A stretch of DNA of 64,000 nucleotides, taken from positions 726,072 to 790,071 of the forward strand of contig WFMF01000047.1 in NCBI GenBank assembly GCA_011033025.1, in the 5' to 3' direction. The DNA comes from Beroe forskalii. Taxonomy: Eukaryota; Ctenophora; Nuda; Beroida; Beroidae. The notes under the pieces are model-generated. The model ran no database searches and was not told where the DNA came from. It worked only from the letters and a program-made list of their open reading frames with translations. How positions within the stretch are numbered: position 1 is the stretch's first letter; the number at the start of each line of letters is the position of its first letter. Both the position numbers and the translations under genes were made by a program. Below are positions 1-64,000 of this stretch, piece by piece.

Positions 1-464
1 AGCTCATCATTCTTAATACCCATCAGGAAGCTTTGTATCAATTGCCTATTCTGACGAATATTGGCATCATTTGGAAAGGCTTCCAAGGCAATTTTCTCCA
101 GAGCAGATGCATACTGCTCAATAGATTCATTGTCTTCCTGTTTTCTAAATCTTAACATGAATTCAGCCGGTATTCTCTCACCTTGGCGGTTTTTGATAGC
201 TTCTGATATCAACAGGATAGTAGCGTTGTCAAAGAACGCATTTCTTTGAGCTGGTGTTAGAGTAAGGCTTTCGACTACACTGAAACTCTCCTCATCCATG
301 AAACTCATGAATGTTTGATACATATTGTTTGGCTGCACATTAACTAGTTCTGCATAATTACGAAATTGTTTTAGCCAAGAATTGAAATTATTTTTCAATT
401 TAAATATTTCAGGAGCTTTAGCTATGATTCCAATGCGATTACCTTGTGCTTGCTGATCGGCCAT
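1..464 (-). CDS. LTR-retrotransposon Gag, N-terminal part (runs off window)
   Basis: An open frame starts with ATG at 464 and reads leftward without a stop to the window edge, giving about 154 residues. It begins MADQQAQGNR. A capsid-like stretch in the second half (ERIPAEFMLRFRKQ, then ESIEQYASALEKIA, then RQLIQSFLMGIKN) follows the pattern of the retrotransposon Gag family (Pfam retrotrans_gag type) of Ty3/gypsy-like elements: an aromatic/basic RKQ segment, an acidic IEQYA helix and a terminal FLxGIK. Gag would package element RNA in cytoplasmic particles. The start is chosen because it is the first ATG after a leader carrying a candidate primer-binding site (700-717) and an LTR beyond it. 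Protease, reverse transcriptase and integrase would lie outside the window, so completeness cannot be judged. No frameshift is seen in the visible part. Confidence 0.72.
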   Translation of the reverse strand, partial: MADQQAQGNRIGIIAKAPEIFKLKNNFNSWLKQFRNYAELVNVQPNNMYQTFMSFMDEESFSVVESLTLTPAQRNAFFDNATILLISEAIKNRQGERIPAEFMLRFRKQEDNESIEQYASALEKIALEAFPNDANIRQNRQLIQSFLMGIKNDE

Positions 465-618
465 TTTAACGTTGATTCAACGTTTTGCAACTCAGTTAAC
501 CTGGTTATCGTCAGGTTTCAATTATAATCAGGATCTGGAATTTCGTCAGATCTGGCTCAGCTTCTGAGTGTTGCTACAGGCTTATGGGCTAAATGTCAAA
601 ATTTCTACTTTTCTAAAT

Positions 619-688
619 TATATCTGGATAACGTCAGATATAAATGTCAAAACTATATCTGGATAACGTCAGATATAAATGTTAACAG
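619..688. repeat. 35-bp tandem duplication in the retrotransposon leader
   Basis: Two near-identical copies of a 35-bp unit containing TATCTGGATAACGTCAGATA, itself an imperfect palindrome, lie between the gag start and the candidate primer-binding site. It is the untranslated leader of the minus-strand element; no function can be assigned. Confidence 0.7.
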
Positions 689-699
689 CAAGACAAAAT

Positions 700-717
700 G
701 GACTACCGTTCGCGCCA
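700..717 (-). other. Candidate tRNA primer-binding site
   Basis: Read on the minus strand, TGGCGCGAACGGTAGTCC begins two bases after the proposed LTR end (ACA, TT, then TGG). This is the usual spacing in Ty3/gypsy elements, where the TGG pairs with the CCA end of the primer tRNA. Which tRNA would match was not determined. Confidence 0.5.
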
Positions 718-882
718 AATGTTACGTAGGTTACTTTTACTAAATGAGACTCTCTTCTAAAAAGGCCGAATCTAAGATATAATGAGATAATCCAAAAGTA
801 TAGTTATAATCCAAAAACTGAACTAAACGAAAAATAGAAAAACTATACTCTAATCCACGCAACGCGTGATATACGAAATAGC

Positions 883-1378
883 GGCTAAAAATGGGTGGAC
901 TCAACTCCGCGGCGGACCCGCTGCGGACCCGGTGGACCCGCTGCGGGTCCGCCGCGGACTCCACTAAAGTCCACCAGGAAAATTTTTTGGTGGACTTTGG
1001 TGGACCCGCAGCGGACTTTTCGAAACTCCGCCGCGGAGTGGTGGGTCCGCTGCGGGTCCGCTCGGGCTCCGCCGCGCACTGGTGGACAGTCCACCGAAAA
1101 AGTCCACCTAAAAAGTCCACCAGGGAAAAAGTCCGCCGTGGAATGGAGTCCACCGTGGAGTTTTTGTCCACCGAAGGACTCCACCAGCGGACTCCACCAG
1201 CGGACTTTGGTCCACCAGCGGAGTCCACAGGTGGAGTCCACCAGCGGAGTCCACCGGTGGACAAAAACTCCACCAGCGGAGTCCACAGGTGGAGTCCACC
1301 AGCGGAGTCCACCGGTGGACAAAAACTCCACCAGCGGAGTCCTCTCGCGGACTCCACCGGACGAGTCCGACTCCACTT
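883..1378. repeat. Left minisatellite arm of the foldback element
   Basis: A GC-rich array of GGACTCCACCAGCGGA-type units with frequent internal dyads (GTGGAC/GTCCAC). The lack of stop codons in several frames gives long Trp/Pro/Ser-rich reading frames on both strands; these are artefacts of the unit composition, not genes. Confidence 0.85.
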
Positions 1379-1489
1379 TTGATCTGATTGGAATTTTTTG
1401 ATGCGGTAAAAAGTATTCAATCAATATGAATTTAACATGTGCTTAAAAATAGCGAACGAGGTGCTGCGTAACAGCGCCAAGTGAGTTGT

Positions 1490-1556
1490 GTATTTGAAGG
1501 CCCAACGGGCCTGCTAGTCTTTATCTTAAACTAGAAAGGCCCGTTGGGCCTGCTAG
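1490..1556. repeat. Inverted GGCCCAACGGGCCTGCTAG repeat
   Basis: GGCCCAACGGGCCTGCTAG is followed after a short spacer by CTAGAAAGGCCCGTTGGGCC and then TGCTAG, so the block can fold as alternative hairpins. A diverged copy (GAACGGGCCTGCTAG) recurs at 2656-2672 in the same element core. Confidence 0.6.
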
Positions 1557-2234
1557 ATAATACAGGACCAAATAATAAGCCCTCAAAAAGTTTATGAAGG
1601 AGCAGAATTTACCATTATTCGTTGGTTACTTTTAGTCATGCTGGACCGTGCAAGTTTTGATCATTATAATTTGCTTTTATGATGAATTTAAATCTGAAAA
1701 TTAAAACCGATGATCGTACTCATACTGAACGTTGAATCAAAGCATTGATTTACGCCAAGAGCAGTATTCAATATCGCAATGAGCTATGCCCAAATTCGAT
1801 TCAGTTTGATTTTGATTTTGTTCAATCTTAAACTGCTGTAAATTCACATTTTCCGTTACCATCAACTAGCATTGATTTAAATCGACCGACGTCTGTCACA
1901 AATATTTGGAGAGATGCTAACGGAAATAGCCTCCACGATGCCATCCATACCCGTTCTCTATTTTCAGATCTTGAATTTCAAATGAAAAACAGTAAACACG
2001 TCGTTCTTTCAGACGCTAAACCGCAGCAATATACAACGTATCAGAAAGCACTCGCATAGAACTGATCATAATCTGCACGTGCAGAATATCTGTATCCATA
2101 GCAACGGCGCGACTTAGCCCAGCTTAGCCTTCGTTTCTCTTGATATTTTCTTGGCAAGCTCAGATTTAATTGTATACGGAAGCACAGACAAACATTATTC
2201 ACGTGTGACTTTACTTTATATATAAGATTTGGTA

Positions 2235-2460
2235 AGAGTATGGATTTTGTGTCGGCGTGTGTGTGGATTATTGTGTCGGCATCATGGATAAGAATGGGGA
2301 AACCGTGTGTATGGGCACTGCGTCGGCGTGTGTGTGGATTTTGTGTCAGCGTGTGTATGGGTCATTGTGTCGGCATCATAGATTAGAATGGGAAAACCAT
2401 GTGTATGGGCACTGTGTCGATGTGTGTATGGATTTGTGTCGGTATGCACGTGCAGATAGT
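2235..2460. repeat. Tandem duplication of about 112 bp, GTGTCGG-rich
   Basis: A GT-rich unit containing GTGTCGGCATCAT and GTGTATGGGCACTG occurs twice plus a partial copy inside the foldback core. Reading frames across it show no domain. Confidence 0.65.
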
Positions 2461-2713
2461 GGGAAATGCTTGCGTTGCTATGGTAATATGAGAAGGGTGT
2501 GAATTTCATTTCTGGCTTTGTTGATTTTGTTGCGCTACTCCACTGAACAACTTTGGTTCTGATTCGAATTTTTCGATGCGGTAAACAGTTTTTTTTTTAA
2601 TTAATTTGAACTGTTTAGGTTCTAAATTGGCGAGTGTGATGCTGCGTAGCAGCGCCGAACGGGCCTGCTAGTAATTAATAAATTGAGAAATTGGAACAAA
2701 ATTTGTACATAAA

Positions 2714-3183
2714 CTGAGCGGAGTCCATTGGAGGACTCCACCGGCGGAATCCACTGGCGGAGTCGAGTCCACTGGCGGAGTCGAGTCCACTGGCGGAGTC
2801 GAGTCCACTGGTGGAGTGGAGTCCACCAGTGGACTCCACTGGTGGAGTCCGCCAGTGGACTCGACTCCGCCAGTGGACTCCGCCGGTGGAGTCCACTGAC
2901 TCCGCGGCGGACTAACCTCCACAATTATTTTTTCCCTGGTGGACTTTTTTGGTGGACTTTTTCGGTGGACAGGGACTGTCCACCAGTGCGCGGCGGAGCC
3001 CGAGCGGACCCGCAGCGGACCCACCACTCCGCGGCGGAGTTTCGAAAAGTCCGCTGCGGGTCCACCAAAGTCCACCAAAAAATTTTCCTGGTGGACTTTA
3101 GTGGAGTCCGCGGCGGACCCGCAGCGGGTCCACCGGGTCCGCAGCGGGTCCGCCGCGGAGTTGAGTCCACCCATTTTTTAGCC
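2714..3183. repeat. Right minisatellite arm of the foldback element
   Basis: This is the inverted counterpart of 883-1378. The inner part is an array of GAGTCCACTGGCGGAGTC units not present in the same number in the left arm, showing that the arms have drifted in copy number independently. Confidence 0.85.
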
Positions 3184-3295
3184 GAAATAGCTTATCACGT
3201 GACTCCTACTACTGCGACTACTAAATGAGTAAAATAAAATATACTAGTATATAAATAAAAAATAACCTCCTTCCTATCTTAGTATCTATATAACA

Positions 3296-4055
3296 GGGTT
3301 AGCTAGAGTTAGGGTTAGCTAGGGTTAGGGTTAGCTAAGGTTAAGGTTAGCTAGGGTTAGGGTTAGCTAGGGCTAGGGTTAGTTAGGCAGGGTTTGCTAG
3401 GTCTTGGGTTAGCTAGGGAATGGGATAGGGTTTGCTTGGGCTTGGGTTATCTAGGGCTAGGGTTAGCTAGGGCTAGGGTTGCCCTGGGCTAAGGAAGGTC
3501 AGGGCTCAGCTTCAGTTAAGCTAGGGTTAGGTATAGCGAGGGTTAGGGATAGCTTGGGTTAGGGTAAGGGTTAGCTAGTGTTAGAGTTAGCTAGGGTTTT
3601 GGTTAGCTAGGGTTAGGGTTAGCTAGGGTTAAGGTTAGCTAGGGTTAGGGTTAGCTAGGGTTAGGGTTATCTAGGGTTAGGGTTAGAGTTAGATAGGGTT
3701 AGCGTTATCTAGGGTTAGGGTTAGCTAGGGTTAGGGTTAGCTATGGTTAGGGTTACCTAGGGTTAAGGTTACCTAGGCCTAGGGCTAGGGTTGGCTAGGA
3801 CTAGGGTTGGCTAGGACTAGGGTTGCCTAGGGCTAAGGAAGATCAGGGCTCGGGTAAGCTAGGGTTAGGGTTAGCTAGGGTTAGGGCTAGCCAGCGTTAG
3901 GGTTAGCTACTAGGTTAGGGTTAGTTAGGGTTAGGGCTAGCTAGCGTTAGGGTTAGCTAATGTTAGGGTTTGCTAGGGTTAGGGTTAGCTAGGGTTAGCT
4001 AGGGTTAGGGTTAGCTAGGGTTAGGGTTAGGTAGGGCTTGGGTTAAGGATACACA
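3296..4055. repeat. Degenerate telomere-like array (TTAGGGTTAGCTAGGG)
   Basis: About 760 bp of a 16-bp unit TTAGGGTTAGCTAGGG and variants (GGGCTAGGG, GGTTAAGG). Canonical TTAGGG alternates with TTAGCTAGGG, so it is not a plain telomere. The right edge joins ACACAGTGGCTGCAT, the same end sequence that borders the smaller array at 8.77 kb, suggesting both arrays are the core of one repeat family. Confidence 0.85.
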
Positions 4056-4962
4056 GTGGCTGCATTTTACGACAAAGCGAACAAATTATTTCCGCGGCGC
4101 GCGGACAATTTTACGACGTACGTACAGTGTACCGTGTTTGAAGGCACCTCGAAGAAATTCCTAAAAACTCACAGCAATGGGGTTTTTTGCATTGTTTAGA
4201 GGAAAGATAGCCCTATTCGATGTTTTTTCTCTCGTCTCCTAAGTCCATTCCAAAGCCGAGTTATCTCTCGATGAAAATGCGCGAAAATAAGGCTTTTTCA
4301 TAGGGCCATAACTCAAAAAGTATTCAAATGTCCATCTTGAAACCTTCGGCATATTAGAATTCAAGGCTTTATCTTTAATTTTATTTTTGGTTTGACAAGG
4401 CGAAACTAGGCGATCATATTCAAAATTGGCCGTCAAAATGAACACCCGAAAGATTTTTTTCGCCATTTCGCGTTTGCAGAAAGAGAGAACGCGCACAGTA
4501 TAATTTTGCGCATTTTCTCTTTCCTGATTCGTACTACGATCGTTAAATCATATTCATATGGATAGCTCTAGCTGGATAATGGAAACAAACTTTGTCACAT
4601 TATAATAACGAAACAGGAAATTAAATAAACATATTCACCGTACAGACATCACAACGAAAAAGTTCAAATCATTATACTCTTATACTTTATTATAGCTTGA
4701 TAAACAGATGACGTGGCATTTGGCAATTAAAATCGGCACTGGCCTGATCAGAGTAGGTTATATTCCTATATTCAGATATTCCTATTTGACACTGATAAGC
4801 ACCACCGTCCTGCGTTAAAAGTTATGCGTTCGGCTTTCGATTGGTTAATAACTTATTGATCACTATTCACTCCTCAATTAATAGCTAAATAATTGGCAAT
4901 ATTTTATTACCTCAGTGCTGAATATTCAAACCCGTCGTATTCCTATTCCCAACGACCCAACG
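4056..4962. other. No gene recognised
   Basis: Begins with a GC-rich flank (CCGCGGCGCGCGG near 4092) related to the arms at 8.64-8.98 kb, then AT-rich sequence. An open stretch on the minus strand at 4239-4496 has no recognisable domain. Confidence 0.5.
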
Positions 4963-5232
4963 TCAGCTTGCACCCGTTGCAACTGTCAACATTTCCTCGA
5001 ACTCACTCTCAGTCTCATTAAACCGAAACGCCGTACTTTTTAAAACGCTGTACCATGCACAGTTTCTGTCGTCGTTGAGGATTCCATGTTCGAGAGTGGA
5101 GAGACTGCTGCTGCCCAATCTCATGATCTCCAGCTTCCGTCCGAGATTTTCTGTCAAGGAAGTTCTGGAATCCCAGCACATCGACCAGTAACTTTCCAAC
5201 ATCAAGTTCAAGAAGTTCAGGAGCATAACGGA
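4963..5232 (-). CDS. Candidate terminal exon, unknown protein
   Basis: On the minus strand a good acceptor (TTATTTTCAG) at 5233-5242 precedes 89 open codons ending in TGA at 4963. The product starts SVMLLNFLNLML, and its second half is mixed charged and polar with an acidic stretch (NETESEFEEML) just before the end. A second frame also stays open for part of the same span (YAPELLELDVGKLLVDVLGF), so which frame is real is unsettled. No family is recognised and no partner exon was found upstream. It may be a fragment of a dead gene. Confidence 0.3.
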   Translation of the reverse strand, partial: SVMLLNFLNLMLESYWSMCWDSRTSLTENLGRKLEIMRLGSSSLSTLEHGILNDDRNCAWYSVLKSTAFRFNETESEFEEMLTVATGAS

Positions 5233-6473
5233 CTGAAAATAACTGAGCATAACGGCAGAAAACGTTAGAGTATAGGTATAATTGAGTATAATGATCCGAC
5301 AGTCGAGTCAATTTCACAATAGCAAATATGCTGTGATTGTGTGATAATGGATAAAATGATAGAATTAGAATAATCTGAACATTAATTTCAAAAGCTTAAA
5401 ATCATTGTCTAGAAACGCTCGACGTTATAATTATAAATTATTGACTCTATAGTCCATGAAGCCCTGGATCACACATGCAAAATTCTGATTCCGTACAATC
5501 CTATCTCGTCGCATTCAATTACAATAGAAATGGAATTGAAAAAAACGTTAAAAATACCTACTGATCCAAAGTTTAGATAAGCTGCTCCTGTTATACTGGC
5601 TCAGGCTGTAGCGTGCCATTTCGTGATGCTTGTCCGAAGATCGTCAAAATTCTAACACCTGCGACCATAATTATAAATATGATATAAGTATAATCTAAAT
5701 TCATTTATTGAAGATTGTATTAAAAACTAGAATGGTCATTAGAGTTGTGAATCTTGTCCAATGGTTATGGTAATCCATTAGTCGTACCAAAACGTACGTA
5801 CAGCCTCCGACGATTGGTCTCAAATGTGCATGGTCAAATGCATGATCGTGCTTGTGTACGAAATAAAATGTTGAAAGTTAGATCGTAAAAAAATAACCTC
5901 AGATAAAATAAAACCCAAACAGATCACTTTGAAGCTCCGAATCCGATATTGAGATTGCGTGTTCCACTTCCATATTTTAGGACTTAGGTATAGGTATTGT
6001 CATTTCCTGCGGAAAGTTAGGTCGGTTTAAAAGTTAAAATGGTTTAAAAAATTTGGTCTTATCACTATATCAGAACCAGTACCTACCCCATTTATAGAAC
6101 GACTGATATAGGTAGTAGGTATTACTGAATTAAAACATCCAGTCATGGTCAAAACGGCCTTTATATCATGTATACAGCATGATCTTGTTTAAAAATCCTG
6201 ATTATAATACCTACAATTACAAATTTACTCGTTGGGAACAGCTGTTGCCACATTAAAATTAGAAGCCGGTCATTAACTATTATAAGTGTTAGGAATGCTG
6301 GTTATGAAATGGCTGGTCAAAAATTGCTGTCTGAAACGTATAGCTGAAACGGGATATGCGACTGAAAAACAACATATCAATTCTATGAAAATATGGCTGC
6401 AGACGCTTCTGACCCCTATAACATGAACAGAGAAGAGCGATGAAAATCACGCTCCTCCAAAGCTCCTCCAAGA
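5233..6473. other. No gene recognised
   Basis: AT-rich sequence without convincing exons, repeats or RNA structure on either strand. Confidence 0.5.
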
Positions 6474-6626
6474 GGCTAGCCACTCACAGCTGCCCAAAGC
6501 TATCAGGTGGGGAAAGTCTTGATGCTGATTGGATGTTTGCATGGGGCTTCTTCTGCACTGGCTAGCCACTCACAGCATCCCAAAGCTATCAGGTGGGGGC
6601 CGTCTTGATGCTGAGTGGATGGGACG
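6474..6626. repeat. 86-bp imperfect tandem duplication
   Basis: GGCTAGCCACTCACAGC and the following AAAGCTATCAGGTGGGG, CTTGATGCTGA segments occur twice, 86 bp apart, with a few substitutions. No coding function is seen. Confidence 0.75.
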
Positions 6627-8130
6627 ATCGAGAGTAAGGTAAACAATCAGATTGAGTGTAGCTAACACGTCAAAGAGAAATTCCAGGCCTGATGGGGTGA
6701 TCTGATTACTAAAGTTTCACCTTTATTGTCTAATTAGTCAGTAGGATGAGATAGAAGCTGATCATACACGTCACGAATGATAGGCTGTTCAGAATTGCGT
6801 CACTCAATTGATTGTACTGGTAAATTTGAAGAATTAATGATGTCTCACCCCGTATTCTTGTGTGCAGCACATCCTTGCACTCGGGATGAAGAGGAAATGG
6901 CAAAATTTTCCCTTCCTCACGTGTAATGGCGGCTGATGGATCACGATTTTCTGCTATTCTCAGAACAAGTCTGTACTATGTTTTTTCTGGCAATGGCATC
7001 CGGGCCCCATTTCATGGAAATTTCTGTCGGCTGGTAATTTCTATTTACCACACAATTAGACATATCACAGGTAGGTGTTGCCTTTGAGAGAAATCTTGAT
7101 GAATTTCAATTATAGTTAATGGATCAGTTTTTTAGGAAGGTAGGTTTGGTACTAAAATGCGAAATGATCGCGCGAAGAATTGTACGTCCGTTATTTGCGC
7201 GATGATTTTCCGCGCGATCGTACGTCTCAGGATTTAAGCTTTAAAAGTTTAAAGGATACCGATGGAGCAATAAGAAAGCATTGAGTATCTCTTTCTCACT
7301 CGTCACTCAAAGCATATAATGAGCATATCATAAAATAGCTGTTCCTACTTTTGTACTGCAGGGAAATATAAACAATAACATTAGAACGGCAGAATTAGAT
7401 GATGATCTAACACTAACAGTCACACTGAAACTCATGGCTTTGAAGTCATGATAGCTGGAGGCGGAGCTGGGTGTTTCCTTACGCCAGACTACGGGAACCA
7501 CAAAATATTTATGAAATTAAGGAGTATAAGGAATTGTCTGATTTCTTTCGAGGGAAAAGGGTGTATCAAAGTGGCAGATTCCAAACATTCAGTGGGAATA
7601 TTGTTAAAATATTACGTACATCATTATACGGCGGTACTTAATAATGTAGCCCAAGGTTTCGTACGATTATAAAATGCGGGAGTTTTGAAGCGGGACGTGT
7701 TTTGTATTTTCAAAGTGAAATAGAAATATTTAATATGGAAAAGGCGGCACTGACACTTTTGAATTTGAATTCATCGCTCAAGATCATAATGCTGATGGAT
7801 ATGATTATGATTGATGCCGCTTAATGCTATTGCTCGGCTCATTCATAATCTAAATCATGCTTGTTAACTATTAAACTGATAAAGGTATACCTATAAATGC
7901 ACTGATTATGATAATTGTGAATTGTACAAATAAGATATTTCTTGTGAATGCGAATCTATAGTTTTATAATAGTTATACAGACCCTGGTCCTCATGAAAAC
8001 CAAGATCCTAAAATACTGTGGCCGTGGTTAAGAGCAAAGTCCGAACACTTTGAAATAAAGATATTCGTTTATCAAGCACGGCACAATCGTCAAAAATTGA
8101 AAATCCCGGCAGCTTGAGGACTTCACCCCT
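6627..8130. other. No gene recognised
   Basis: Mostly AT-rich. A small CG-rich dyad with GCGCGAT/ATCGCGC motifs lies near 7160-7225 and resembles the arms at 8.7-8.9 kb. A 74-codon open frame at 7448-7672 has no recognisable domain. Confidence 0.5.
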
Positions 8131-8480
8131 GATATTTTAAAGGTTAAGCGTACCTAAAAACATTCCAGGTCCTTGTAAACGGTCTCGAGGATCTTGACTT
8201 AGCAATTTCAAACTTCAAGATCATATTCGAGGTCCTTATAAATGGACTCGCTCCAGGATTTGGCCTTCGTGACTTTTAAGGTATAAATTGAAAAAAGGAA
8301 ATTCCACTTACAGGTCCTAATTTTAAATTCTAACCGAGGATTTTGCCTTTTCCAAAACGAATATAAAAGCTTAAAAGGTTAAAGGTTAACATTCCGGGTC
8401 CTTATAAATAGACTCGACGTTATAAACCTTTGCGAATATAAAGGTTAACATTCCGGGTTTTAATGATTTGAACGGATCCG
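8130..8480. repeat. Diverged tandem segments with GGTCCTTATAAATGGACTCG
   Basis: The phrase CATTCC-GGTCCTTATAAA-GACTCG recurs about four times with the spacer AAGGTTAA(C/G) between copies. The copies are strongly diverged. Confidence 0.5.
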
Positions 8481-8599
8481 AGGATTTCACTAGGCAAGCA
8501 GCAATTTACAATCACAATATTCAATCACAATATTCAATGGTTGCATTCAGCATTGCAACGTAATTATCAAATTAAGAATCCGAAGTCTGAATTACGCGG

Positions 8600-9000
8600 C
8601 GGAATTCACACAAATTCAAAAAAATCAAAAATTGCCAAATTGTGACACCGCGCGGCACAGGCGCCGCGCAGTGTCACATTTGGCAAATTTTGCGCTGAAT
8701 GTTTGCAAATTCTTTTTCGGAGCGCGCGAAATTCGCGATCGCGCGATAATTTGTTCCTATGCAGCCACTGTGGGATAGCTATGGTTAGGGTTAGCAAGGG
8801 CTAGGGTTAGCAAGGGCTAGGGTTAGTTAGGGCCAGGGTTAGCTAGGGTTAGGGTTAACAGGGGCTGCATAGGAACAAATTCTCGCGCGATGATGAATTT
8901 CGCGCGTTACAAAACAGTTTCCAAAACAGAAATTGCCAATTTCAAAATATTGTGACACACTGCCAACTGTGCGGGTGTGCGCGCACGCCGCGCAGAGGTC
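8600..9000. mobile_element. Small foldback repeat with telomere-like core
   Basis: Two inverted arms carrying GCTGCATAGGAACAAATT and CGCGCGAT...GAATTTCGCGCG (near 8690-8765 and 8866-8925) enclose about 90 bp of GGTTAGCAAGGGCTAGGGTTAG repeats. The same junction, CACAGTGGCTGCAT, borders the large telomere-like array at 4.05 kb. No target duplication was identified with certainty. Confidence 0.55.
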
Positions 9001-9080
9001 TGTCAATGCAGCTTAACAGCGTACCGCTATAGCAGCTAGGAACGCGTTAGGACTTGCGTTACTCCTCAGCTGTTACTTCT

Positions 9081-9166
9081 TCCACCAGTCTTCCAATTCT
9101 CAATAGCCTCTTCCACATTCAACTCTCAAAGTGGAAGAGGCTTTGAAGTATTGGATGACTTGTGGA
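9081..9166. ncRNA. Imperfect 36-bp hairpin, precursor-miRNA-like shape
   Basis: Arms 9081-9116 and 9131-9166 pair over 36 positions: a perfect 12-bp inner stem (AGCCTCTTCCAC with GTGGAAGAGGCT), a small internal mismatch zone, then TCCAAT and TCCAC pairs. The loop is 14 nt. Size and shape match a miRNA precursor or a tiny MITE. No expression evidence is available; strand of any transcript is unknown. Confidence 0.3.
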
Positions 9167-9810
9167 TGAGGCAAAAGTAACGCGGTATAACGCATTAATG
9201 CTCAGTTGTAGTCCAAATGATCGTTCGCATTTTATTGTCATCTTGAAACGTTGCCATATCTAGAGTCTCTTTTCAATTCCAAATCCAAGCCGTTGCCTTT
9301 TTCCAAAGATTGTTTTTAATTACTTTCCACAATCGTTCTTCGGCTAATCATACATTATTTTATGCTTTTTTGATATTTCATGCACTAGTGCAGTATCTCT
9401 CGTCCAGTATCTCTCGTGAAATTGGATATAATCATGATCATGGGTTTTCCTCATACTCTCATAGTCATTCTGGTCATTACTTATACTATTTATCTATTTA
9501 TAAAGAGCGTCCCATTTCAATTTCATGATTGACTTTGCGTTTATATTTTTACTTTTATTTATATTTTACATCTTTAAACCAATTACATTTACAGCTACGT
9601 TGAGCTCTTGAGATGACTTTTTGCGTTTCAGTTGTACTGTTGAGATAGTCGCCTGTAATAAGTATTACTTAGAGTTGGAGTTTACTTGCTCAATCTCGAT
9701 TTTGATTGTGTATTTTCAACTTTTTTCCTCATTTTGAATGAATATACAGTTCTAAATATATGGAATTTCTTGAAATATATTGTATTCGATAATATCATAT
9801 GCCAATAATT

Positions 9811-10278
9811 GGCGCTATCCCCGGCGGAGTCGACTCCGCGCGGACTCCGCTCGGACTCCGCGCGGAACCGCTCGGACTTCGGCGGACTCCGCGCGGACTT
9901 CGGCGGACTCCGCGCGGACTTCGGCGGACTCCGCCAAAAATTTTCGCAGGCGGACATCGAAAGTCCGCCGCGGAGTTCCGAGCGGAACCGCGCGGACTCC
10001 GCCATTCCGAGCGGAGTCCGAGCGGACTCCGCCAGGCTCCGCCGCGGAGCGGCGGACAGTCCGCCGAGAATTTCTCTGCCGCGGAGTCCGAGCGGAGTTG
10101 ACTCCGCCGCGGAGTCCGAGGCGGAGTCCGCCGCGAAATCCGAGCAGACTTGTCCGCCGCAGAGTCCGAGCGGACTCCGCCGCGGACTCCGCTTCTGTGG
10201 GGTCCGAGCGGACTCCGCTCGGACATGGATTCCGCGGCGGACTCCGCCCGGCGGACACCGCCCGGCGGACACACCTGT
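9811..10278. repeat. Left minisatellite arm (GGACTCCGCGCGG units)
   Basis: A GC-rich array whose composition leaves several frames open on both strands; the Arg/Ser-rich frames are not genes. It mirrors 15665-16046. Confidence 0.85.
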
Positions 10279-10334
10279 ATATTGTAAATCACAATTATAA
10301 ATAGAGTGCGTTGTGTTTCGGATTCTAATAATCT

Positions 10335-10445
10335 AAATAAGTGGCGAGGGTTTGGGTTTGGGTTAAGGTTTGGGTTGAAGTGTTTGAGTGACTGTTAGTG
10401 TTACCCTGACCCAAACCCGACCCTAAACCAAGCCCTTACCTAACC
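10335..10445. repeat. Short GGGTTTGGGTTAAGG telomere-like tract
   Basis: GGTTTGGGTTTGGGTTAAGG is followed by CCTGACCCAAACCCGACCC in the opposite sense, a small inverted pair. A matching inverted copy lies near 15510-15545 at the other end of the foldback element. Confidence 0.6.
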
Positions 10446-10844
10446 TGGGTTGTAAAAATTAAATACGTGCTAAAAATCGAGAAAAAAATACGGCGTATTG
10501 GATCCTGGAGAAAAATACGCGTTTTTTTCAAAAGTACTTGACAAGAAATGCCAACACCAGGTCTGAATGCGGAATGTGAAATGCGCAAAAAAGCACGCTC
10601 GAAGCGTGCTACCGAATTTATATTTGATATCGTCATCATTTTGGGCGCAATATGCGACGTTTTTGCACACATTAAAATAAAAATTAATCATATTATTTAA
10701 CTCACGGCCTGCAGTTCGCCTGATTTGAAATCCAGTTTACGGAGTAGCCTCGTAACTTTTGCTCGGATGTTAAATAATATTGTTACTACACACTCTTTCG
10801 GTGTGGATTTTCAATATTCCACTCGGCTTCGCCTCGGGGAATAT

Positions 10845-11480
10845 TATACTTAGAGATCAAATGTCGTACCCTGAGATCAAACGTTGTACCTTAGTACCTT
10901 GGGATCAAACGTCGCAGCGCCTGGAATCAGTTGTTATACTTAGAGATCAAATGTCGTACCGGCCTGAGATCAAATGTCGTACCCTGAGATCAAATTTCGT
11001 ACCTTGGGATCAAACGTCGCAGCCTGGAATCGGTTGTTATGCTTAGAGATCAAATGTCGTACCCTGAGATCAAATGTCGTAGCCTGAGATCAAACTTCGT
11101 ACCTTGGGATCAAACGTCGCATCCTGGAATCAATTTCTCTACTTAGAGATCAAATGTCGTACCCTGAGATCAAATGCGTAGTGTCGTACCCTGAGATCAA
11201 ATGTCGTAGTGTCGTACTTTGGGATCAAACGTCGCAGCCTCGAATCGGTTGTTATACTTGGAGATCAAATTTCGTACCCTGAGATCAAATGTCGTACCCT
11301 GAGATCAAATGTCGTACCCTGAGATCAAATTCAAACGTCGTACTCTAGAGATGAAATGTCGCGCCGTGGAGATCAATTGTCGTACTTTTTGTTACTATCA
11401 TTTTACAGTATGGGATGAAATGTCACACCCAGGGAGATCAAATGTCGTACTTTATGCCACTATCAATTTACAATAGCCTA
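10845..11480. repeat. 20-bp minisatellite AGATCAAATGTCGTACCCTG
   Basis: About 25 imperfect units of AGATCAAATGTCGTACCCTG and variants (AAACGTCGCAGCCTGGAATC). It is preceded by a small dyad, AATATTCC-ACTCGGCTTCGCC-TCGGGGAATATT. An 88-codon open frame across it is a by-product of the repeat. Confidence 0.8.
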
Positions 11481-11489
11481 AATGTAGAG

Positions 11490-13108
11490 ATGAAATGTCG
11501 TATGTTGAGATGAAGTGTCACAGAGGGACGCCTCGTGCACATTAGTGTACTAATTAACAGTCGGCTTCTCCTTGTGTGATTAGTACACTTATTGGCACTC
11601 AGCTTCACCTCGTGCAATTAAGCAATTAGTGCAGTAAACGACCGAGTTCAGGTTCTTAGGGCCAAATCGCACGGGGACAAAAATCGTGGAAACTTTCATT
11701 TCTCACCAAAATTCGGATTTTACCTATCGTGCGATTTCATTTTTTTAAGGCAACTTTTCGTGAGATCTGAAAACGTGGTGAGAAAAGTGGTGAAAAGTAT
11801 CACCGGCCTCAGGAGAGGTGACAGTTTTCACCACAATCGGTGAAATCTTTGTGGTGAAATCAAAACTCCGTCCGTTTTCAATATCGGTGAGATTTGTCAC
11901 CACTGATCACGTGCAGTGACGAAAAGATCACGCGCATGGTCACGTGATAGTGGTGGAAAGTTTCACGAAGGTACAAAAAACCAAAACGTACGGTAGCGGT
12001 GAGATGTAGCGTTGCAACACACGCAGTCATTGACCAATCAGCGCGCTGCATTCCAAGAGTGCGGGAAACACAGTAACCAGCGGGAAACACAAATAATCAA
12101 ATAGCATCAATCTTTTTAAATGTGTTTCGTTCACATCTCGCTATGCCTTCTCATTCCCATTTCTGTTGCGCTGCCACTATGCATTTTGTTTTTTCTCCTG
12201 TATTTTTTATCCTGTACAATTATGGCATTCCATTGAAGGTTGTGTTAATTCCGGCTGATTGATGTAGGAACTTTACTGTAACCAGGTATCGATGAATAAT
12301 AAACATCCAGCAAAAATATGTGGCCAAGAATAGACAAAAGTCGAATCAAATAGCAGAGAAAACAGTGAACTGCAGTGAAAGCAGTGATAGCAGCAGCTCA
12401 GTAAAGCAATCATTTCGAGAAAGTTAAAATCATAATATGCAAGAAAGATATGTAAAAAGATACAAAACCAAAAAAGATAGAATGAAATACAATATCATGA
12501 AATAAAGTGTGGAATTTGCATTTGATTTGTGTTGATCAGTTGCATTGCCATGTTGCCATGGTAACACATTCTTCGGAAATAGCAATAACTGAGAGTGAGT
12601 GAGAGCAATACGTCATTATCATTAGTAACAATGGTGTATTACTTTTTTTCACACACGGAGGAGCGGAGGATAAATGTCGCCGGTGCAGTTTGGTACATTG
12701 TGCAATTACTATCCCGTGAGAAATGTAAAATAGGCACTTAAAGTCATTGACTTACTATATTCAACCATATAGTAATTACGTCATTCTCACCTGTCTATTA
12801 TTACTGTGCTGCAAAAACAGAGTTTCACCAAATGTAAATTCGCTCATTTTTACCCATTGCCTTTCATTATTTTGTATCTCTTTCCAAGTTCTGTTGTAAC
12901 TGAGGCGTTTCACAAAGTGACATGCTACCAAGATTAATTCATTTTCTCCTTTGTTTGTTTTCCAATTATTGTTTGTACTTCCAAGATTGCTAGTGTTTCA
13001 TTAACAGCATCTCAACACATTTTTAGCCAATAGTCTTTCGATTGCAAGGCCTTTGAGATGGATCCATGCTTTGATTTGATTCGCCTTTAAAAATTTTCGT
13101 CCTCTACA
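11490..13108. other. Inner inverted segment and unannotated sequence
   Basis: GCAGTAAACGACCGAGTTC and CTTAGGGCCAAATCGCACGG (11630-11680) reappear inverted at 14605-14630 and 15300-15325, marking another inverted-repeat pair nested in the large element. The span 11700-11900 has repeated GGTGAAA/TTTCACC words. 12.1-13.1 kb shows nothing recognisable. Confidence 0.5.
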
Positions 13109-13110
13109 TA

Positions 13111-13656
13111 GGGGGGGGCGGTGTCACTGTCCCAATTGTCCCAAACTCAAGAAAAAGTAAATTGGGACAGGGACAATTGGGACAAATGGGACAGAGAAAA
13201 TGGAACAACTGGGACTCAAAAAGTGAATACGGACTGGGACAAATGCGACATTTGGGACAAATGGGACATTTGGGACAAAAGTGACAGAGACAACTGGAGC
13301 TCAAAATGACAGTGTTTTTGAGCGGCAGTTTAGTGTTTTTTGTCTCACAGCCTGTTACATAGTGGCACTTGCTGCATTGCAACTGCCGCTGTCTTTTTCC
13401 TATCATGGGTTTTGGGATAGGGAACATTTAACAACTGCAAACAAACACAACCAAAACTTGTACTTAGCATATGAATATAACTTTCATTTCAATGATAGAA
13501 AAACTTGGATCAATGTAAAAAATGATAAATGACTGATTTTTTCAACTTTTTGTTTGTCCCAAATGTCCCAGTTGTCTCAATTGTCCCAAAAACCAGTCCC
13601 AAACTCAAAGAAAGTAAATTGGGACAGGGACAATTGGGACAGTGACACTCCCCCCA
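13111..13656. mobile_element. MITE with GTGTCACTGTCCC ends, TA duplication
   Basis: Inverted ends share GTGTCACTGTCCCAATTGTCCC (22 bp, broken here as GTGTCACTGTCCC plus AATTGTCCC) outside a G-rich cap (GGGGGG). TA flanks both sides (13109-13110 and 13657-13658). Sub-terminal direct copies of AAATTGGGACAGGGACAATT lie just inside both ends. No transposase is encoded. A 5'-truncated copy lies at 32046-32545. The TA duplication fits Tc1/mariner-type mobilisation. Confidence 0.75.
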
Positions 13657-14242
13657 TAGGCTTTTCCAGCCCCTTCGAGCCCTGCGTGCTACACGATGTA
13701 TACTGTTTTGCAGTTGCAGTACATTTTGCTTTTTAATTCTGCGTATCAAATGGTTGTATTGCTGTGTATAGTCATGATGATGATGTATGATTCGAACTCG
13801 CATTTTAAGATGGGACATTTTAAGATAGGACAGGAACTACCAATTACCATGACCCTCAGACAAAATTTACAATACATTGTTTTGCAAGCCAGCACTGATT
13901 TTGTGTTTCCATTTTGCGATGTTATTAGAAATTTGTTTCGAGCTTGGCTGTTCACTGGCATGATGTATGCAGTTTTGAATTGACAGCTTGACTGAAAATG
14001 CTCACTGGGCACTGTCTCGTACCATACTGCTGACTGGTCATCGATGGATACATTTTGATGCTCATGCCAGGCTGCTGACGGGTCACTGACTGCTACCAGA
14101 CTGCTGACTGTACACTGGGTGCGTTGAGGATGTGTTTGGGGTGCACACTGATTTGAAGGGTTTATTCAGGGTGCTTCACCTATTTCAGTAATTCAGCAGC
14201 CTGCAGTCATGCTCATTAACTCAGATGAACTGTTTGATATTG

Positions 14243-14317
14243 GACCTGATCGGGATTTGAACCCACAACCTCCTGAGAACATTTCGGATGCTTTGCAATT
14301 GAGCTATCAAACATGCC
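14243..14317 (-). repeat. tRNA-like sequence (degenerate)
   Basis: On the minus strand an A-box-like TAGCTCAATTGC (14295-14306) is followed at normal spacing by a perfect B box GGTTCAAATCC (14253-14263). The acceptor arms do not pair and no CCA-proximal stem forms, so it is a tRNA pseudogene or SINE head rather than a working tRNA. Confidence 0.5.
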
Positions 14318-14702
14318 ATTTTATCCGCCGTTCGTTTTGGCGAAAAATAATATTTCCGTGATTTCGAGATCTCGGACGTGGCAAATTACACGGATATTTT
14401 GTTACGCCGTGCGTTTTCGCGAAAAATAGCAATTTTGGTGACAAATTACGTCGTGCGATTTGGTGCAATTTTGTTTCCGCGAAATGCATTGAAAAGCTGT
14501 CGCCGTACGTTTTGATCATTTTTATACCGGCGTGAAATATTCCGCCGTGCGATCTCACGAAATTTGGACGTGATAACTGACCTGGGCACATTTTTTCACG
14601 ATTTTTGTCCCCGTGCGATTTGGCCCTTAGCCGAGGCCGAGACCGAGTTTGCATCGTCAAGGCCGGAGCCGAGGCCGAGGCCGAGTTCAACCGAGTTAAA
14701 TG

Positions 14703-14900
14703 GGTCAGTGGTGTAGTGGTATCGAGTTGAGCACAGGATCGAAAGATCCTGGGTTCGATTCCGGTCCAGCGCCACTGGGCTAAGGGTGAGAGATTCATCT
14801 TGAGCCTATGCAGCCCGACGGTTCACTCAGCCGAGCGTGCAGGAAACTGTACGGGAGGGTTAAATGAGGAGCTGCCCATTGCAGCGAAGTCTCGGGCGAC
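14703..14900 (+). mobile_element. tRNA-derived SINE-like repeat
   Basis: A tRNA-like head with TGTAGTGGTATCG (14712-14724, A-box position) and perfect B box GGTTCGATTCC (14752-14762), including a GGATCGAAAGATCC stem-loop, runs into an unrelated GC-moderate body (CTGGGCTAAGGGTGAGAG, CAGCCCGACGGTTCACTCAG). Such a head plus body is the layout of tRNA-derived SINEs, transcribed by RNA polymerase III. No A-tail or target duplication was identified. Confidence 0.5.
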
Positions 14901-15664
14901 GAAAGTATGGATTACACTTCCTTAACCGTCACTGGCTTGATTACACTTGAATCCTTCGATTCCTGTCATTGGCCGTACGGCTGTTGGAATAGAAGTAAAA
15001 CCTTCGAAATGGATATAACTTTCGTAAAGCTACAATTATATATTGCCGTGATTTTCTGTAAAAATATTTTAAAAGAATCTTTTGCCAATTGAATCGGTTA
15101 AATACATGATCAATTTCTTATGTTTAATTTTAATCCAGAGAAAATTTTAGCTTGTTTGATCCTAAAATTCAGCCTAAGTTTTGAAACAACACATGAAATT
15201 ATGGCAATTAGCTTGGTATCAAACTCGGCAAAATGAAGCAAAATTTGGCCGAGACCGAGGCCGAGTTTGAAAAAAGGGCCGATTTTGGCCGAAGCCGAGG
15301 CCGAGTACTCGGTCGTTTACTGAATTAGTGCAACAATACCAGTATACCAATATGCGTCGTTAAATTAGCGTATAAACGTATAGAAGTTGAACGATGCATT
15401 TTGACTGATTATTCATATATTGCTCCACTCCCAAAAAGATTCGACAATTTTCAGAAAAAAATACGAATCGTATTTTTGCCGTACATTTTCAAAACACGTA
15501 TTTAATTTTAACAACCTTGACCCTAACCCAAACCAAAACCGTGATGGGTAATAATGCAAATCCTAATTTCAGGTCTTTAAGTTAAAATAGTGGCCAGGTC
15601 CGTGACATATCACAATACCTTACCAGGAGTTTATTTATATTTCAGGGTTATTTTTATTTTCAAG

Positions 15665-16046
15665 ACAGGTGTGTCCGCCGGGCGGAGTCCGCAGCGGAAT
15701 CCATGTCCGAGCGGAGTCCGCTCGGACCCCACAGAAGCGGAGTCCGCGGCGGACTCCGCTCGGACTCCGCGGCGGACAAGTTCCGATCGGACTCCGCGGC
15801 AGAGAAATTCTCGGCGGACTGTCCGCCGCTCCGCGGCGGAGCCTGGCGGAGTCCGCTCGGACTCCGCTCGGAATGGCGGAGTCCGCGCGGTTCCGCTCGG
15901 AACTCCGCGGCGGACTTTCGATGTCCGCCGGCGAAAATTTTTGGCGGAGTCCGCCGAAGTCCGCGCGGAGTCCGCCGAAGTCCGAGCGGTTCCGCGCGGA
16001 GTCCGAGCGGAGTCCGCGCGGAGTCGACTCCGCCGGGGATAGCGCC
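15665..16046. repeat. Right minisatellite arm of the 6.2-kb foldback
   Basis: The inverted copy of 9811-10278, shorter by about 85 bp through loss of repeat units. Long open frames here are composition artefacts. Confidence 0.85.
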
Positions 16047-16221
16047 CAATAATTGATAACAAGGTTCTCATTGACGACGATAATCATATGTTCCTCGATC
16101 AAATAATGCTTCGGATTCTAAAGAGCTAAAGTTTCTCGTATCACTAAACGTTTTCAACTTTTCCACTAGGTTCTAAATAAAGATTTGTACAGCTTGAGCT
16201 GTGCAGTGTCCACCGCCGGAC

Positions 16222-17416
16222 ATGAATTTCTTGAGATTTTTTGTAATCTTCAACATCGTCACGAAACTTGTGAGAGGAAGTGATACTAGATCAGCAGGGG
16301 AAAGTTCTACTAGTGCTACACCCGCACGGCAGTACAGCATGCGTCAAAGAACGCAACAGCTACATCGAAGTATGTTATTGTAAAATTGTTATACTGTTAT
16401 ACTGTTAGAACTGTGACATTAAAATATCAATATGTGCCTGCCAAGTGCGTCATCTTTACTCTTAGATGAGGATTTATGCAATTTTATAAGAATGGATGAA
16501 TTTAATTTAATGCCAAGTATATGGCTAATTATATTATATAGCCATATATCTTGGAATGGACTATAACTGCGATAGTTATCAATCAATGTAAATATTTAAT
16601 TCATTAATTACAGCTCCAGAAGAAATCATGCGGATGCTGGATGATTTCGATGAAGATCAAGACTCCTCAGACTTCGATGATGAGACTTTTTCCATAGACT
16701 CCGGGGACATTTCCGAAGAGGACATTGAAAGTTATCAGCAAACCGTTAACGCAGCAGGTTTTTTATAATTTACTTATATAAATCAGACGTACGATGAATT
16801 AAAGATGATCGACAAGTTGGATCAGTTATAACTATACTCATTAAGTTATTAAGGTGCGCACTGTCGTTTATCATCATTAATTTATTCTATCATTTCGTGA
16901 TAAAATATTTCAATATCATTGAAATTTATGATACTTCGAGAGTATACAGAATTTAAGATTAAAATTAAAAACTCTTCAGAAGATGAAGAACCTGCGTTCC
17001 TGAAGAGGAAGGATGGCTACGTCTTAGAGGATTCAGATGCCGATGAGGAATCTACGCATGGGGGTAGCAGTCATTCTGGTCAGGGACATGAAGGTAATGC
17101 ATAATTAATTGTTCACATACCCAGTTGGCCGAATAACCTGATCATTCATATTCTTTATACCTACTTATACCTAAGCGAGACTTTGATTTAGCCAAACTTA
17201 TACTGCGGTGAATTTCTTATTACCTACTTTATTATACCTACCTCATAAGTTACTGTATTTGTTTTTAGCTGATAGATTACAGCAGAACCTTCATACATGA
17301 TAATCAATTGTATGATTGATCATTCATCAGAACCAAGACTAGATGCAGATCAAGATGAGCTGGTAACTGGAACGCCTGAAGCTAGTGCTGAGCGCAGAAA
17401 ACGAAAGCGCAAGCAG
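16222..17416 (+). CDS. Acidic/basic nuclear-type protein, possible piggyBac-like N-terminus (4 exons, 3' part missing)
   Basis: Four exons join in phase: 16222-16369, 16614-16757, 16950-17093 and 17331-17416, with GT donors (A-GTATGT, G-GTTTTT, G-GTAATG, G-GTAAAG) and CAG acceptors. The first three introns are all phase 1. The product has about 174 residues: a Ser/Thr/Arg-rich start (RQYSMRQRTQQLHR), then acidic exons (PEEIMRMLDDFDEDQDSSD, then SEEDIESYQQ, then EDSDADEES), then a basic cluster RRKRKRKQ that could be a nuclear signal. An acidic leader followed by a basic patch is how many piggyBac-type transposases and their domesticated PGBD relatives begin. No catalytic DDD exon follows before the TA-flanked MITE at 18151, so it is either truncated or a different acidic nuclear protein. 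The first ATG is a guess; an upstream exon could exist. Confidence 0.5.
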
Positions 17417-17738
17417 GTAAAGGTGTTAACGGTGACAGCAATGAGGGCGCTATTGAGCATTAAGTATCAACTTCCTTTTTATGTAGTTATGTATGATGTA
17501 TAATCTGCATAATTAGAGAATTTATTCGATTTGTCATCATGCAACTTCTATTCCACTTAATTGAGTAACTGATGATAAGATGTGTGAAACGCTTGATGCA
17601 AGTTTAGATGCTTTTATTTCATATGGAAGTAGATCTTTCGGGGGTTAAAAGTGATTAAATTAGTAGGTACTAAGAATAATATGCATCTCTTACGACAGGC
17701 CTTGTTATATCCAATCATATTGCTTTATCTAATCTAGG

Positions 17739-17820
17739 TTTGTCAGACGTTGTCTGACAAGCCTTCGGCGGACGCGCGCGCGCCCACCGAAGGCAAAGGG
17801 GTCAGACAACGTCTGACAAA
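17739..17820. repeat. 82-bp nested hairpin with TTTGTCAGAC arms
   Basis: TTTGTCAGACGTTGTCTGAC at the left matches its exact reverse complement at the right end (17801-17820). Inside, CCTTCGG and CCGAAGG form a second stem around a CG-rich loop. The outer 20-mer is itself a near palindrome (TTGTCAGAC-GTT-GTCTGACAA). It may be a tiny foldback element or a structured terminus. Confidence 0.75.
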
Positions 17821-17889
17821 TCTACACAGTGAGCGTCAAACAAAAATACACAGGGAGCCGCGCGCGGATTGAAAATATGTATCTACGCG

Positions 17890-17966
17890 AGCCTGTGACG
17901 TCACGGATATCGGCACTGGATAGTCACGTGCGTAGCAACCACAGTCACGTGCGTAGCAACCACAGC
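17890..17966. promoter_or_regulatory. Cluster of CRE, E-box and RFX-like motifs
   Basis: A full palindromic CRE, GTGACGTCAC (17895-17904), is followed by two tandem 21-bp units (17922-17942, 17943-17963), each with CACGTG (E-box) and GTAGCAAC (RFX half-site). CpG density is locally high. The motifs are known animal transcription-factor sites; use as a promoter is inference, and no clear downstream exon was found. Confidence 0.35.
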
Positions 17967-18150
17967 ACAGTACGTATAGCCTGCTCTGCGGGCTGCGATA
18001 TGTGTATTGTACAGAGCTATACGAACTGTAATGTGACCGCTGAGTTTATGAATATGATCTGGCCACGCTGACGCTCAGGTTATAGCATTGATTTTAAATG
18101 AATGCATGACTCGACTGAGGTTGCATTGGTCATACTGGTAATTGGTCATA

Positions 18151-18981
18151 CACTCAGTTTTTTTTATAAGAAACTTATTGAAATCCTAGGCTACAAGTTT
18201 CTTATTTTTTCACGATTTTGAGCCTAAAAGTTTCTTAATCGGTTTCTTAATTCTACATACCGACATACCGTACAGCAAAATGTCTAAGAAATTTCCAAGA
18301 ACCTACTGTGTAGACTGTAGTTGAGGATTAGAATCGAACCTTCTGATATTTTCAGTTAAATTATACACTTTTAAGCATGTACCTATCTTAAAAGATTTGT
18401 GCAGCTGTAGGTATACAATAATGTTCAGGGATCTTCATCAAATGTTCTTCCAAAAAAGTTTGAAATTTTGAAATCATATCTAAATCCTATAATGCTTAAT
18501 GCTTGGAACTATTGGAAATAGATATGGAACTGTAATACTAATAGTGTCCTGTCGCAACAACAATTTCTAAATTTCTGTTTTGTGCTTTAGTATCTGGCAT
18601 GTTACTTTAAACCGACAAATCATGAGAGATTCATTTTCTAAATTTCTATGCTGTATGGTCAATTATCACATAGTATCCAGTGTAATACTGTAATAGGAGT
18701 CCAATAGAAGTACTAGATTAGTTTCGGAATGTTCACAATCAAAGAGTGGGGGTCTGGGGCGCAGCCCCCAGAAGCCAGACGTATCATGTTAAAAAGAATT
18801 TCAGTTGCAATAGGATTTTATAGACAAATTTCAAAATTCTAGGCTAGAAGTTTCTTAATTTCTTAATTGTAAATCAGTGAAGTTTCTTAATTTTTGCGAA
18901 ATTCTAGGCTAAGTTTCTTAAATTTTCGGAAATCCTAGGCTAAGTTTCTTATAGACAGTTTCTTATAAAAAAAACTGAGTG
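18151..18981. mobile_element. 831-bp MITE, TA duplication, CACTCAG ends
   Basis: Perfect inverted ends of 25 bp start CACTCAG, then eight T, then ATAAGAAACT, flanked by TA on both sides (18149-18150, 18982-18983). Several inverted and direct copies of AAGTTTCTTA and CCTAGGCT lie beneath the ends. The centre has a GGGGTCTGGGGCGCAGCCCC dyad near 18751. There is no transposase. The TA duplication points to Tc1/mariner-like mobilisation. Confidence 0.8.
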
Positions 18982-18984
18982 TAC

Positions 18985-19835
18985 TCAAGTATATCATGCA
19001 TGTTGATGTCAGCATGGCCAAACCAAATTGAGCAAATTCATAATTCTATGGTTGGCGGTTGCTCAGAAGAAACCCGTGATTCTAATGAACTGGCACAAAC
19101 ACTCAATTTTCACTGCATGACACTCAATACTCAGCAGTTTTCATACGACAGAAAACTGGCCCCTTTGAGTTTGTGAGCCGATTGGCACTCAACAGTTTAT
19201 TGGAGCTTTCGTGAATGATGGAACATGCAGCTCAGCAGGATGTGAAAGTCCCGAGATCTTACCAATACCATACCTACGGTGTGGAGGGTTGCAAGTTCTC
19301 CGGAGTGAATTAACTGGCAGTTTTGTTTCTGGCTTTGTTCCAACATCCACGAAGTTTCGACCCAATAATTCTAAAAGTTTAATAACTCATTTTTTGTCGC
19401 AAAATTTAAAAGCTAATCACTGACCAGGATTCGATTTGAAAGTTAAACCTCGTAATTTCGTGAATTTCTGAAGCATTCAGCAAATTTCTTGTGTATCACC
19501 AAAAATGCAGCCCGTTAATTGATTCGAGCATTTCAAGGAGATCCTGCTTGGAAAATTTCGTTCGGGGACAATTCTCGTACAATGAGGTATGCGATTTAAA
19601 CCAAACAAGCATGCTTGTGATGTATACAAACATCAATTCCAGTGTATTTGTATAAAATGCGCGGCGCGCTGATGGCGCGCATTTTAAATGCTGAAATTGT
19701 GTGCTTTCTTCAGCAAAATGTCAAATTTTCAGCTCAATCCTATAGATGAATCCGCGGATCTGGATCCAAAATGTCAAGACAGAATTTCGTGTTATGCGCG
19801 TTGCACTGATACACAATATTGCAAAATGTTAGAGG
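18985..19835. other. No gene recognised
   Basis: Short open stretches at 18979-19176, 19211-19423 and 19688-19903 (the last running into the satellite) have no recognisable domain or splice context. A GCGCGCCATCAGCGCGCCGCGC-like dyad lies near 19659-19682. Confidence 0.45.
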
Positions 19836-22060
19836 AAAATTGGTCAATTTTAACATTAAGTCGGATTGTCATGAAAATGGTCGGAATCGAAAGATATGGT
19901 TAGTGTGACCTATACCTAACTGAAAATTTGGGACAGATTGGGGTTATAGAAGTACCAAAATTTAGCTTGACTAAGTGGAATATCGTAACTTAAAATTCTT
20001 GACAAAAAAGTGGATCCACGTGTCAAAACATATAATTTCAGCCATTTTTACTTGGAATTCAGTTTCATATGGTAGGTATTGATAACATGAAACATATTAG
20101 GAAGTTTCAGATCAATATTTCAAATATTATGACTCTGGCGCCACTAATTGGGTCCTAATTGGTCAATTTTTAAATTAAGTCGGATTGTCATGAAAATGGT
20201 CGGAATCGAGAGATATGGTTAGTGTGCCCTATCACTGAAAATTTGGGACCGATTGGGGTTAAAGAAGTACCAGGCCAAAATTTAGCTTGACAAAGTGGAA
20301 TATCGTAACTTAAAATTCTTGACAAAAAAGTGGATCCACTTGTCAAAACATATAATTTCAGCCATTTTTACTTGGAATTCAGTTTCATATGGTAGGTATT
20401 GATAACATGAAACATATTAGGAAGTTTCAGATCAATATTTCAAATATTATGACTCTGGCGCCACTAATTGGGTCCTAATTGGTCAATTTTTAAATTAAGT
20501 CGGATTGTCATGAAAATGGTCGGAATCGAGAGATATGGTTAGTGTGCCCTATCACTGAAAATTTGGGACCGATTGGGGTTAAAGAAGTACCAAAATTTAG
20601 CTTGACAAAGTGGAATATCGTAACTTAAAATTCTTGACAAAAAAGTGGATCCACTTGTCAAAACGCATAAATTCGGCCATTTTTACTTGGAATTCAGTTT
20701 CATATGGTAGGTACTGATGCCATGAAACATATTGGGAAGTTTCAGATCAATATTTCAAATGTTATGACTCTGGCGCCACTAATTGGGTCTTAATTGGTCA
20801 ATTTTTTAATTAAGTCGGATTGTCATGAAAATGGTCGGAATCGAGAGATATGGTTAGTGTGACCTATAACTGAAAATTTGGGACAGATTGGGGTTATAGA
20901 AGTACCAAAATTTAGCTTGACAAAGTGGAATATCGTAACTTAAAATTCTTGACAAAATAGTGGATCCACTTGTCAAAACGCACAAATTCGGCCATTTTTA
21001 CATGGAATTCAGTTTCATATGGTAAGTATTGATGCCATGAAACATATTGGGAAGTTTCAGATCAATATTTCAAATGTTATGACTCTGGCGCCACTAATTG
21101 GGTCTTAATTGGTCAATTTTTGAATTAAGTCGGATTGTCATGAAAATGGTCGGAATCGAGAGATATGGTTAGTGTGACCTATCACAGAAAATTTGGGACT
21201 GATTGGGGTTATAGATGTACCAAAATTTAGCTTGACAAAGTGGAATATCGTAACTTAAAATTCTTGACAAAAAAGTGGATCCACTTGTCAAAACGCACAA
21301 ATTCGGCCATTTTTACATGGAATTCAGTTTCATATGGTAAGTATTGATGCCATGAAACATATTGGGAAGTTTCAGATCAATATTTCAAATGTTATGACTT
21401 TGGCGCCACTAATTGGGTCGTAATTGGTCAATTATTAAATTACCTTATTACATGAAATTAAGGTATCACTTAATTAAGGTGATCGAGTCGAATTTCACCT
21501 TAATTAAGTGCTCGTAAATTTTTACCAACCTTATTTTAAATACACCTACCATTTAAGTAACCTTAATTTTGAAAACAATGTGACGTCGTACTGGGAAAAA
21601 CTACCTGAATGATTTGATGGTGTCAACTTATACTTATCCCAGTTGGAAATAACTAGGCTATCCAGCCTGTTAGTACTGTACATGGAAAACGTTGAAATTG
21701 TTTATATTAATGAATGGATGGGTTTTGCAGTTTTAGAATACCACAGCTTTGACTCCAGAAAAGCTTATTTGGCGAATTTTTCGTGAAATTGTGGCAATTA
21801 CTAAAAGTCAAATCAAAATTTAACCCACAAAAATTTTCATCCAACACATAATCATAGGAACACAAATGTAAGGTTACATAAAATTAAGGTGATGTCCATT
21901 AAATTCACCTTAATTAAGTGCCCCTAAATAATGTGCAACCTTACATACTTGACAACCTTAATTTCATGTAATAAGGTAAGTCGGACTGTCATGAAAATGC
22001 TCGGAAAAAGTGGAATAATCTCACTCAAAATTCTTGACAAACAATGGGTCCACTCGTCAA
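19836..22060 (+). repeat. 315-bp satellite, forward block
   Basis: About six monomers of roughly 315-320 bp in one orientation, each with GGCGCCACTAATTGGGTC, TCGGATTGTCATGAAAATGG and ACTTGTCAAAACGCA. Phase points (GACTCTGGCG) are at 20131, 20451, 20766, 21081 and 21396. A MITE (21443-21976) interrupts the last monomers. Neighbouring monomers differ by few substitutions, showing recent homogenisation. Confidence 0.9.
21443..21976. mobile_element. 534-bp MITE inserted in a satellite monomer, TA duplication
   Basis: Inverted ends CCTTATTACATGAAATTAAGG are flanked by TA (21441-21442, 21977-21978). Removing the element and one TA restores AAATTAAGTCGG, exactly the uninterrupted satellite sequence seen in neighbouring monomers. 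Sub-terminal dyads CACTTAATTAAGGTGA and TCACCTTAATTAAGTG occur at both ends. No coding capacity. Confidence 0.88.
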
Positions 22061-22099
22061 AATGCATTATTAATTTCTCACCCATTATTTACAAGATTG

Positions 22100-24125
22100 A
22101 AATAGAATAAGTTTCATGCTTTCATGTTATCTATACCAACCATATGAGAATATGATACTGAATTCCATGCAAAAATGGCCGAATTTATGCGTTTTGACAA
22201 ATGGACCCACTTTTTTGTCAAGAATTTTGAGTTACGATATTTCAGTTTGTCAAGCTAAATTTTGGTACTTCTATAACCCCAATCGGCCCCAAATTTTCAG
22301 TGATAGGTCACACTAACCATATCTCTCGAGTCCGACCATTTTCATGACAATCCGACTTAATTAAAAAATTGACCAATTAAGACCCAATTAGTGGCGCCAG
22401 AGTCATAACATTTGAAATATTGATCTGAAACTTCCTAATATGTTTCATGGCATCAATACCTACCATATGAAACTGAATTCCAAGTAAAAAAGGCCGAATT
22501 TATGCGTTTTGATAAGTGGATCCACTTTTTTGTCAAGAATTTTAATAAGTTACGATATTCCACTTTGTCAAGCTAAATTTTGGTATTTCTATAACCCCAA
22601 TCGGTCCCAAATTTTCAGAGATAGGTCACACAAACCATATCTCTCGATTCCGACCATTTTCATGACAATCCGACTTAATTTAAAAATTGACCAATTAGGA
22701 CCCAATTAGTGGCGCCAGAGTCATAACATTTGAAATATTGATCTGAAACTTCCTAATATGTTTCATGGCATCAATACCTACCATATGAAACTGAATTCCA
22801 AGTAAAAATGGCTGAAATTATGCGTTTTGACAAGTGGATCCACTTTTTTTTCAAGAATTTTAAGTTACGATATTCCACTTTGTCAAGCTAAATTCTGGTA
22901 CTTCAGTAACCCCAATCGGTCCCAAATTTTCAGTGATAGGTTGCACTAACCATATCTCTCGATTCCGACCATTTTCATAACAATCCAACTTAATTGAAAA
23001 ATTGACCAATTAGGACCCAATTAGTGGCGCCAGAGTCATAATATTTGAAATATTGATCTGAAACTTCCTAATATGTTTCATGGCACCAATACCTACCATA
23101 TGAAACTGAATTCCAAGTAAAAATGGCCGAATTTGTGCGTTTTGACAAGTGGATCCACTTTTTTGTCAAGAATTTTAAGTTACGATATTCCACTTTGTCA
23201 AGCTAAATTTTGGTATTTCTATAACGCCAATCGGTCCCAAATTTTCAGTGATAGGTCACACTAACCATATCTCTCGATTCCGACCATTTTTATGACAATC
23301 CGACTTAATTTAAAAATTGACAAATTAGGACCCAATTAGGGGCGCCAGAGTCATAATATTTGAAATATTGATCTGAAACTTCCTAATATGTTCCATGGCA
23401 TCAATACCTACCATATGAAACTGAATTCCAAGTAAAAATGGCCGAATTTATGCGTCTTGACAAGTGGATCCACTTTTTTGTCAAGAATTTTAAGTTACGA
23501 TATTCCACTTTGTCAAGCTAAATTTTGGTACTTCTATAACCCCAATCAGTCCCAAATTTTCTGTGATAGGTCACACTAACCATATCTCTCGATTCCGACC
23601 ATTTTCATGACAATCCGACTTAATTGAAAAATTGACCAATTAGGACCCAATTAGTGGCGCCAGAGTCATAATATTTGAAATATTGATCTGAAACTTCCTA
23701 ATATGTTTCATGGCACCAATACCTACCATATGAAACTGAATTCCAAGTAAAAATGGCTGAAATTATGCGTTTTGACAAGTGGATCCACTTTTTTGTCAAG
23801 AATTTTAAGTTACGATATTCCACTTTGTCAAGCTAAATTTTGGTACTTCTATAACCCCAATCGGTCCCAAATTTTCAGTGATAGGTCGCACTAACCATAT
23901 CTCTCGATTCCGACCATTTTCATGACAATCCGACTTAATTGAAAAATTGACCAATTAGGACCCAATTAGTGGCGCCAGAGTCATAATATTTGAAATATTG
24001 ATCTGAAACTTCCTAATATGTTTCATGGCACCAATACCTACCATATGAAACTGAATTCCAAGTAAAAATGGCTGAAATTATGCGTTTTGACAAGTGGATC
24101 CACTTTCTTGACAAAATCTTGACAA
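22100..24125 (-). repeat. 315-bp satellite, inverted block
   Basis: About six and a half monomers of the same satellite in reverse orientation (TGGCGCCAGAGTCATAA at about 22393, 22711, 23028, 23343, 23658, 23978). The orientation change falls in a diverged stretch near 22060-22140, not in the MITE. A short partial duplication of the TTGACAAGTGGATCCACTT segment ends the block at 24090-24140. Confidence 0.9.
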
Positions 24126-24139
24126 GTGGATCCACTTTA

Positions 24140-24510
24140 TTTTACAGAAGATAAAATCTTACGTGGGTTTAACGCCTTTATGCCATGCAGTGAAACGAAG
24201 CAATGATCCCATGAAAAGTTACGTCCCGTCCTCACGTCACACAGCAGATTCATGATCACTATCGTATGCGTTCTATGTAGATATCACCCTGGTTATCAAC
24301 AAAAATGACAGAAATTGACAAAGAATTGATTGGCTTGTATTTACAAATTACAACTGTATTTACCTACAAGACGGATATAAAAAATCTGATTGATTGTTTA
24401 TGAGCCACTAGTCCACAAAATCGAAGACCGACCGGTTCAATACTGGGCTTGCTGTTGCTGCTGCAGCTGCAGTTGATGCTGTTGTTGCTGCTGCTGCAGT
24501 TGTTGCAGTA
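24140..24510. other. 3' flank of the CXC exons, CAG-rich tract
   Basis: On the minus strand, sequence beyond the proposed stop codon at 24511 contains a CAG/CAA-rich tract (24450-24510) that would read as poly-Gln or poly-Ala in other frames. The rest is unremarkable. Confidence 0.45.
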
Positions 24511-25557
24511 TCAACTGTGGTCATCTGGCTCTTTGGGGGCATGCGAGCTAACCTCAGGGGATCTGAAAGATTCGTCTGTAAAAGATTATCAGGGATGAAA
24601 AGGTATATTATCTGCTGACTGCTTCTTGAAATTCTCAATGGGTACGATGAATTATGGGTAATGCGTATAACACATTACACATGAAATAATCATATACACT
24701 GAGAATTTCAAGAAGCAGGTCATGAGGGGATTTCAGAGGTGATTTCAGATTTGTTCATTGTCAGTTTGGCATCCAATTCGAGGCAACAGCTAAAGCTTTG
24801 AGGAGTCTTGTCAACAAATAACATTTTGCAATGATCGTGGTTTCTTATGAGTGTATGGCCGCAAACGAGCTCGAAAGTTTACGGAGTAACAATATAGTAT
24901 AAAGAAAATACCTTTATTTTGGCAGTAAGGCTGGCACTGGCACATGGTAGAGCAAAATTTGCGATCATTAACACAAACGCAAAAACCACCTCTGCAACTG
25001 CCCCTGACAGAGCAATTGCAGTACCCCCTTTTCAGAGACTTGGGTTTCTTCTTTCTCTTGGGAGTTGGTGGTGGGTTGGCGGCGGCTGAGGGGGTGGCGG
25101 CGGCAGATGAGGGGGTGGCGGCGGCAGGCGAGGGGGTGGCGGCGGCAGATGAGGGGGTGGCGGCGGCTGAGGGGGTGGCGGCGGCAGGCGAGGGGGTGGC
25201 GGCGGCTGAGGGGGTGGCGGCGGCAGATGAGGGGGTGGCGGCAGGCGAGGGGTGGCGGCGGCAGATGAGGGGGTGGCGGCGGCAGGCGAGGGGTGGCGGC
25301 GGCTGAGGGGGTGGCGGCGGCAGGCGAGGGGTGGCGGCGGCTGAGGGGTGGCGGCGGCTGAGGAGGGGGTGGCGGCGGCAGGCGAGGGGGTGGCGGCGGC
25401 TGAGGGGGTGGCGGCGGCTGAGGGGGTGGCGGCGGCTGAGGAGGGGGTGGCGGCGGCTGAGGAGGGGGTGGCGGCGGCTGAGGAGGGGGTGGCGGCGGCT
25501 GAGGAGGGGTGGCGGCAGATGGTGGGGTGGCTCAGGGCTGGGGTTCAGTAACAAAAC
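24511..25557 (-). CDS. CXC (Tesmin/TSO1-like) protein, Ala/Pro-rich exon plus terminal exon
   Basis: Exon 25557-24912 opens after the acceptor TATTTTACAG and stays open in one frame through a GC-rich minisatellite (Arg/His/Pro-, then Ala/Pro/Ser-rich), then a basic stretch KRKKKPKSLKRG, then a cysteine cluster CNCSVRGSCRGGFCVCVND continuing to CQCQPYCQNK. The spacing C-x-C-x5-C-x4-C-x-C-x6-C-x3-C-x-C-x3-C matches half of a Tesmin/TSO1 CXC domain, a zinc-binding DNA-contact module. The donor AAAG-GTATTT is phase 1, and the next exon 24575-24511 (acceptor ATCTTTTACAG) is compatible and reads DESFRSPEVSSHAPKEPDDHS then stop. Basic residues before the cluster fit a DNA-binding role. Joining to the upstream CXC exon (25754-26003) in phase would meet an early stop, so this may be a separate paralogue or a decayed gene. 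Confidence 0.55.
25065..25540. repeat. GC-rich 18/21-bp minisatellite in the CXC exon
   Basis: Units GGCGGCGGCTGAGGGGGT (18 bp) and 21-bp forms with CAGATGAGGGGGT or CAGGCGAGGGGGT. Most units keep the frame; several have one G less and shift it, so the encoded sequence changes from Arg/His/Pro-rich to Ala/Pro/Ser-rich along the exon. Confidence 0.88.
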
Positions 25558-25753
25558 CTGTAAAATAGTGGCTCGTTATGAAATGCATCACAACGCAAAC
25601 TTGATAATTAATAAATTATAAATCATTAGATTCGGAGAACTGTCTCTTTCGATTATAATAATAGATACCAGATGGGTAAGAAAACGGTCAGGGTTCACCT
25701 TCACATTTCTTGGACCTTTGAGCGAGATAAAAGATGTGAGTAATAAATCTAAC

Positions 25754-26359
25754 CCGGGGGGAGCTGGCGTCTGTTGACACAAGTATTGCTGCAGCTACAC
25801 AAGGGACTGCAGTGCTCCCGCGCTTTCTTGCAACTGCAAGCGTTGGTACTGCAGCCTGACTTGCAGGTGCACTTTGTGTCCCCATCTGCCCATCGGGTGT
25901 TAAATTGACGAGCAGTGTGCTCGTTAGCAGCAATGATGGCGTTGATCTCCTGCTGCTGCACCATCTCTTCCTCGTCCTCTAGCTCCACTTCCTCATCTGT
26001 TTCCTGAAGATGATAGTTTTGACTTCACTTCTGAGATAAAAGATTCCCCAAGATTTAATCAACTAATTTGAACCATTGTTTAGTAGATCCATCAGCATTT
26101 AACGACTGTGATGACCAATTATCTGTGTTTACTCCTATTGCCAAGCATTTTTTATATTAAACCAATAAAAACAGTAAACAAAAACAGTAAACAAAAACAC
26201 TGACAAGAACAGTGCTAAGCGTACCAGATCGAGATCGGAGCCGCCATCTTCCAGGAATCCAACAGAAGTAGGAGGCTGGGTGGGGGTCTCATCATCAGAC
26301 TCTGAGTCTTCCGAATCTGAGCTACTGTCGCTCCCAAGGGATATCAGGAGGGGCTCAAC
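25754..26359 (-). CDS. CXC (Tesmin/TSO1-like) protein, two exons
   Basis: Exon 26359-26225 (acceptor ATATCATCAG, donor CTG-GTACGC, 45 codons) reads VEPLLISLGSDSSSDSEDSE and continues acidic to DGGSDLDL. It joins in phase 0 to exon 26003-25754 (acceptor ATCTTCAG): acidic ETDEEVELEDEEEMVQQQ, a helix-like EINAIIAANEHTARQF, then CTCKSGCSTNACSCKKAREH and CSPLCSCSNTCVNR. The cysteine spacing C-x-C-x3-C-x4-C-x-C-x6-C-x3-C-x-C-x3-C is the Tesmin/TSO1 CXC signature. Family members bind DNA through zinc (MuvB subunit LIN54 is the best known); similar single CXC modules also occur in transposon-derived proteins. The donor CCGG-GTTAGA is phase 1; continuing into 25557 in that phase gives GFVTEPQP and a stop, a possible short C-terminus. 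The 5' exons were not identified. Confidence 0.6.
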
Positions 26360-26559
26360 CTGATGATATCTTTGTTGAATTTGATTAAATTTGGCTACAT
26401 TGATTTAATATATATATAAGTTGTAAAATGATTTTTAATTCAAGAAACTTCAGTAAACACTGGTAAATTTATCTTCTTCTAAATTAATCCAATAAAAGAG
26501 AGGGGGAACGAACTTTAGGTCTAGGTCGGGGGACTCTAGCGCTGAGACTCTCGGTTGGC

Positions 26560-29500
26560 GGCGGCAATAAAGGATGGACTCTGGGTCGGAAGATGCCCAC
26601 AGGGTGAACTCTGGGTCAGGAGGTCCCCATAGGGTGGGCTCTGGATAAGGAGGTTCCCACAGGGTGGGCTCTGGATAAGGAGGTCCCCACAGGGTGGGCT
26701 CTGGATAAGGAAGTTCCCACAGGGTGGGCTCTGGATAAGGAGGTTCCCACAGGGTGGGCTCTGGATAAGGAGGTTCCGACAGGGTGGGCTCTGGATAAGG
26801 AGGTTCCCACAGGGTGGGCTCTGGATAAGGAGGTTCCACAGGGTGGGCTCTGGATAAGGGAGGGGTTCCCACAGGCTCTGGATAAGGAGGTTCCCACAGG
26901 GTGGGCTCTGGATAAGGGAGGTTCCCACAGGGTGGGCTCTGGATAAGGAGGTTCCCACAGGGTGGGCTCTGGATAAGGAGGTTCCACAGGGTGGGCTCTG
27001 GATAAGGAGGTTCCCAGGGTGGGCTCCCACAGGGTGGGCTCTGGATAAGGAGGTTCCCACAGGGTGGGCTCTGGATAAGGAGGTTCCCACAGGGTGGGCT
27101 CTGGATAAGGAGGTTCCCACAGGGTGGGCTCTCTGGATAAGGAGGTTCCCACAGGGTGGGCTCTGGATAAGGAGGTTCCCACAGGGTGGGCTCTGGATAA
27201 GGAGGTTCCCACAGGGTGGGCTCTGGATAAGGAGGTTCCCACAGGGTGGGCTCTGGATAGTACAGGGTGGGCTCTGGATAAGGAGGTTCCCACAGGGTGG
27301 GCTCTGGATAAGGAGGTTCCCACAGGGTGGGCTCTGGATAAGGAGGTTCCCACAGGGTGGGCTCTGGATAAGGAGGTTCCCACAGGGTGGGCTCTGGATA
27401 AGGAAGTTCCCACAGGGTGGGCTCTGGATAAGGAGGTTCCCACAGGGTGGGCTCTGGATAAGGAGGTTCCCACAGGGTGGGCTCTGGATAAGGAGGTTCC
27501 CACAGGGTGGGCTCTGGATAAGGAGGTTCCCACAGGGTGGGCTCTGGATAAGGAGGTTCCCACAGGGTTCCCACAGGGTGGGCTCTGGATAAGGAGGTTC
27601 CCACAGGGTGGGCTCTGGATAAGGAGGTTCCCACAGGGTGGGCTCTGGATAAGGAGGTTCCCACAGGGTGGGCTCTGGATAAGGAGGTTCCCACAGGGTG
27701 GGCTCTGGATAAGGAGGTTCCCACAGGGTGGGCTCTGGTTAAGGAGGTTCCCACAGGGTGGGCTCTGGATAAGGAGGTTCCCACAGGGTGGGCTCTGGAT
27801 AAGGAGGTTCCCACAGGGTGGGCTCTGGATAAGGAGGTTCCCACAGGGTGGGCTCTGGATAAGGAGGTTCCCACAGGGTGTGGGCTCTGGATAAGGAGGT
27901 TCCCACAGGGTGGGCTCTGGATAAGGAGGTTCCCACAGGGTGGGCTCTGGATAAGGAGGTTCCCACAGGGTGGGCTCTGGATAAGGAGGTTCCCACAGGG
28001 TGGGCTCTGGATAAGGAGGTTCCCACAGGGTGGGCTCTGGATAAGGAGGTTCCCACAGGGTGGGCTCTGGATAAGGAGGCTCTGGATAAGGAGGTTCCCA
28101 CAGGGTGGGCTCTGGATAAGGAGGTTCCCACAGGGTGGGCTCCTGGATAAGGAGGTTCCCACAGGGTGGGCTCTGGATAAGGAGGTTCCCACAGGGTGGG
28201 CTCTGGATAAGGAGGTTCCCACAGGGTGGGCTCTGGATAAGGAGGTTCCCACAGGGTGGGCTCTGGATAAGGAGGTTCCCACAGGGTGGGCTCTGGATAA
28301 GGAGGTTCCCACAGGGTGGGCTCTGGATAAGGAGGTTCCCACAGGGTGGGCTCTGGATAAGGAGGTTCCCACAGGGTGGGCTCTGATAAGGCTCTGGATA
28401 AGGAGGTTCCCACAGGGTGGGCTCTGGATAAGGAGGTTCCCACAGGGTGGGCTCTACTGGATAAGGAGGTTCCCACAGGGTGGGCTCTGGATAAGGAAGT
28501 TCCCACAGGGTGGGCTCTGGATAAGGAGGTTCCCACAGGGTGGGCTCTGGATAAGGAGGTTCCGACAGGGTGGGCTCTGGATAAGGAGGTTCCCACAGGG
28601 TGGGCTCTGGATAAGGAGGTTCCCACAGGGTGGGCTCTGGATAAGGAGGTTCCGACAGGGTGGGCTCTGGATAAGGAAGTTCCCACAGGGTGGGCTCTGG
28701 GGTTCCACAGGGTGGGCTCTGGATAAGGAGGTTCCCATAAGGGTGGGCTCTGGATAAGGGAGGTTCCCACAGGGTGGGCTCTGGAGGTTCCCACAGGGTG
28801 GGCTCTGGATAAGGAGGTTCCACAGGGTGGGCTCTGGATAAGGAGGTTTCCCACAGGGTGGGCTCTGGATAAGGAGGTTCCCACAGGGTGGGCTCTGGAT
28901 AAGGAGGTTCCCACAGGGTGGGCTCTGGATAAGGAAGTTCCCACAGGGTGGGCTCTGGATAAGGAGGTTCCCACAGGGTGGGCTCTGGATAAGGAGGTTC
29001 CCACAGGGTGGGCTCTGGATAAGGAGGTTCCCACAGGGTGGGCTCTGGATAAGGAGGTTCCCACAGGGTGGGCTCTGGATAAGGGAGGTTCCCACAGGGT
29101 GGGCTCTGGATAAGGAGGTTCCCACAGGGTGGGCTCTGGATAAGGAGGTTCCCACAGGGTGGGCTCTGGATAAGGAGGTTCCCACAGGGTGGGCTCTGAA
29201 GTTCCCACAGGGTGGGCTCTGGATAAGGAGGTTCCCACTGGATCCCACAAGGAGGTCCCACAGGGTGGGCTCTGGATAAGGAGGTTCCCACAGGGTGGGC
29301 TCTGGATAAGGAGGTTCCGACAGGGTGGGCTCTGGATAAGGAGGGGGTGGGCTCTGGATAAGGAGGTTCCGACAGGGTGGGCTCTGGATAAGGAGGTTCC
29401 GACAGGGTGGGCTCTGGATAAGGAGGTTCCCACAGGGTGGGCTCTGGATAAGGAGGTTCCCACAGGGTGGGCTCTGGATAAGGAGGTTCCCACAGGGTGG

Positions 29501-30207
29501 GCTCTGGATAAGGAGGTTCCCACAGGGTGGGCTCTGGATAAGGAGGTTCCCACAGGGTGGGCTCTGGATAAGGAGGTTCCCACAGGGTGGGCTCTGGATA
29601 AGGAGGTTCCCACAGGGTGGGCTCTGGATAAGGAGGTTCCCACAGGGTGGGCTCTGGATAAGGAGGTTCCCACAGGGTGGGCTCTGGATAAGGAGGTTCC
29701 ACAGGGTGGGCTCTGGATAAGGAGTTCCACAGGGTGGGCTCTGGATAAGGAGGTTCCGACAGGGTGGGCTCTGGATAAGGAGGTTCCCACAGGGTGGGCT
29801 CTGGATAAGGGGTTCCCACAGGGTGGGCTCTGGATAAGGAGGTTCCGACAGGGTGGGCTCTGGATAAGGAGGTTCCCACAGGGTGGGCTCTGGATAAGGA
29901 GGTTCCCAGGGTGGGCTCTGGATAAGGAGGTTCCGACAGGGTGGGCTCTGGATAGGAGGTTCCCACAGGGTGGGCTCTGGATAAGGAAGTTCCACAGGGT
30001 GGGCTCTGGATAAGGAGGTTCCCACAGGGTGGGCTCTGGATAAGGAGGTTCCCACAGGTGGGCTCTGGATAAGGAGGTTCCCACAGGGTGGGCTCTGGAT
30101 AAGGAAGTTCCACAGGGTGGGCTCTGGATAAGGAGGTTCCCAGGGTGGGCTCTGGATAAGGAGGTTCCCACAGGGTGGGCTCTGGATAAGGAGGTTCCCA
30201 CAGTTTC
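26560..30207. repeat. 30-bp minisatellite, about 120 units
   Basis: The unit is GGCTCTGGATAAGGAGGTTC plus CCACAGGGTG. The array is very homogeneous; variants are single substitutions (GTTCCGACAG, GGAAGTTCC) and short unit-disrupting indels. The unit length is a multiple of three and contains no stop in any minus-strand frame, so all three frames stay open for hundreds of codons (TLWEPPYPEP, HPVGTSLSRA or PCGNLLIQSP). Frame switching at the many indels argues against selection on one protein. The first units (26560-26640) diverge toward GACTCTGGGTCGGAAGATGC, resembling the array at 63.65 kb. Confidence 0.95.
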
Positions 30208-30290
30208 AGCCGTTTGGATGCGCGCGCGTCGCTCAAAAGTCACGTGATTACTTACTACCTCACGTTTCGGGGAACTGGTCATTTTTTACA
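30208..30290 (-). promoter_or_regulatory. CpG-rich flank of the 30-bp array with CACGTG
   Basis: On the minus strand an ATG at 30282 (MTSSPKREVVSNHV) leads through a CGCGCGCG tract into the array, and CACGTG lies at 30240-30245. It could be the 5' end of a transcribed unit, but no intron, TATA or conserved protein supports this. Confidence 0.2.
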
Positions 30291-30689
30291 CATACGTGTG
30301 GTTTATTTTTATAGAAATCCACATTTTTCAAGGTAGAGATTTGAAACTTTGGGAATCACAAGTTAGATAAATTTCAGAGCGCCTGTTGATCTTACTTTTC
30401 GATATCATGTTCCTGAGCTTCACAGTCGTCCATGGAACACGCCACAATTGAAAATACTCGTTTCCTGTTGAGAGCTGTTTCAGTACATTACTTCTGACCT
30501 ACTAAGAGTATTAAGATGATCATTTCACCATCAGAATCCTTCAACTGTGCTCTATTGAATGGTCACGGCCCAATTACACGAATCTCAAAATTGAGCAGTG
30601 AAATTGGGCCGTTTTGTCGCCAAATTGGCGTTCTTCCGTAAACTGCGCACATGCTACTAGCACGATTGACTACCTCACGCGTATGGGGT

Positions 30690-31880
30690 GAAAACAGTTT
30701 TTGCCCATAACTCCGTTCCTGAGCATCTTAGGGCATTTGTTTATTCGACAACTAACAAGTCGTATATAAACATGGTCATTGCGATCGGCTTGCACCAAAA
30801 ACGAAGCCTCTACCAGTCTACCACCTTCCTGGGCCGAGGTACAAAAATTGCGTCTGCTATGTCTGGCAGATGACTGAAAATCAATTTATGGCCCATAACT
30901 TTGTTCCTGAGCACTATGGGGCATATATCCAGAAAGAATTATACAGAAACATGACCTTTGCGATTCTTTTGCTCCCAAAACGAAGTTTCTACGACCTTCC
31001 TAGGCCGAGATACAAAAATTACATCCGTTATGTCTTGCGAATGACCAAAAAATTAGTTTTTCGCCAATTACTTTGTTCCAGAGCATTTAAGGACATATAT
31101 TCAGGAAGAATTGTATAAAAACATGGCCTTTGCAATTCTTTTGCACCCAAAACGAAGTTTCTACGACCTTCCTGGGCCGAGATACAAAAATTGCCTCTGA
31201 ACTGTGTATTGCGCTTCACTGAACAAGTGGTTCTCGGCCCATAACTTTGTTCCTGAGCACTATGGGGCATATATCCAGAAAGAATTGTATAGACACATGA
31301 CCTTTGCCATTCTTTTGCGCCCAAAACGAAGTCTCTACGACCTTTCTGGGCCGAGATACAAAAATTGCATCCGCCATGTCTTGCGAATGACCAAAAAATT
31401 AGTTTTTCGCCAATAACTCTGTTCCTGAGCATTTAAGGGCATTTATTCAGGAAGAATTGTATAGAAACATGGTCTTTGCAATTCTTTTGCACCCAAAACG
31501 AAGTCTCTACGACCTTCCTGGGCCGAGATACAAAAATTGCCTCTGAACTGTGTATTGCGCTTCACTGAACAAGTGGTTCTCGGCCCATAACTTTGTTCCT
31601 GAGCACTATGGGGCATATATATCCAGAAAGAATTGTATAGAAACATGACCTTTGCCATTCTTTTGCGCCCAAAACGAAGTCTCTACGACCTTTCTGGGCC
31701 GAGATACAAAAATTGCATCCGCCATGTCTTGCGAATGACCAAAAAATTAGTTTTTCGCCAATAACTTTGTTCCTGAGCATTTAAGGGCATTTATTCAGGA
31801 AGAATTGTATAGAAACATGATCTTTGCGATTCTTTTGCACCCAAAACGAAGTCTCTACGACCTTCCTGGGCCGAGATACA
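30690..31880 (+). repeat. Tandem repeat of about 175 bp with two alternating monomer types
   Basis: Seven copies of a unit with CCATAACTTTGTTCCTGAGC, AGAATTGTATAGAAACATG and CCCAAAACGAAGTCTCTACG. Type A ends with CATCCGCCATGTCTTGCG; type B ends with CTCTGAACTGTGTATTGCG. After a diverged first copy they alternate A, B, A, B, A, giving a 350-bp higher-order unit. Confidence 0.85.
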
Positions 31881-31930
31881 GAAAATCAGCCAAGCGTATA
31901 ACAGAAAAAAGGGCGTGGCCGATTTGGGCC

Positions 31931-31959
31931 TGTTGCCAACAAAAATTTTGTTGGCAACA
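31931..31959. repeat. 29-bp perfect palindrome
   Basis: TGTTGCCAACAAAA and its reverse complement flank a single A at 31945. Confidence 0.85.
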
Positions 31960-32045
31960 AGGCTCATTTTGTTTTTGATGGTCTTAATTACCGAAATCAG
32001 TCGAGAAAACGCTTTTAACAAAGAAATCTAACGGATGGAGGTTTG

Positions 32046-32545
32046 GTCTCTGACTACAGGGACAAATGGGACAGAGTAAATTGAGCAAATGGGACTAAAA
32101 AAGTTAATGCAGATTGGGACCCTTGGGACAAATGGGACAGAGAAAATGGAGCAATTGAGACTCAAAAAAGTTGCCGACTGGGACAAATGGGACATTTGTG
32201 ACAATTGGGACAAAAGTGACAGAGACAACTAAGGCTCAAATGAATCTGTTTTTGAGTGGCAGTTTAGTGTTTTTTGTCTCACAGCTTGTTACATAGCAGC
32301 ACTTGCTGCCTAGTGCCTTGCAACTGCCTTTTTATTTTTCCTATCATAGGTTTTGTGATAGGGAAGTGGGAACACTTAACCACTACAAAAAACGCAACCA
32401 AAATATGTACTTAGTATAGAAGTATGAATATAACTGTCATTGCAATGATAGAAAAACTTTTTGTTCAATTTTTGTTTATCCCAAATGTCCCAAAAACCAG
32501 TCCCAAACTCAAAAAAAGTAAAATGGGACAGTGACACTCCCCCAC
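32046..32545. mobile_element. Second copy of the GTGTCACTGTCCC MITE, one end lost
   Basis: Matches 13150-13656 in order: GGGACAAATGGGACAGAG words, the GGCAGTTTAGTGTTTTTTGT segment, then GGGACAGTGACACTCCCCC at the right end followed by TA. The left inverted terminus is missing, so this copy is truncated. Confidence 0.75.
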
Positions 32546-32549
32546 TATA

Positions 32550-33500
32550 GAAAGTCATATGACAGTACTTGTCATTCCTGCTGGACAGTAAAGACAGTTC
32601 TCTCCAAGTCCACCTTCCAGATGTCCTGTTGTAACGACTGTCAGCTGCTGACACTTCCACTTTAGAGGGGTACTTCTTCTTTCCTCGGGGCATGATACCT
32701 TCACCTAATGAAGATGTGAGCTGATGTGAGCTCCAAAGTCGGAACTGGATGGGAGTTGTGGAAGAGATATCCATGATATCATCAAGCAGTCAACACGTAA
32801 TCGGAGGAAACTTTATTTATCTTCAGGTGATAATAAAATCGAAAATATTCATCGTAAATAATAACCGAAAAATAACGGAAATAGCGAACGACACGGACCA
32901 TTAAAGGACTTAGGACATGATGAGTAATAGGCATACTCTAATGCTCAACCGGTAGAGTCAAAAACAAAATCAAAAGGCTGTGACGATACCCATACAACTA
33001 TAAAAACACCGGCAGACTGAAAGAACACCGAAAGAAGCACAAAAAGCAAGCAGCGAATCCGTAAGGCCAAACATCAAGCTAACACCTCGATCGAGGTAAG
33101 GTTCAAAATAAAAAAAAGTAACAGTGAAACAAGACTGTCCTGGCTATAATTCTTAGGTTGTAATGAGTCCTTGGAAGTTGCAACAAGTACAGGATCAATG
33201 TGGAGTGAGGAGTTAAGTAAGGGCAAGCTAGACAGTGAATTCTTGCATCAGGTTTGGTGGTATAAGATAAAAGTCTCCAAGTTTTTAGCTATGTCCCTAA
33301 AGAAATCGTGTACGTACGTGGGCTTAATTTTAAAGAACTTAAAATATTATGATTCGTCAAGTAGGTACAAAATAAGGCTTATAGAATAATAATAAGGCTG
33401 AATAATAATAAGGCTAAATAAGGTAATCGTGGCTACAGTTCTTAACTTCTTTAGCCTTAGCAGCCCTTGGAAATAAGGACTTACTTCCCTGACGAGTTGA
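32550..33500. other. No gene recognised
   Basis: A weak internal duplication with GGCTA(T/C)A(A/G)TTCTTA and CCTTGGAA words occurs at 33140-33180 and 33430-33475. Otherwise AT-rich without exons or RNA structure. Confidence 0.45.
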
Positions 33501-33501
33501 A

Positions 33502-33626
33502 ATAGCGTGCCGGCACGCTAACGTACCGGTTCGGAACCGGTAAGTTACCGGTTGGAAACCCGGGTCGAGGAACGCTACGTAGCGTGTAAACACGCTACGT
33601 AGCGTGTTAGCACGCTACGTAGCATG
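33502..33626. repeat. Terminal cluster of perfect palindromes
   Basis: AGCGTGCCGGCACGCT, CCGGTTCGGAACCGG and repeated CACGCTACGTAGCGTG lie within 125 bp at the outer end. The mirror cluster is at 55835-55953 in copy B. Confidence 0.85.
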
Positions 33627-34207
33627 GCGATTTTAAGACAAAATTCCTAAGAAATTCGTACGTGCGCGTGCCCCGGCCGCGCAATTTCATCCATCACTTA
33701 TGTACAGCGCCCTGCAGAAAACACAAAAACGGCGACAAAGTGGTACCGAATTGCCACATAATGAAATTCCGCCAATTTTTCACAGCCAACAAATCCAACG
33801 TCAGAATGTCAAATGATGGCTCGACATTCACCAAAACATGAAGATGGGTGCATTTCTTGAATTCCTTAATGAAAGCTGAAATAGCAGACAAGTACAACGA
33901 GGCAAATTATGGAGTTCATTTATTAAGCAGCAAAATGATGAACAAGTACCAAACATCTGATTTTAACCAGTCAACAATTTCGGTACAAGCAAAACATTCC
34001 GTGAGTTAAACAGTAGGTCTTGGTTTGAACTGAAAACAGTTGACAACAGTCTCACGTGGTACAATATCACTATTACTAACCAAACAAGAAATATATCATT
34101 CATAATAAGGCATGGCAAATTTCCAGTCATGTCACTGGAAGTATTTATTATCAAGGAGAAGCACCGTAAAAATGAATAGATACTCTAATTGTGACAGTAA
34201 AAATGAC

Positions 34208-34284
34208 TGGGTTCTGAGCTGTCGAGGAAGTTGAAATAGCAGCTTCGCTGCTCTTTCAACGTCCTCGGGACAGCTCAGAACCCA
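34208..34284. repeat. Long hairpin in copy A
   Basis: GGGTTCTGAGCTGTC...GAGGAAGTTGAAATAGCAGC pairs with GCTGCTCTTTCAACGTCCTC and the following GGGACAGCTCAGAACCC around a TTC loop. Copy B (55168-55246) has the same structure with the full CCC in the stem, so copy A lost two bases from one arm. Confidence 0.8.
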
Positions 34285-35724
34285 TGTACTCAGGTGGGCA
34301 CTTTATAGACTCATCATACTACAGATCTAAGCCACCAAATAACACAATGAAGGAAAATCTAAAGAATATATCCTGACGAACTCTATCTCTCTATTTTGAC
34401 AGTAATGAAAGTTCCAAGCATCACACGTCCTATCTGTTATACAGCACCTCCTTAAATCATTACCTGCAATATTCCGTCAATCAGTCAGTAGCTTGGACAT
34501 CAGCCGTCAGCGTTTGGGGAAGATTCTGTACAGGCAAATTCTGAAAAGGGTACCCCTTTCAATGTCATTGATGTAGTGTGACGTGATATCAATTACTAAC
34601 CTGCTTGTCTTCTTAATTTTAATTTGAAAGTTTTACGTGAACTATGTGCCACCGCCTGCTGTACACAATAAAATTCAACCTTTCCAAGAGATTTTTAACT
34701 AATCAAGAGAAACAAAAGGGAAGGGGATATGAATGGTGCTGTTGCTATGGAAATTCGGATACTGCACGTGCAAGTATTGATCAGTTGTATTAGAGTGCCT
34801 CATAACACGTTGCCGAATACTAAGGTGTAAATTTTGAACTATTGATGTCTTCTTCATTGAAATTTAAGATATGATCATTACGAAGATGGAGGACTCATAT
34901 CGATGGAATATTCTCATAAATCGGTGGCAATGTTTGGTGCATTTGAATCAATGTTGACTCGAATACTTACAAGTTTAAAGGAATTAATGTGAATCAATCA
35001 AGTATTAACAGGTAGTTAAACTTAAACAAAATGCAGCATGAATAAGGCCAAGTTGGGTGTAGCATATTGCGAATTCGGGAAGACAGAAGACTGATATGGG
35101 TATGAATCAATGCGCACCTACTAAACTCAACTTTCAATATACGTCGGTTTTCAAGAAAAATTCTTACAATCACAATAAATAAATAGAATTCGCCGGGTTA
35201 AATAAAACTAGAAGTGACCAACAAATTAATGCTAATTTTGCTTCTTCGTAAAATTTATTGTGAGCTTAGTATTTGGTTCTGTACGACGTAGCTTTGGTTC
35301 TGATTGGAATTTTCAGATGCAGTGAAAAATACGTGATGAATCGGAATTGCATAGGTAGGAAATTGCGTGGGAGATGTTTTAGCAGGTCCGCCGTCCGAAG
35401 GGTGAGCTAGTTTACTTACAACACCATAATTCATGTTTAAACTATTCATTATTTTCTGCATTCTGAGGAACTAGAACATTTGATCGACTGATGTGTTCCT
35501 TAATAGAAAATCTTTAAGCTAGTAGAAACAACTAAATATTGCTCATTTAAACACTATTCAAGTCAGACATTAAAACACATCATTCGTTCAAATGGATTTG
35601 ATCGATCGACCAATTCCAATCGATCGACCGACGAACGTTACGGGCGCCTAATAACAATTGAAATAACAATAGAAAACAACCATCGAACACCCGTCCTTTT
35701 TTGTTCCTTTTAAAAGTATTAGTA

Positions 35725-35870
35725 GCAGTTATACAGCAACTACTTAAATACACTTATTGCCTGTAACATTCCGCCTATCAGTCAGCAGCTTGTATATCAG
35801 CATGTGAGAAGATTCTGTGCGAGCCAAATTCTCAATATCATTATATATAAAAGAGAGGCCGGACCAGAAG
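35725..35870. repeat. Diverged second copy of the 34.44-34.56 kb segment
   Basis: TCAGTCAGCAGCTTG, GAAGATTCTGTGCGAG and CAAATTCT match TCAGTCAGTAGCTTG, GAAGATTCTGTACAGG and CAAATTCT at 34440-34560 in the same orientation. Confidence 0.6.
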
Positions 35871-35929
35871 GTCCGCAAGAGGATAACGGTGGGGTGGGAC
35901 TGTGCCTGCCTCTGACCGCCGAGGCGGTG

Positions 35930-36140
35930 GGGGTGAGGGGGGTGAGGGATGGGTGAGGATGAGGGTGGGTGAGGGATGAGGGTGGGTGAGGGATGAGGGT
36001 GGGTGAGGGATGAGGGTGGGTGGGATGAGGGTGGGTGAGGGATGAGGGTGGGTGAGGGATGAGGGTGGGTGAGGGATGAGGGTGGGTGAGGGATGAGGGT
36101 GGGTGAGGGATGAGGGTGGGTGAGGGATGAGGGGGGTGAG
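35930..36140. repeat. 18-bp minisatellite GATGAGGGTGGGTGAGGG
   Basis: About ten near-perfect units; the complementary array at 53799-53910 (CCCTCACCCACCCTCATC) borders copy B. Proline/histidine-rich frames across it are artefacts. Confidence 0.9.
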
Positions 36141-36569
36141 GGTGAGGATGGGTGAGGGAAGGGACAGGGAAGGGAGGGAAGGGGGGGAAGGGAAGGGATT
36201 AGGGAAGGGAGGGCTGCATTCTGATGAGAGGGGGTATTAAACGATACAAGTGCGGTAGATACTGACCTTCTGATGAGAGTGCGGGCATGGGAGACGGGAG
36301 AGAGTCGTGTGAAGGGCCACATCTGACCAAGGGAGGTGGCGTTGATCATCTTCGTGAAGATGGACAAGGTAGAATCAGATAACAGAGCGGCCTAGCGACC
36401 TGAACACCTATGAAAGGAGAGCTGGTAAACTCGATTAAGTTGAAACTTGATTGAATTCAAACTTGATTGAATTGAAGCAGTAGTTTATATCAAGGTATAT
36501 CTAGGTTTTATATTATATCTCTAGGTATGATTCTCTGGACAAAATGATCAGAAGCAGTACCTTAAGATC

Positions 36570-38045
36570 TATCATGGGGCATGGAGCTTTCCCAGGATCA
36601 AGGGCACTCTCTCAGGATCATAGTCTTTCCCAGGATCAAGGCCACTCTCTCAGGATCCTGGAGTCTTCTCAGAATCAAGGAACTCTTTCAGAGTCAAGGA
36701 GTCTCTCCCAGTATCACGGGCACTCTCCCAGGATGATGGAGTCTTTCCCAGGATCAAGGACACTCTCTCAGGATCATGGAGTCTTTCCCAGGATCAAGGC
36801 CACTCTCTCAGGATCATGGAGCGTTCCCAGAATCAAAGCACTCTTTCAGATTCAAGGAGTCTTTCCCAGTATCACGGACACTCTCTCAGGATCATGAAGT
36901 CTTTCCAAGGATCAAGGAGACTCTCTAATTAACATAGATTCTTTCCCGGGATTAAGGGCACTCTTTCAGATTCAAGGAGTCTTCCCAGAATCAAGGCACT
37001 CTTTCAGATTCAAGGAGCCTTCCCAGAATCAAGGCCAATCTCTCAGGATCATGAAGTCTTTCCAAGGATCAAGAAGACTCTCTCAGGATCATAGATTCTT
37101 TCCAGGATTAAGGGCACTCTTTCAGATCGGACACTCTCCCAGGATGGAGTCTTTCCCAGGATCAAGGACACTCTCTTAGGATCAAGGAGACTTTCTCGGT
37201 ATCATAGAGTCTTTCCTAGGATCAAGGGCACTCTCTCAGGATCCTGGAGTCTTTCCCAGGATCAAGGCCACTCTCTCAGGATCATGGAGTCTTTCCCGGG
37301 ATTAAGAACACTCTATCAGGATCAAGGGGGCTTTCTCAGGATCAAGGAGATGCTCTCAGGATCAAGGAGTCTTTTTCAGGATCAAGGACTTTTTCGTCAA
37401 ATATTAGAGTCTTTCTTAGGATCAAGGACACTCTCAGGATCATAGAGTCTTTCCTAGGATCAAGGGCACTCTGTCAGGATCATGGAATCTTCAGTCTTTT
37501 CAGGATCAATGGAGAGTACCATCTTAGGATTATGGAATTTTTTCCGGGATCAAGAAGACTCGCAGGGTCAAGGAGGCTTTCCCAGGATCAAGGCTACTGT
37601 CTCAGGAACAAGGAGATGCTCTCAGGATTGTCTTTTTCAGGATCAAGGACTTTTCCGTCAGAATTGTAGAGTCTTTCCCAGAATCAAGGACTGATCTCAG
37701 AAGCTGAACAAAGTCTTTCCCAGCATTAAGGAAACTCCCAGGATCATGGAATCTTCCCTAGGGTCATGGAGTCTTTTTCAGGATCAATGAGACTGTCTCA
37801 GGATGAGGGATTCAGTCTATGATCAGGAGGGTGTCACCTTTAAAAAGGAGGGCATCCCAAGATAGAAGAGTCTTTCCTAGGATCAAGGAGTCCTTTCCAG
37901 GATCAAGGAATCAGTCCATGGAACAAGAAGTTAAGTTCTATAATTATGGAGTCCTTTACAAGATCTAGGGGTCTTTCCCAGGGTCAAAAAGACACTCCCA
38001 GAATCAAGGACTCTATCTCAGGATCAAGGAGGGTGTTCCAGGATC
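36570..38045. repeat. Imperfect CAGGATCAAGGCACTCTCTC minisatellite
   Basis: About 40 degenerate units of about 36 bp with AGTCTTTCCCAGGATCAAGG and ACTCTCTCAGGATCATGG. Divergence rises toward 38 kb. Confidence 0.88.
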
Positions 38046-38357
38046 GCATTTGTATGTTAAACTGATAGCTGAGGTAATTGCTTAATTGGAAGCTGAACAA
38101 AGATTAGATGATATTGAGTGCCTATCCATAATCCAAGTTTGATGCTTCTGAGGATGACTGACAGTCCTATCCTCAGTTAGTTAATTTAGGTAAGTTAAAG
38201 CAATACAATTAACAAGTAACGTGATGAATACAGTCTGATGTCTTGAAGATTGAAGAAAATTTACTCTATGATTTGAAAATGTAGATAGACTAGAATGGAA
38301 ATTAATTTAGAATCGAAGAGTATTTACTCATTACTGTTGCAAAGACAATATATCAAT

Positions 38358-38477
38358 CATGTTTGTTTACATGTTTGTTTACATGTTTGTTTACATGTTT
38401 GTTTACATGTTTGTTTACATGTTTGTTTACATGTTTGTTTACATGTTTGTTTACATGTTTGTTTACATGTTTGTTTA
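38358..38477. repeat. Ten perfect copies of a 12-bp unit CATGTTTGTTTA
   Basis: The tandem unit CATGTTTGTTTA occurs ten times without a mismatch. Each junction contains TGTTTAC, a forkhead-factor consensus site. It encodes (His-Val-Cys-Leu) repeats in one frame, judged accidental. Confidence 0.95.
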
Positions 38478-38963
38478 CATTTTTACACACTATTGAAAAC
38501 ACATCCAGTAAAAATACAATTGAATAAATTGAAAACATGTGAATAAATTAAGAACATGTGAATAATTAAACTGAAAATGCCTCACCAGTTGATAGAAATA
38601 GAAATATAACAACAATACACTAACTAAATAATGATGACAATATAAAAGTTAAAAATTAATTGTTTTTTAAAACTTCAATAACCTATCCTGAATAAATGTA
38701 CATCTTCTTTTTCTTTGCTTCAAATAGATTATTTATTACTAAGTTATTACTCAGATATTGGTTGAACTTTGTCTTGTTATGTAAATAGGTATCACCCTCT
38801 ATTTTCTCAAGAACAACTGTAGATATGTACCAAAAGTTATAAAGAAAAATACTTATTCAATAGTCTTGTAATGCTGCTGAGGATGGAACACAGCCTTCAT
38901 AGCCTTGGCAAAAGGGCTCTGTAGGAGATTGACTGACAGTATCTACAAATCATTTGATTTTCC

Positions 38964-39050
38964 ATTTTAATATTATTATTAATCCATTGAAATTATTTGA
39001 AGCAATAATTGCTTCAAATAATTTCAATGGATTAATAATAATATTAAAAT
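38964..39050. repeat. 87-bp perfect palindrome
   Basis: Arms 38964-39006 and 39008-39050 (43 bp each) are perfect reverse complements around one A at 39007. It is AT-rich and so easily extruded as a cruciform. No target duplication is evident. Confidence 0.92.
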
Positions 39051-39189
39051 AGAATACCCTATTAGATAGAGTTCAGTGAAAAAATTTGAACACTTCAACA
39101 AGTTAAATGTGAAAAATATTGTTACGTTATATACTAAAGTTATACATAGTTTTCTTAACACCAAAGCCCACATTGATGTGCGTACATGA

Positions 39190-39790
39190 GCAGTGCTTCC
39201 CTAACGAACAAGGTTGTGTGTGTTTAGCAACCGAGAATGGGATACTGAAATTTCGCGACTTCGCGTAGTGAAGGGTAGCTGGTTTGTCTGATGTCTAACA
39301 TTTGCTAAACACGTATATGCCTGTGTGGCTTGCGCGCTTCCCCAGCGTAGGGAAGCGCGCGGCGCGTACACACACACTGCACTGCACCTATGCGGGTTTA
39401 GGAAGTCTAACATCTCACCAAATGCAGCTACGTGTATTACACGGCCGGCCATTGGCCAAATTAAACTTGCTCAAACCAGACCCCTAGTTTTACGCGCGCG
39501 CGGCGTAGATCCTTGCTCCGCAGCGCCCCTGGTCAAGTGGTCAGGGGAACGATTCTATGAGGAAACGCGTCGCCGCGCATTGCAAACAGGGTCAAGGATA
39601 TACATGTTTAAAAGGGTGGAAAGACGGCAATCAAGCAAAAAGAATAGGGATTTGTTGCGAACACGTAAACCCATGTCGCGGTTGCGCGGCCCGGCGTGCT
39701 TCCTAAGAAGGGAACTAGCGCCGCGCTTGTACACACACCTTTGCGACTTAGGAAAGCAAAAGGCTTTGGTTAAAGCAAAATAGTTGTGTA
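39190..39790 (+). other. GC-rich island with a 152-codon open frame
   Basis: The plus-strand frame 39325-39783 is open but its Arg-rich product has no recognisable domain. The segment shows a weak duplication: GCGCGCTTCCCCAGCG...GTACACACACAC near 39330-39390 and GCGTGCTTCCTAAG...GTACACACACC near 39690-39745. It may be an old repeat or a promoter-type CpG island; coding is unlikely. Confidence 0.3.
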
Positions 39791-40059
39791 CCACATATCA
39801 TACAGTTTTATCAACGGTGGAGCAAGCTCAAGTTTGGTAAGTTTTGAATATTTTATTCAATACATTTTATTTTATTCACTTTTATCTATCAGAAAGAATT
39901 AAGCCTTATTGGATAATGATTTACCTTAGATGAATTTCACCGATCACCAGTGTAGCGTGCAACACTTGGAAATTTGCAACACTTGGAAATTTTGGAGGGT
40001 GGTGTTGCAGACGGAAAAAGTGCAAGTGATTGAGGGTAGGGAAGAATCCTACTAGATCT

Positions 40060-41000
40060 GCAAATGCTGGGAAATACTCCATGATCTTGAGAGAGTGTCC
40101 TTGATTCTGGGACAGATTCCATGATCCTGGGAGAGTGTCTCTGATCCTAGGAAAGACTTCTTGAACCTGAGAGAGTGCCTTATCCTGGGAAAGACTCTAC
40201 AATTCTGACAAAAAGTCCTTGATCCTGAAAAAGACTCTACAATCTTGAGAGCATCTCCTTGTTCCTGAGACAGTAGCCTTGATTCTGGGAAAGCCTCCTT
40301 GACCTTGAGAGTCTTCTTGATCCTGAGAAAAATTCCATAATCCAAAGATGGTACTCTTGATCCTGGCAAAGGCTCCATGATCCTGAGAGAGTGCCCTTGA
40401 TCCTGGGAAAGACTCTAAGATACCAAGAAAGTCTTCTTGATCCTAAGAGAGTGCCCTTAATCCCAGGAAAGAATCTATGATAATTAGAGAGTCTCCTTGA
40501 TGCTGAGAGAGTGACCTCGATCCTGGAAAAGCCCCTATGATCCTGATAGAGTGTTCTTAACCTAGGGAAAGACTCTATGATCCTGAGAAAGACTCCTAGA
40601 TCTTATGAAATAAATGAAATTGTCCTGGGAAGACTCCATGATCCTGAGAGAGTGCCCTTGATCCTAGGAAAGACTCTATGATCCTGAGAAAGTCTCTTTG
40701 ATCCTGGGAAAGACTCCATCCTGGGAGAGTGCCCGGGATACTGTGAGAGACTCCTTGAATCTGAAAGAGTGCCCTTAATCCCGGGAAAGAATCTATGGTA
40801 CTTAGAGGGTCTCCTTGATCCTGGGAAAGACTCCATCATCCTGAGAGTGTCCGTGATACTGGGAGAGACTCCTTGAATCAGAAAGAGTGCCTTGATTCTG
40901 GGAAGGCTCCATGATCTTGAGAGAGTCTCCTTGATTCTGAGAAGACTCCAGGATCCTGAGAGAGCGCCCTTGATCCTGGGAAAGCTCCATGTCCCATGAT
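40060..41000. repeat. Inverted partner of the 36.6-38.0 kb minisatellite
   Basis: Units such as CTTGATCCTGGGAAAGACTC and CATGATCCTGAGAGAGTG, the reverse complement of the left array. This arm has fewer units (about 26). Confidence 0.88.
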
Positions 41001-41026
41001 AAATCTTAAGGTACTGCTTCTGATCA

Positions 41027-41187
41027 ATTTAATCAGAAATAGGACGAGTAGAGTGGTTACGAACATCTTCAATTGTAACAATTAAAACGTCGTGTTCTTT
41101 TAATTGTTACAATTGAAGATGTTCGTAACCACTCTACTCGTCCTATTTCTGATTAAATTGACGAAGAAATCCCTATTCTACACACCA
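41027..41187. mobile_element. 161-bp hairpin insertion with 12-bp duplication
   Basis: The direct repeat TGCTTCTGATCA flanks it (41015-41026 and 41188-41199). The body is a perfect 61-bp inverted repeat (41027-41087, 41098-41158) with a 10-bp spacer and a 29-nt non-palindromic tail. The mirror arm of the surrounding foldback (36543-36565) is uninterrupted and gives the empty site, so this is a real insertion. Confidence 0.82.
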
Positions 41188-41519
41188 TGCTTCTGATCAT
41201 TTTGTCCTGAGAATCATACCTAGAGATATAATATAAAACCTAGATATACCTTGATATAAACTACTGCTTCAATATAATCAAGTTTGAATTCAATCAAGTT
41301 TCAACTTAATCGAGTTTACCAGCTCTCCTGTCATAGGTGTTCAGGTCGCTAGGCCGCTCTGTTATCTGATTCTACCTTGTCCATCTTCACGAAGATGATC
41401 AACGCCACCTCCCTTGGTCAGATGTGGCCCTTCACACGACTCTCTCCCGTCTCCCATGCTCGCACTCTCATCAGAAGGTCAGTATCTACCGCACTTGTAT
41501 CTTTTAACACCCCCTCTCA

Positions 41520-41740
41520 TCAGAATGCAGCCCTCCCTTCCCTTCCCTTCGGCCTTCCCCTGTCCCTTCCCTTCCCCGTCCCTTCCCCTGTCCCTTCCCT
41601 TCCCCTGTCCCTTCCCTTCCCCTGTCCCTTCCCTTCCCCTATCCCTTCCCTTCCCTTCCCCTGTCCCTTCCCTTCCCCTATCCCTTCCCTTCCTTTCCTC
41701 CCTTCCTCCCTTGTCTCCTCCCTTGTCTCCTCTCATCTGT
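41520..41740. repeat. CCTTCCCTTCCCCTGTC minisatellite
   Basis: About twelve units of CTTCCCTTCCCCTGTCC; the mirror region on the left arm (36155-36215) has only a few GGGAAGGGACAGGGAAGG units, so the arms differ strongly in copy number. Confidence 0.85.
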
Positions 41741-41749
41741 GTTTGTATC

Positions 41750-42500
41750 GTTGGAATGTAACGAACAATGAATAGTAACATAATGTAACATGAATTTGTT
41801 CTGATTTGTATTTCTCCCATGCCTGCCCACTTATCAGAAGGTTATAGTATCTACTGTACTTGTATTGTATAATTTCCCTCTCATCACAATGCACCCCTCC
41901 CCTTCCATCCTCCTGGGGTGGGGGGCAACGTTTTTCACCTTTCATCAGAATGTACTATGATCCTCGGACCAAAAATCCCCGGGGATTTTTGGTCCGAGAC
42001 CAATTTTTGGGCACCCAAATCAAAATTCCATCTAATAACATAAGTGCGAAATTTAGTTTTGAAGCGATTCTGAAAATTTCATGTAAAAATATTGAAAAAT
42101 GGCTGAGATTTTGAAAAAAAAAGTAAAGTTGATTATCGCAAGACCACTAACCGAGAAAATGGCGATTTTGTGGTTTTTAGAGGTTTTTTGGACCTCAAAT
42201 CGTCATTTTAGCAGCAATCAACCCCATACTTGCAGAGAATACGTAACTTAACGCTATTTATCAAATAAAGTTAGTTTCATTCAAAAATATTTTTATTTTT
42301 CCAAGGTATGGGCCAAAATAGGCTTGTGCGACGTGCTTATGCCCATCTTATCTTACTATATATAATGCGTGTTGTTAATATATATATAAATATATATAGT
42401 TTGGGTGACTATCCTGTCCGAAAACATGAAGTCGTTCTTTAGTTAAAACTAAAGGAGGAAACGTCTGGAGACCGAATCCCGGCATAGCAGAGGCATTAAA
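41750..42500. other. No gene recognised
   Basis: Contains a dyad AAAAATCCCCGGGGATTTTT (41970-41989) and a TA-rich run near 42355-42400. No exon is seen. Confidence 0.45.
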
Positions 42501-42845
42501 TATATTGGTGAATCATCACGTTCGAAAACATTCTGAAGTCGTTTGACAAAATTAATTGTCGCAAGTCAGTAAGGCATACTAACTACAAACTTAACGCTTT
42601 GGTTGATTCAATGAAGTAGTCAAACTAAAACGAGAAATTGAGTGTACAACTAATTATTACGCAATCGATTTCAAGTCTTCTGTGGACTCTCATCACGGCT
42701 GGTGGTGGAAGAATTAGCGTACACTGATGTGCACTGTCCTGCTCTTCTATTTATACGACGTTGCAGTGTTGCACGTGCTGCCTTGGTAACAAATTTCTTG
42801 CACGTGCAGATTTCGATCTGGAGTATTGCCGAGTTGTCATCTTTC

Positions 42846-44340
42846 CAAGCTGGAATCTTGCCGAGCTGGAATCTTGCCGAGCTGGAATCTTGCCGAGCTG
42901 GAATCTTGCCGAGCTGGAATCTTGCCGAGCTGAATTCTCGTCTGTAATCCGGTCCGAGCTGGAAACTATGTCCTAGCTGGCCTCGTCTTTAATTCGGTCT
43001 GAGCTGAAAACTATGTCCTTGCTGGCCTCCTCTGTAATCCGGTCCGAGCTGGAAACTATGTCCTTGCTGGCCTCCTCTGTAATCCGGTCCGAGCTGGAAT
43101 CTATGTCCTAGCTGGCCTCGTCTTTAATTAGGTCCGAGCTGGAAACTATGTCCTAGCTGGCTTCCTCTGTAATCCGGTCCGAGCTGGAAACTATGTCCTA
43201 GCTGTCCTCCTGTAATCCGGTCCGAGCTGGAAACTATGTCCTAGCTGGCCTCCTCTGTAATCCGGTCCGAGCTGGAAACTATGTCCTAGCTGGCCTCGTC
43301 TTTAATCCGGTCCGAGCTGGAAACTATGTCCTTGCTGGCCTCCTCTGTAATCCGGTCCGAGCTGGAAACTATGTCCTTGCTGGCCTCCTCTGTAATCCGG
43401 TCCGAGCTGGGATCTATGTCCTAGCTGGCCTCGTCTTTAATTAGGTCCGAGCTGGAAACTATGTCCTTGCTGGCCTCCTCTGTAATCCGGTCCGAGCTGG
43501 AATCTATGTCCTAGCTGGCAAATGTCTAATTCGGTCCGAGCTGGAAACTATGTCCTGGCTGGTCTCGTCTGTAATACCCGGTCCGAGCTGGAATCTTTGT
43601 CCTAGCTGGCCTCGTCTTTAATTCGGTCCGAGCTGATATCTTTGTCCTGGCTGGCCTCGTCTATGTGATCGAGCTGGAATCTTTGTCCTAGCTGGCCTCT
43701 TCTTTAATTCCGGTCCGAGCTGGGATCTATGTCCTAGCTGCCCTTGTCTAATTCGGTCCGAGCTGGAAACTTTGTCCTAGCTGGCCTCGTCTGTATTTCG
43801 GTCCGAGCTGGAAACTATGTCCTGGCTGGCCTCGCAGTGAGCTGGAATCTTTGTCCTGGCTTTGGCTGGCCTCGTCTGTAATTCAGACGAGGCCAGCCAG
43901 GACAAAGATATCAGCTCGGACCGAATTAAAGACGAGGCCAGCTAGGACAAAGATTCCAGCTCGGACCGTATTACAGACGAGACCAGCCAGACATAGTTTC
44001 CAGCTCGAACCGAATTAAAGACGAGGCCAGCTAGACATAGATTCCAGCTCGACCGATTACAGAGGAGGCCAGCAAGGACATAGTTTCCAGCTCGGACCTA
44101 ATTAAAGACGAGGCCAGCTAGACATAGATCCCAGCTCGGACCGGATTACAGAGGAGGCCAGCAAGGACATAGTTTCCAGCTCGGACCGATTACAGAGGAG
44201 GCCAGCAAGGACATAGTTTCCAGCTCGGACCGATTAAAGACGAGGCCAGCTTAGGACATAGTTTCCAGCTCGGACCGATTACAGAGGAGGCCAGCTAGAC
44301 ATAGTTTCCAGCTCGACCGATTAGAGAGGACAGCTAGGAC
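42846..44340. repeat. 16-bp and 45-bp minisatellites with a central turnaround
   Basis: TGCCGAGCTGGAATCT occurs about six times (42846-42940), then about twenty units of CTGGAAACTATGTCCTAGCT-GGCCTCGTCTTTAATTCGGTCCGAG. At 43866-43915 the array becomes its own reverse complement (GGCCTCGTCTGTAATTCAGACGAGGCC), and inverted units run to 44340. Confidence 0.88.
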
Positions 44341-44949
44341 ATAGAATAAAACAAAATTTTCAGAATAAAACAAAATTTTCTATTGACATTCCATTAATCA
44401 TTCCTACATAGTGGAAAATATATCAGAACAAATATCTTGTCTTGCTGAGTATTAGAGGGGTGTTGGTGTTGTGCAATCAGAGTTTGTAAACAAGATAATT
44501 CATTTTCCTAGGCTCAGCTCATAAACTTAATAAGGACCTTCCACTTGGTATTACAAGTGGGCTTTAAAATGAGGGCGGAATGCAGGGTCACAGGGCTTGA
44601 GGCTTGTTGTTTCCCTTTAATGAACCATCATTTAAAGCAAGGATAATTTTATAACTCAAGAGTATATATTCAGGGTGAAGGTGTTACAGTTATATATATT
44701 GAACTGAACCTAGTTATTGACTGCCTTTTGTTCATAAAAAGATTGCCAATAGTGAGTTTAAAACAAAAATTATATATAAACAAATTATAATATATAACCA
44801 AAATAAGTTTTATTGAATAAATAAAAGCATAATTCGATTAGAATATTAGAACATATTCTAGTTTTCCTTTGTAACAAGGGCAACCCATAAATCCAGAGAA
44901 TGGTTTTGATTATTTGAGGATCTGTGAATGCGACTACTGCTTGAAATCA

Positions 44950-46960
44950 ACTAAATATGATAGAGGTTTAACTCAATGCTATTCAACAAGATCTGTCCCA
45001 TTCATGTGGATCACCATCTGCCTGGACCTCCAACAATTTCTTTTTGAGCTCAGATTTTATTGAGAGGATTTGGTATTAAGATCATACATTTTGACAAGGT
45101 CACGGACAACATTCCAGATTATGCTTCCATGATATCTAAAAAGTTTTCGTGGGCATTGGTGTCAGTAAATAGGTGTCTTTCCCAGCCCTTTTAGAAAGTT
45201 CAAATTTGCTGTAAATTCCCATTGGTGATCTAAATTTGAGAATTTTAAACATTTCGTTTCCACAGTGATATACATATAGGTTTTGATGTTCATTATCAAC
45301 TGTGAGTTGAAAAGTTTGGTGTGCTCACGCCTGTGTAAAATTTTTCATCTAGATGTTGCTCCCCATATGGGCGAACTCAAAGCAACATGTCCTGAATTTA
45401 TCAAGATATTTTTTTCTTTATTAGTTAAATAAGATCCGAATGCACTTTTTTTCTGCATTCTAAATAGAGGTTCGAGTTTGTGTTACTGACACCACCCCAT
45501 ACTGTTATACCATAAGTGAGATGACTTTCAAATAATGTATAGTAGATGTTTTAAGAAGCTCATCTGGCATGTTGTCTTTGATGACATTTATAACCCTATA
45601 CTACATGATAGCTTTTTAGTTAGGTTCTTATGTGAGCATTCCAAGTAAGTTTCTCATCAACTGTCACCTCCCAAAAATTTTGTTTCTAAAACTCTATCAA
45701 TTTCATTTTCATCAATTTTCAACACATAATCTGCAGTGTCATTTTGGAGTTCAGTGGGTTTGAAGTCAATGTAACAGCATTTAGACATGTTTATGTGCAA
45801 TCTATTCAGGAGCATATAGTAACTAACAGATTTAAGAATTTCATTTGCTTTTTTTGTAGACTTCTATTTTATTTTTACCACTAAATAAATATATTTGTGT
45901 CATCTGTAAAGAGGACAAATTCAGCATCAATTTGGGCATTTGAAAATATCATTAATGTACATTAAGAAGAGTAGGGACCAAGGCAGCTACCTTGAGGCAC
46001 CCAAATATTACTGGTAACTTATCTGAGATTTCATTGAGAAACGCTCACATATTATTGTTTCCCATTCGATAAATAGTTTCAATTAATTTCAATGGGATGC
46101 CACGAATTCCATAAATTTCGAGTTTTTCAAGGAGTATTCATGATCACTTGTATCAAATGTTATTTAAGTCATTGTCAAATATACTTAATACATGTTTTTT
46201 GTTTTGAAGTGATTGATTTATGTGGTAAATTGAATAATTATGTATGTGAAGTTGAGTGACCCTTCCCAAACCGAATTGATTATCTTAATTACCCATTTGA
46301 TGCAAAAGCTTATAAAGTCTGGTGTAAATAATTTTTTCAAAAATTTTCCCAAATATTGGGAGGTAGACAGGCCTATAATTTTCTATAGTAGTTGTTCATT
46401 ATCCTTTATACACTGGGGTAATTTTCCCAATCTTCAGGCATGAGGGGAATACCTCTGACATTAAGTTATTAAATTGGGCCAAGGATTGGTGTTAAAATTT
46501 GGGAGAGTTTTTTAATACTGTATGGAAAAAATCACTTGCCTTGCCATTCTCAAGTTTGTTATAATTTCAGCACCTCCTCTTCTGTAGTGCAGTCCTCAAG
46601 AAAAATGCTCTTCAAGGGAGGGGCATAAATTTCTAAAGGAGTTGTTGACCATTGGCAGTTGAATCTGATTTACTCTTGTCATTGAGATTGGATGCTAAGG
46701 ATGCAAAGTATTCATTAAACTTATTTGCAATTAAGCGGCGCCAGGCGATGACTGTGCCATCGATCATGAAGTTTGGCTTTGTAGTTTTTTGCTCTGCCTC
46801 TCAATTGGTTTATCACTTCCCACGTCTTTTTGATATCCCCAGAGGTTTTTTTTTCTATTTTATTTTTGTAGTACTAGCCTTTTGATCTTTAATGATTCTT
46901 TTGAGGGCACGCTCGATATTTACTGTAATTTCAAAGAATTTGGTTACCTGTATCAACTGC
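44950..46960 (-). pseudogene. Decayed non-LTR retrotransposon reverse transcriptase
   Basis: On the minus strand, reverse-transcriptase motifs appear in the correct order but in shifting frames with stops: TTEEEVLKL near 46580, LLEKLEIYGIRG near 46110, VPQGSCLGP at 45974-46000, FTDDT near 45900 (the catalytic DD, with F-T in place of F-A/Y-A), LHINMSKC near 45800, a FLG-like segment near 45670, and SHLTYGITVWGG near 45500. This is the RT domain of a CR1/jockey-type LINE, which copies its RNA into DNA at a nicked target. No endonuclease or tail was recognised. Frameshifts show that it is dead. Confidence 0.8.
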
Positions 46961-47644
46961 ATTTTTCGGACCGGATTACAGAGGAAGCCAGCTAGGACAT
47001 AGTTTCCAGCTCGGACCTAATTAAAGACGAGGCCAGCTGTGACATAGATTCCAGCTCGACCGGATTACAGAGGAGGCCAGCAAGGACATAGTTTCCAGCT
47101 CGGACCGGATTACAGAGGAGGCCAGCAAGGACATAGTTTCAGCTCAGACCGAATTAAAGACGAGGCCAGCGACATAGTTTCCAGCTCGGACCGGATTACA
47201 GACGAGAATTCAGCTCGGCAAGATTCCAGCTCGGCAAGATTCCAGCTCGGCAAGATTCCAGCTCGGCAAGATTCCAGCTCGGCAAGATTCCAGCTTGAAA
47301 GATGACAACTCGGCAATACCCAGATCGAAATCTGCACGCAAGAAATTTGTTACCAAGGCAGCACGTGCAACACAAACGTCGTATAAATAGAAGAGCAGGA
47401 CAGTGCACACCAGTGTACGCTAATTCTTCCACCACCAGCCGTGATGAGAGTCCACAGAAGACTTGAAATCGATTGCGTAATAATTAGTTGTACACTCACT
47501 TTCGTTTTAGTTTGACTACTTCATTGAATCAACCAAAGCGTTAAGTTTGTAGTTAGTATGCCTTACTGACTTGCGACAATTAATTTTGTCAAACGACTTC
47601 AGAATGTTTTCGAACGTGATGATTCACCAATATAAATATATATA

Positions 47645-48294
47645 TATGGATAGCCAAAAACAATTGAAAATTGTTTGGGTTACGCAGCCACTCCAGTACC
47701 TAAAATTATACGATTAAAACTATTGATATGAGTTTAAATCGCAGCCTGTCCGTGGCGGTGTGCTTTGGTTACTAAGAATTAAGCAGAACTTAACATTCAT
47801 CAACTCACTGCCGTTTGAATCTCCTTCAGTTAACTAATTAAGCGTGAGTGGACGCGTAAAGAAAGTACCTATAATTTAGCATTCTTTTGAAGTGTTTTCA
47901 CGTGAAAAGGCTTGAACCCATGCTGAAATTAATCGTACGTTCATCCCTATTTGATGATTGAAATCGTCATCTTTAGCGACTTTGAGGCGATTGCAATGTA
48001 AAAATGAGTCCACTACTTTAATAATGCTGTTAGGAAACACGAAGTCACACTTATCATGGTTGGAGGACAACATCGCGATTGTGAAGATATTCGACAAGAA
48101 TGAAGTAGAACGTTTTTACGGGTGTACTGTGTAATAAGCTCACATCATATGTGACCAAGATATTTAGTAACCAGCACACCGCCACGGACAGGCTGCGATT
48201 TAAACTCATATCAATAGTTTTAATCGTATAATTTTTAGGTACTGGAGTGGTTGCGTAACCCAAACAATTTTCAATTGTTTTGGCTATCCATATC
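47645..48294. repeat. Foldback module, core orientation 1
   Basis: Inverted arms of about 130 bp start GGATAGCCAAAAACAATTG and run to GTGTGCTTTGGTTACTAAG. The core between them (about 47780-48170) contains CACTGCCGTTTGAATCTCC and CTTGAACCCATGCTGAAATT in this order. Compare 50342-50996. Confidence 0.8.
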
Positions 48295-48299
48295 ACTCT

Positions 48300-49460
48300 T
48301 TTGGCATAAAACTTACGAGACAATCAGTTCAAATTGTGATTATTGCTACTGCTAAGAACTTTCATGCACTAAACGTGAGAATTACGTCGCTATCATTTTG
48401 ACTTTTTGAGTTATAGGCGATAATTACTTTAATTGGTCAATTAACTAATTAAGGGTTGGCAAACCGATACTGACTAAACGAATTATTCGTAGTTTTGGCT
48501 TTTAAAATTGATGATGCCGTTGAAATTGAGACGCTAACATTTTTACTTTTTGAGTTATATGCGATAATTACTTTAATTAAATAATTAACTAATTAAGCGG
48601 CAGGCAACCGGTACTTAGATTAAACGAATAAATCGTATTTCAACGTAAGTTACTCGTGCCGTAGAAATTAAGTCGCTATCATTGTTACTTTTTGAGTTAT
48701 AGGTGATAATTACTTTAATTGGCCAATTAACTAATTAAGCGGCGGGCAACCGGTACTTAGATTAAACGAATAAATCGTAATTTTGACGTAAGTTTCTGAT
48801 GCCGTAGAAATTAAGTCGCTATCATTCTTACTTTTTGAGTTGTAGGCGATAATTACCTTAATTGACCAATTAAATAATTAAGCGGCGGGCAACTGGTACT
48901 TTAATTAAACGTACATCTCGTAATTTTGGTTTCAGTTACTGATGCCGTTGGAATTAAGCCACTATCATTCTTACTTTTGAGTTATAGGCGATAATTACCT
49001 TAATTGGCCAATTAAATAATTAGGTTATGGGCAGCTGGTACTTAAATTAAACGTGCATCTCATAATTTTGTTTTTAATTACTGATGCCGTTGGAATTAAG
49101 TCGATATCATTTTTACTTGAGTTATAAGCGATAATTACTTTAATTGGTCAATTAACTAATTAAGCGGTTGGCAACAGTTACTTAAATTAAACGTGTGCAT
49201 CTCGTAATTTTGTTTTTAGTTACTGATGCCGTTGGTATTAAGTCGCTATCATTTTACTTCTTGAGTTATAAGCGATAATTACTTTAATTGGACAATTAAC
49301 TACTAAGCGGTTGGCAACCGGTACTTAAATCAAACTTACAAATCGTGATTTTGGCTTAAGTTAATGATGCTGTTAGAATTAAGTCGCTATCATTTTTACT
49401 TTTGGAGTTATACGCGATAATTACTTTAATTGGCCAATTAACCCAATTAAGGACTTGTCA
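48300..49460. repeat. Tandem repeat of about 142 bp, copy 1
   Basis: Eight diverged units with GAGTTATAGGCGATAATTAC, CCAATTAACTAATTAAGCGG, GGCAACCGGTACTTA and GATGCCGT. The same eight units recur in order at 51000-52165. Confidence 0.88.
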
Positions 49461-49574
49461 TTTTAAAATTTCATATGGCCTAATGCACGCACACTATTCT
49501 TAAGTTTCATATGCCGTTTAGATTATGATTCTATCTTTTATGGTTCTCGAGAACCCTCAAACACTATTTTTATC

Positions 49575-49614
49575 ATCGAGTCGGGTCGGGTCGGGTCGGG
49601 TCGGGTCGGGTCGT
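49575..49614. repeat. GTCGG pentanucleotide tract
   Basis: Six to seven GTCGG units; the second copy of the large repeat (52291-52318) has about four. Confidence 0.9.
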
Positions 49615-49819
49615 AGTCCATGTTCTAATTTTTGATAAAATAGCGTTTTTTTGGTAATTTATTGCGAGAAAACTACGCGGTCGACTTTCATGAAATTTTC
49701 AGGGTTTGTTATTCTTGTTATGGACTACGCCTGTACAAATTTTCATGACCAACAGATTAAATTAACATGTTAAAAACGCGACTCGAAAATCGCGATTTTC
49801 GCGATTTACTGTATTTTTA

Positions 49820-50133
49820 TATAATAGGCGCTGGCAAACGTATTTTTCAATACTTGAAAACGGTTCCGCTACCACTCTTAGCACTTCATGCTGGTACTAC
49901 CGGCTTGTTTGAGTCTGGCCAGCAGTCCCGGCCCTTCGGGACGGGACTGCTGGCCTGGCTGCCCTCGGCTCTTGCCGGGTAGGGCATCTGCCCTTTCGGG
50001 CAGATGCTCGGGGGATGCAGACTCTCGGGGATGTAGACTTGATGCCCTCGGCCCCTTCGGGCCGAGGGCATCTGCCCTCGGGCAGATGCCCTCGGGTTTT
50101 TTCCGTGGCTGCGGGCGCTTGCCAGCGCCCTGA
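49820..50133. repeat. Array of TTCG-loop hairpins, copy 1
   Basis: Flanked by GCGCTGGCAA (49828) and its complement TTGCCAGCGC (50115). Inside are stems closing on CTTCGG: CAGTCCCGGCCCTTCGGGAC, CTCGGCCCCTTCGGGCCGAG, and TGCCCTTTCGGGCA. C(UUCG)G is an exceptionally stable RNA tetraloop. GGGCATC can pair either with GATGCCC upstream or with GATGCCC downstream, so two exclusive folds are possible. The copy at 52535-52848 is similar. Confidence 0.75.
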
Positions 50134-50190
50134 TATATATATATATATATATATAATATATATATATATATATTATATATATATATATTT
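50134..50190. repeat. TA microsatellite
   Basis: TATATA tracts at 50134-50190 and 50316-50341 border the two large direct repeats. Confidence 0.9.
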
Positions 50191-50310
50191 TAAACTTAAC
50201 AACACTACTTATTACAATCAAATTTGAGCTATAATGATCCACAGAAGATTGCACAATTCGAAGTTACAGACATCCTAAATGTTGTTTCATTTGAGTACTG
50301 ATGAAATTTA

Positions 50311-50341
<31 letters not shown>

Positions 50342-50996
50342 GGATAGCCAAAAACAATTGAAAATTGTTTGGGTTACGCAGCCACTCCAGTACCTAAAAT
50401 TATACGATTAAAACTATTGATATGAGTTTAAATCGCAGCCTGTCCGTGGCGGTGTGCTTTGGTTACTAAGAAATATCTTGGTCACGCATATGATGTGAGC
50501 TTATTACACAGTACACCCGTAAAAACGTTCTACTTCATTCTTGTCGAATATCTTCACAATCGCGATGTTGTCACTCCAACCATGATAAGTGTGACTTCGT
50601 GTTTCCTAACGGCATTATTAAAGTAGTGGACTCATTTTTTACATTGCAATCGCCCTCAAAGTCGCTAAAAGATGACGATTTCAATCATCAAATAGGGATG
50701 AACGTACGATTAATTTCAGCATGGGTTCAAGCCTTTTCACGTGAAAACACACTTCAAAGAATGCTAGAAATTATAGGTACTTTCTTTACGCGTCCACTCA
50801 CGCTTAATTAGTTAACTGAAGGAGATTCAAACGGCAGTGAGTTGATGAATGTTAAGTTCTGCTTAATTCTTAGTAACCAAAGCACACCGCCACGGACAGG
50901 CTGCGATTTAAACTCATATCAATAGTTTTAATCGTATAATTTTAGGTACTGGAGTGGCTGCGTAACCCAAACAATTTTCAATTGTTTTTGGCTATC
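50342..50996. repeat. Foldback module, core inverted relative to 47645-48294
   Basis: The arms are the same as in the first module, and the right flank (CATATCACTCTTTT, GGCATAAAACTTACGA) is the same and in the same orientation, but the core between the arms is the reverse complement of the first module's core. This is the expected product of recombination between the inverted arms. Confidence 0.82.
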
Positions 50997-50999
50997 CAT

Positions 51000-52165
51000 A
51001 TCACTCTTTTTTGGCATAAAACTTACGACAATCAGTTCAAATTGTGATAATTGCTACTGCCAAGAACTTTCATGCACTAAACGTGAGAATTACGTCGCTA
51101 TCATTTTGACTTTTTGAGTTATAGGCGATAATTACTTTAATTGGTCAATCAACTAATTAAGGGGTTGGCAACCGATACTTCGACTAAACGAATTATTCGT
51201 AGTTTTGGCTTAAATTGATGATGCCGTTGAAATTGAGACGCTAACATTTTTACTTTTTGAGTTATATGCGATAATTACTTTAATTGGCCAATTAACTAAT
51301 TAAGCGGCAGGCAACCGGTACTTAGATTAAACGAATAAATCGTAATTTCAACGTAAGTTACTCGTGCCGTAGAAATTAAGTCGCTATCATTGTTACTTTT
51401 TGAGTTATAGGCGATAATTACTTTAATTGGCCAATTAACTAATTAAGCGGCGGGCAACCGGTACTTAGATTAAACGAATAAATCGTAATTTCGACGTAAG
51501 TTTCTGATGCCGTAGAAATTAAGTCGCTATCATTCTTACTTTTTGAGTTATAGGCGATAATTACCTTAATTGGCCAATTAAATAATTAAGCGGCGGGCAA
51601 CTGGTACTTAAATTAAACGTACATCTCGTTGTAATTTTGGTTTCAGTTACTGATGCCGTTGGAATTAAGCCACTATCATTCTTACTTTTTGAGTTATAGG
51701 CGATAATTACCTTAATTGGCCAATTAAATAATTAGGCGGCGGGCAGCTGGTACTTAAATTAAACGTGCATCTCGTAATTTTGTTTTTAATTACTGATGCC
51801 GTTGGAATTAAGTCGATATCATTTTTACTTCTTGAGTTATAAGCGATAATTACTTTAATTGGTCAATTAACTAATTAAGCGGTTGGCAACAGTTACTTAA
51901 ATTAAACGTGCATCTCGTAATTTTGTTTTTAGTTACTGATGCCGTTGGTATTAAGTCGCTATCATTTTTACTTCTTGAGTTATAAGCGATAATTACTTTA
52001 ATTGGACAATTAACTAATTAACCGGTTGGCAACCGGTACTTAAATCAAACTTACAAATCGTGATTTTGGCTTAAGTTAATTATGCTGTTAGAATTAAGTC
52101 GCTATCATTTTTACTTTTGGAGTTATACGCGATAATTACTTTAATTGGCCAATTAACCAATTAAG
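51000..52165. repeat. Tandem repeat of about 142 bp, copy 2
   Basis: Collinear with 48300-49460, with scattered substitutions and single-base indels. It is part of the second 2.5-kb direct repeat (50342-52855). Confidence 0.88.
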
Positions 52166-52534
52166 GACTTGTCATTTTAAAATTTCATATGGCCTAATGC
52201 ACGCACACTATTCTTAAGTTTCATATGCCGTTTAGATTATGATTCTATCTTTTATGGTTCTCGAGAACACTCAAACACTATTTTTATCATCGAGTCGGGT
52301 CGGGTCGGGTCGGGTCGTAGTCCATGTTCTAATTTTTGATGAAATAGCGTTTTTTTGGTAATTTATTGCGAGAAAACTACGCGGTCGATTTTCATGAAAT
52401 TTTCAGGGTTTGTTATTATTGTTATGGACTACGCCTGTACAAATTTTCATGACCAACGGATTAAATTAACATGTTAAAAACGCGACTCGAAAATCGCGAT
52501 TTTCGCGATTTACTGTATTTTTATATAATAGGCG

Positions 52535-52848
52535 CTGGCAAACGTATTTTTCAATACTTGAAAACGGTTCCGCTACCACTCTTAGCACTTCATGCTGGTA
52601 CTACCGGCTTGTTTAGTGTCTGTTAGCAGTCCCGGCCCTTCGGGACGGGACTGCTGGCTCAGCCTGGCTGCCCTCGGCCCTTCGGGCCGAGGGCATCTGC
52701 CTTCGGGCAGATGCTCGGCAGCATTCCGGCCCTTCGGGCCGGGGATGCAGACTAGATGCCCCTCGGCCCTTCGGGCCGAGGGCATCTGCCCTTCGGGCAG
52801 ATGCCCTCGGGTTTTTTTTCCGTGGCTGCGGGCGCTTGCCAGCGCCCT
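52535..52848. repeat. Array of TTCG-loop hairpins, copy 2
   Basis: Five hairpins closing on CTTCGG, including CTCGGCCCTTCGGGCCGAG twice, CCGGCCCTTCGGGCCGG and two of CTGCC-TTCGGGCAG type. It has one or two more hairpins than copy 1, and the stems are mostly perfect. It ends TTGCCAGCGCCCTGATATAT. Confidence 0.78.
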
Positions 52849-52949
52849 GATATATGTGGTTGGCAGGCGTTAGCAAATTCAAGTAGGCAACGAAATTATT
52901 CTTTAGTCGTGTTGCAAAAACTTTATAATAAATCAGAAAAATAATGAGA

Positions 52950-53410
52950 AATTTTTTCGGCCACCCTGAGGGGCGTGGAGGCCACGCCCTTTTTTCGCAA
53001 AAATTAAACTTTCGAAATTTTTCAAAATTCCTTCGCCATCGAGTTGCTTATGATGAATAAAAATTTTGAGAATTTTGTCCGAATTATTGGGTCACCCTGA
53101 GGGGCGTGGGAGACCACGCCCTTTTATCCGCAAAAATTGAACTTTCGAATTTTTTCAAAATTCCTTCGCCATCGAGTTGCTTATGACGAATAAAAATTTT
53201 GAGAATTTTGTCCGAATTATTGGGTCACCCTGAGGGGCGTGGTAGGCCACGCCCTTTTTTTCGCAAAAATTAAACTTTCGAATTTTTTCAAAATTCCTTC
53301 TCTATGGAGTTGCTTATGATGAGTAAAGGTTTTGAGAATTTTGTCCGAATTATTGGGTCACCCTGAGGGGCGTGGAAGGCCACGCCCTTTTTTTCGCAAA
53401 AATCAAAGTT
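52950..53410. repeat. 124-bp tandem repeat with a GGGCGTGG/CCACGCCC hairpin
   Basis: Four units, each with GGGTCACCCTGAGGGGCGTGG, CCACGCCCTTTTTTCGC and AATTCCTTCGCCATCGAG-type segments. The GGGCGTGG...CCACGCCC stem is kept in every unit while its 2-4-nt loop varies. Confidence 0.85.
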
Positions 53411-53798
53411 TCGAATTTCCCCTCCAAACTCGCACGGTCAAATCACTGTAAGGGACATGTGGCCGTTAGCTCATGCGGCTGCCATCATTCGCCGTCCGTA
53501 GGACGGGAACCGACTAGTATATATAATGGGCATACGTTTTTCGGCAACAACTCGGCCATTTTTTGAGATATCGACTTCAAATTTTTAATGGTAACTCAGG
53601 GGGGACCATTATCTATCGATTGCACAACTCAGATCCCGCCCAAGTCGCTTTTGAAAAATATGCCCATTTTTGGGCATGGCGCCACGGCGGCGTCAGTGGG
53701 TCTGGGGGTACCAAACCCAGCCAAAAAGTTGGCCCCAGTGGTGTACCTTTTGGGTCAACCATTATCTCAGAAACGCGTTTTCCAAAAAATTTGGGTTG
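53411..53798. other. No gene recognised
   Basis: Mixed sequence with a CGTCCGTAGGACG dyad near 53492. Open stretches at 53563-53799 and 53588-53980 show no domain and run into the adjacent minisatellite. Confidence 0.45.
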
Positions 53799-53910
53799 AA
53801 CCCACCCTCATCCCTCACCCACCCTCATCCCTCACCCACCCTCATCCCTCACCCACCCTCATCCCTCACCCACCCTCATCCCTCACCCACCCTCATCCTC
53901 ACCCCCTCAT
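53799..53910. repeat. 18-bp minisatellite CCCTCACCCACCCTCATC
   Basis: Six units, complementary to the array at 35930-36140, next to copy B of the long repeat. Confidence 0.9.
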
Positions 53911-53913
53911 CCC

Positions 53914-55953
53914 TTTTAAAAGGAACAAAAAGGACGGGTGTTCGATGGTTGTTTTCTATTGTTATTTCAATTGTTATTAGTTCCTCAGAATGCAGAAAAT
54001 AATGAATAGTTTAAACATGAATTATGGTGTTGTAAGTAAACTAGCTCACCCTTCGGACTCAGCGGACCTGCTAAAACATCTCCCACGCAATTTCCTACCT
54101 ATGCAATTCCGATTCATCACGTATTTTTCACTGCATCTGAAAATTCAATCAGAACCAAAGCTACGTCGTACAGAACCAAATACTAAGCTCACAATAAATT
54201 TTACGAAGAAGCAAAATTAGCATTAATTTGTTGGTCACTTCTAGTTTTATTTAACCCGGCGAATTCTATTTATTTATTGTGATTGTAAGAATTTTTCTTG
54301 AAAACCGACGTATATTGAAAGTTGAGTTAAGTAGGTGCGCATTGATTCATACCCATATCAGTCTTCTGTCTTCCCGAATTCGCAATATGCTACACCCAAC
54401 TTGGCCTTATTCATGCTGCATTTTGTTTAAGTTTAACTACCTGTTAATACTTGATTGATTCACATTAATTCCTTTAAACTTGTAAGTATTCGAGTCAACA
54501 TTGATTCAAATGCACCAAACATTGCCATCGATTTATGAGAATATTCCATCGATATGAGTCCTCCATCTTCGTAATGATCATATCTTAAATTTCAATGAAG
54601 AAGACATAAATAGTTCAAAATTTACACCTTAGTATTCGGCAACGTGTTATGAGGCACTCTAATACAACTGATCAATACTTGCACGTGCAGTATCCGAATT
54701 TCCATAGCAACAGCACCATTCATATCCCCTTCCCTTTTGTTTCTCTTGATTAGTTAAAAATCTCTTGGAAAGGTTGAATTTTATTATTGTACAGCAGGCG
54801 GTGGCACATAGTTCACGTAAAACTTTCAAATTAAAATTAAGAAGACAAGCAGGTTAGTAATTGATATCACGTCACACTACATCAATGACATTGAAAGGGT
54901 ACCCTTTTCAGAATTTGGCTCGTACAGAATCTTCCCCAAACGCTGACGGCTGATGTCCAAGCTGCTGACTGATTGACGGAATATTGCAGGTAATGATTTA
55001 AGGAGGTGCTGTATAACAGATAGGACGTGTGATGCTTGGAACTTTCATTACTGTCAAAATAGAGATGGAGTTCGTCAGGATACATTCTTTAGATTTTCCT
55101 TCATTGTGTTATTTGGTGGCTTAGATCTGTAGTATGATGAGTCTATAAAGTGCCCACCTGAGTACATGGGTTCTGAGCTGTCCCGAGGACGTTGAAAGAG
55201 CAGCGAAGCTGCTATTTCAACTTCCTCGGGACAGCTCAGAACCCAGTCATTTTTACTGTCACAATTAGAGTATCTATTCATTTTTACGGTGCTTCTCCTT
55301 GATAATAAATACTTCCAGTGACATGACTGGAAATTTGCCATGCCTTATTATGAATGATATATTTCTTGTTTGGTTAGTAATAGTGATATTGTACCACGTG
55401 AGACTGTTGTCAACTGTTTTCAGTTCAAACCAAGACCTACTGTTTAACTCACGGAATGTTTTGCTTGTACCGAAATTGTTGACTGGTTAAAATCAGATGT
55501 TTGGTACTTGTTCATCATTTTGCTGCTTAATAAATGAACTCCATAATTTGCCTCGTTGTACTTGTCTGCTATTTCAGCTTTCATTAAGGAATTCAAGAAA
55601 TGCACCCATCTTCATGTTTTGGTGAATGTCGAGCCATCATTTGACATTCTGACGTTGGATTTGTTGGCTGTGAAAAATTGGCGGGAATTTCATTATGTGG
55701 CAATTCGGTACCACTTTTGTCGCCGTTTTTTGTGTTTTCTGCAGGGCGCTGTACATAAGTGATGGATGAAATTGCGCGGCCGGGGCACGCGCACGTACGA
55801 ATTTCTTAGGAATTTTGTCTTAAAATCGCCATGCTACGTAGCGTGCTAACACGCTACGTAGCGTGTTTACACGCTACGTAGCGTTCCTCGACCCAGGTTT
55901 CCAACCGGTAACTTACCGGTTCGAACCGGTACGTTAGCGTGCCGGCACGCTAT
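53914..55953 (-). mobile_element. Long repeat, copy B
   Basis: Inverted, nearly identical copy of 33502-35715, ending in the same palindrome cluster (CACGCTACGTAGCGTG, ACCGGTTCGAACCGGT, AGCGTGCCGGCACGCT). It lacks an internal segment of about 185 bp present in copy A between TTATTAG and TTCCTCAG. The hairpin at 55168-55246 is intact. No gene is recognised. A 63-codon frame (55299-55490) is identical in copy A (33963-34154), reflecting recent duplication. Confidence 0.78.
55168..55246. repeat. Long hairpin in copy B
   Basis: GGGTTCTGAGCTGTCCCGAG pairs with CTCGGGACAGCTCAGAACCC; the inner stem GACGTTGAAAGAGCAGC pairs imperfectly with GCTGCTATTTCAACTTC. The loop is GAA. Confidence 0.85.
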
Positions 55954-55956
55954 GAA

Positions 55957-56990
55957 CCACGGAATGAGTGTTGTGTATTTTCTACAATGTACAATGTATC
56001 GTATATGAACGTATGAAGGGATTTTTTTTACTAAAGTACTCCTCTGTAATTTCACACGTTATTGTGAGAGAAATTGTCCTTTTTGAGAACACAATTTTCA
56101 CGCACTCGTGAGAAAAAGCTCAAAACGAAGCCTCTATATACTTCAAGGTCAGCAGCTCCTCAACTAAAATGATTTTCCGGCAATTTCCTTTCCTCGGAAA
56201 GTCCCGAAGAGTTGCTTGATCGATTTAAAACTTTAAGAGGCAAAAAACTACAGAACGGCCAGAATAACTTGATGCAGAATTTGTTCTGATTCGGAACAAT
56301 TTCGGGCCAGATTTCGCCCAATTATTAGGATTTCTAACAAATCTATAAGAATGGATTAGTGTTAACAAAACCTCCTCTCCCTTAACTCACTTGAAGTTGT
56401 AGTCCCTCCATTTGACTAAATACTCCACGGATCCATGTCGTTTCCTTTTCCTCAGAAGTTTCTCCACAGTGAATACCGAGGGGTCGGCTATGAACATGTG
56501 TTCCGTGCTGATCACCGTGGGTACAGTCATCATGTCATGGTATGCATCTGCAGGGGGGGTACAAGGGTTAAATTCATGTCATGGCATGCATCTGCAGGGG
56601 AAAGAGAATTGTCAATATTCATAAATCGTTAGTAGACGGTTTTCGCGATCAACGGTTCAGCGGTTTTGAGCGAAAAAAAACGTAGAAATCCGAAAGAGCC
56701 TGCGAGTGGTGATGAATGATAATCTCTACATGCTTACAAAAATCAATCAACATTACAAAAATCAATTAACATCGAACAAATGCAAAATCTGGGTTAGCGG
56801 TGATTCAGCCCCTAAGCCCCCCAGCTCTGAATCTCTGACGACTGGCTTGTATACCTATACACTATACACTATCACTATACAACCTACTCAAGACAACTGA
56901 CAATAGTAAGACAAAGGGTTGAGTGCTTTACTGAGCTATCGGCAGTGTCTTATAATTAAGTAGCGACTTCGTCAATGATTTGACGAAGTT
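55957..56990. other. No gene recognised; small direct repeat
   Basis: A 38-bp-spaced direct repeat TCATGTCATGG-ATGCATCTGCAGGGG lies at 56536-56600. No exon or RNA structure is convincing. A dyad, ACTTCGTCA-ATGATT-TGACGAAGT, lies immediately left of the MITE. Confidence 0.45.
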
Positions 56991-56995
56991 ATTAA

Positions 56996-57760
56996 GGGGG
57001 CTGGGGGGTATTCGGAAGTCGGTGGCCAAAATAGAGTTTTTGACTAGAACTGATAGAGGAGCATTGTAGCTACCAGGAAAACTTCACGGAATGAAAAAAT
57101 CTTGTTATGCAATTTTGAAAATAGGAATTTGCCAGTAAATACAGTTCGCGCGCAAACTTCAATCACGCTTTGCCAAAAATGATCTTAAAATTCTCCTTCA
57201 TTTCTTTGAGAATAATCCTGAAACTTTCCATATATTACAACAAGAGGCGTATACATCGCAGCATTATTACTGCATTATACATCGCAACATTGTGTTCTAA
57301 ACATCAAAATGAAGATATTTGTCCAACGGATTTTTGATTCAGGCCTCGGAACCGAAAATATTCGAATTTGAATGCAGTATTCAATGAGACAAATTTTGAT
57401 GATTTTTCCGGTCACAAAAACTCAAAATCGAATATTTTCGGTTCTGAGGCCTAAATAAAAATTCTGTTGGACAAATCTCTTCATTTCAATCCCTAGAACA
57501 TATCTGGTAAGTTTCAGGACGATCCTCAAAGAAATTTTAGAAGAGATAGATTTTTAAGATAATTTTTGGCAAATTGCGGTTGAAGTTAGCACGCGTACTG
57601 TAATTACAGGCAAATTCCGATTTTTCAAAATCGCATGGCTCAGGCTACGAAAAAGATTTTTCATTCTGATAAGTTTTTCCAGTAGCTACGATACTCCTTT
57701 ATCATTTCTAGCCAAAAACACCATTTCGGGCATCGAAACTCCGAAGACCCCCCTGCCCCC
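56996..57760. mobile_element. 765-bp foldback MITE, TTAA-type duplication
   Basis: Inverted ends GGGGGCTGGGGGG and CCCCCCTGCCCCC, each bordered by TTATTAA (56989-56995 and 57761-57767), which includes TTAA. Imperfect inverted symmetry covers most of the length (GAAGTC, TAGCTACCAGG, TTGAAGTT words mirrored). No coding. TTAA duplications are typical of piggyBac and Kolobok superfamilies. Confidence 0.72.
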
Positions 57761-57767
57761 TTATTAA

Positions 57768-59692
57768 TTAAAGCTGATTGTAAAGTTACTCGACTTCAGA
57801 GCAGTAGAGAACAAAATCTTTGAGCTTTAATTTAACTTTTACCTAATTAATAACTTTTGAAGTCGACTCCAACATTTTCATAATACAGTCAGAAGCGAAT
57901 TAGAGATAGATCCGGATAGATCACTAGCTACGACTAATTTAAACCAAGTTCGAATAAAACATATATTATTGTTGTCAAACAGAAAAATATAAAACCGTGC
58001 CAAAATTGGATCACACTCAACACTCAACAGATCAAATTATCGTATATCCACAAAATAATATTGTGCAAGGCACATTTTAAAACAAACGCAGATCTGTAAA
58101 ACAAAGTTTGACTCTCACATCACAACGGGATATATTTAATATTTTACACAAAATATTTTGAAATATGGCACACATGATAGTACATAATAGTCTCCGACTA
58201 TATCATATATTCATCGTTTCATATTGTGTAGTCAACAATATAATAATATCGAGCTCCTGGAATATTTTATTAACAATCTTTATAACAACCCGTCGAGAAA
58301 GAGAAAGAGAGGAAGATGGAGTTTGTGTGTGAGTGGTATTATTAAAATTTACAACGAACTTGGCGGACCCCCAGCTGGTTCATACTCCGTAGGTATAATT
58401 ATATATTGTTGTTTCCAACATTATTATGATTATTTTAACCGCGCACAAACATGGCTTTATATTATGTTGCTTTCATGTTGTTTCAAGATATAGCATTATT
58501 ATAATCATTGTCTCAACATTGTTTACGAGTCTATATGAGCTACAGGTTATAAAGGTTAACAATGGTTAGTTTGTTATATTAGAAAAGAGACATCGTTCTA
58601 ATCGCTGAATATTGTGGCCTTGAACTCATTAAAAAGATACATTGAACAATGACACTCTTGAAGATATTTCAACCTGCCCTGTTTTCGTGAATACCTTAGT
58701 GGACATAATGATCACGGACTTACGTTTCAAGGACCTAAGACTTCACAGATATTAATATTCACGCTCGATCTTGCCACGACAAATTCCAACAAAATTCGAA
58801 ATTATCGGCTCGATTTTTCCCAATTTTCTTCCACGATTTGAACACTTCAATTAAATACGTTTTGATATTTTTGTTTAATGTGACATGATTAATTTCCATA
58901 TTGCAGGTACTAAGCATGAAAAAGAAGTGAAAATCACGGACATAAAATTTTCACGGACTTTAATATTCACGCTGAGGTGCTTAGCGCGACTGTAATGTCC
59001 GTGATATTATGACCGATAAAGTATATCATTTTCAGTAGATCTGCAGTGAAGGAATGAACAGTATTCAGATCGAGTATATTTGACGGGAGACAATATCTGA
59101 AAAGTAACGAGAAGTTATTAAGTGGGTTCAGATCGCAATAAAGAGATCGCAAAGTCAGGACATATATATTATATACATGCGAGAACAGAGCTACCTTGCG
59201 AGGCTAGAATGGCACTCTCAAATAATATATAGAGCATTATTAACACTGATATGTGGTGTTGCACGGCAACCGAAGCCACAGCAACCAGCAGGCTATCTAA
59301 CGTCATCAACGCGCTACCTTGTGCTATGATAATGACGTCATCACACCTGTGTATACTTCTTAAAAGCGCCTACATTTGTCGCCGCTCTGTCGCGGGTGGT
59401 CTACAGGAATGGTATGGTACGGCATATCATATATATTTGATAATGGGTTAGGTGGAAACACAATGTCTCTCTGAGGTTTTAAACAGCGTACAGACGTAAG
59501 AATGTGCACCGTTTAGACCTTGTAAAATTAGATAAGTTGCTATTAAATCGTACGGTGGTGTGTGTTTTGTTCGAGGACCATACCGATTATATTGAGAACA
59601 AAGTGCAGCATACGAACGGTGGATAGAGATAAAACAGAATTGAGGAATTGGAAGCAAAATTCGAAAGTTTAATTAAGGCGAAATTACAAGAG
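57768..59692. other. No gene recognised
   Basis: AT-rich. A short direct repeat TTAATATTCACGCT lies near 58754 and 58961. Open stretches at 58224-58493 and 59251-59451 have no domain. Confidence 0.45.
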
Positions 59693-59696
59693 TTAA

Positions 59697-60395
59697 GGGG
59701 GCCGGGGGGGGTCTGAGGTCGATTTTCGGTTTTTTGTTGTTTCTGATAGAGCTGAACGCCAGCTACCAGTAGGTTTTTACCGCATCAAAAAATATTGTTC
59801 CTAGCCAAAGTTATGAATTTTTCAAATCGCGATTTCGCCTGTAATTACAGTGCATGCGAACTTTCGACGCATTTGCCGAAAATTAACTTAAAAATCTATC
59901 TCCTCCTACAGTTTTTGAGGAAAACCTTGAAACTTGGTAGTTATGTTCTAGGGCATAAACGGAACTTTCATGCGAGCCGATTTTTGATTTGGGCCTCAGA
60001 AGTGAAAATATGAATTTTTGAAATTTGAAAATCGTCATTTTTGACCATTTTTGGGACAGGAGCCAACTTTGAAAATTTATATTTTCACTTTTGAGGCCTA
60101 AATCGAAAATCGGCTCGCATGAAAGTTTTGTTTTATGCCCTAGAACATAACTACCAAGTTTCAAGGGTTTTCCTCAAAAACTGTAGGAGGAGATAGATTT
60201 TAAAGTTGATTTTCGGCAAATCGCGTCGTAAGTTCGCGCGCGCACTGTAATTACAGGTGAAATCGCGATTTGAAAAATTCATAACTTCGGCTAGGAACAA
60301 TATTTTTTGATGCGGTAAAACCTACTGGTAGCTGGCGTTCAGCTCTATCAGAAACAACAAAAAACCGAAAATCGACCTCAGACCCCCCGGCCCCC
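59697..60395. mobile_element. 699-bp nearly full-length foldback MITE, TTAA duplication
   Basis: The inverted ends are GGGGGCCGGGGGGGGTCTGAGG and its complement, exactly flanked by TTAA (59693-59696, 60396-60399). Each half (about 340 bp) is nearly the reverse complement of the other, with a short centre near 60050. The end sequence relates it to 56996-57760. It is non-coding. Its transcript would form a long duplex RNA. Confidence 0.85.
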
Positions 60396-60399
60396 TTAA

Positions 60400-62075
60400 G
60401 CGACAAGCGTTTATTCATGGGCAAGAACATAGAGAGAAAGCAAAACCAAAACGTCTGTGATCATAACTCTTGCGATTGAGTAAACCGGAAATAAGCCTTT
60501 ATTTGGTAGGTCTATAAGATAACGCATGAACATATTCTGATCACCTATTCAGTTTTTTGAAAAATGTAATCAAATGAGCGTTAAAAATTCTCAGCTGAAG
60601 CATAATCTGACCCTATTTGTAAAAATGCTATGATTCCGTGCGGGATATTCTGGGCAGTACAGTTGTATTAGAAATATCTAACTCTTAATAGAAATATTAA
60701 GTTGAGTAGTTGGCACACCTGGTACGCACGTGGCAGTGAAGACGTCTGGAAGATTCCTGATCAAATATTCCAGAAAATATCTCGATAAATATTACACAGA
60801 GATATATGATCGGGTCGAATCACAGCACTTATAGTGTACCGTGGATTGTAGATTAAAATACTTTATTTTCATAGCATAACACGAACACACAGCGAAACAA
60901 AGAGTGGATACTATAAAACCCATGTACCACATGGAATTATTGCTCTTCACCTGCTTACAATAATGCCAAGTCCAGGTGCCGAGTATAAAGTAATCTTAAC
61001 TTTTAAATGCTTAATGCTATATAAGGTGAATTGTGAGGCTCGCATTATCATCAAAGAAAAGTATCCGACAAAATTTCTTTCGCCACTTTCAACTTTTTAA
61101 GTCGAAATCGGAGGGTTATAATGGACAAATTTCAATAATTAGATTAGAAAGTACATGAACGACGATCGTCGAACATCGATGAACGCTCTTGTGAAAAAAC
61201 TGAACGGAAGAATGGGACATCAATCTAGTTAAGTACTTAATTGCGCTCAAAATAATCACTCGAAATATTCGTGATCAGGAATTTGATTTCTAGTTGCGAC
61301 AACTAAAAAATAAGAAAGTCAAAGTAAGCTTCAGTTTTATCGAAAGGAAGCAATTGGGAGTCAAGCCCTATTTAATACAATATTTGTACAAGTCTTGAGG
61401 TATTATATACTTGGACGGACTGACCGACTCGAGTAATAACGCGCAGTGCTCACATTATATTCTGTACGTGATGCGGTACACATTCGTCCAATGACAAAAT
61501 ACCTACTCTAACTGATGAACTGCTATGTTATTATATGGTGTAAAGCATTCACAAAACTTATCTAAAATACTTTAAACTTTATCAAATATATAAACAAAGA
61601 AAGTCATGTTATAAACAACAATTTAGTATATATTAGAAGCGCCAAACCATCGTAAGCTCTGAATAATAATGATAATAGAGCATATCACACAACTGAGAGA
61701 CGCTGCTGCTGCGTTACTGAAATTTACATAAAACAAGTTCTCTCCCTCTGAGTGCTATAATTTGATGTTGTGATACAGTGTGAGATGAGTGTGATATTGC
61801 TGCAGGAGGTAATGAGATCTGCATAATATGCGATATATCGTGGAAATACGGGTATTGCATGCGGAGGTAGGTATTGCCAAACATAGAACTGATGAGGCAA
61901 ATTGAATTTTGAGAGGTGTAGACGAACTTCTAGTTTTGCCCATTTGTAAAAATGCCTTGGTCCAATTTAAGTATTTCGACTTGGTTCACAAGAAAAGATG
62001 GGATATCACACTTAAACAATGTCACTCTTGAATTAAGGGGTAATGTTTCTGACCCTTATTAAATATTAGGGGTTA
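60400..62075. other. No gene recognised
   Basis: AT-rich sequence. A 62-codon frame on the minus strand (61755-61943) has no domain or splice support. Confidence 0.45.
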
Positions 62076-63195
62076 AGGGCCGGATTACACAATTTTCGTG
62101 TTAGGTCGACCTAAGAGGCTCGAAGTTTAAGGAGGAGCTCTAAGGAGCACCTCCTGTAGGTCCTCCTTTAGCAAAATCGGTATTACCCAATTCGTAAAGG
62201 TCGACCTAAACCGTAAAGGAGGAGGTCGTCCTCAAACGCTAAGGAGCATCTTAGGAGCAGCTCCTCCTTTGACACTTTCTTGGATTACCCAAATTAAAGG
62301 AACAGCTCAGTTAAGGAGCAGCTCCATATATGGTAGAGACCACCATATAAGGGAAGTCATATGGAAGTGAAATTGAATTTAGAAATTAGATGCAAATTGA
62401 ATCTGTTAGCAAACTAAATTATGATGGGTTTGAATGTGCTCGGTGCCAGTGAAGTGGATTTTACTGCTAGTGAGTTAATATCTTGCAATGATGATTGATG
62501 GGGCTTGTTAAAAATAAACATGCCTTATCAGTCAATCAAACACAGTTGCTAGATAATAGACCTATTGTCAAATTGAGTGATTGATGCCTACGGTGGGGCA
62601 CTCACACAGTTCCCGAAATCATGAGAACTGTCACTGCCAGCTCTGTTTACCCCAATTGATGAATTGAGATTGAATACTTGAATATAAATAAAATGTTGTA
62701 CACAAATTTTATCGTTTACGAATCTCAATAAAACACACCACATTATGGAGGTAAATACTAAATTGTTTTATGATTTCGGCTGCTTTTGCTTTCTAAACCA
62801 ATCACAACAGGACTACAAACTCAGCTTACAGCCAATTGAATCATTGAAATTTATCTGCTCTCTTGTGACAACGATGTAGCTCCAAATCATTATCACATAT
62901 AACGTGTGGTTTAAGGAGCACCTACTAGTTTTAAGGACGAGCTGGAGGTACCTTAAAAATTCGCCGTTTAAGGAGCAGCTAAAGGACCAACTTAAGGACG
63001 AGGTAGATTGGGTAATACCGATTTTTCGGGAATTTTAAGGTCGACCTAACTAGCTAAGGAGCACCTTAAAATCGCCTTAAAGGAGCAGATTGGGTAATAC
63101 AGAATTTTAAGGTGGACCTTAAACTGCAGTTTGGGCCGTTTTAAGGAGCACCTAGGGCTAAAGGTCGACCTTAAACGGTTGTGTAATCCGGCCCT
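62076..63195. mobile_element. 1.1-kb MITE with AGGGCCGGATTACACAA ends
   Basis: The 17-bp inverted ends AGGGCCGGATTACACAA are flanked by TA (62074-62075, 63196-63197). Sub-terminal regions on both sides are packed with AGGTCGACCT palindromes and AAGGAGCACCT/AGGAGCAGCTCC words, mirrored between sides. The centre is AT-rich without a gene. The GGGCCGG start resembles PIF/Harbinger ends, but those normally duplicate 3 bp, so the superfamily is open. Confidence 0.75.
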
Positions 63196-63197
63196 TA

Positions 63198-63640
63198 GTG
63201 GCAATTTTAGTGACACTTGAGACAAAATTTTCGATTGAATCAACGCAAATTTAAGGGTGACACCGGTTTTTCTAAGTGGGACTTAAATTTAGCGAGGCTG
63301 CCCCTTAGCTACTAAGGGTCACACTAAAAAAGCTGATTTGATCATACGAATCGATATTAAGGGTGAGCTGCCCCTCAAATACTAATTTAGGCACAGTTCA
63401 GGGCGAACTAACAATTGTATCATACGGCCCTAAATTACTTATGGACTACAAGGTACAAAAGCAACATAATTATTAGGATACAATTACTGTGAGTTGCAAT
63501 CCTTATCATTCATGGCAAAGAATGGGCAGTTATTTTGAAAAATTTGCTTAAGATATAAATTCAACATTGAAACATGTACAGTGCAAATCAAAACAATAGT
63601 TTCCTTAAAAACAATAGTTCCCTTCACAATAGTGGGGATA
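63198..63640. other. No gene recognised
   Basis: Contains TAAGGGTCACACT and TTAAGGGTGAGCTGCCCCT words resembling 62030-62070, possibly an older element into which the 1.1-kb MITE inserted. Confidence 0.4.
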
Positions 63641-63644
63641 GAGG

Positions 63645-63925
63645 ACTGTAGGCCGGGAGAGTGAGGGACTCTTGGTCGGTAAATCCTCAAAGGTTGGACT
63701 CTGGGTCGGCAAATCCCAAAAGGGTGGACTCTGGGTCGGCAAATCCCAAAAGGGTGGACTCTGGGTCGGCAAATCCAAAAGGGTGGACTCTGGGTCGGAT
63801 AATCCCCAAATGGTAGAATCTTGGTCGGGAAATCCCCGAAGAGTGGACTCTGGATTAGAAAATCCACAAAGGGTAAACTCTGGAACGATAAATAACCAAA
63901 TAGGGGACTCTGGGTCGGCACTCGG
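63645..63925 (-). repeat. Diverged 30-bp minisatellite related to 26.6-30.2 kb
   Basis: About nine units of GGACTCTGGGTCGGCAAATC-CCAAAAGGGT. The unit length (30 bp) and layout (ACTCTGG, then a purine-rich block, then CCNAAGGGTGG) match the large array, especially its first units at 26570-26640. Two frames on the minus strand stay open (DPESTLLGF or PTQSPPFG). Confidence 0.75.
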
Positions 63926-64000
63926 CAGCTTCTTATTACTTCATTACTTGTCAAACATGCATGGAGTGGCTATAATTACAGTGAATAACAACATGAATCG

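What the first reader, a model, noticed from the sequence alone, without database searches (positions are those of the whole stretch)
883..16046. One superfamily of elements whose terminal inverted repeats are GC-rich minisatellites
Elements 883-3183 and 9811-16046 differ in sequence but share GGC termini, exact 8-bp duplications and arms built from CGGACTCC-type units that vary in number between arms of the same element. Drosophila FB elements are the known analogue; an 8-bp duplication with GGC ends suggests a different, perhaps undescribed, lineage.
Basis: partly seen in the sequence, partly recalled or inferred. Interest (0 to 1): 0.78.

Follow-up and report, generated by a model that had tools for sequence, protein, structure and literature searches.

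The report
Jumping genes with palindrome-repeat ends
Two stretches here belong to one group of DNA transposons whose long mirrored ends are rows of short GC-rich palindromes; no transposase was found in them, and the best-fitting mover is a Merlin-type transposase that the same genome encodes in elements of similar build.

Summary
Elements 883-3183 and 9811-16046 have GGC ends and exact 8-bp duplications. Both are repeat families: 211 and 67 pattern ends, reversed-pattern control 3 and 28. Of 14 elements with two GGC ends, 13 have an exact 8-bp duplication. Element 1 has a related uninterrupted site. The families share end-anchored sequence and palindrome-rich arms, some with significant 10.5-11-bp periodicity.

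No transposase was found in the copies read. GG ends, duplication and TIR length match the published definition of Merlin, not Rehavkus with 9 bp. The genome has 35 Merlin-domain hits; one complete transposase-coding copy has GGC ends, an exact 8-bp duplication and arms of near-palindromes spaced 21.3 bp. I infer that families 1 and 2 are non-autonomous, probably Merlin-type, with arms as phased transposase-binding arrays. Against: 0 of 100 (of 211) family-1 and 0 of 33 (of 67) family-2 ends tested lie within 5 kb of a Merlin hit, and Merlin arms do not align with theirs.

The parts
875..882 (.). left 8-bp target-site duplication GAAATAGC of element 1
   Evidence: exact
883..3183 (.). element 1 (family 1), no transposase found, 2301 bp, GGC termini
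   Evidence: interior about 95-99% identical to five of the six other family-1 copies read, only partly matched by L080
883..1380 (+). left arm of element 1: 206 bp (887-1092) shared exactly with the right arm, then a minisatellite of GGAnTCC-type units
2713..3183 (-). right arm of element 1, inner array of an 18-bp unit
3184..3191 (.). right 8-bp duplication GAAATAGC
   Evidence: uninterrupted related site at G000:C157:110655-110890, 75% over query 23-254
9803..9810 (.). left 8-bp duplication CAATAATT of element 2
9811..16046 (.). element 2 (family 2), no transposase found, 6236 bp including a nested insertion
9811..10275 (+). left arm of element 2, GCGGACTCCGC palindromes, best period 10.5 bp
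15670..16046 (-). right arm of element 2, best period 10.6 bp
16047..16054 (.). right 8-bp duplication CAATAATT
11632..15322 (.). later nested insertion inside element 2: CAGTAAACGACCGAG ends, exact 8-bp duplication AATTAGTG; hAT-like ends (recalled, not tested)
11660..14625 (.). element nested in the nested insertion: GGCCAAATCGCACG ends, CTTAG on both sides

Best explanation
Elements 1 and 2 are non-autonomous cut-and-paste DNA transposons of one lineage. They carry what a transposase needs to see: a GGC terminus and a 300-500 bp arm at each end made of dyad-symmetric GGAnTCC motifs, in several arms repeated with about the DNA helical repeat. SHOWN: GGC ends, 8-bp duplications, copy families, shared ends, palindrome enrichment, periodicity significant in some arms, no transposase found in the copies read, Merlin transposase genes in the genome, and one complete Merlin copy of similar build. 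INFERRED: a Merlin (IS1595-type) transposase made elsewhere moves them in trans; its zinc-ribbon and helical N-terminal part binds the palindromes, which lie on one face of the helix, and its RNase-H (DDE) domain cuts at GG and inserts with an 8-bp stagger. Array length can then change by slippage, and the interior can be replaced (family 2), without loss of mobility.
For: 13 of 14 two-ended elements have an exact 8-bp duplication. End counts above reversed controls: 103+108 v 0+3, 33+34 v 9+19. Uninterrupted related site for element 1. Family-1 and family-2 ends are alike when anchored at the terminus: 3 and 0 of 2000 shuffles reach the score. All 28 family-1/2 arms examined hold more palindromes than any of 60 simulations each. 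Merlin: 35 Pfam hits; 141 rows with the transposase as query. The Merlin terminus GGCAGTATCCAAGTTGCCCGACA occurs 78+85 times, control 0+0; of 100 printed ends, 25 lie within 5 kb of one of 115 Merlin hits (27 pairs; about 0.5 pairs expected if both were spread evenly, my arithmetic). Copy C171:120483-123218: 297-aa ORF, CAATTTTC 8-bp duplication, both arms with regularly spaced 16-bp near-palindromes. The family-2 variant GGCACTATCC differs from the Merlin GGCAGTATCC by one base, the commoner GGCGCTATCC by two. Zinc cysteines and D/D/E conserved; model pLDDT 90, core matches retroviral integrases and a transposase.
Against: No family-1 or -2 copy with a transposase: 0 of 100 printed family-1 ends (of 211) and 0 of 33 family-2 ends (of 67) lie within 5 kb of a Merlin hit; within 10 kb one family-2 end does (9.6 kb) and one family-1 end lies 9.4 kb from a MULE hit. 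Merlin arms show no similarity to family-1/2 arms above shuffles in six comparisons, and the end-anchored match is weak (family 2: 141 and 307 of 2000 shuffles reach it; family 1: 734). Merlin arms are hardly richer in perfect palindromes than simulations (3 v max 3, 5 v max 4); their units are near-palindromes. Periodicity is not significant in every arm (of 300 shuffles: L064 134, L062 37, L065 32, element 1 left 24). Family-1 v family-2 arms score as well reversed as direct, so unit likeness alone does not prove collinear descent. MULEs can make 8-11-bp duplications and occur here; their ends were not read.
Confidence: 0.66

Rival explanations
1. The two families are non-autonomous MULEs (Mutator superfamily, FB/Rehavkus-like), moved by a MULE transposase.
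For: Long TIRs and 8-11-bp TSDs are MULE traits, Spectre has 8 bp, and Rehavkus has a minisatellite (PMC6446971, passages). The genome has 46 MULE hits.
Against: 0 of 100 printed family-1 and 0 of 33 family-2 ends lie within 5 kb of a MULE hit (equally so for Merlin). The duplication is 8 bp in all 13 elements that have one, never 9-11. The one transposase-coding element read here with GGC ends, 8-bp duplication and palindrome-type arms is Merlin; no MULE element was read.
Confidence: 0.17
2. An undescribed DDE superfamily moves these elements; the likeness to Merlin is convergent.
For: No autonomous copy was found, so the mover is unknown; arm sequences of families 1/2 and of the Merlin copies do not align.
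Against: Ends, duplication and TIR length all fall inside the published Merlin definition, the longest arms at its upper edge, so no new superfamily is needed.
Confidence: 0.11
3. hAT or P elements, which also make 8-bp duplications (recalled).
For: 8-bp duplication. A hAT-like element with CAG ends and an 8-bp duplication is nested in element 2.
Against: hAT ends begin CA (recalled); these begin GG in all 14 two-ended copies read. P profile: 0 hits, but its control genomes were silent too, so this says little. hAT profile not searched.
Confidence: 0.05
4. Independent GC minisatellites that look like TIRs by chance.
For: The arms do contain minisatellites.
Against: The same termini in 211 and 67 places, 8-bp duplications in 13 of 14, and an uninterrupted related site.
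Confidence: 0.01

Closest known systems
Merlin superfamily (eukaryotic relatives of IS1016/IS1595), PMC8101967 (passages read)
   Same: GG ends, 8-bp (or 9-bp) duplication, TIR within 24-462 bp; tandem repeats inside Merlin are already reported there, as are Merlin hits in three ctenophores
   Different: Arms made of palindrome arrays with a helical period are not described in the passages read; no transposase was found in families 1 and 2
Rehavkus / MULE, PMC6446971 (passages read)
   Same: long TIRs, a minisatellite before the 3' TIR in Rehavkus, 8-11-bp duplications for MULEs in general
   Different: Rehavkus makes 9-bp duplications; here 8 bp in 13 of 13 duplications; no MULE hit within 5 kb of the ends tested
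Drosophila Foldback (FB), Galileo and Tetris elements (recalled; Tetris PMC4079207 and Galileo PMC4168063 seen only as search listings with the start of the abstract)
   Same: long inverted arms with internal tandem repeats of variable number (recalled)
   Different: other superfamilies; duplication length and termini differ (recalled)
En/Spm and Ac subterminal transposase-binding repeats of plants (recalled)
   Same: many short binding motifs in the ends, the proposed working principle
   Different: other superfamilies, short TIRs; here the motifs are themselves palindromes inside long TIRs

Membership tests
Merlin | terminal 5'-GG | tested here: met
   GGC at both ends of all 14 two-ended elements (selected by these ends) and of the Merlin copy C171; definition from PMC8101967
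Merlin | 8- or 9-bp target-site duplication | tested here: met
   exactly 8 bp in 13 of 14 (L079 none)
Merlin | TIR 24-462 bp | tested here: met
   206 bp of element 1 100% complementary, 229 bp of element 2 96%; the whole arms reach about 377-498 bp, at or slightly over the upper edge
Merlin | DDE_Tnp_IS1595 transposase encoded | tested here: not met
   16 ORFs from the family-1/2 copies and 2 from inside element 2: no transposase by Pfam; 0 of 133 ends tested within 5 kb of a Merlin hit. Hence not filed as a proven member: 'works like, probably belongs to'
Merlin | for a non-autonomous copy: ends shared with a transposase-coding Merlin | tested here: inconclusive
   terminal ten bases 8 or 9 of 10 alike in family 2, but anchored alignments do not beat shuffles clearly and arms do not align
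Merlin (the separate GGCAGTATCC family of this genome) | GG ends, 8-bp duplication and IS1595-type transposase together | tested here: met
   L082 ORF PF12762 1.4e-19, D145/D208/E245 conserved, CAATTTTC 8-bp duplication
Rehavkus | 9-bp duplication | tested here: not met
   8 bp
MULE | MULE transposase in the element or in a partner with the same ends | tested here: inconclusive
   46 MULE hits, none within 5 kb of 133 ends tested, one at 9.4 kb; MULE ends not read
hAT | CA...TG termini (recalled) with 8-bp duplication | tested here: not met
   termini are GG...CC; hAT transposase profile not searched
P superfamily | P-type transposase | tested here: inconclusive
   PF12017 no hit, but silent in all 14 control genomes

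The most novel reading that the evidence does not exclude
A Merlin lineage recognises its ends by geometry more than by fixed sequence: arrays of dyad-symmetric sites set one or two helical turns apart. As long as symmetry and phase are kept the unit sequence can drift, so one genome holds several families (GTGGA-n-TCCAC, GCGGA-n-TCCGC, TARTRGAMKTCYAYTA) with the same design but unalignable arms. The minisatellite would then be the functional recognition array and not a by-product.
Probability: 0.28. Interest if true: 0.68.

Novelty: new variant of a known kind. Interest (0 to 1): 0.5.

Why it matters
Transposons with minisatellite arms (FB type) have been hard to place because their arms share little sequence across families. 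Here three end families of one genome share end chemistry (GG, 8 bp) and a geometric design, and one of them carries a readable Merlin transposase. If the arrays are binding sites, they give a testable reason why such arms exist, why unit number can vary, and how non-autonomous families diverge from their driver. It also adds a Merlin variant in an animal that is probably a ctenophore; the published ctenophore Merlin data that I saw are one sentence.

Tried and rejected
FB/Rehavkus as the family: set aside on the 8-bp duplication and the lack of a linked MULE. Chance minisatellites: rejected by copies and duplications. An autonomous family-1 or family-2 copy: looked for by eye in ORFs of the fetched loci, by Pfam on 16 ORFs of the copies and 2 inside element 2 (the one match, Cupin_7 in L080 at 17.5 bits, is below its cut-off of 27), and by position against Merlin and MULE hits; none. 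A family-2 end with a Merlin fragment 9.6 kb away (C225:550530 and 560159) was not counted. Homology between Merlin arms and family-1/2 arms: tested, not found. Uninterrupted site for element 2: none, only its own flanks; among the fetched loci the joined flanks of eleven other elements gave only two short spanning matches, both of L065 in L002 (86 bp at 77%, 48 bp at 83%), not pursued. Organism: the highest-ranked hit of the transposase that carries an organism name is Mnemiopsis leidyi, 86% over 43% of the query, so a ctenophore is likely but not established; the window's gag-like ORF gave three unnamed hits. Rfam and ARAGORN on the window: nothing. One search timed out with nothing printed; one search replaced it.

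Dropped rows: of the 20 regions, 12 had two GGC ends and entered the duplication count with the two window elements; six (L066, L068, L070, L071, L073, L074) showed no usable pair of ends in the stretch; L069 and L072 paired a GGC end with a degenerate end and had no duplication; L062, L064 and L065 also gave one pair each with a match inside an arm, without duplication, which I ignored. In one search family 1 was read one base out of register; one search is the corrected table. One search tested 10 of the 30 arms used.
Full report
WHAT IS THERE. Element 1 spans 883-3183 and element 2 spans 9811-16046, each with GGC...GCC ends and an exact 8-bp duplication, GAAATAGC and CAATAATT. In a scan of the whole window for exact 8-base inverted ends beside a duplication, only these two and a nested element (11632-15322) have an 8-bp duplication that is not itself a palindrome, outside tandem arrays. 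The window lies in G000:C547:726072-790071, an assembly of 216 Mb in 1134 contigs.

COPIES. A family-1 arm search scored 40 of 298 candidates; their best matches are 96-100% identical over most of the query. The terminus GGCTAAAAAATGGGTGGACTC with up to 3 mismatches occurs 103+108 times against 0+3 for the reversed control. The family-2 terminus GGCGCTATCCCCGGCGGA occurs 33+34 times against 9+19, so a good part of its 3-mismatch matches may be chance. Among the 100 family-1 ends printed, 32 form facing pairs, mostly 1.9-2.8 kb apart (extremes 595 and 3924 bp); the 33 family-2 ends with up to 2 mismatches form 7 pairs of 2.3-7.3 kb.

DUPLICATIONS. I read 14 elements with two GGC ends: the two in the window plus 12 of the 20 regions. 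Thirteen have an exact duplication of 8 bp and no longer; L079 has none. Of the eight other regions, six had no usable pair of ends and two (L069, L072) had one degenerate end and no duplication. In the 14 duplications listed (the 13 plus the Merlin copy below) the outer positions are mostly G/C (A/T in 3 and 5 of 14) and the middle A/T (13, 14, 12, 12 of 14 at positions 4-7), a mild symmetric target preference. The joined flanks of element 1 match a second place, C157:110655-110890, at 75% over query bases 23-254 of 254 in one alignment: a related site without the element. No such site was found for element 2.

ONE LINEAGE. Family-1 copies share arms and most of the interior at about 95-99% with element 1, L080 less completely. 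Family-2 copies as a set share about 400 bp at each end; interiors mostly differ, some pairs excepted. Between families, the first 45 bp aligned from the terminus beat shuffles (3 and 0 of 2000 reach the score): GGC, then about ten mostly unlike bases, then GGYGGASTYRACTCCG. Local alignment of the arms scores 78 against a shuffle maximum of 37, but the reversed comparison scores 71, because the units are palindromes; this shows shared units, not proven collinearity.

THE ARMS. All 28 family-1/2 arms examined contain more perfect palindromes (arm of at least 5) than any of 60 first-order simulations each (for example 17 v mean 2.8, max 6 for element 2 left; 10 v 1.2, max 4 for element 1 left). 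Full-length GTGGA-n-TCCAC units number 1-3 per family-1 arm and GCGGA-n-TCCGC units 4-11 per family-2 arm; shorter GGA-n-TCC cores 5-17. Scanning periods 7-20 in ten arms, the best period is 10.5-11.0 in nine (eight family arms and Merlin L082), but it is convincing only in some: of 300 shuffles, 0 reach it for element 2 left, 1 right, 1 for element 1 right, 4 for L077, 0 for Merlin L082; 24 for element 1 left, 32 for L065, 37 for L062, 134 for L064. Merlin L081 peaks at 7.1, a third of its 21.3-bp spacing.

THE MERLIN LEAD. GG ends, a TIR of 24-462 bp and 8- or 9-bp duplications are given as Merlin traits (PMC8101967, passages). The genome has 35 PF12762 hits and 141 rows with the transposase as query. 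Two genes were read, L081 and L082: 297 aa each, PF12762 at 8.4e-20 and 1.4e-19. Both stand behind GGCAGTATCCAAGTTGCCCGACACACTTA; its first 23 bases occur 78+85 times with up to 3 mismatches and never in the control. Of 100 printed ends, 25 lie within 5 kb of one of 115 Merlin hits (27 pairs; an even spread gives about 0.5 by my arithmetic); with 46 MULE hits there are 2 pairs. The copy C171:120483-123218 has both ends: its left flank CAATTTTC (L082) recurs exactly after its right end. Its arms hold seven 16-bp units TARTRGAMKTCYAYTA starting at 27, 49, 70, 91, 113, 134 and 155 (the seventh intact on the right, disrupted on the left), 21.3 bp apart on average; L081 has seven units within a base of the same places with other sequences. 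The units are near-palindromes: 5-8 of 8 dyad positions pair. Of 56 dyad positions compared, 41 pair in both copies, 5 of them through changes on both sides; 13 changed with pairing absent in at least one copy, and 2 are unpaired and unchanged. By perfect palindromes alone the Merlin arms hardly exceed simulations (3 v max 3, 5 v max 4). Selection for symmetry is a hint, no more, from two copies.

MECHANISM. Shown: ends, duplications, copy families, palindrome enrichment, periodicity in part of the arms, Merlin genes. Inferred: trans-mobilisation by Merlin and binding of the transposase to the palindromes. In the alignments the cysteines C35, C38, C60, C63 and D145, D208, E245 are invariant or nearly so. 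The model of a homologue 81% identical (mean pLDDT 90) has a beta-rich cysteine region, then three helices, then the RNase-H core; its best PDB matches are retroviral integrases (E 3e-5, TM-score by query about 0.3, up to 0.61 by target for isolated cores), with the ISCth4 transposase at rank 47. That the N-terminal part binds DNA is inferred.

AGAINST. No family-1 or family-2 end tested lies within 5 kb of a Merlin hit (0 of 100 and 0 of 33), and their arms do not align with the Merlin arms above shuffles (six comparisons); the anchored match of Merlin to family 2 is weak and to family 1 absent (141, 307 and 734 of 2000 shuffles). MULEs occur (46 hits) and their ends were not read. I therefore hold 'one lineage of 8-bp, GG-ended transposons' as near certain and 'Merlin-driven' as about two in three. 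After rechecking I lowered the last a little, because the weak Merlin palindrome count and the chance share of the family-2 pattern matches weigh against it.

NOVELTY. Tandem repeats in Merlin elements are already reported (PMC8101967). I saw no description of Merlin arms as palindrome arrays in six full-text searches of the open-access library (listings, and passages of two papers); subscription journals and Repbase were not searched. I rate it a new variant of a known kind.

Noticed in passing
window 4052-8772: Inverted ends CACAGTGGCTGCAT with an exact 5-bp duplication GGATA: Transib/RAG-like heptamer ends (recalled); an ORF of 124 aa inside gave no Pfam hit.
   Followed up: partly
window 11632-15322 and 11660-14625: Two nested elements inside element 2: CAG ends with 8-bp duplication AATTAGTG, and within it GGCCAAATCGCACG ends with CTTAG on both sides.
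   Followed up: partly
window 33502-55953: 22.4-kb inverted-repeat structure (ends ATAGCGTGCCGGCACGC, flanks share GAA), arm segments 95-100% complementary.
   Followed up: no
window 19838-24114: Inverted arms made of a 315-bp tandem unit, about 5 and 6 copies.
   Followed up: no
window 26596-30203: 3.6-kb array of a 30-bp minisatellite CCCACAGGGTGGGCTCTGGATAAGGAGGTT.
   Followed up: no
window 42501-47634: Inverted ends TATATTGGTGAATCATCACG enclosing 45-bp minisatellite arrays on both sides.
   Followed up: no
window 3295-4045 and 8772-8866: Array of AGGGTTAGCTAGGGTT, telomere-like, into which the 4052-8772 element seems inserted.
   Followed up: no
G000:C500:105935-106026, C259:643812-643967, C153:125930-126106, C425:312349-312551: Facing Merlin ends only 92-203 bp apart, possible miniature copies.
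   Followed up: no
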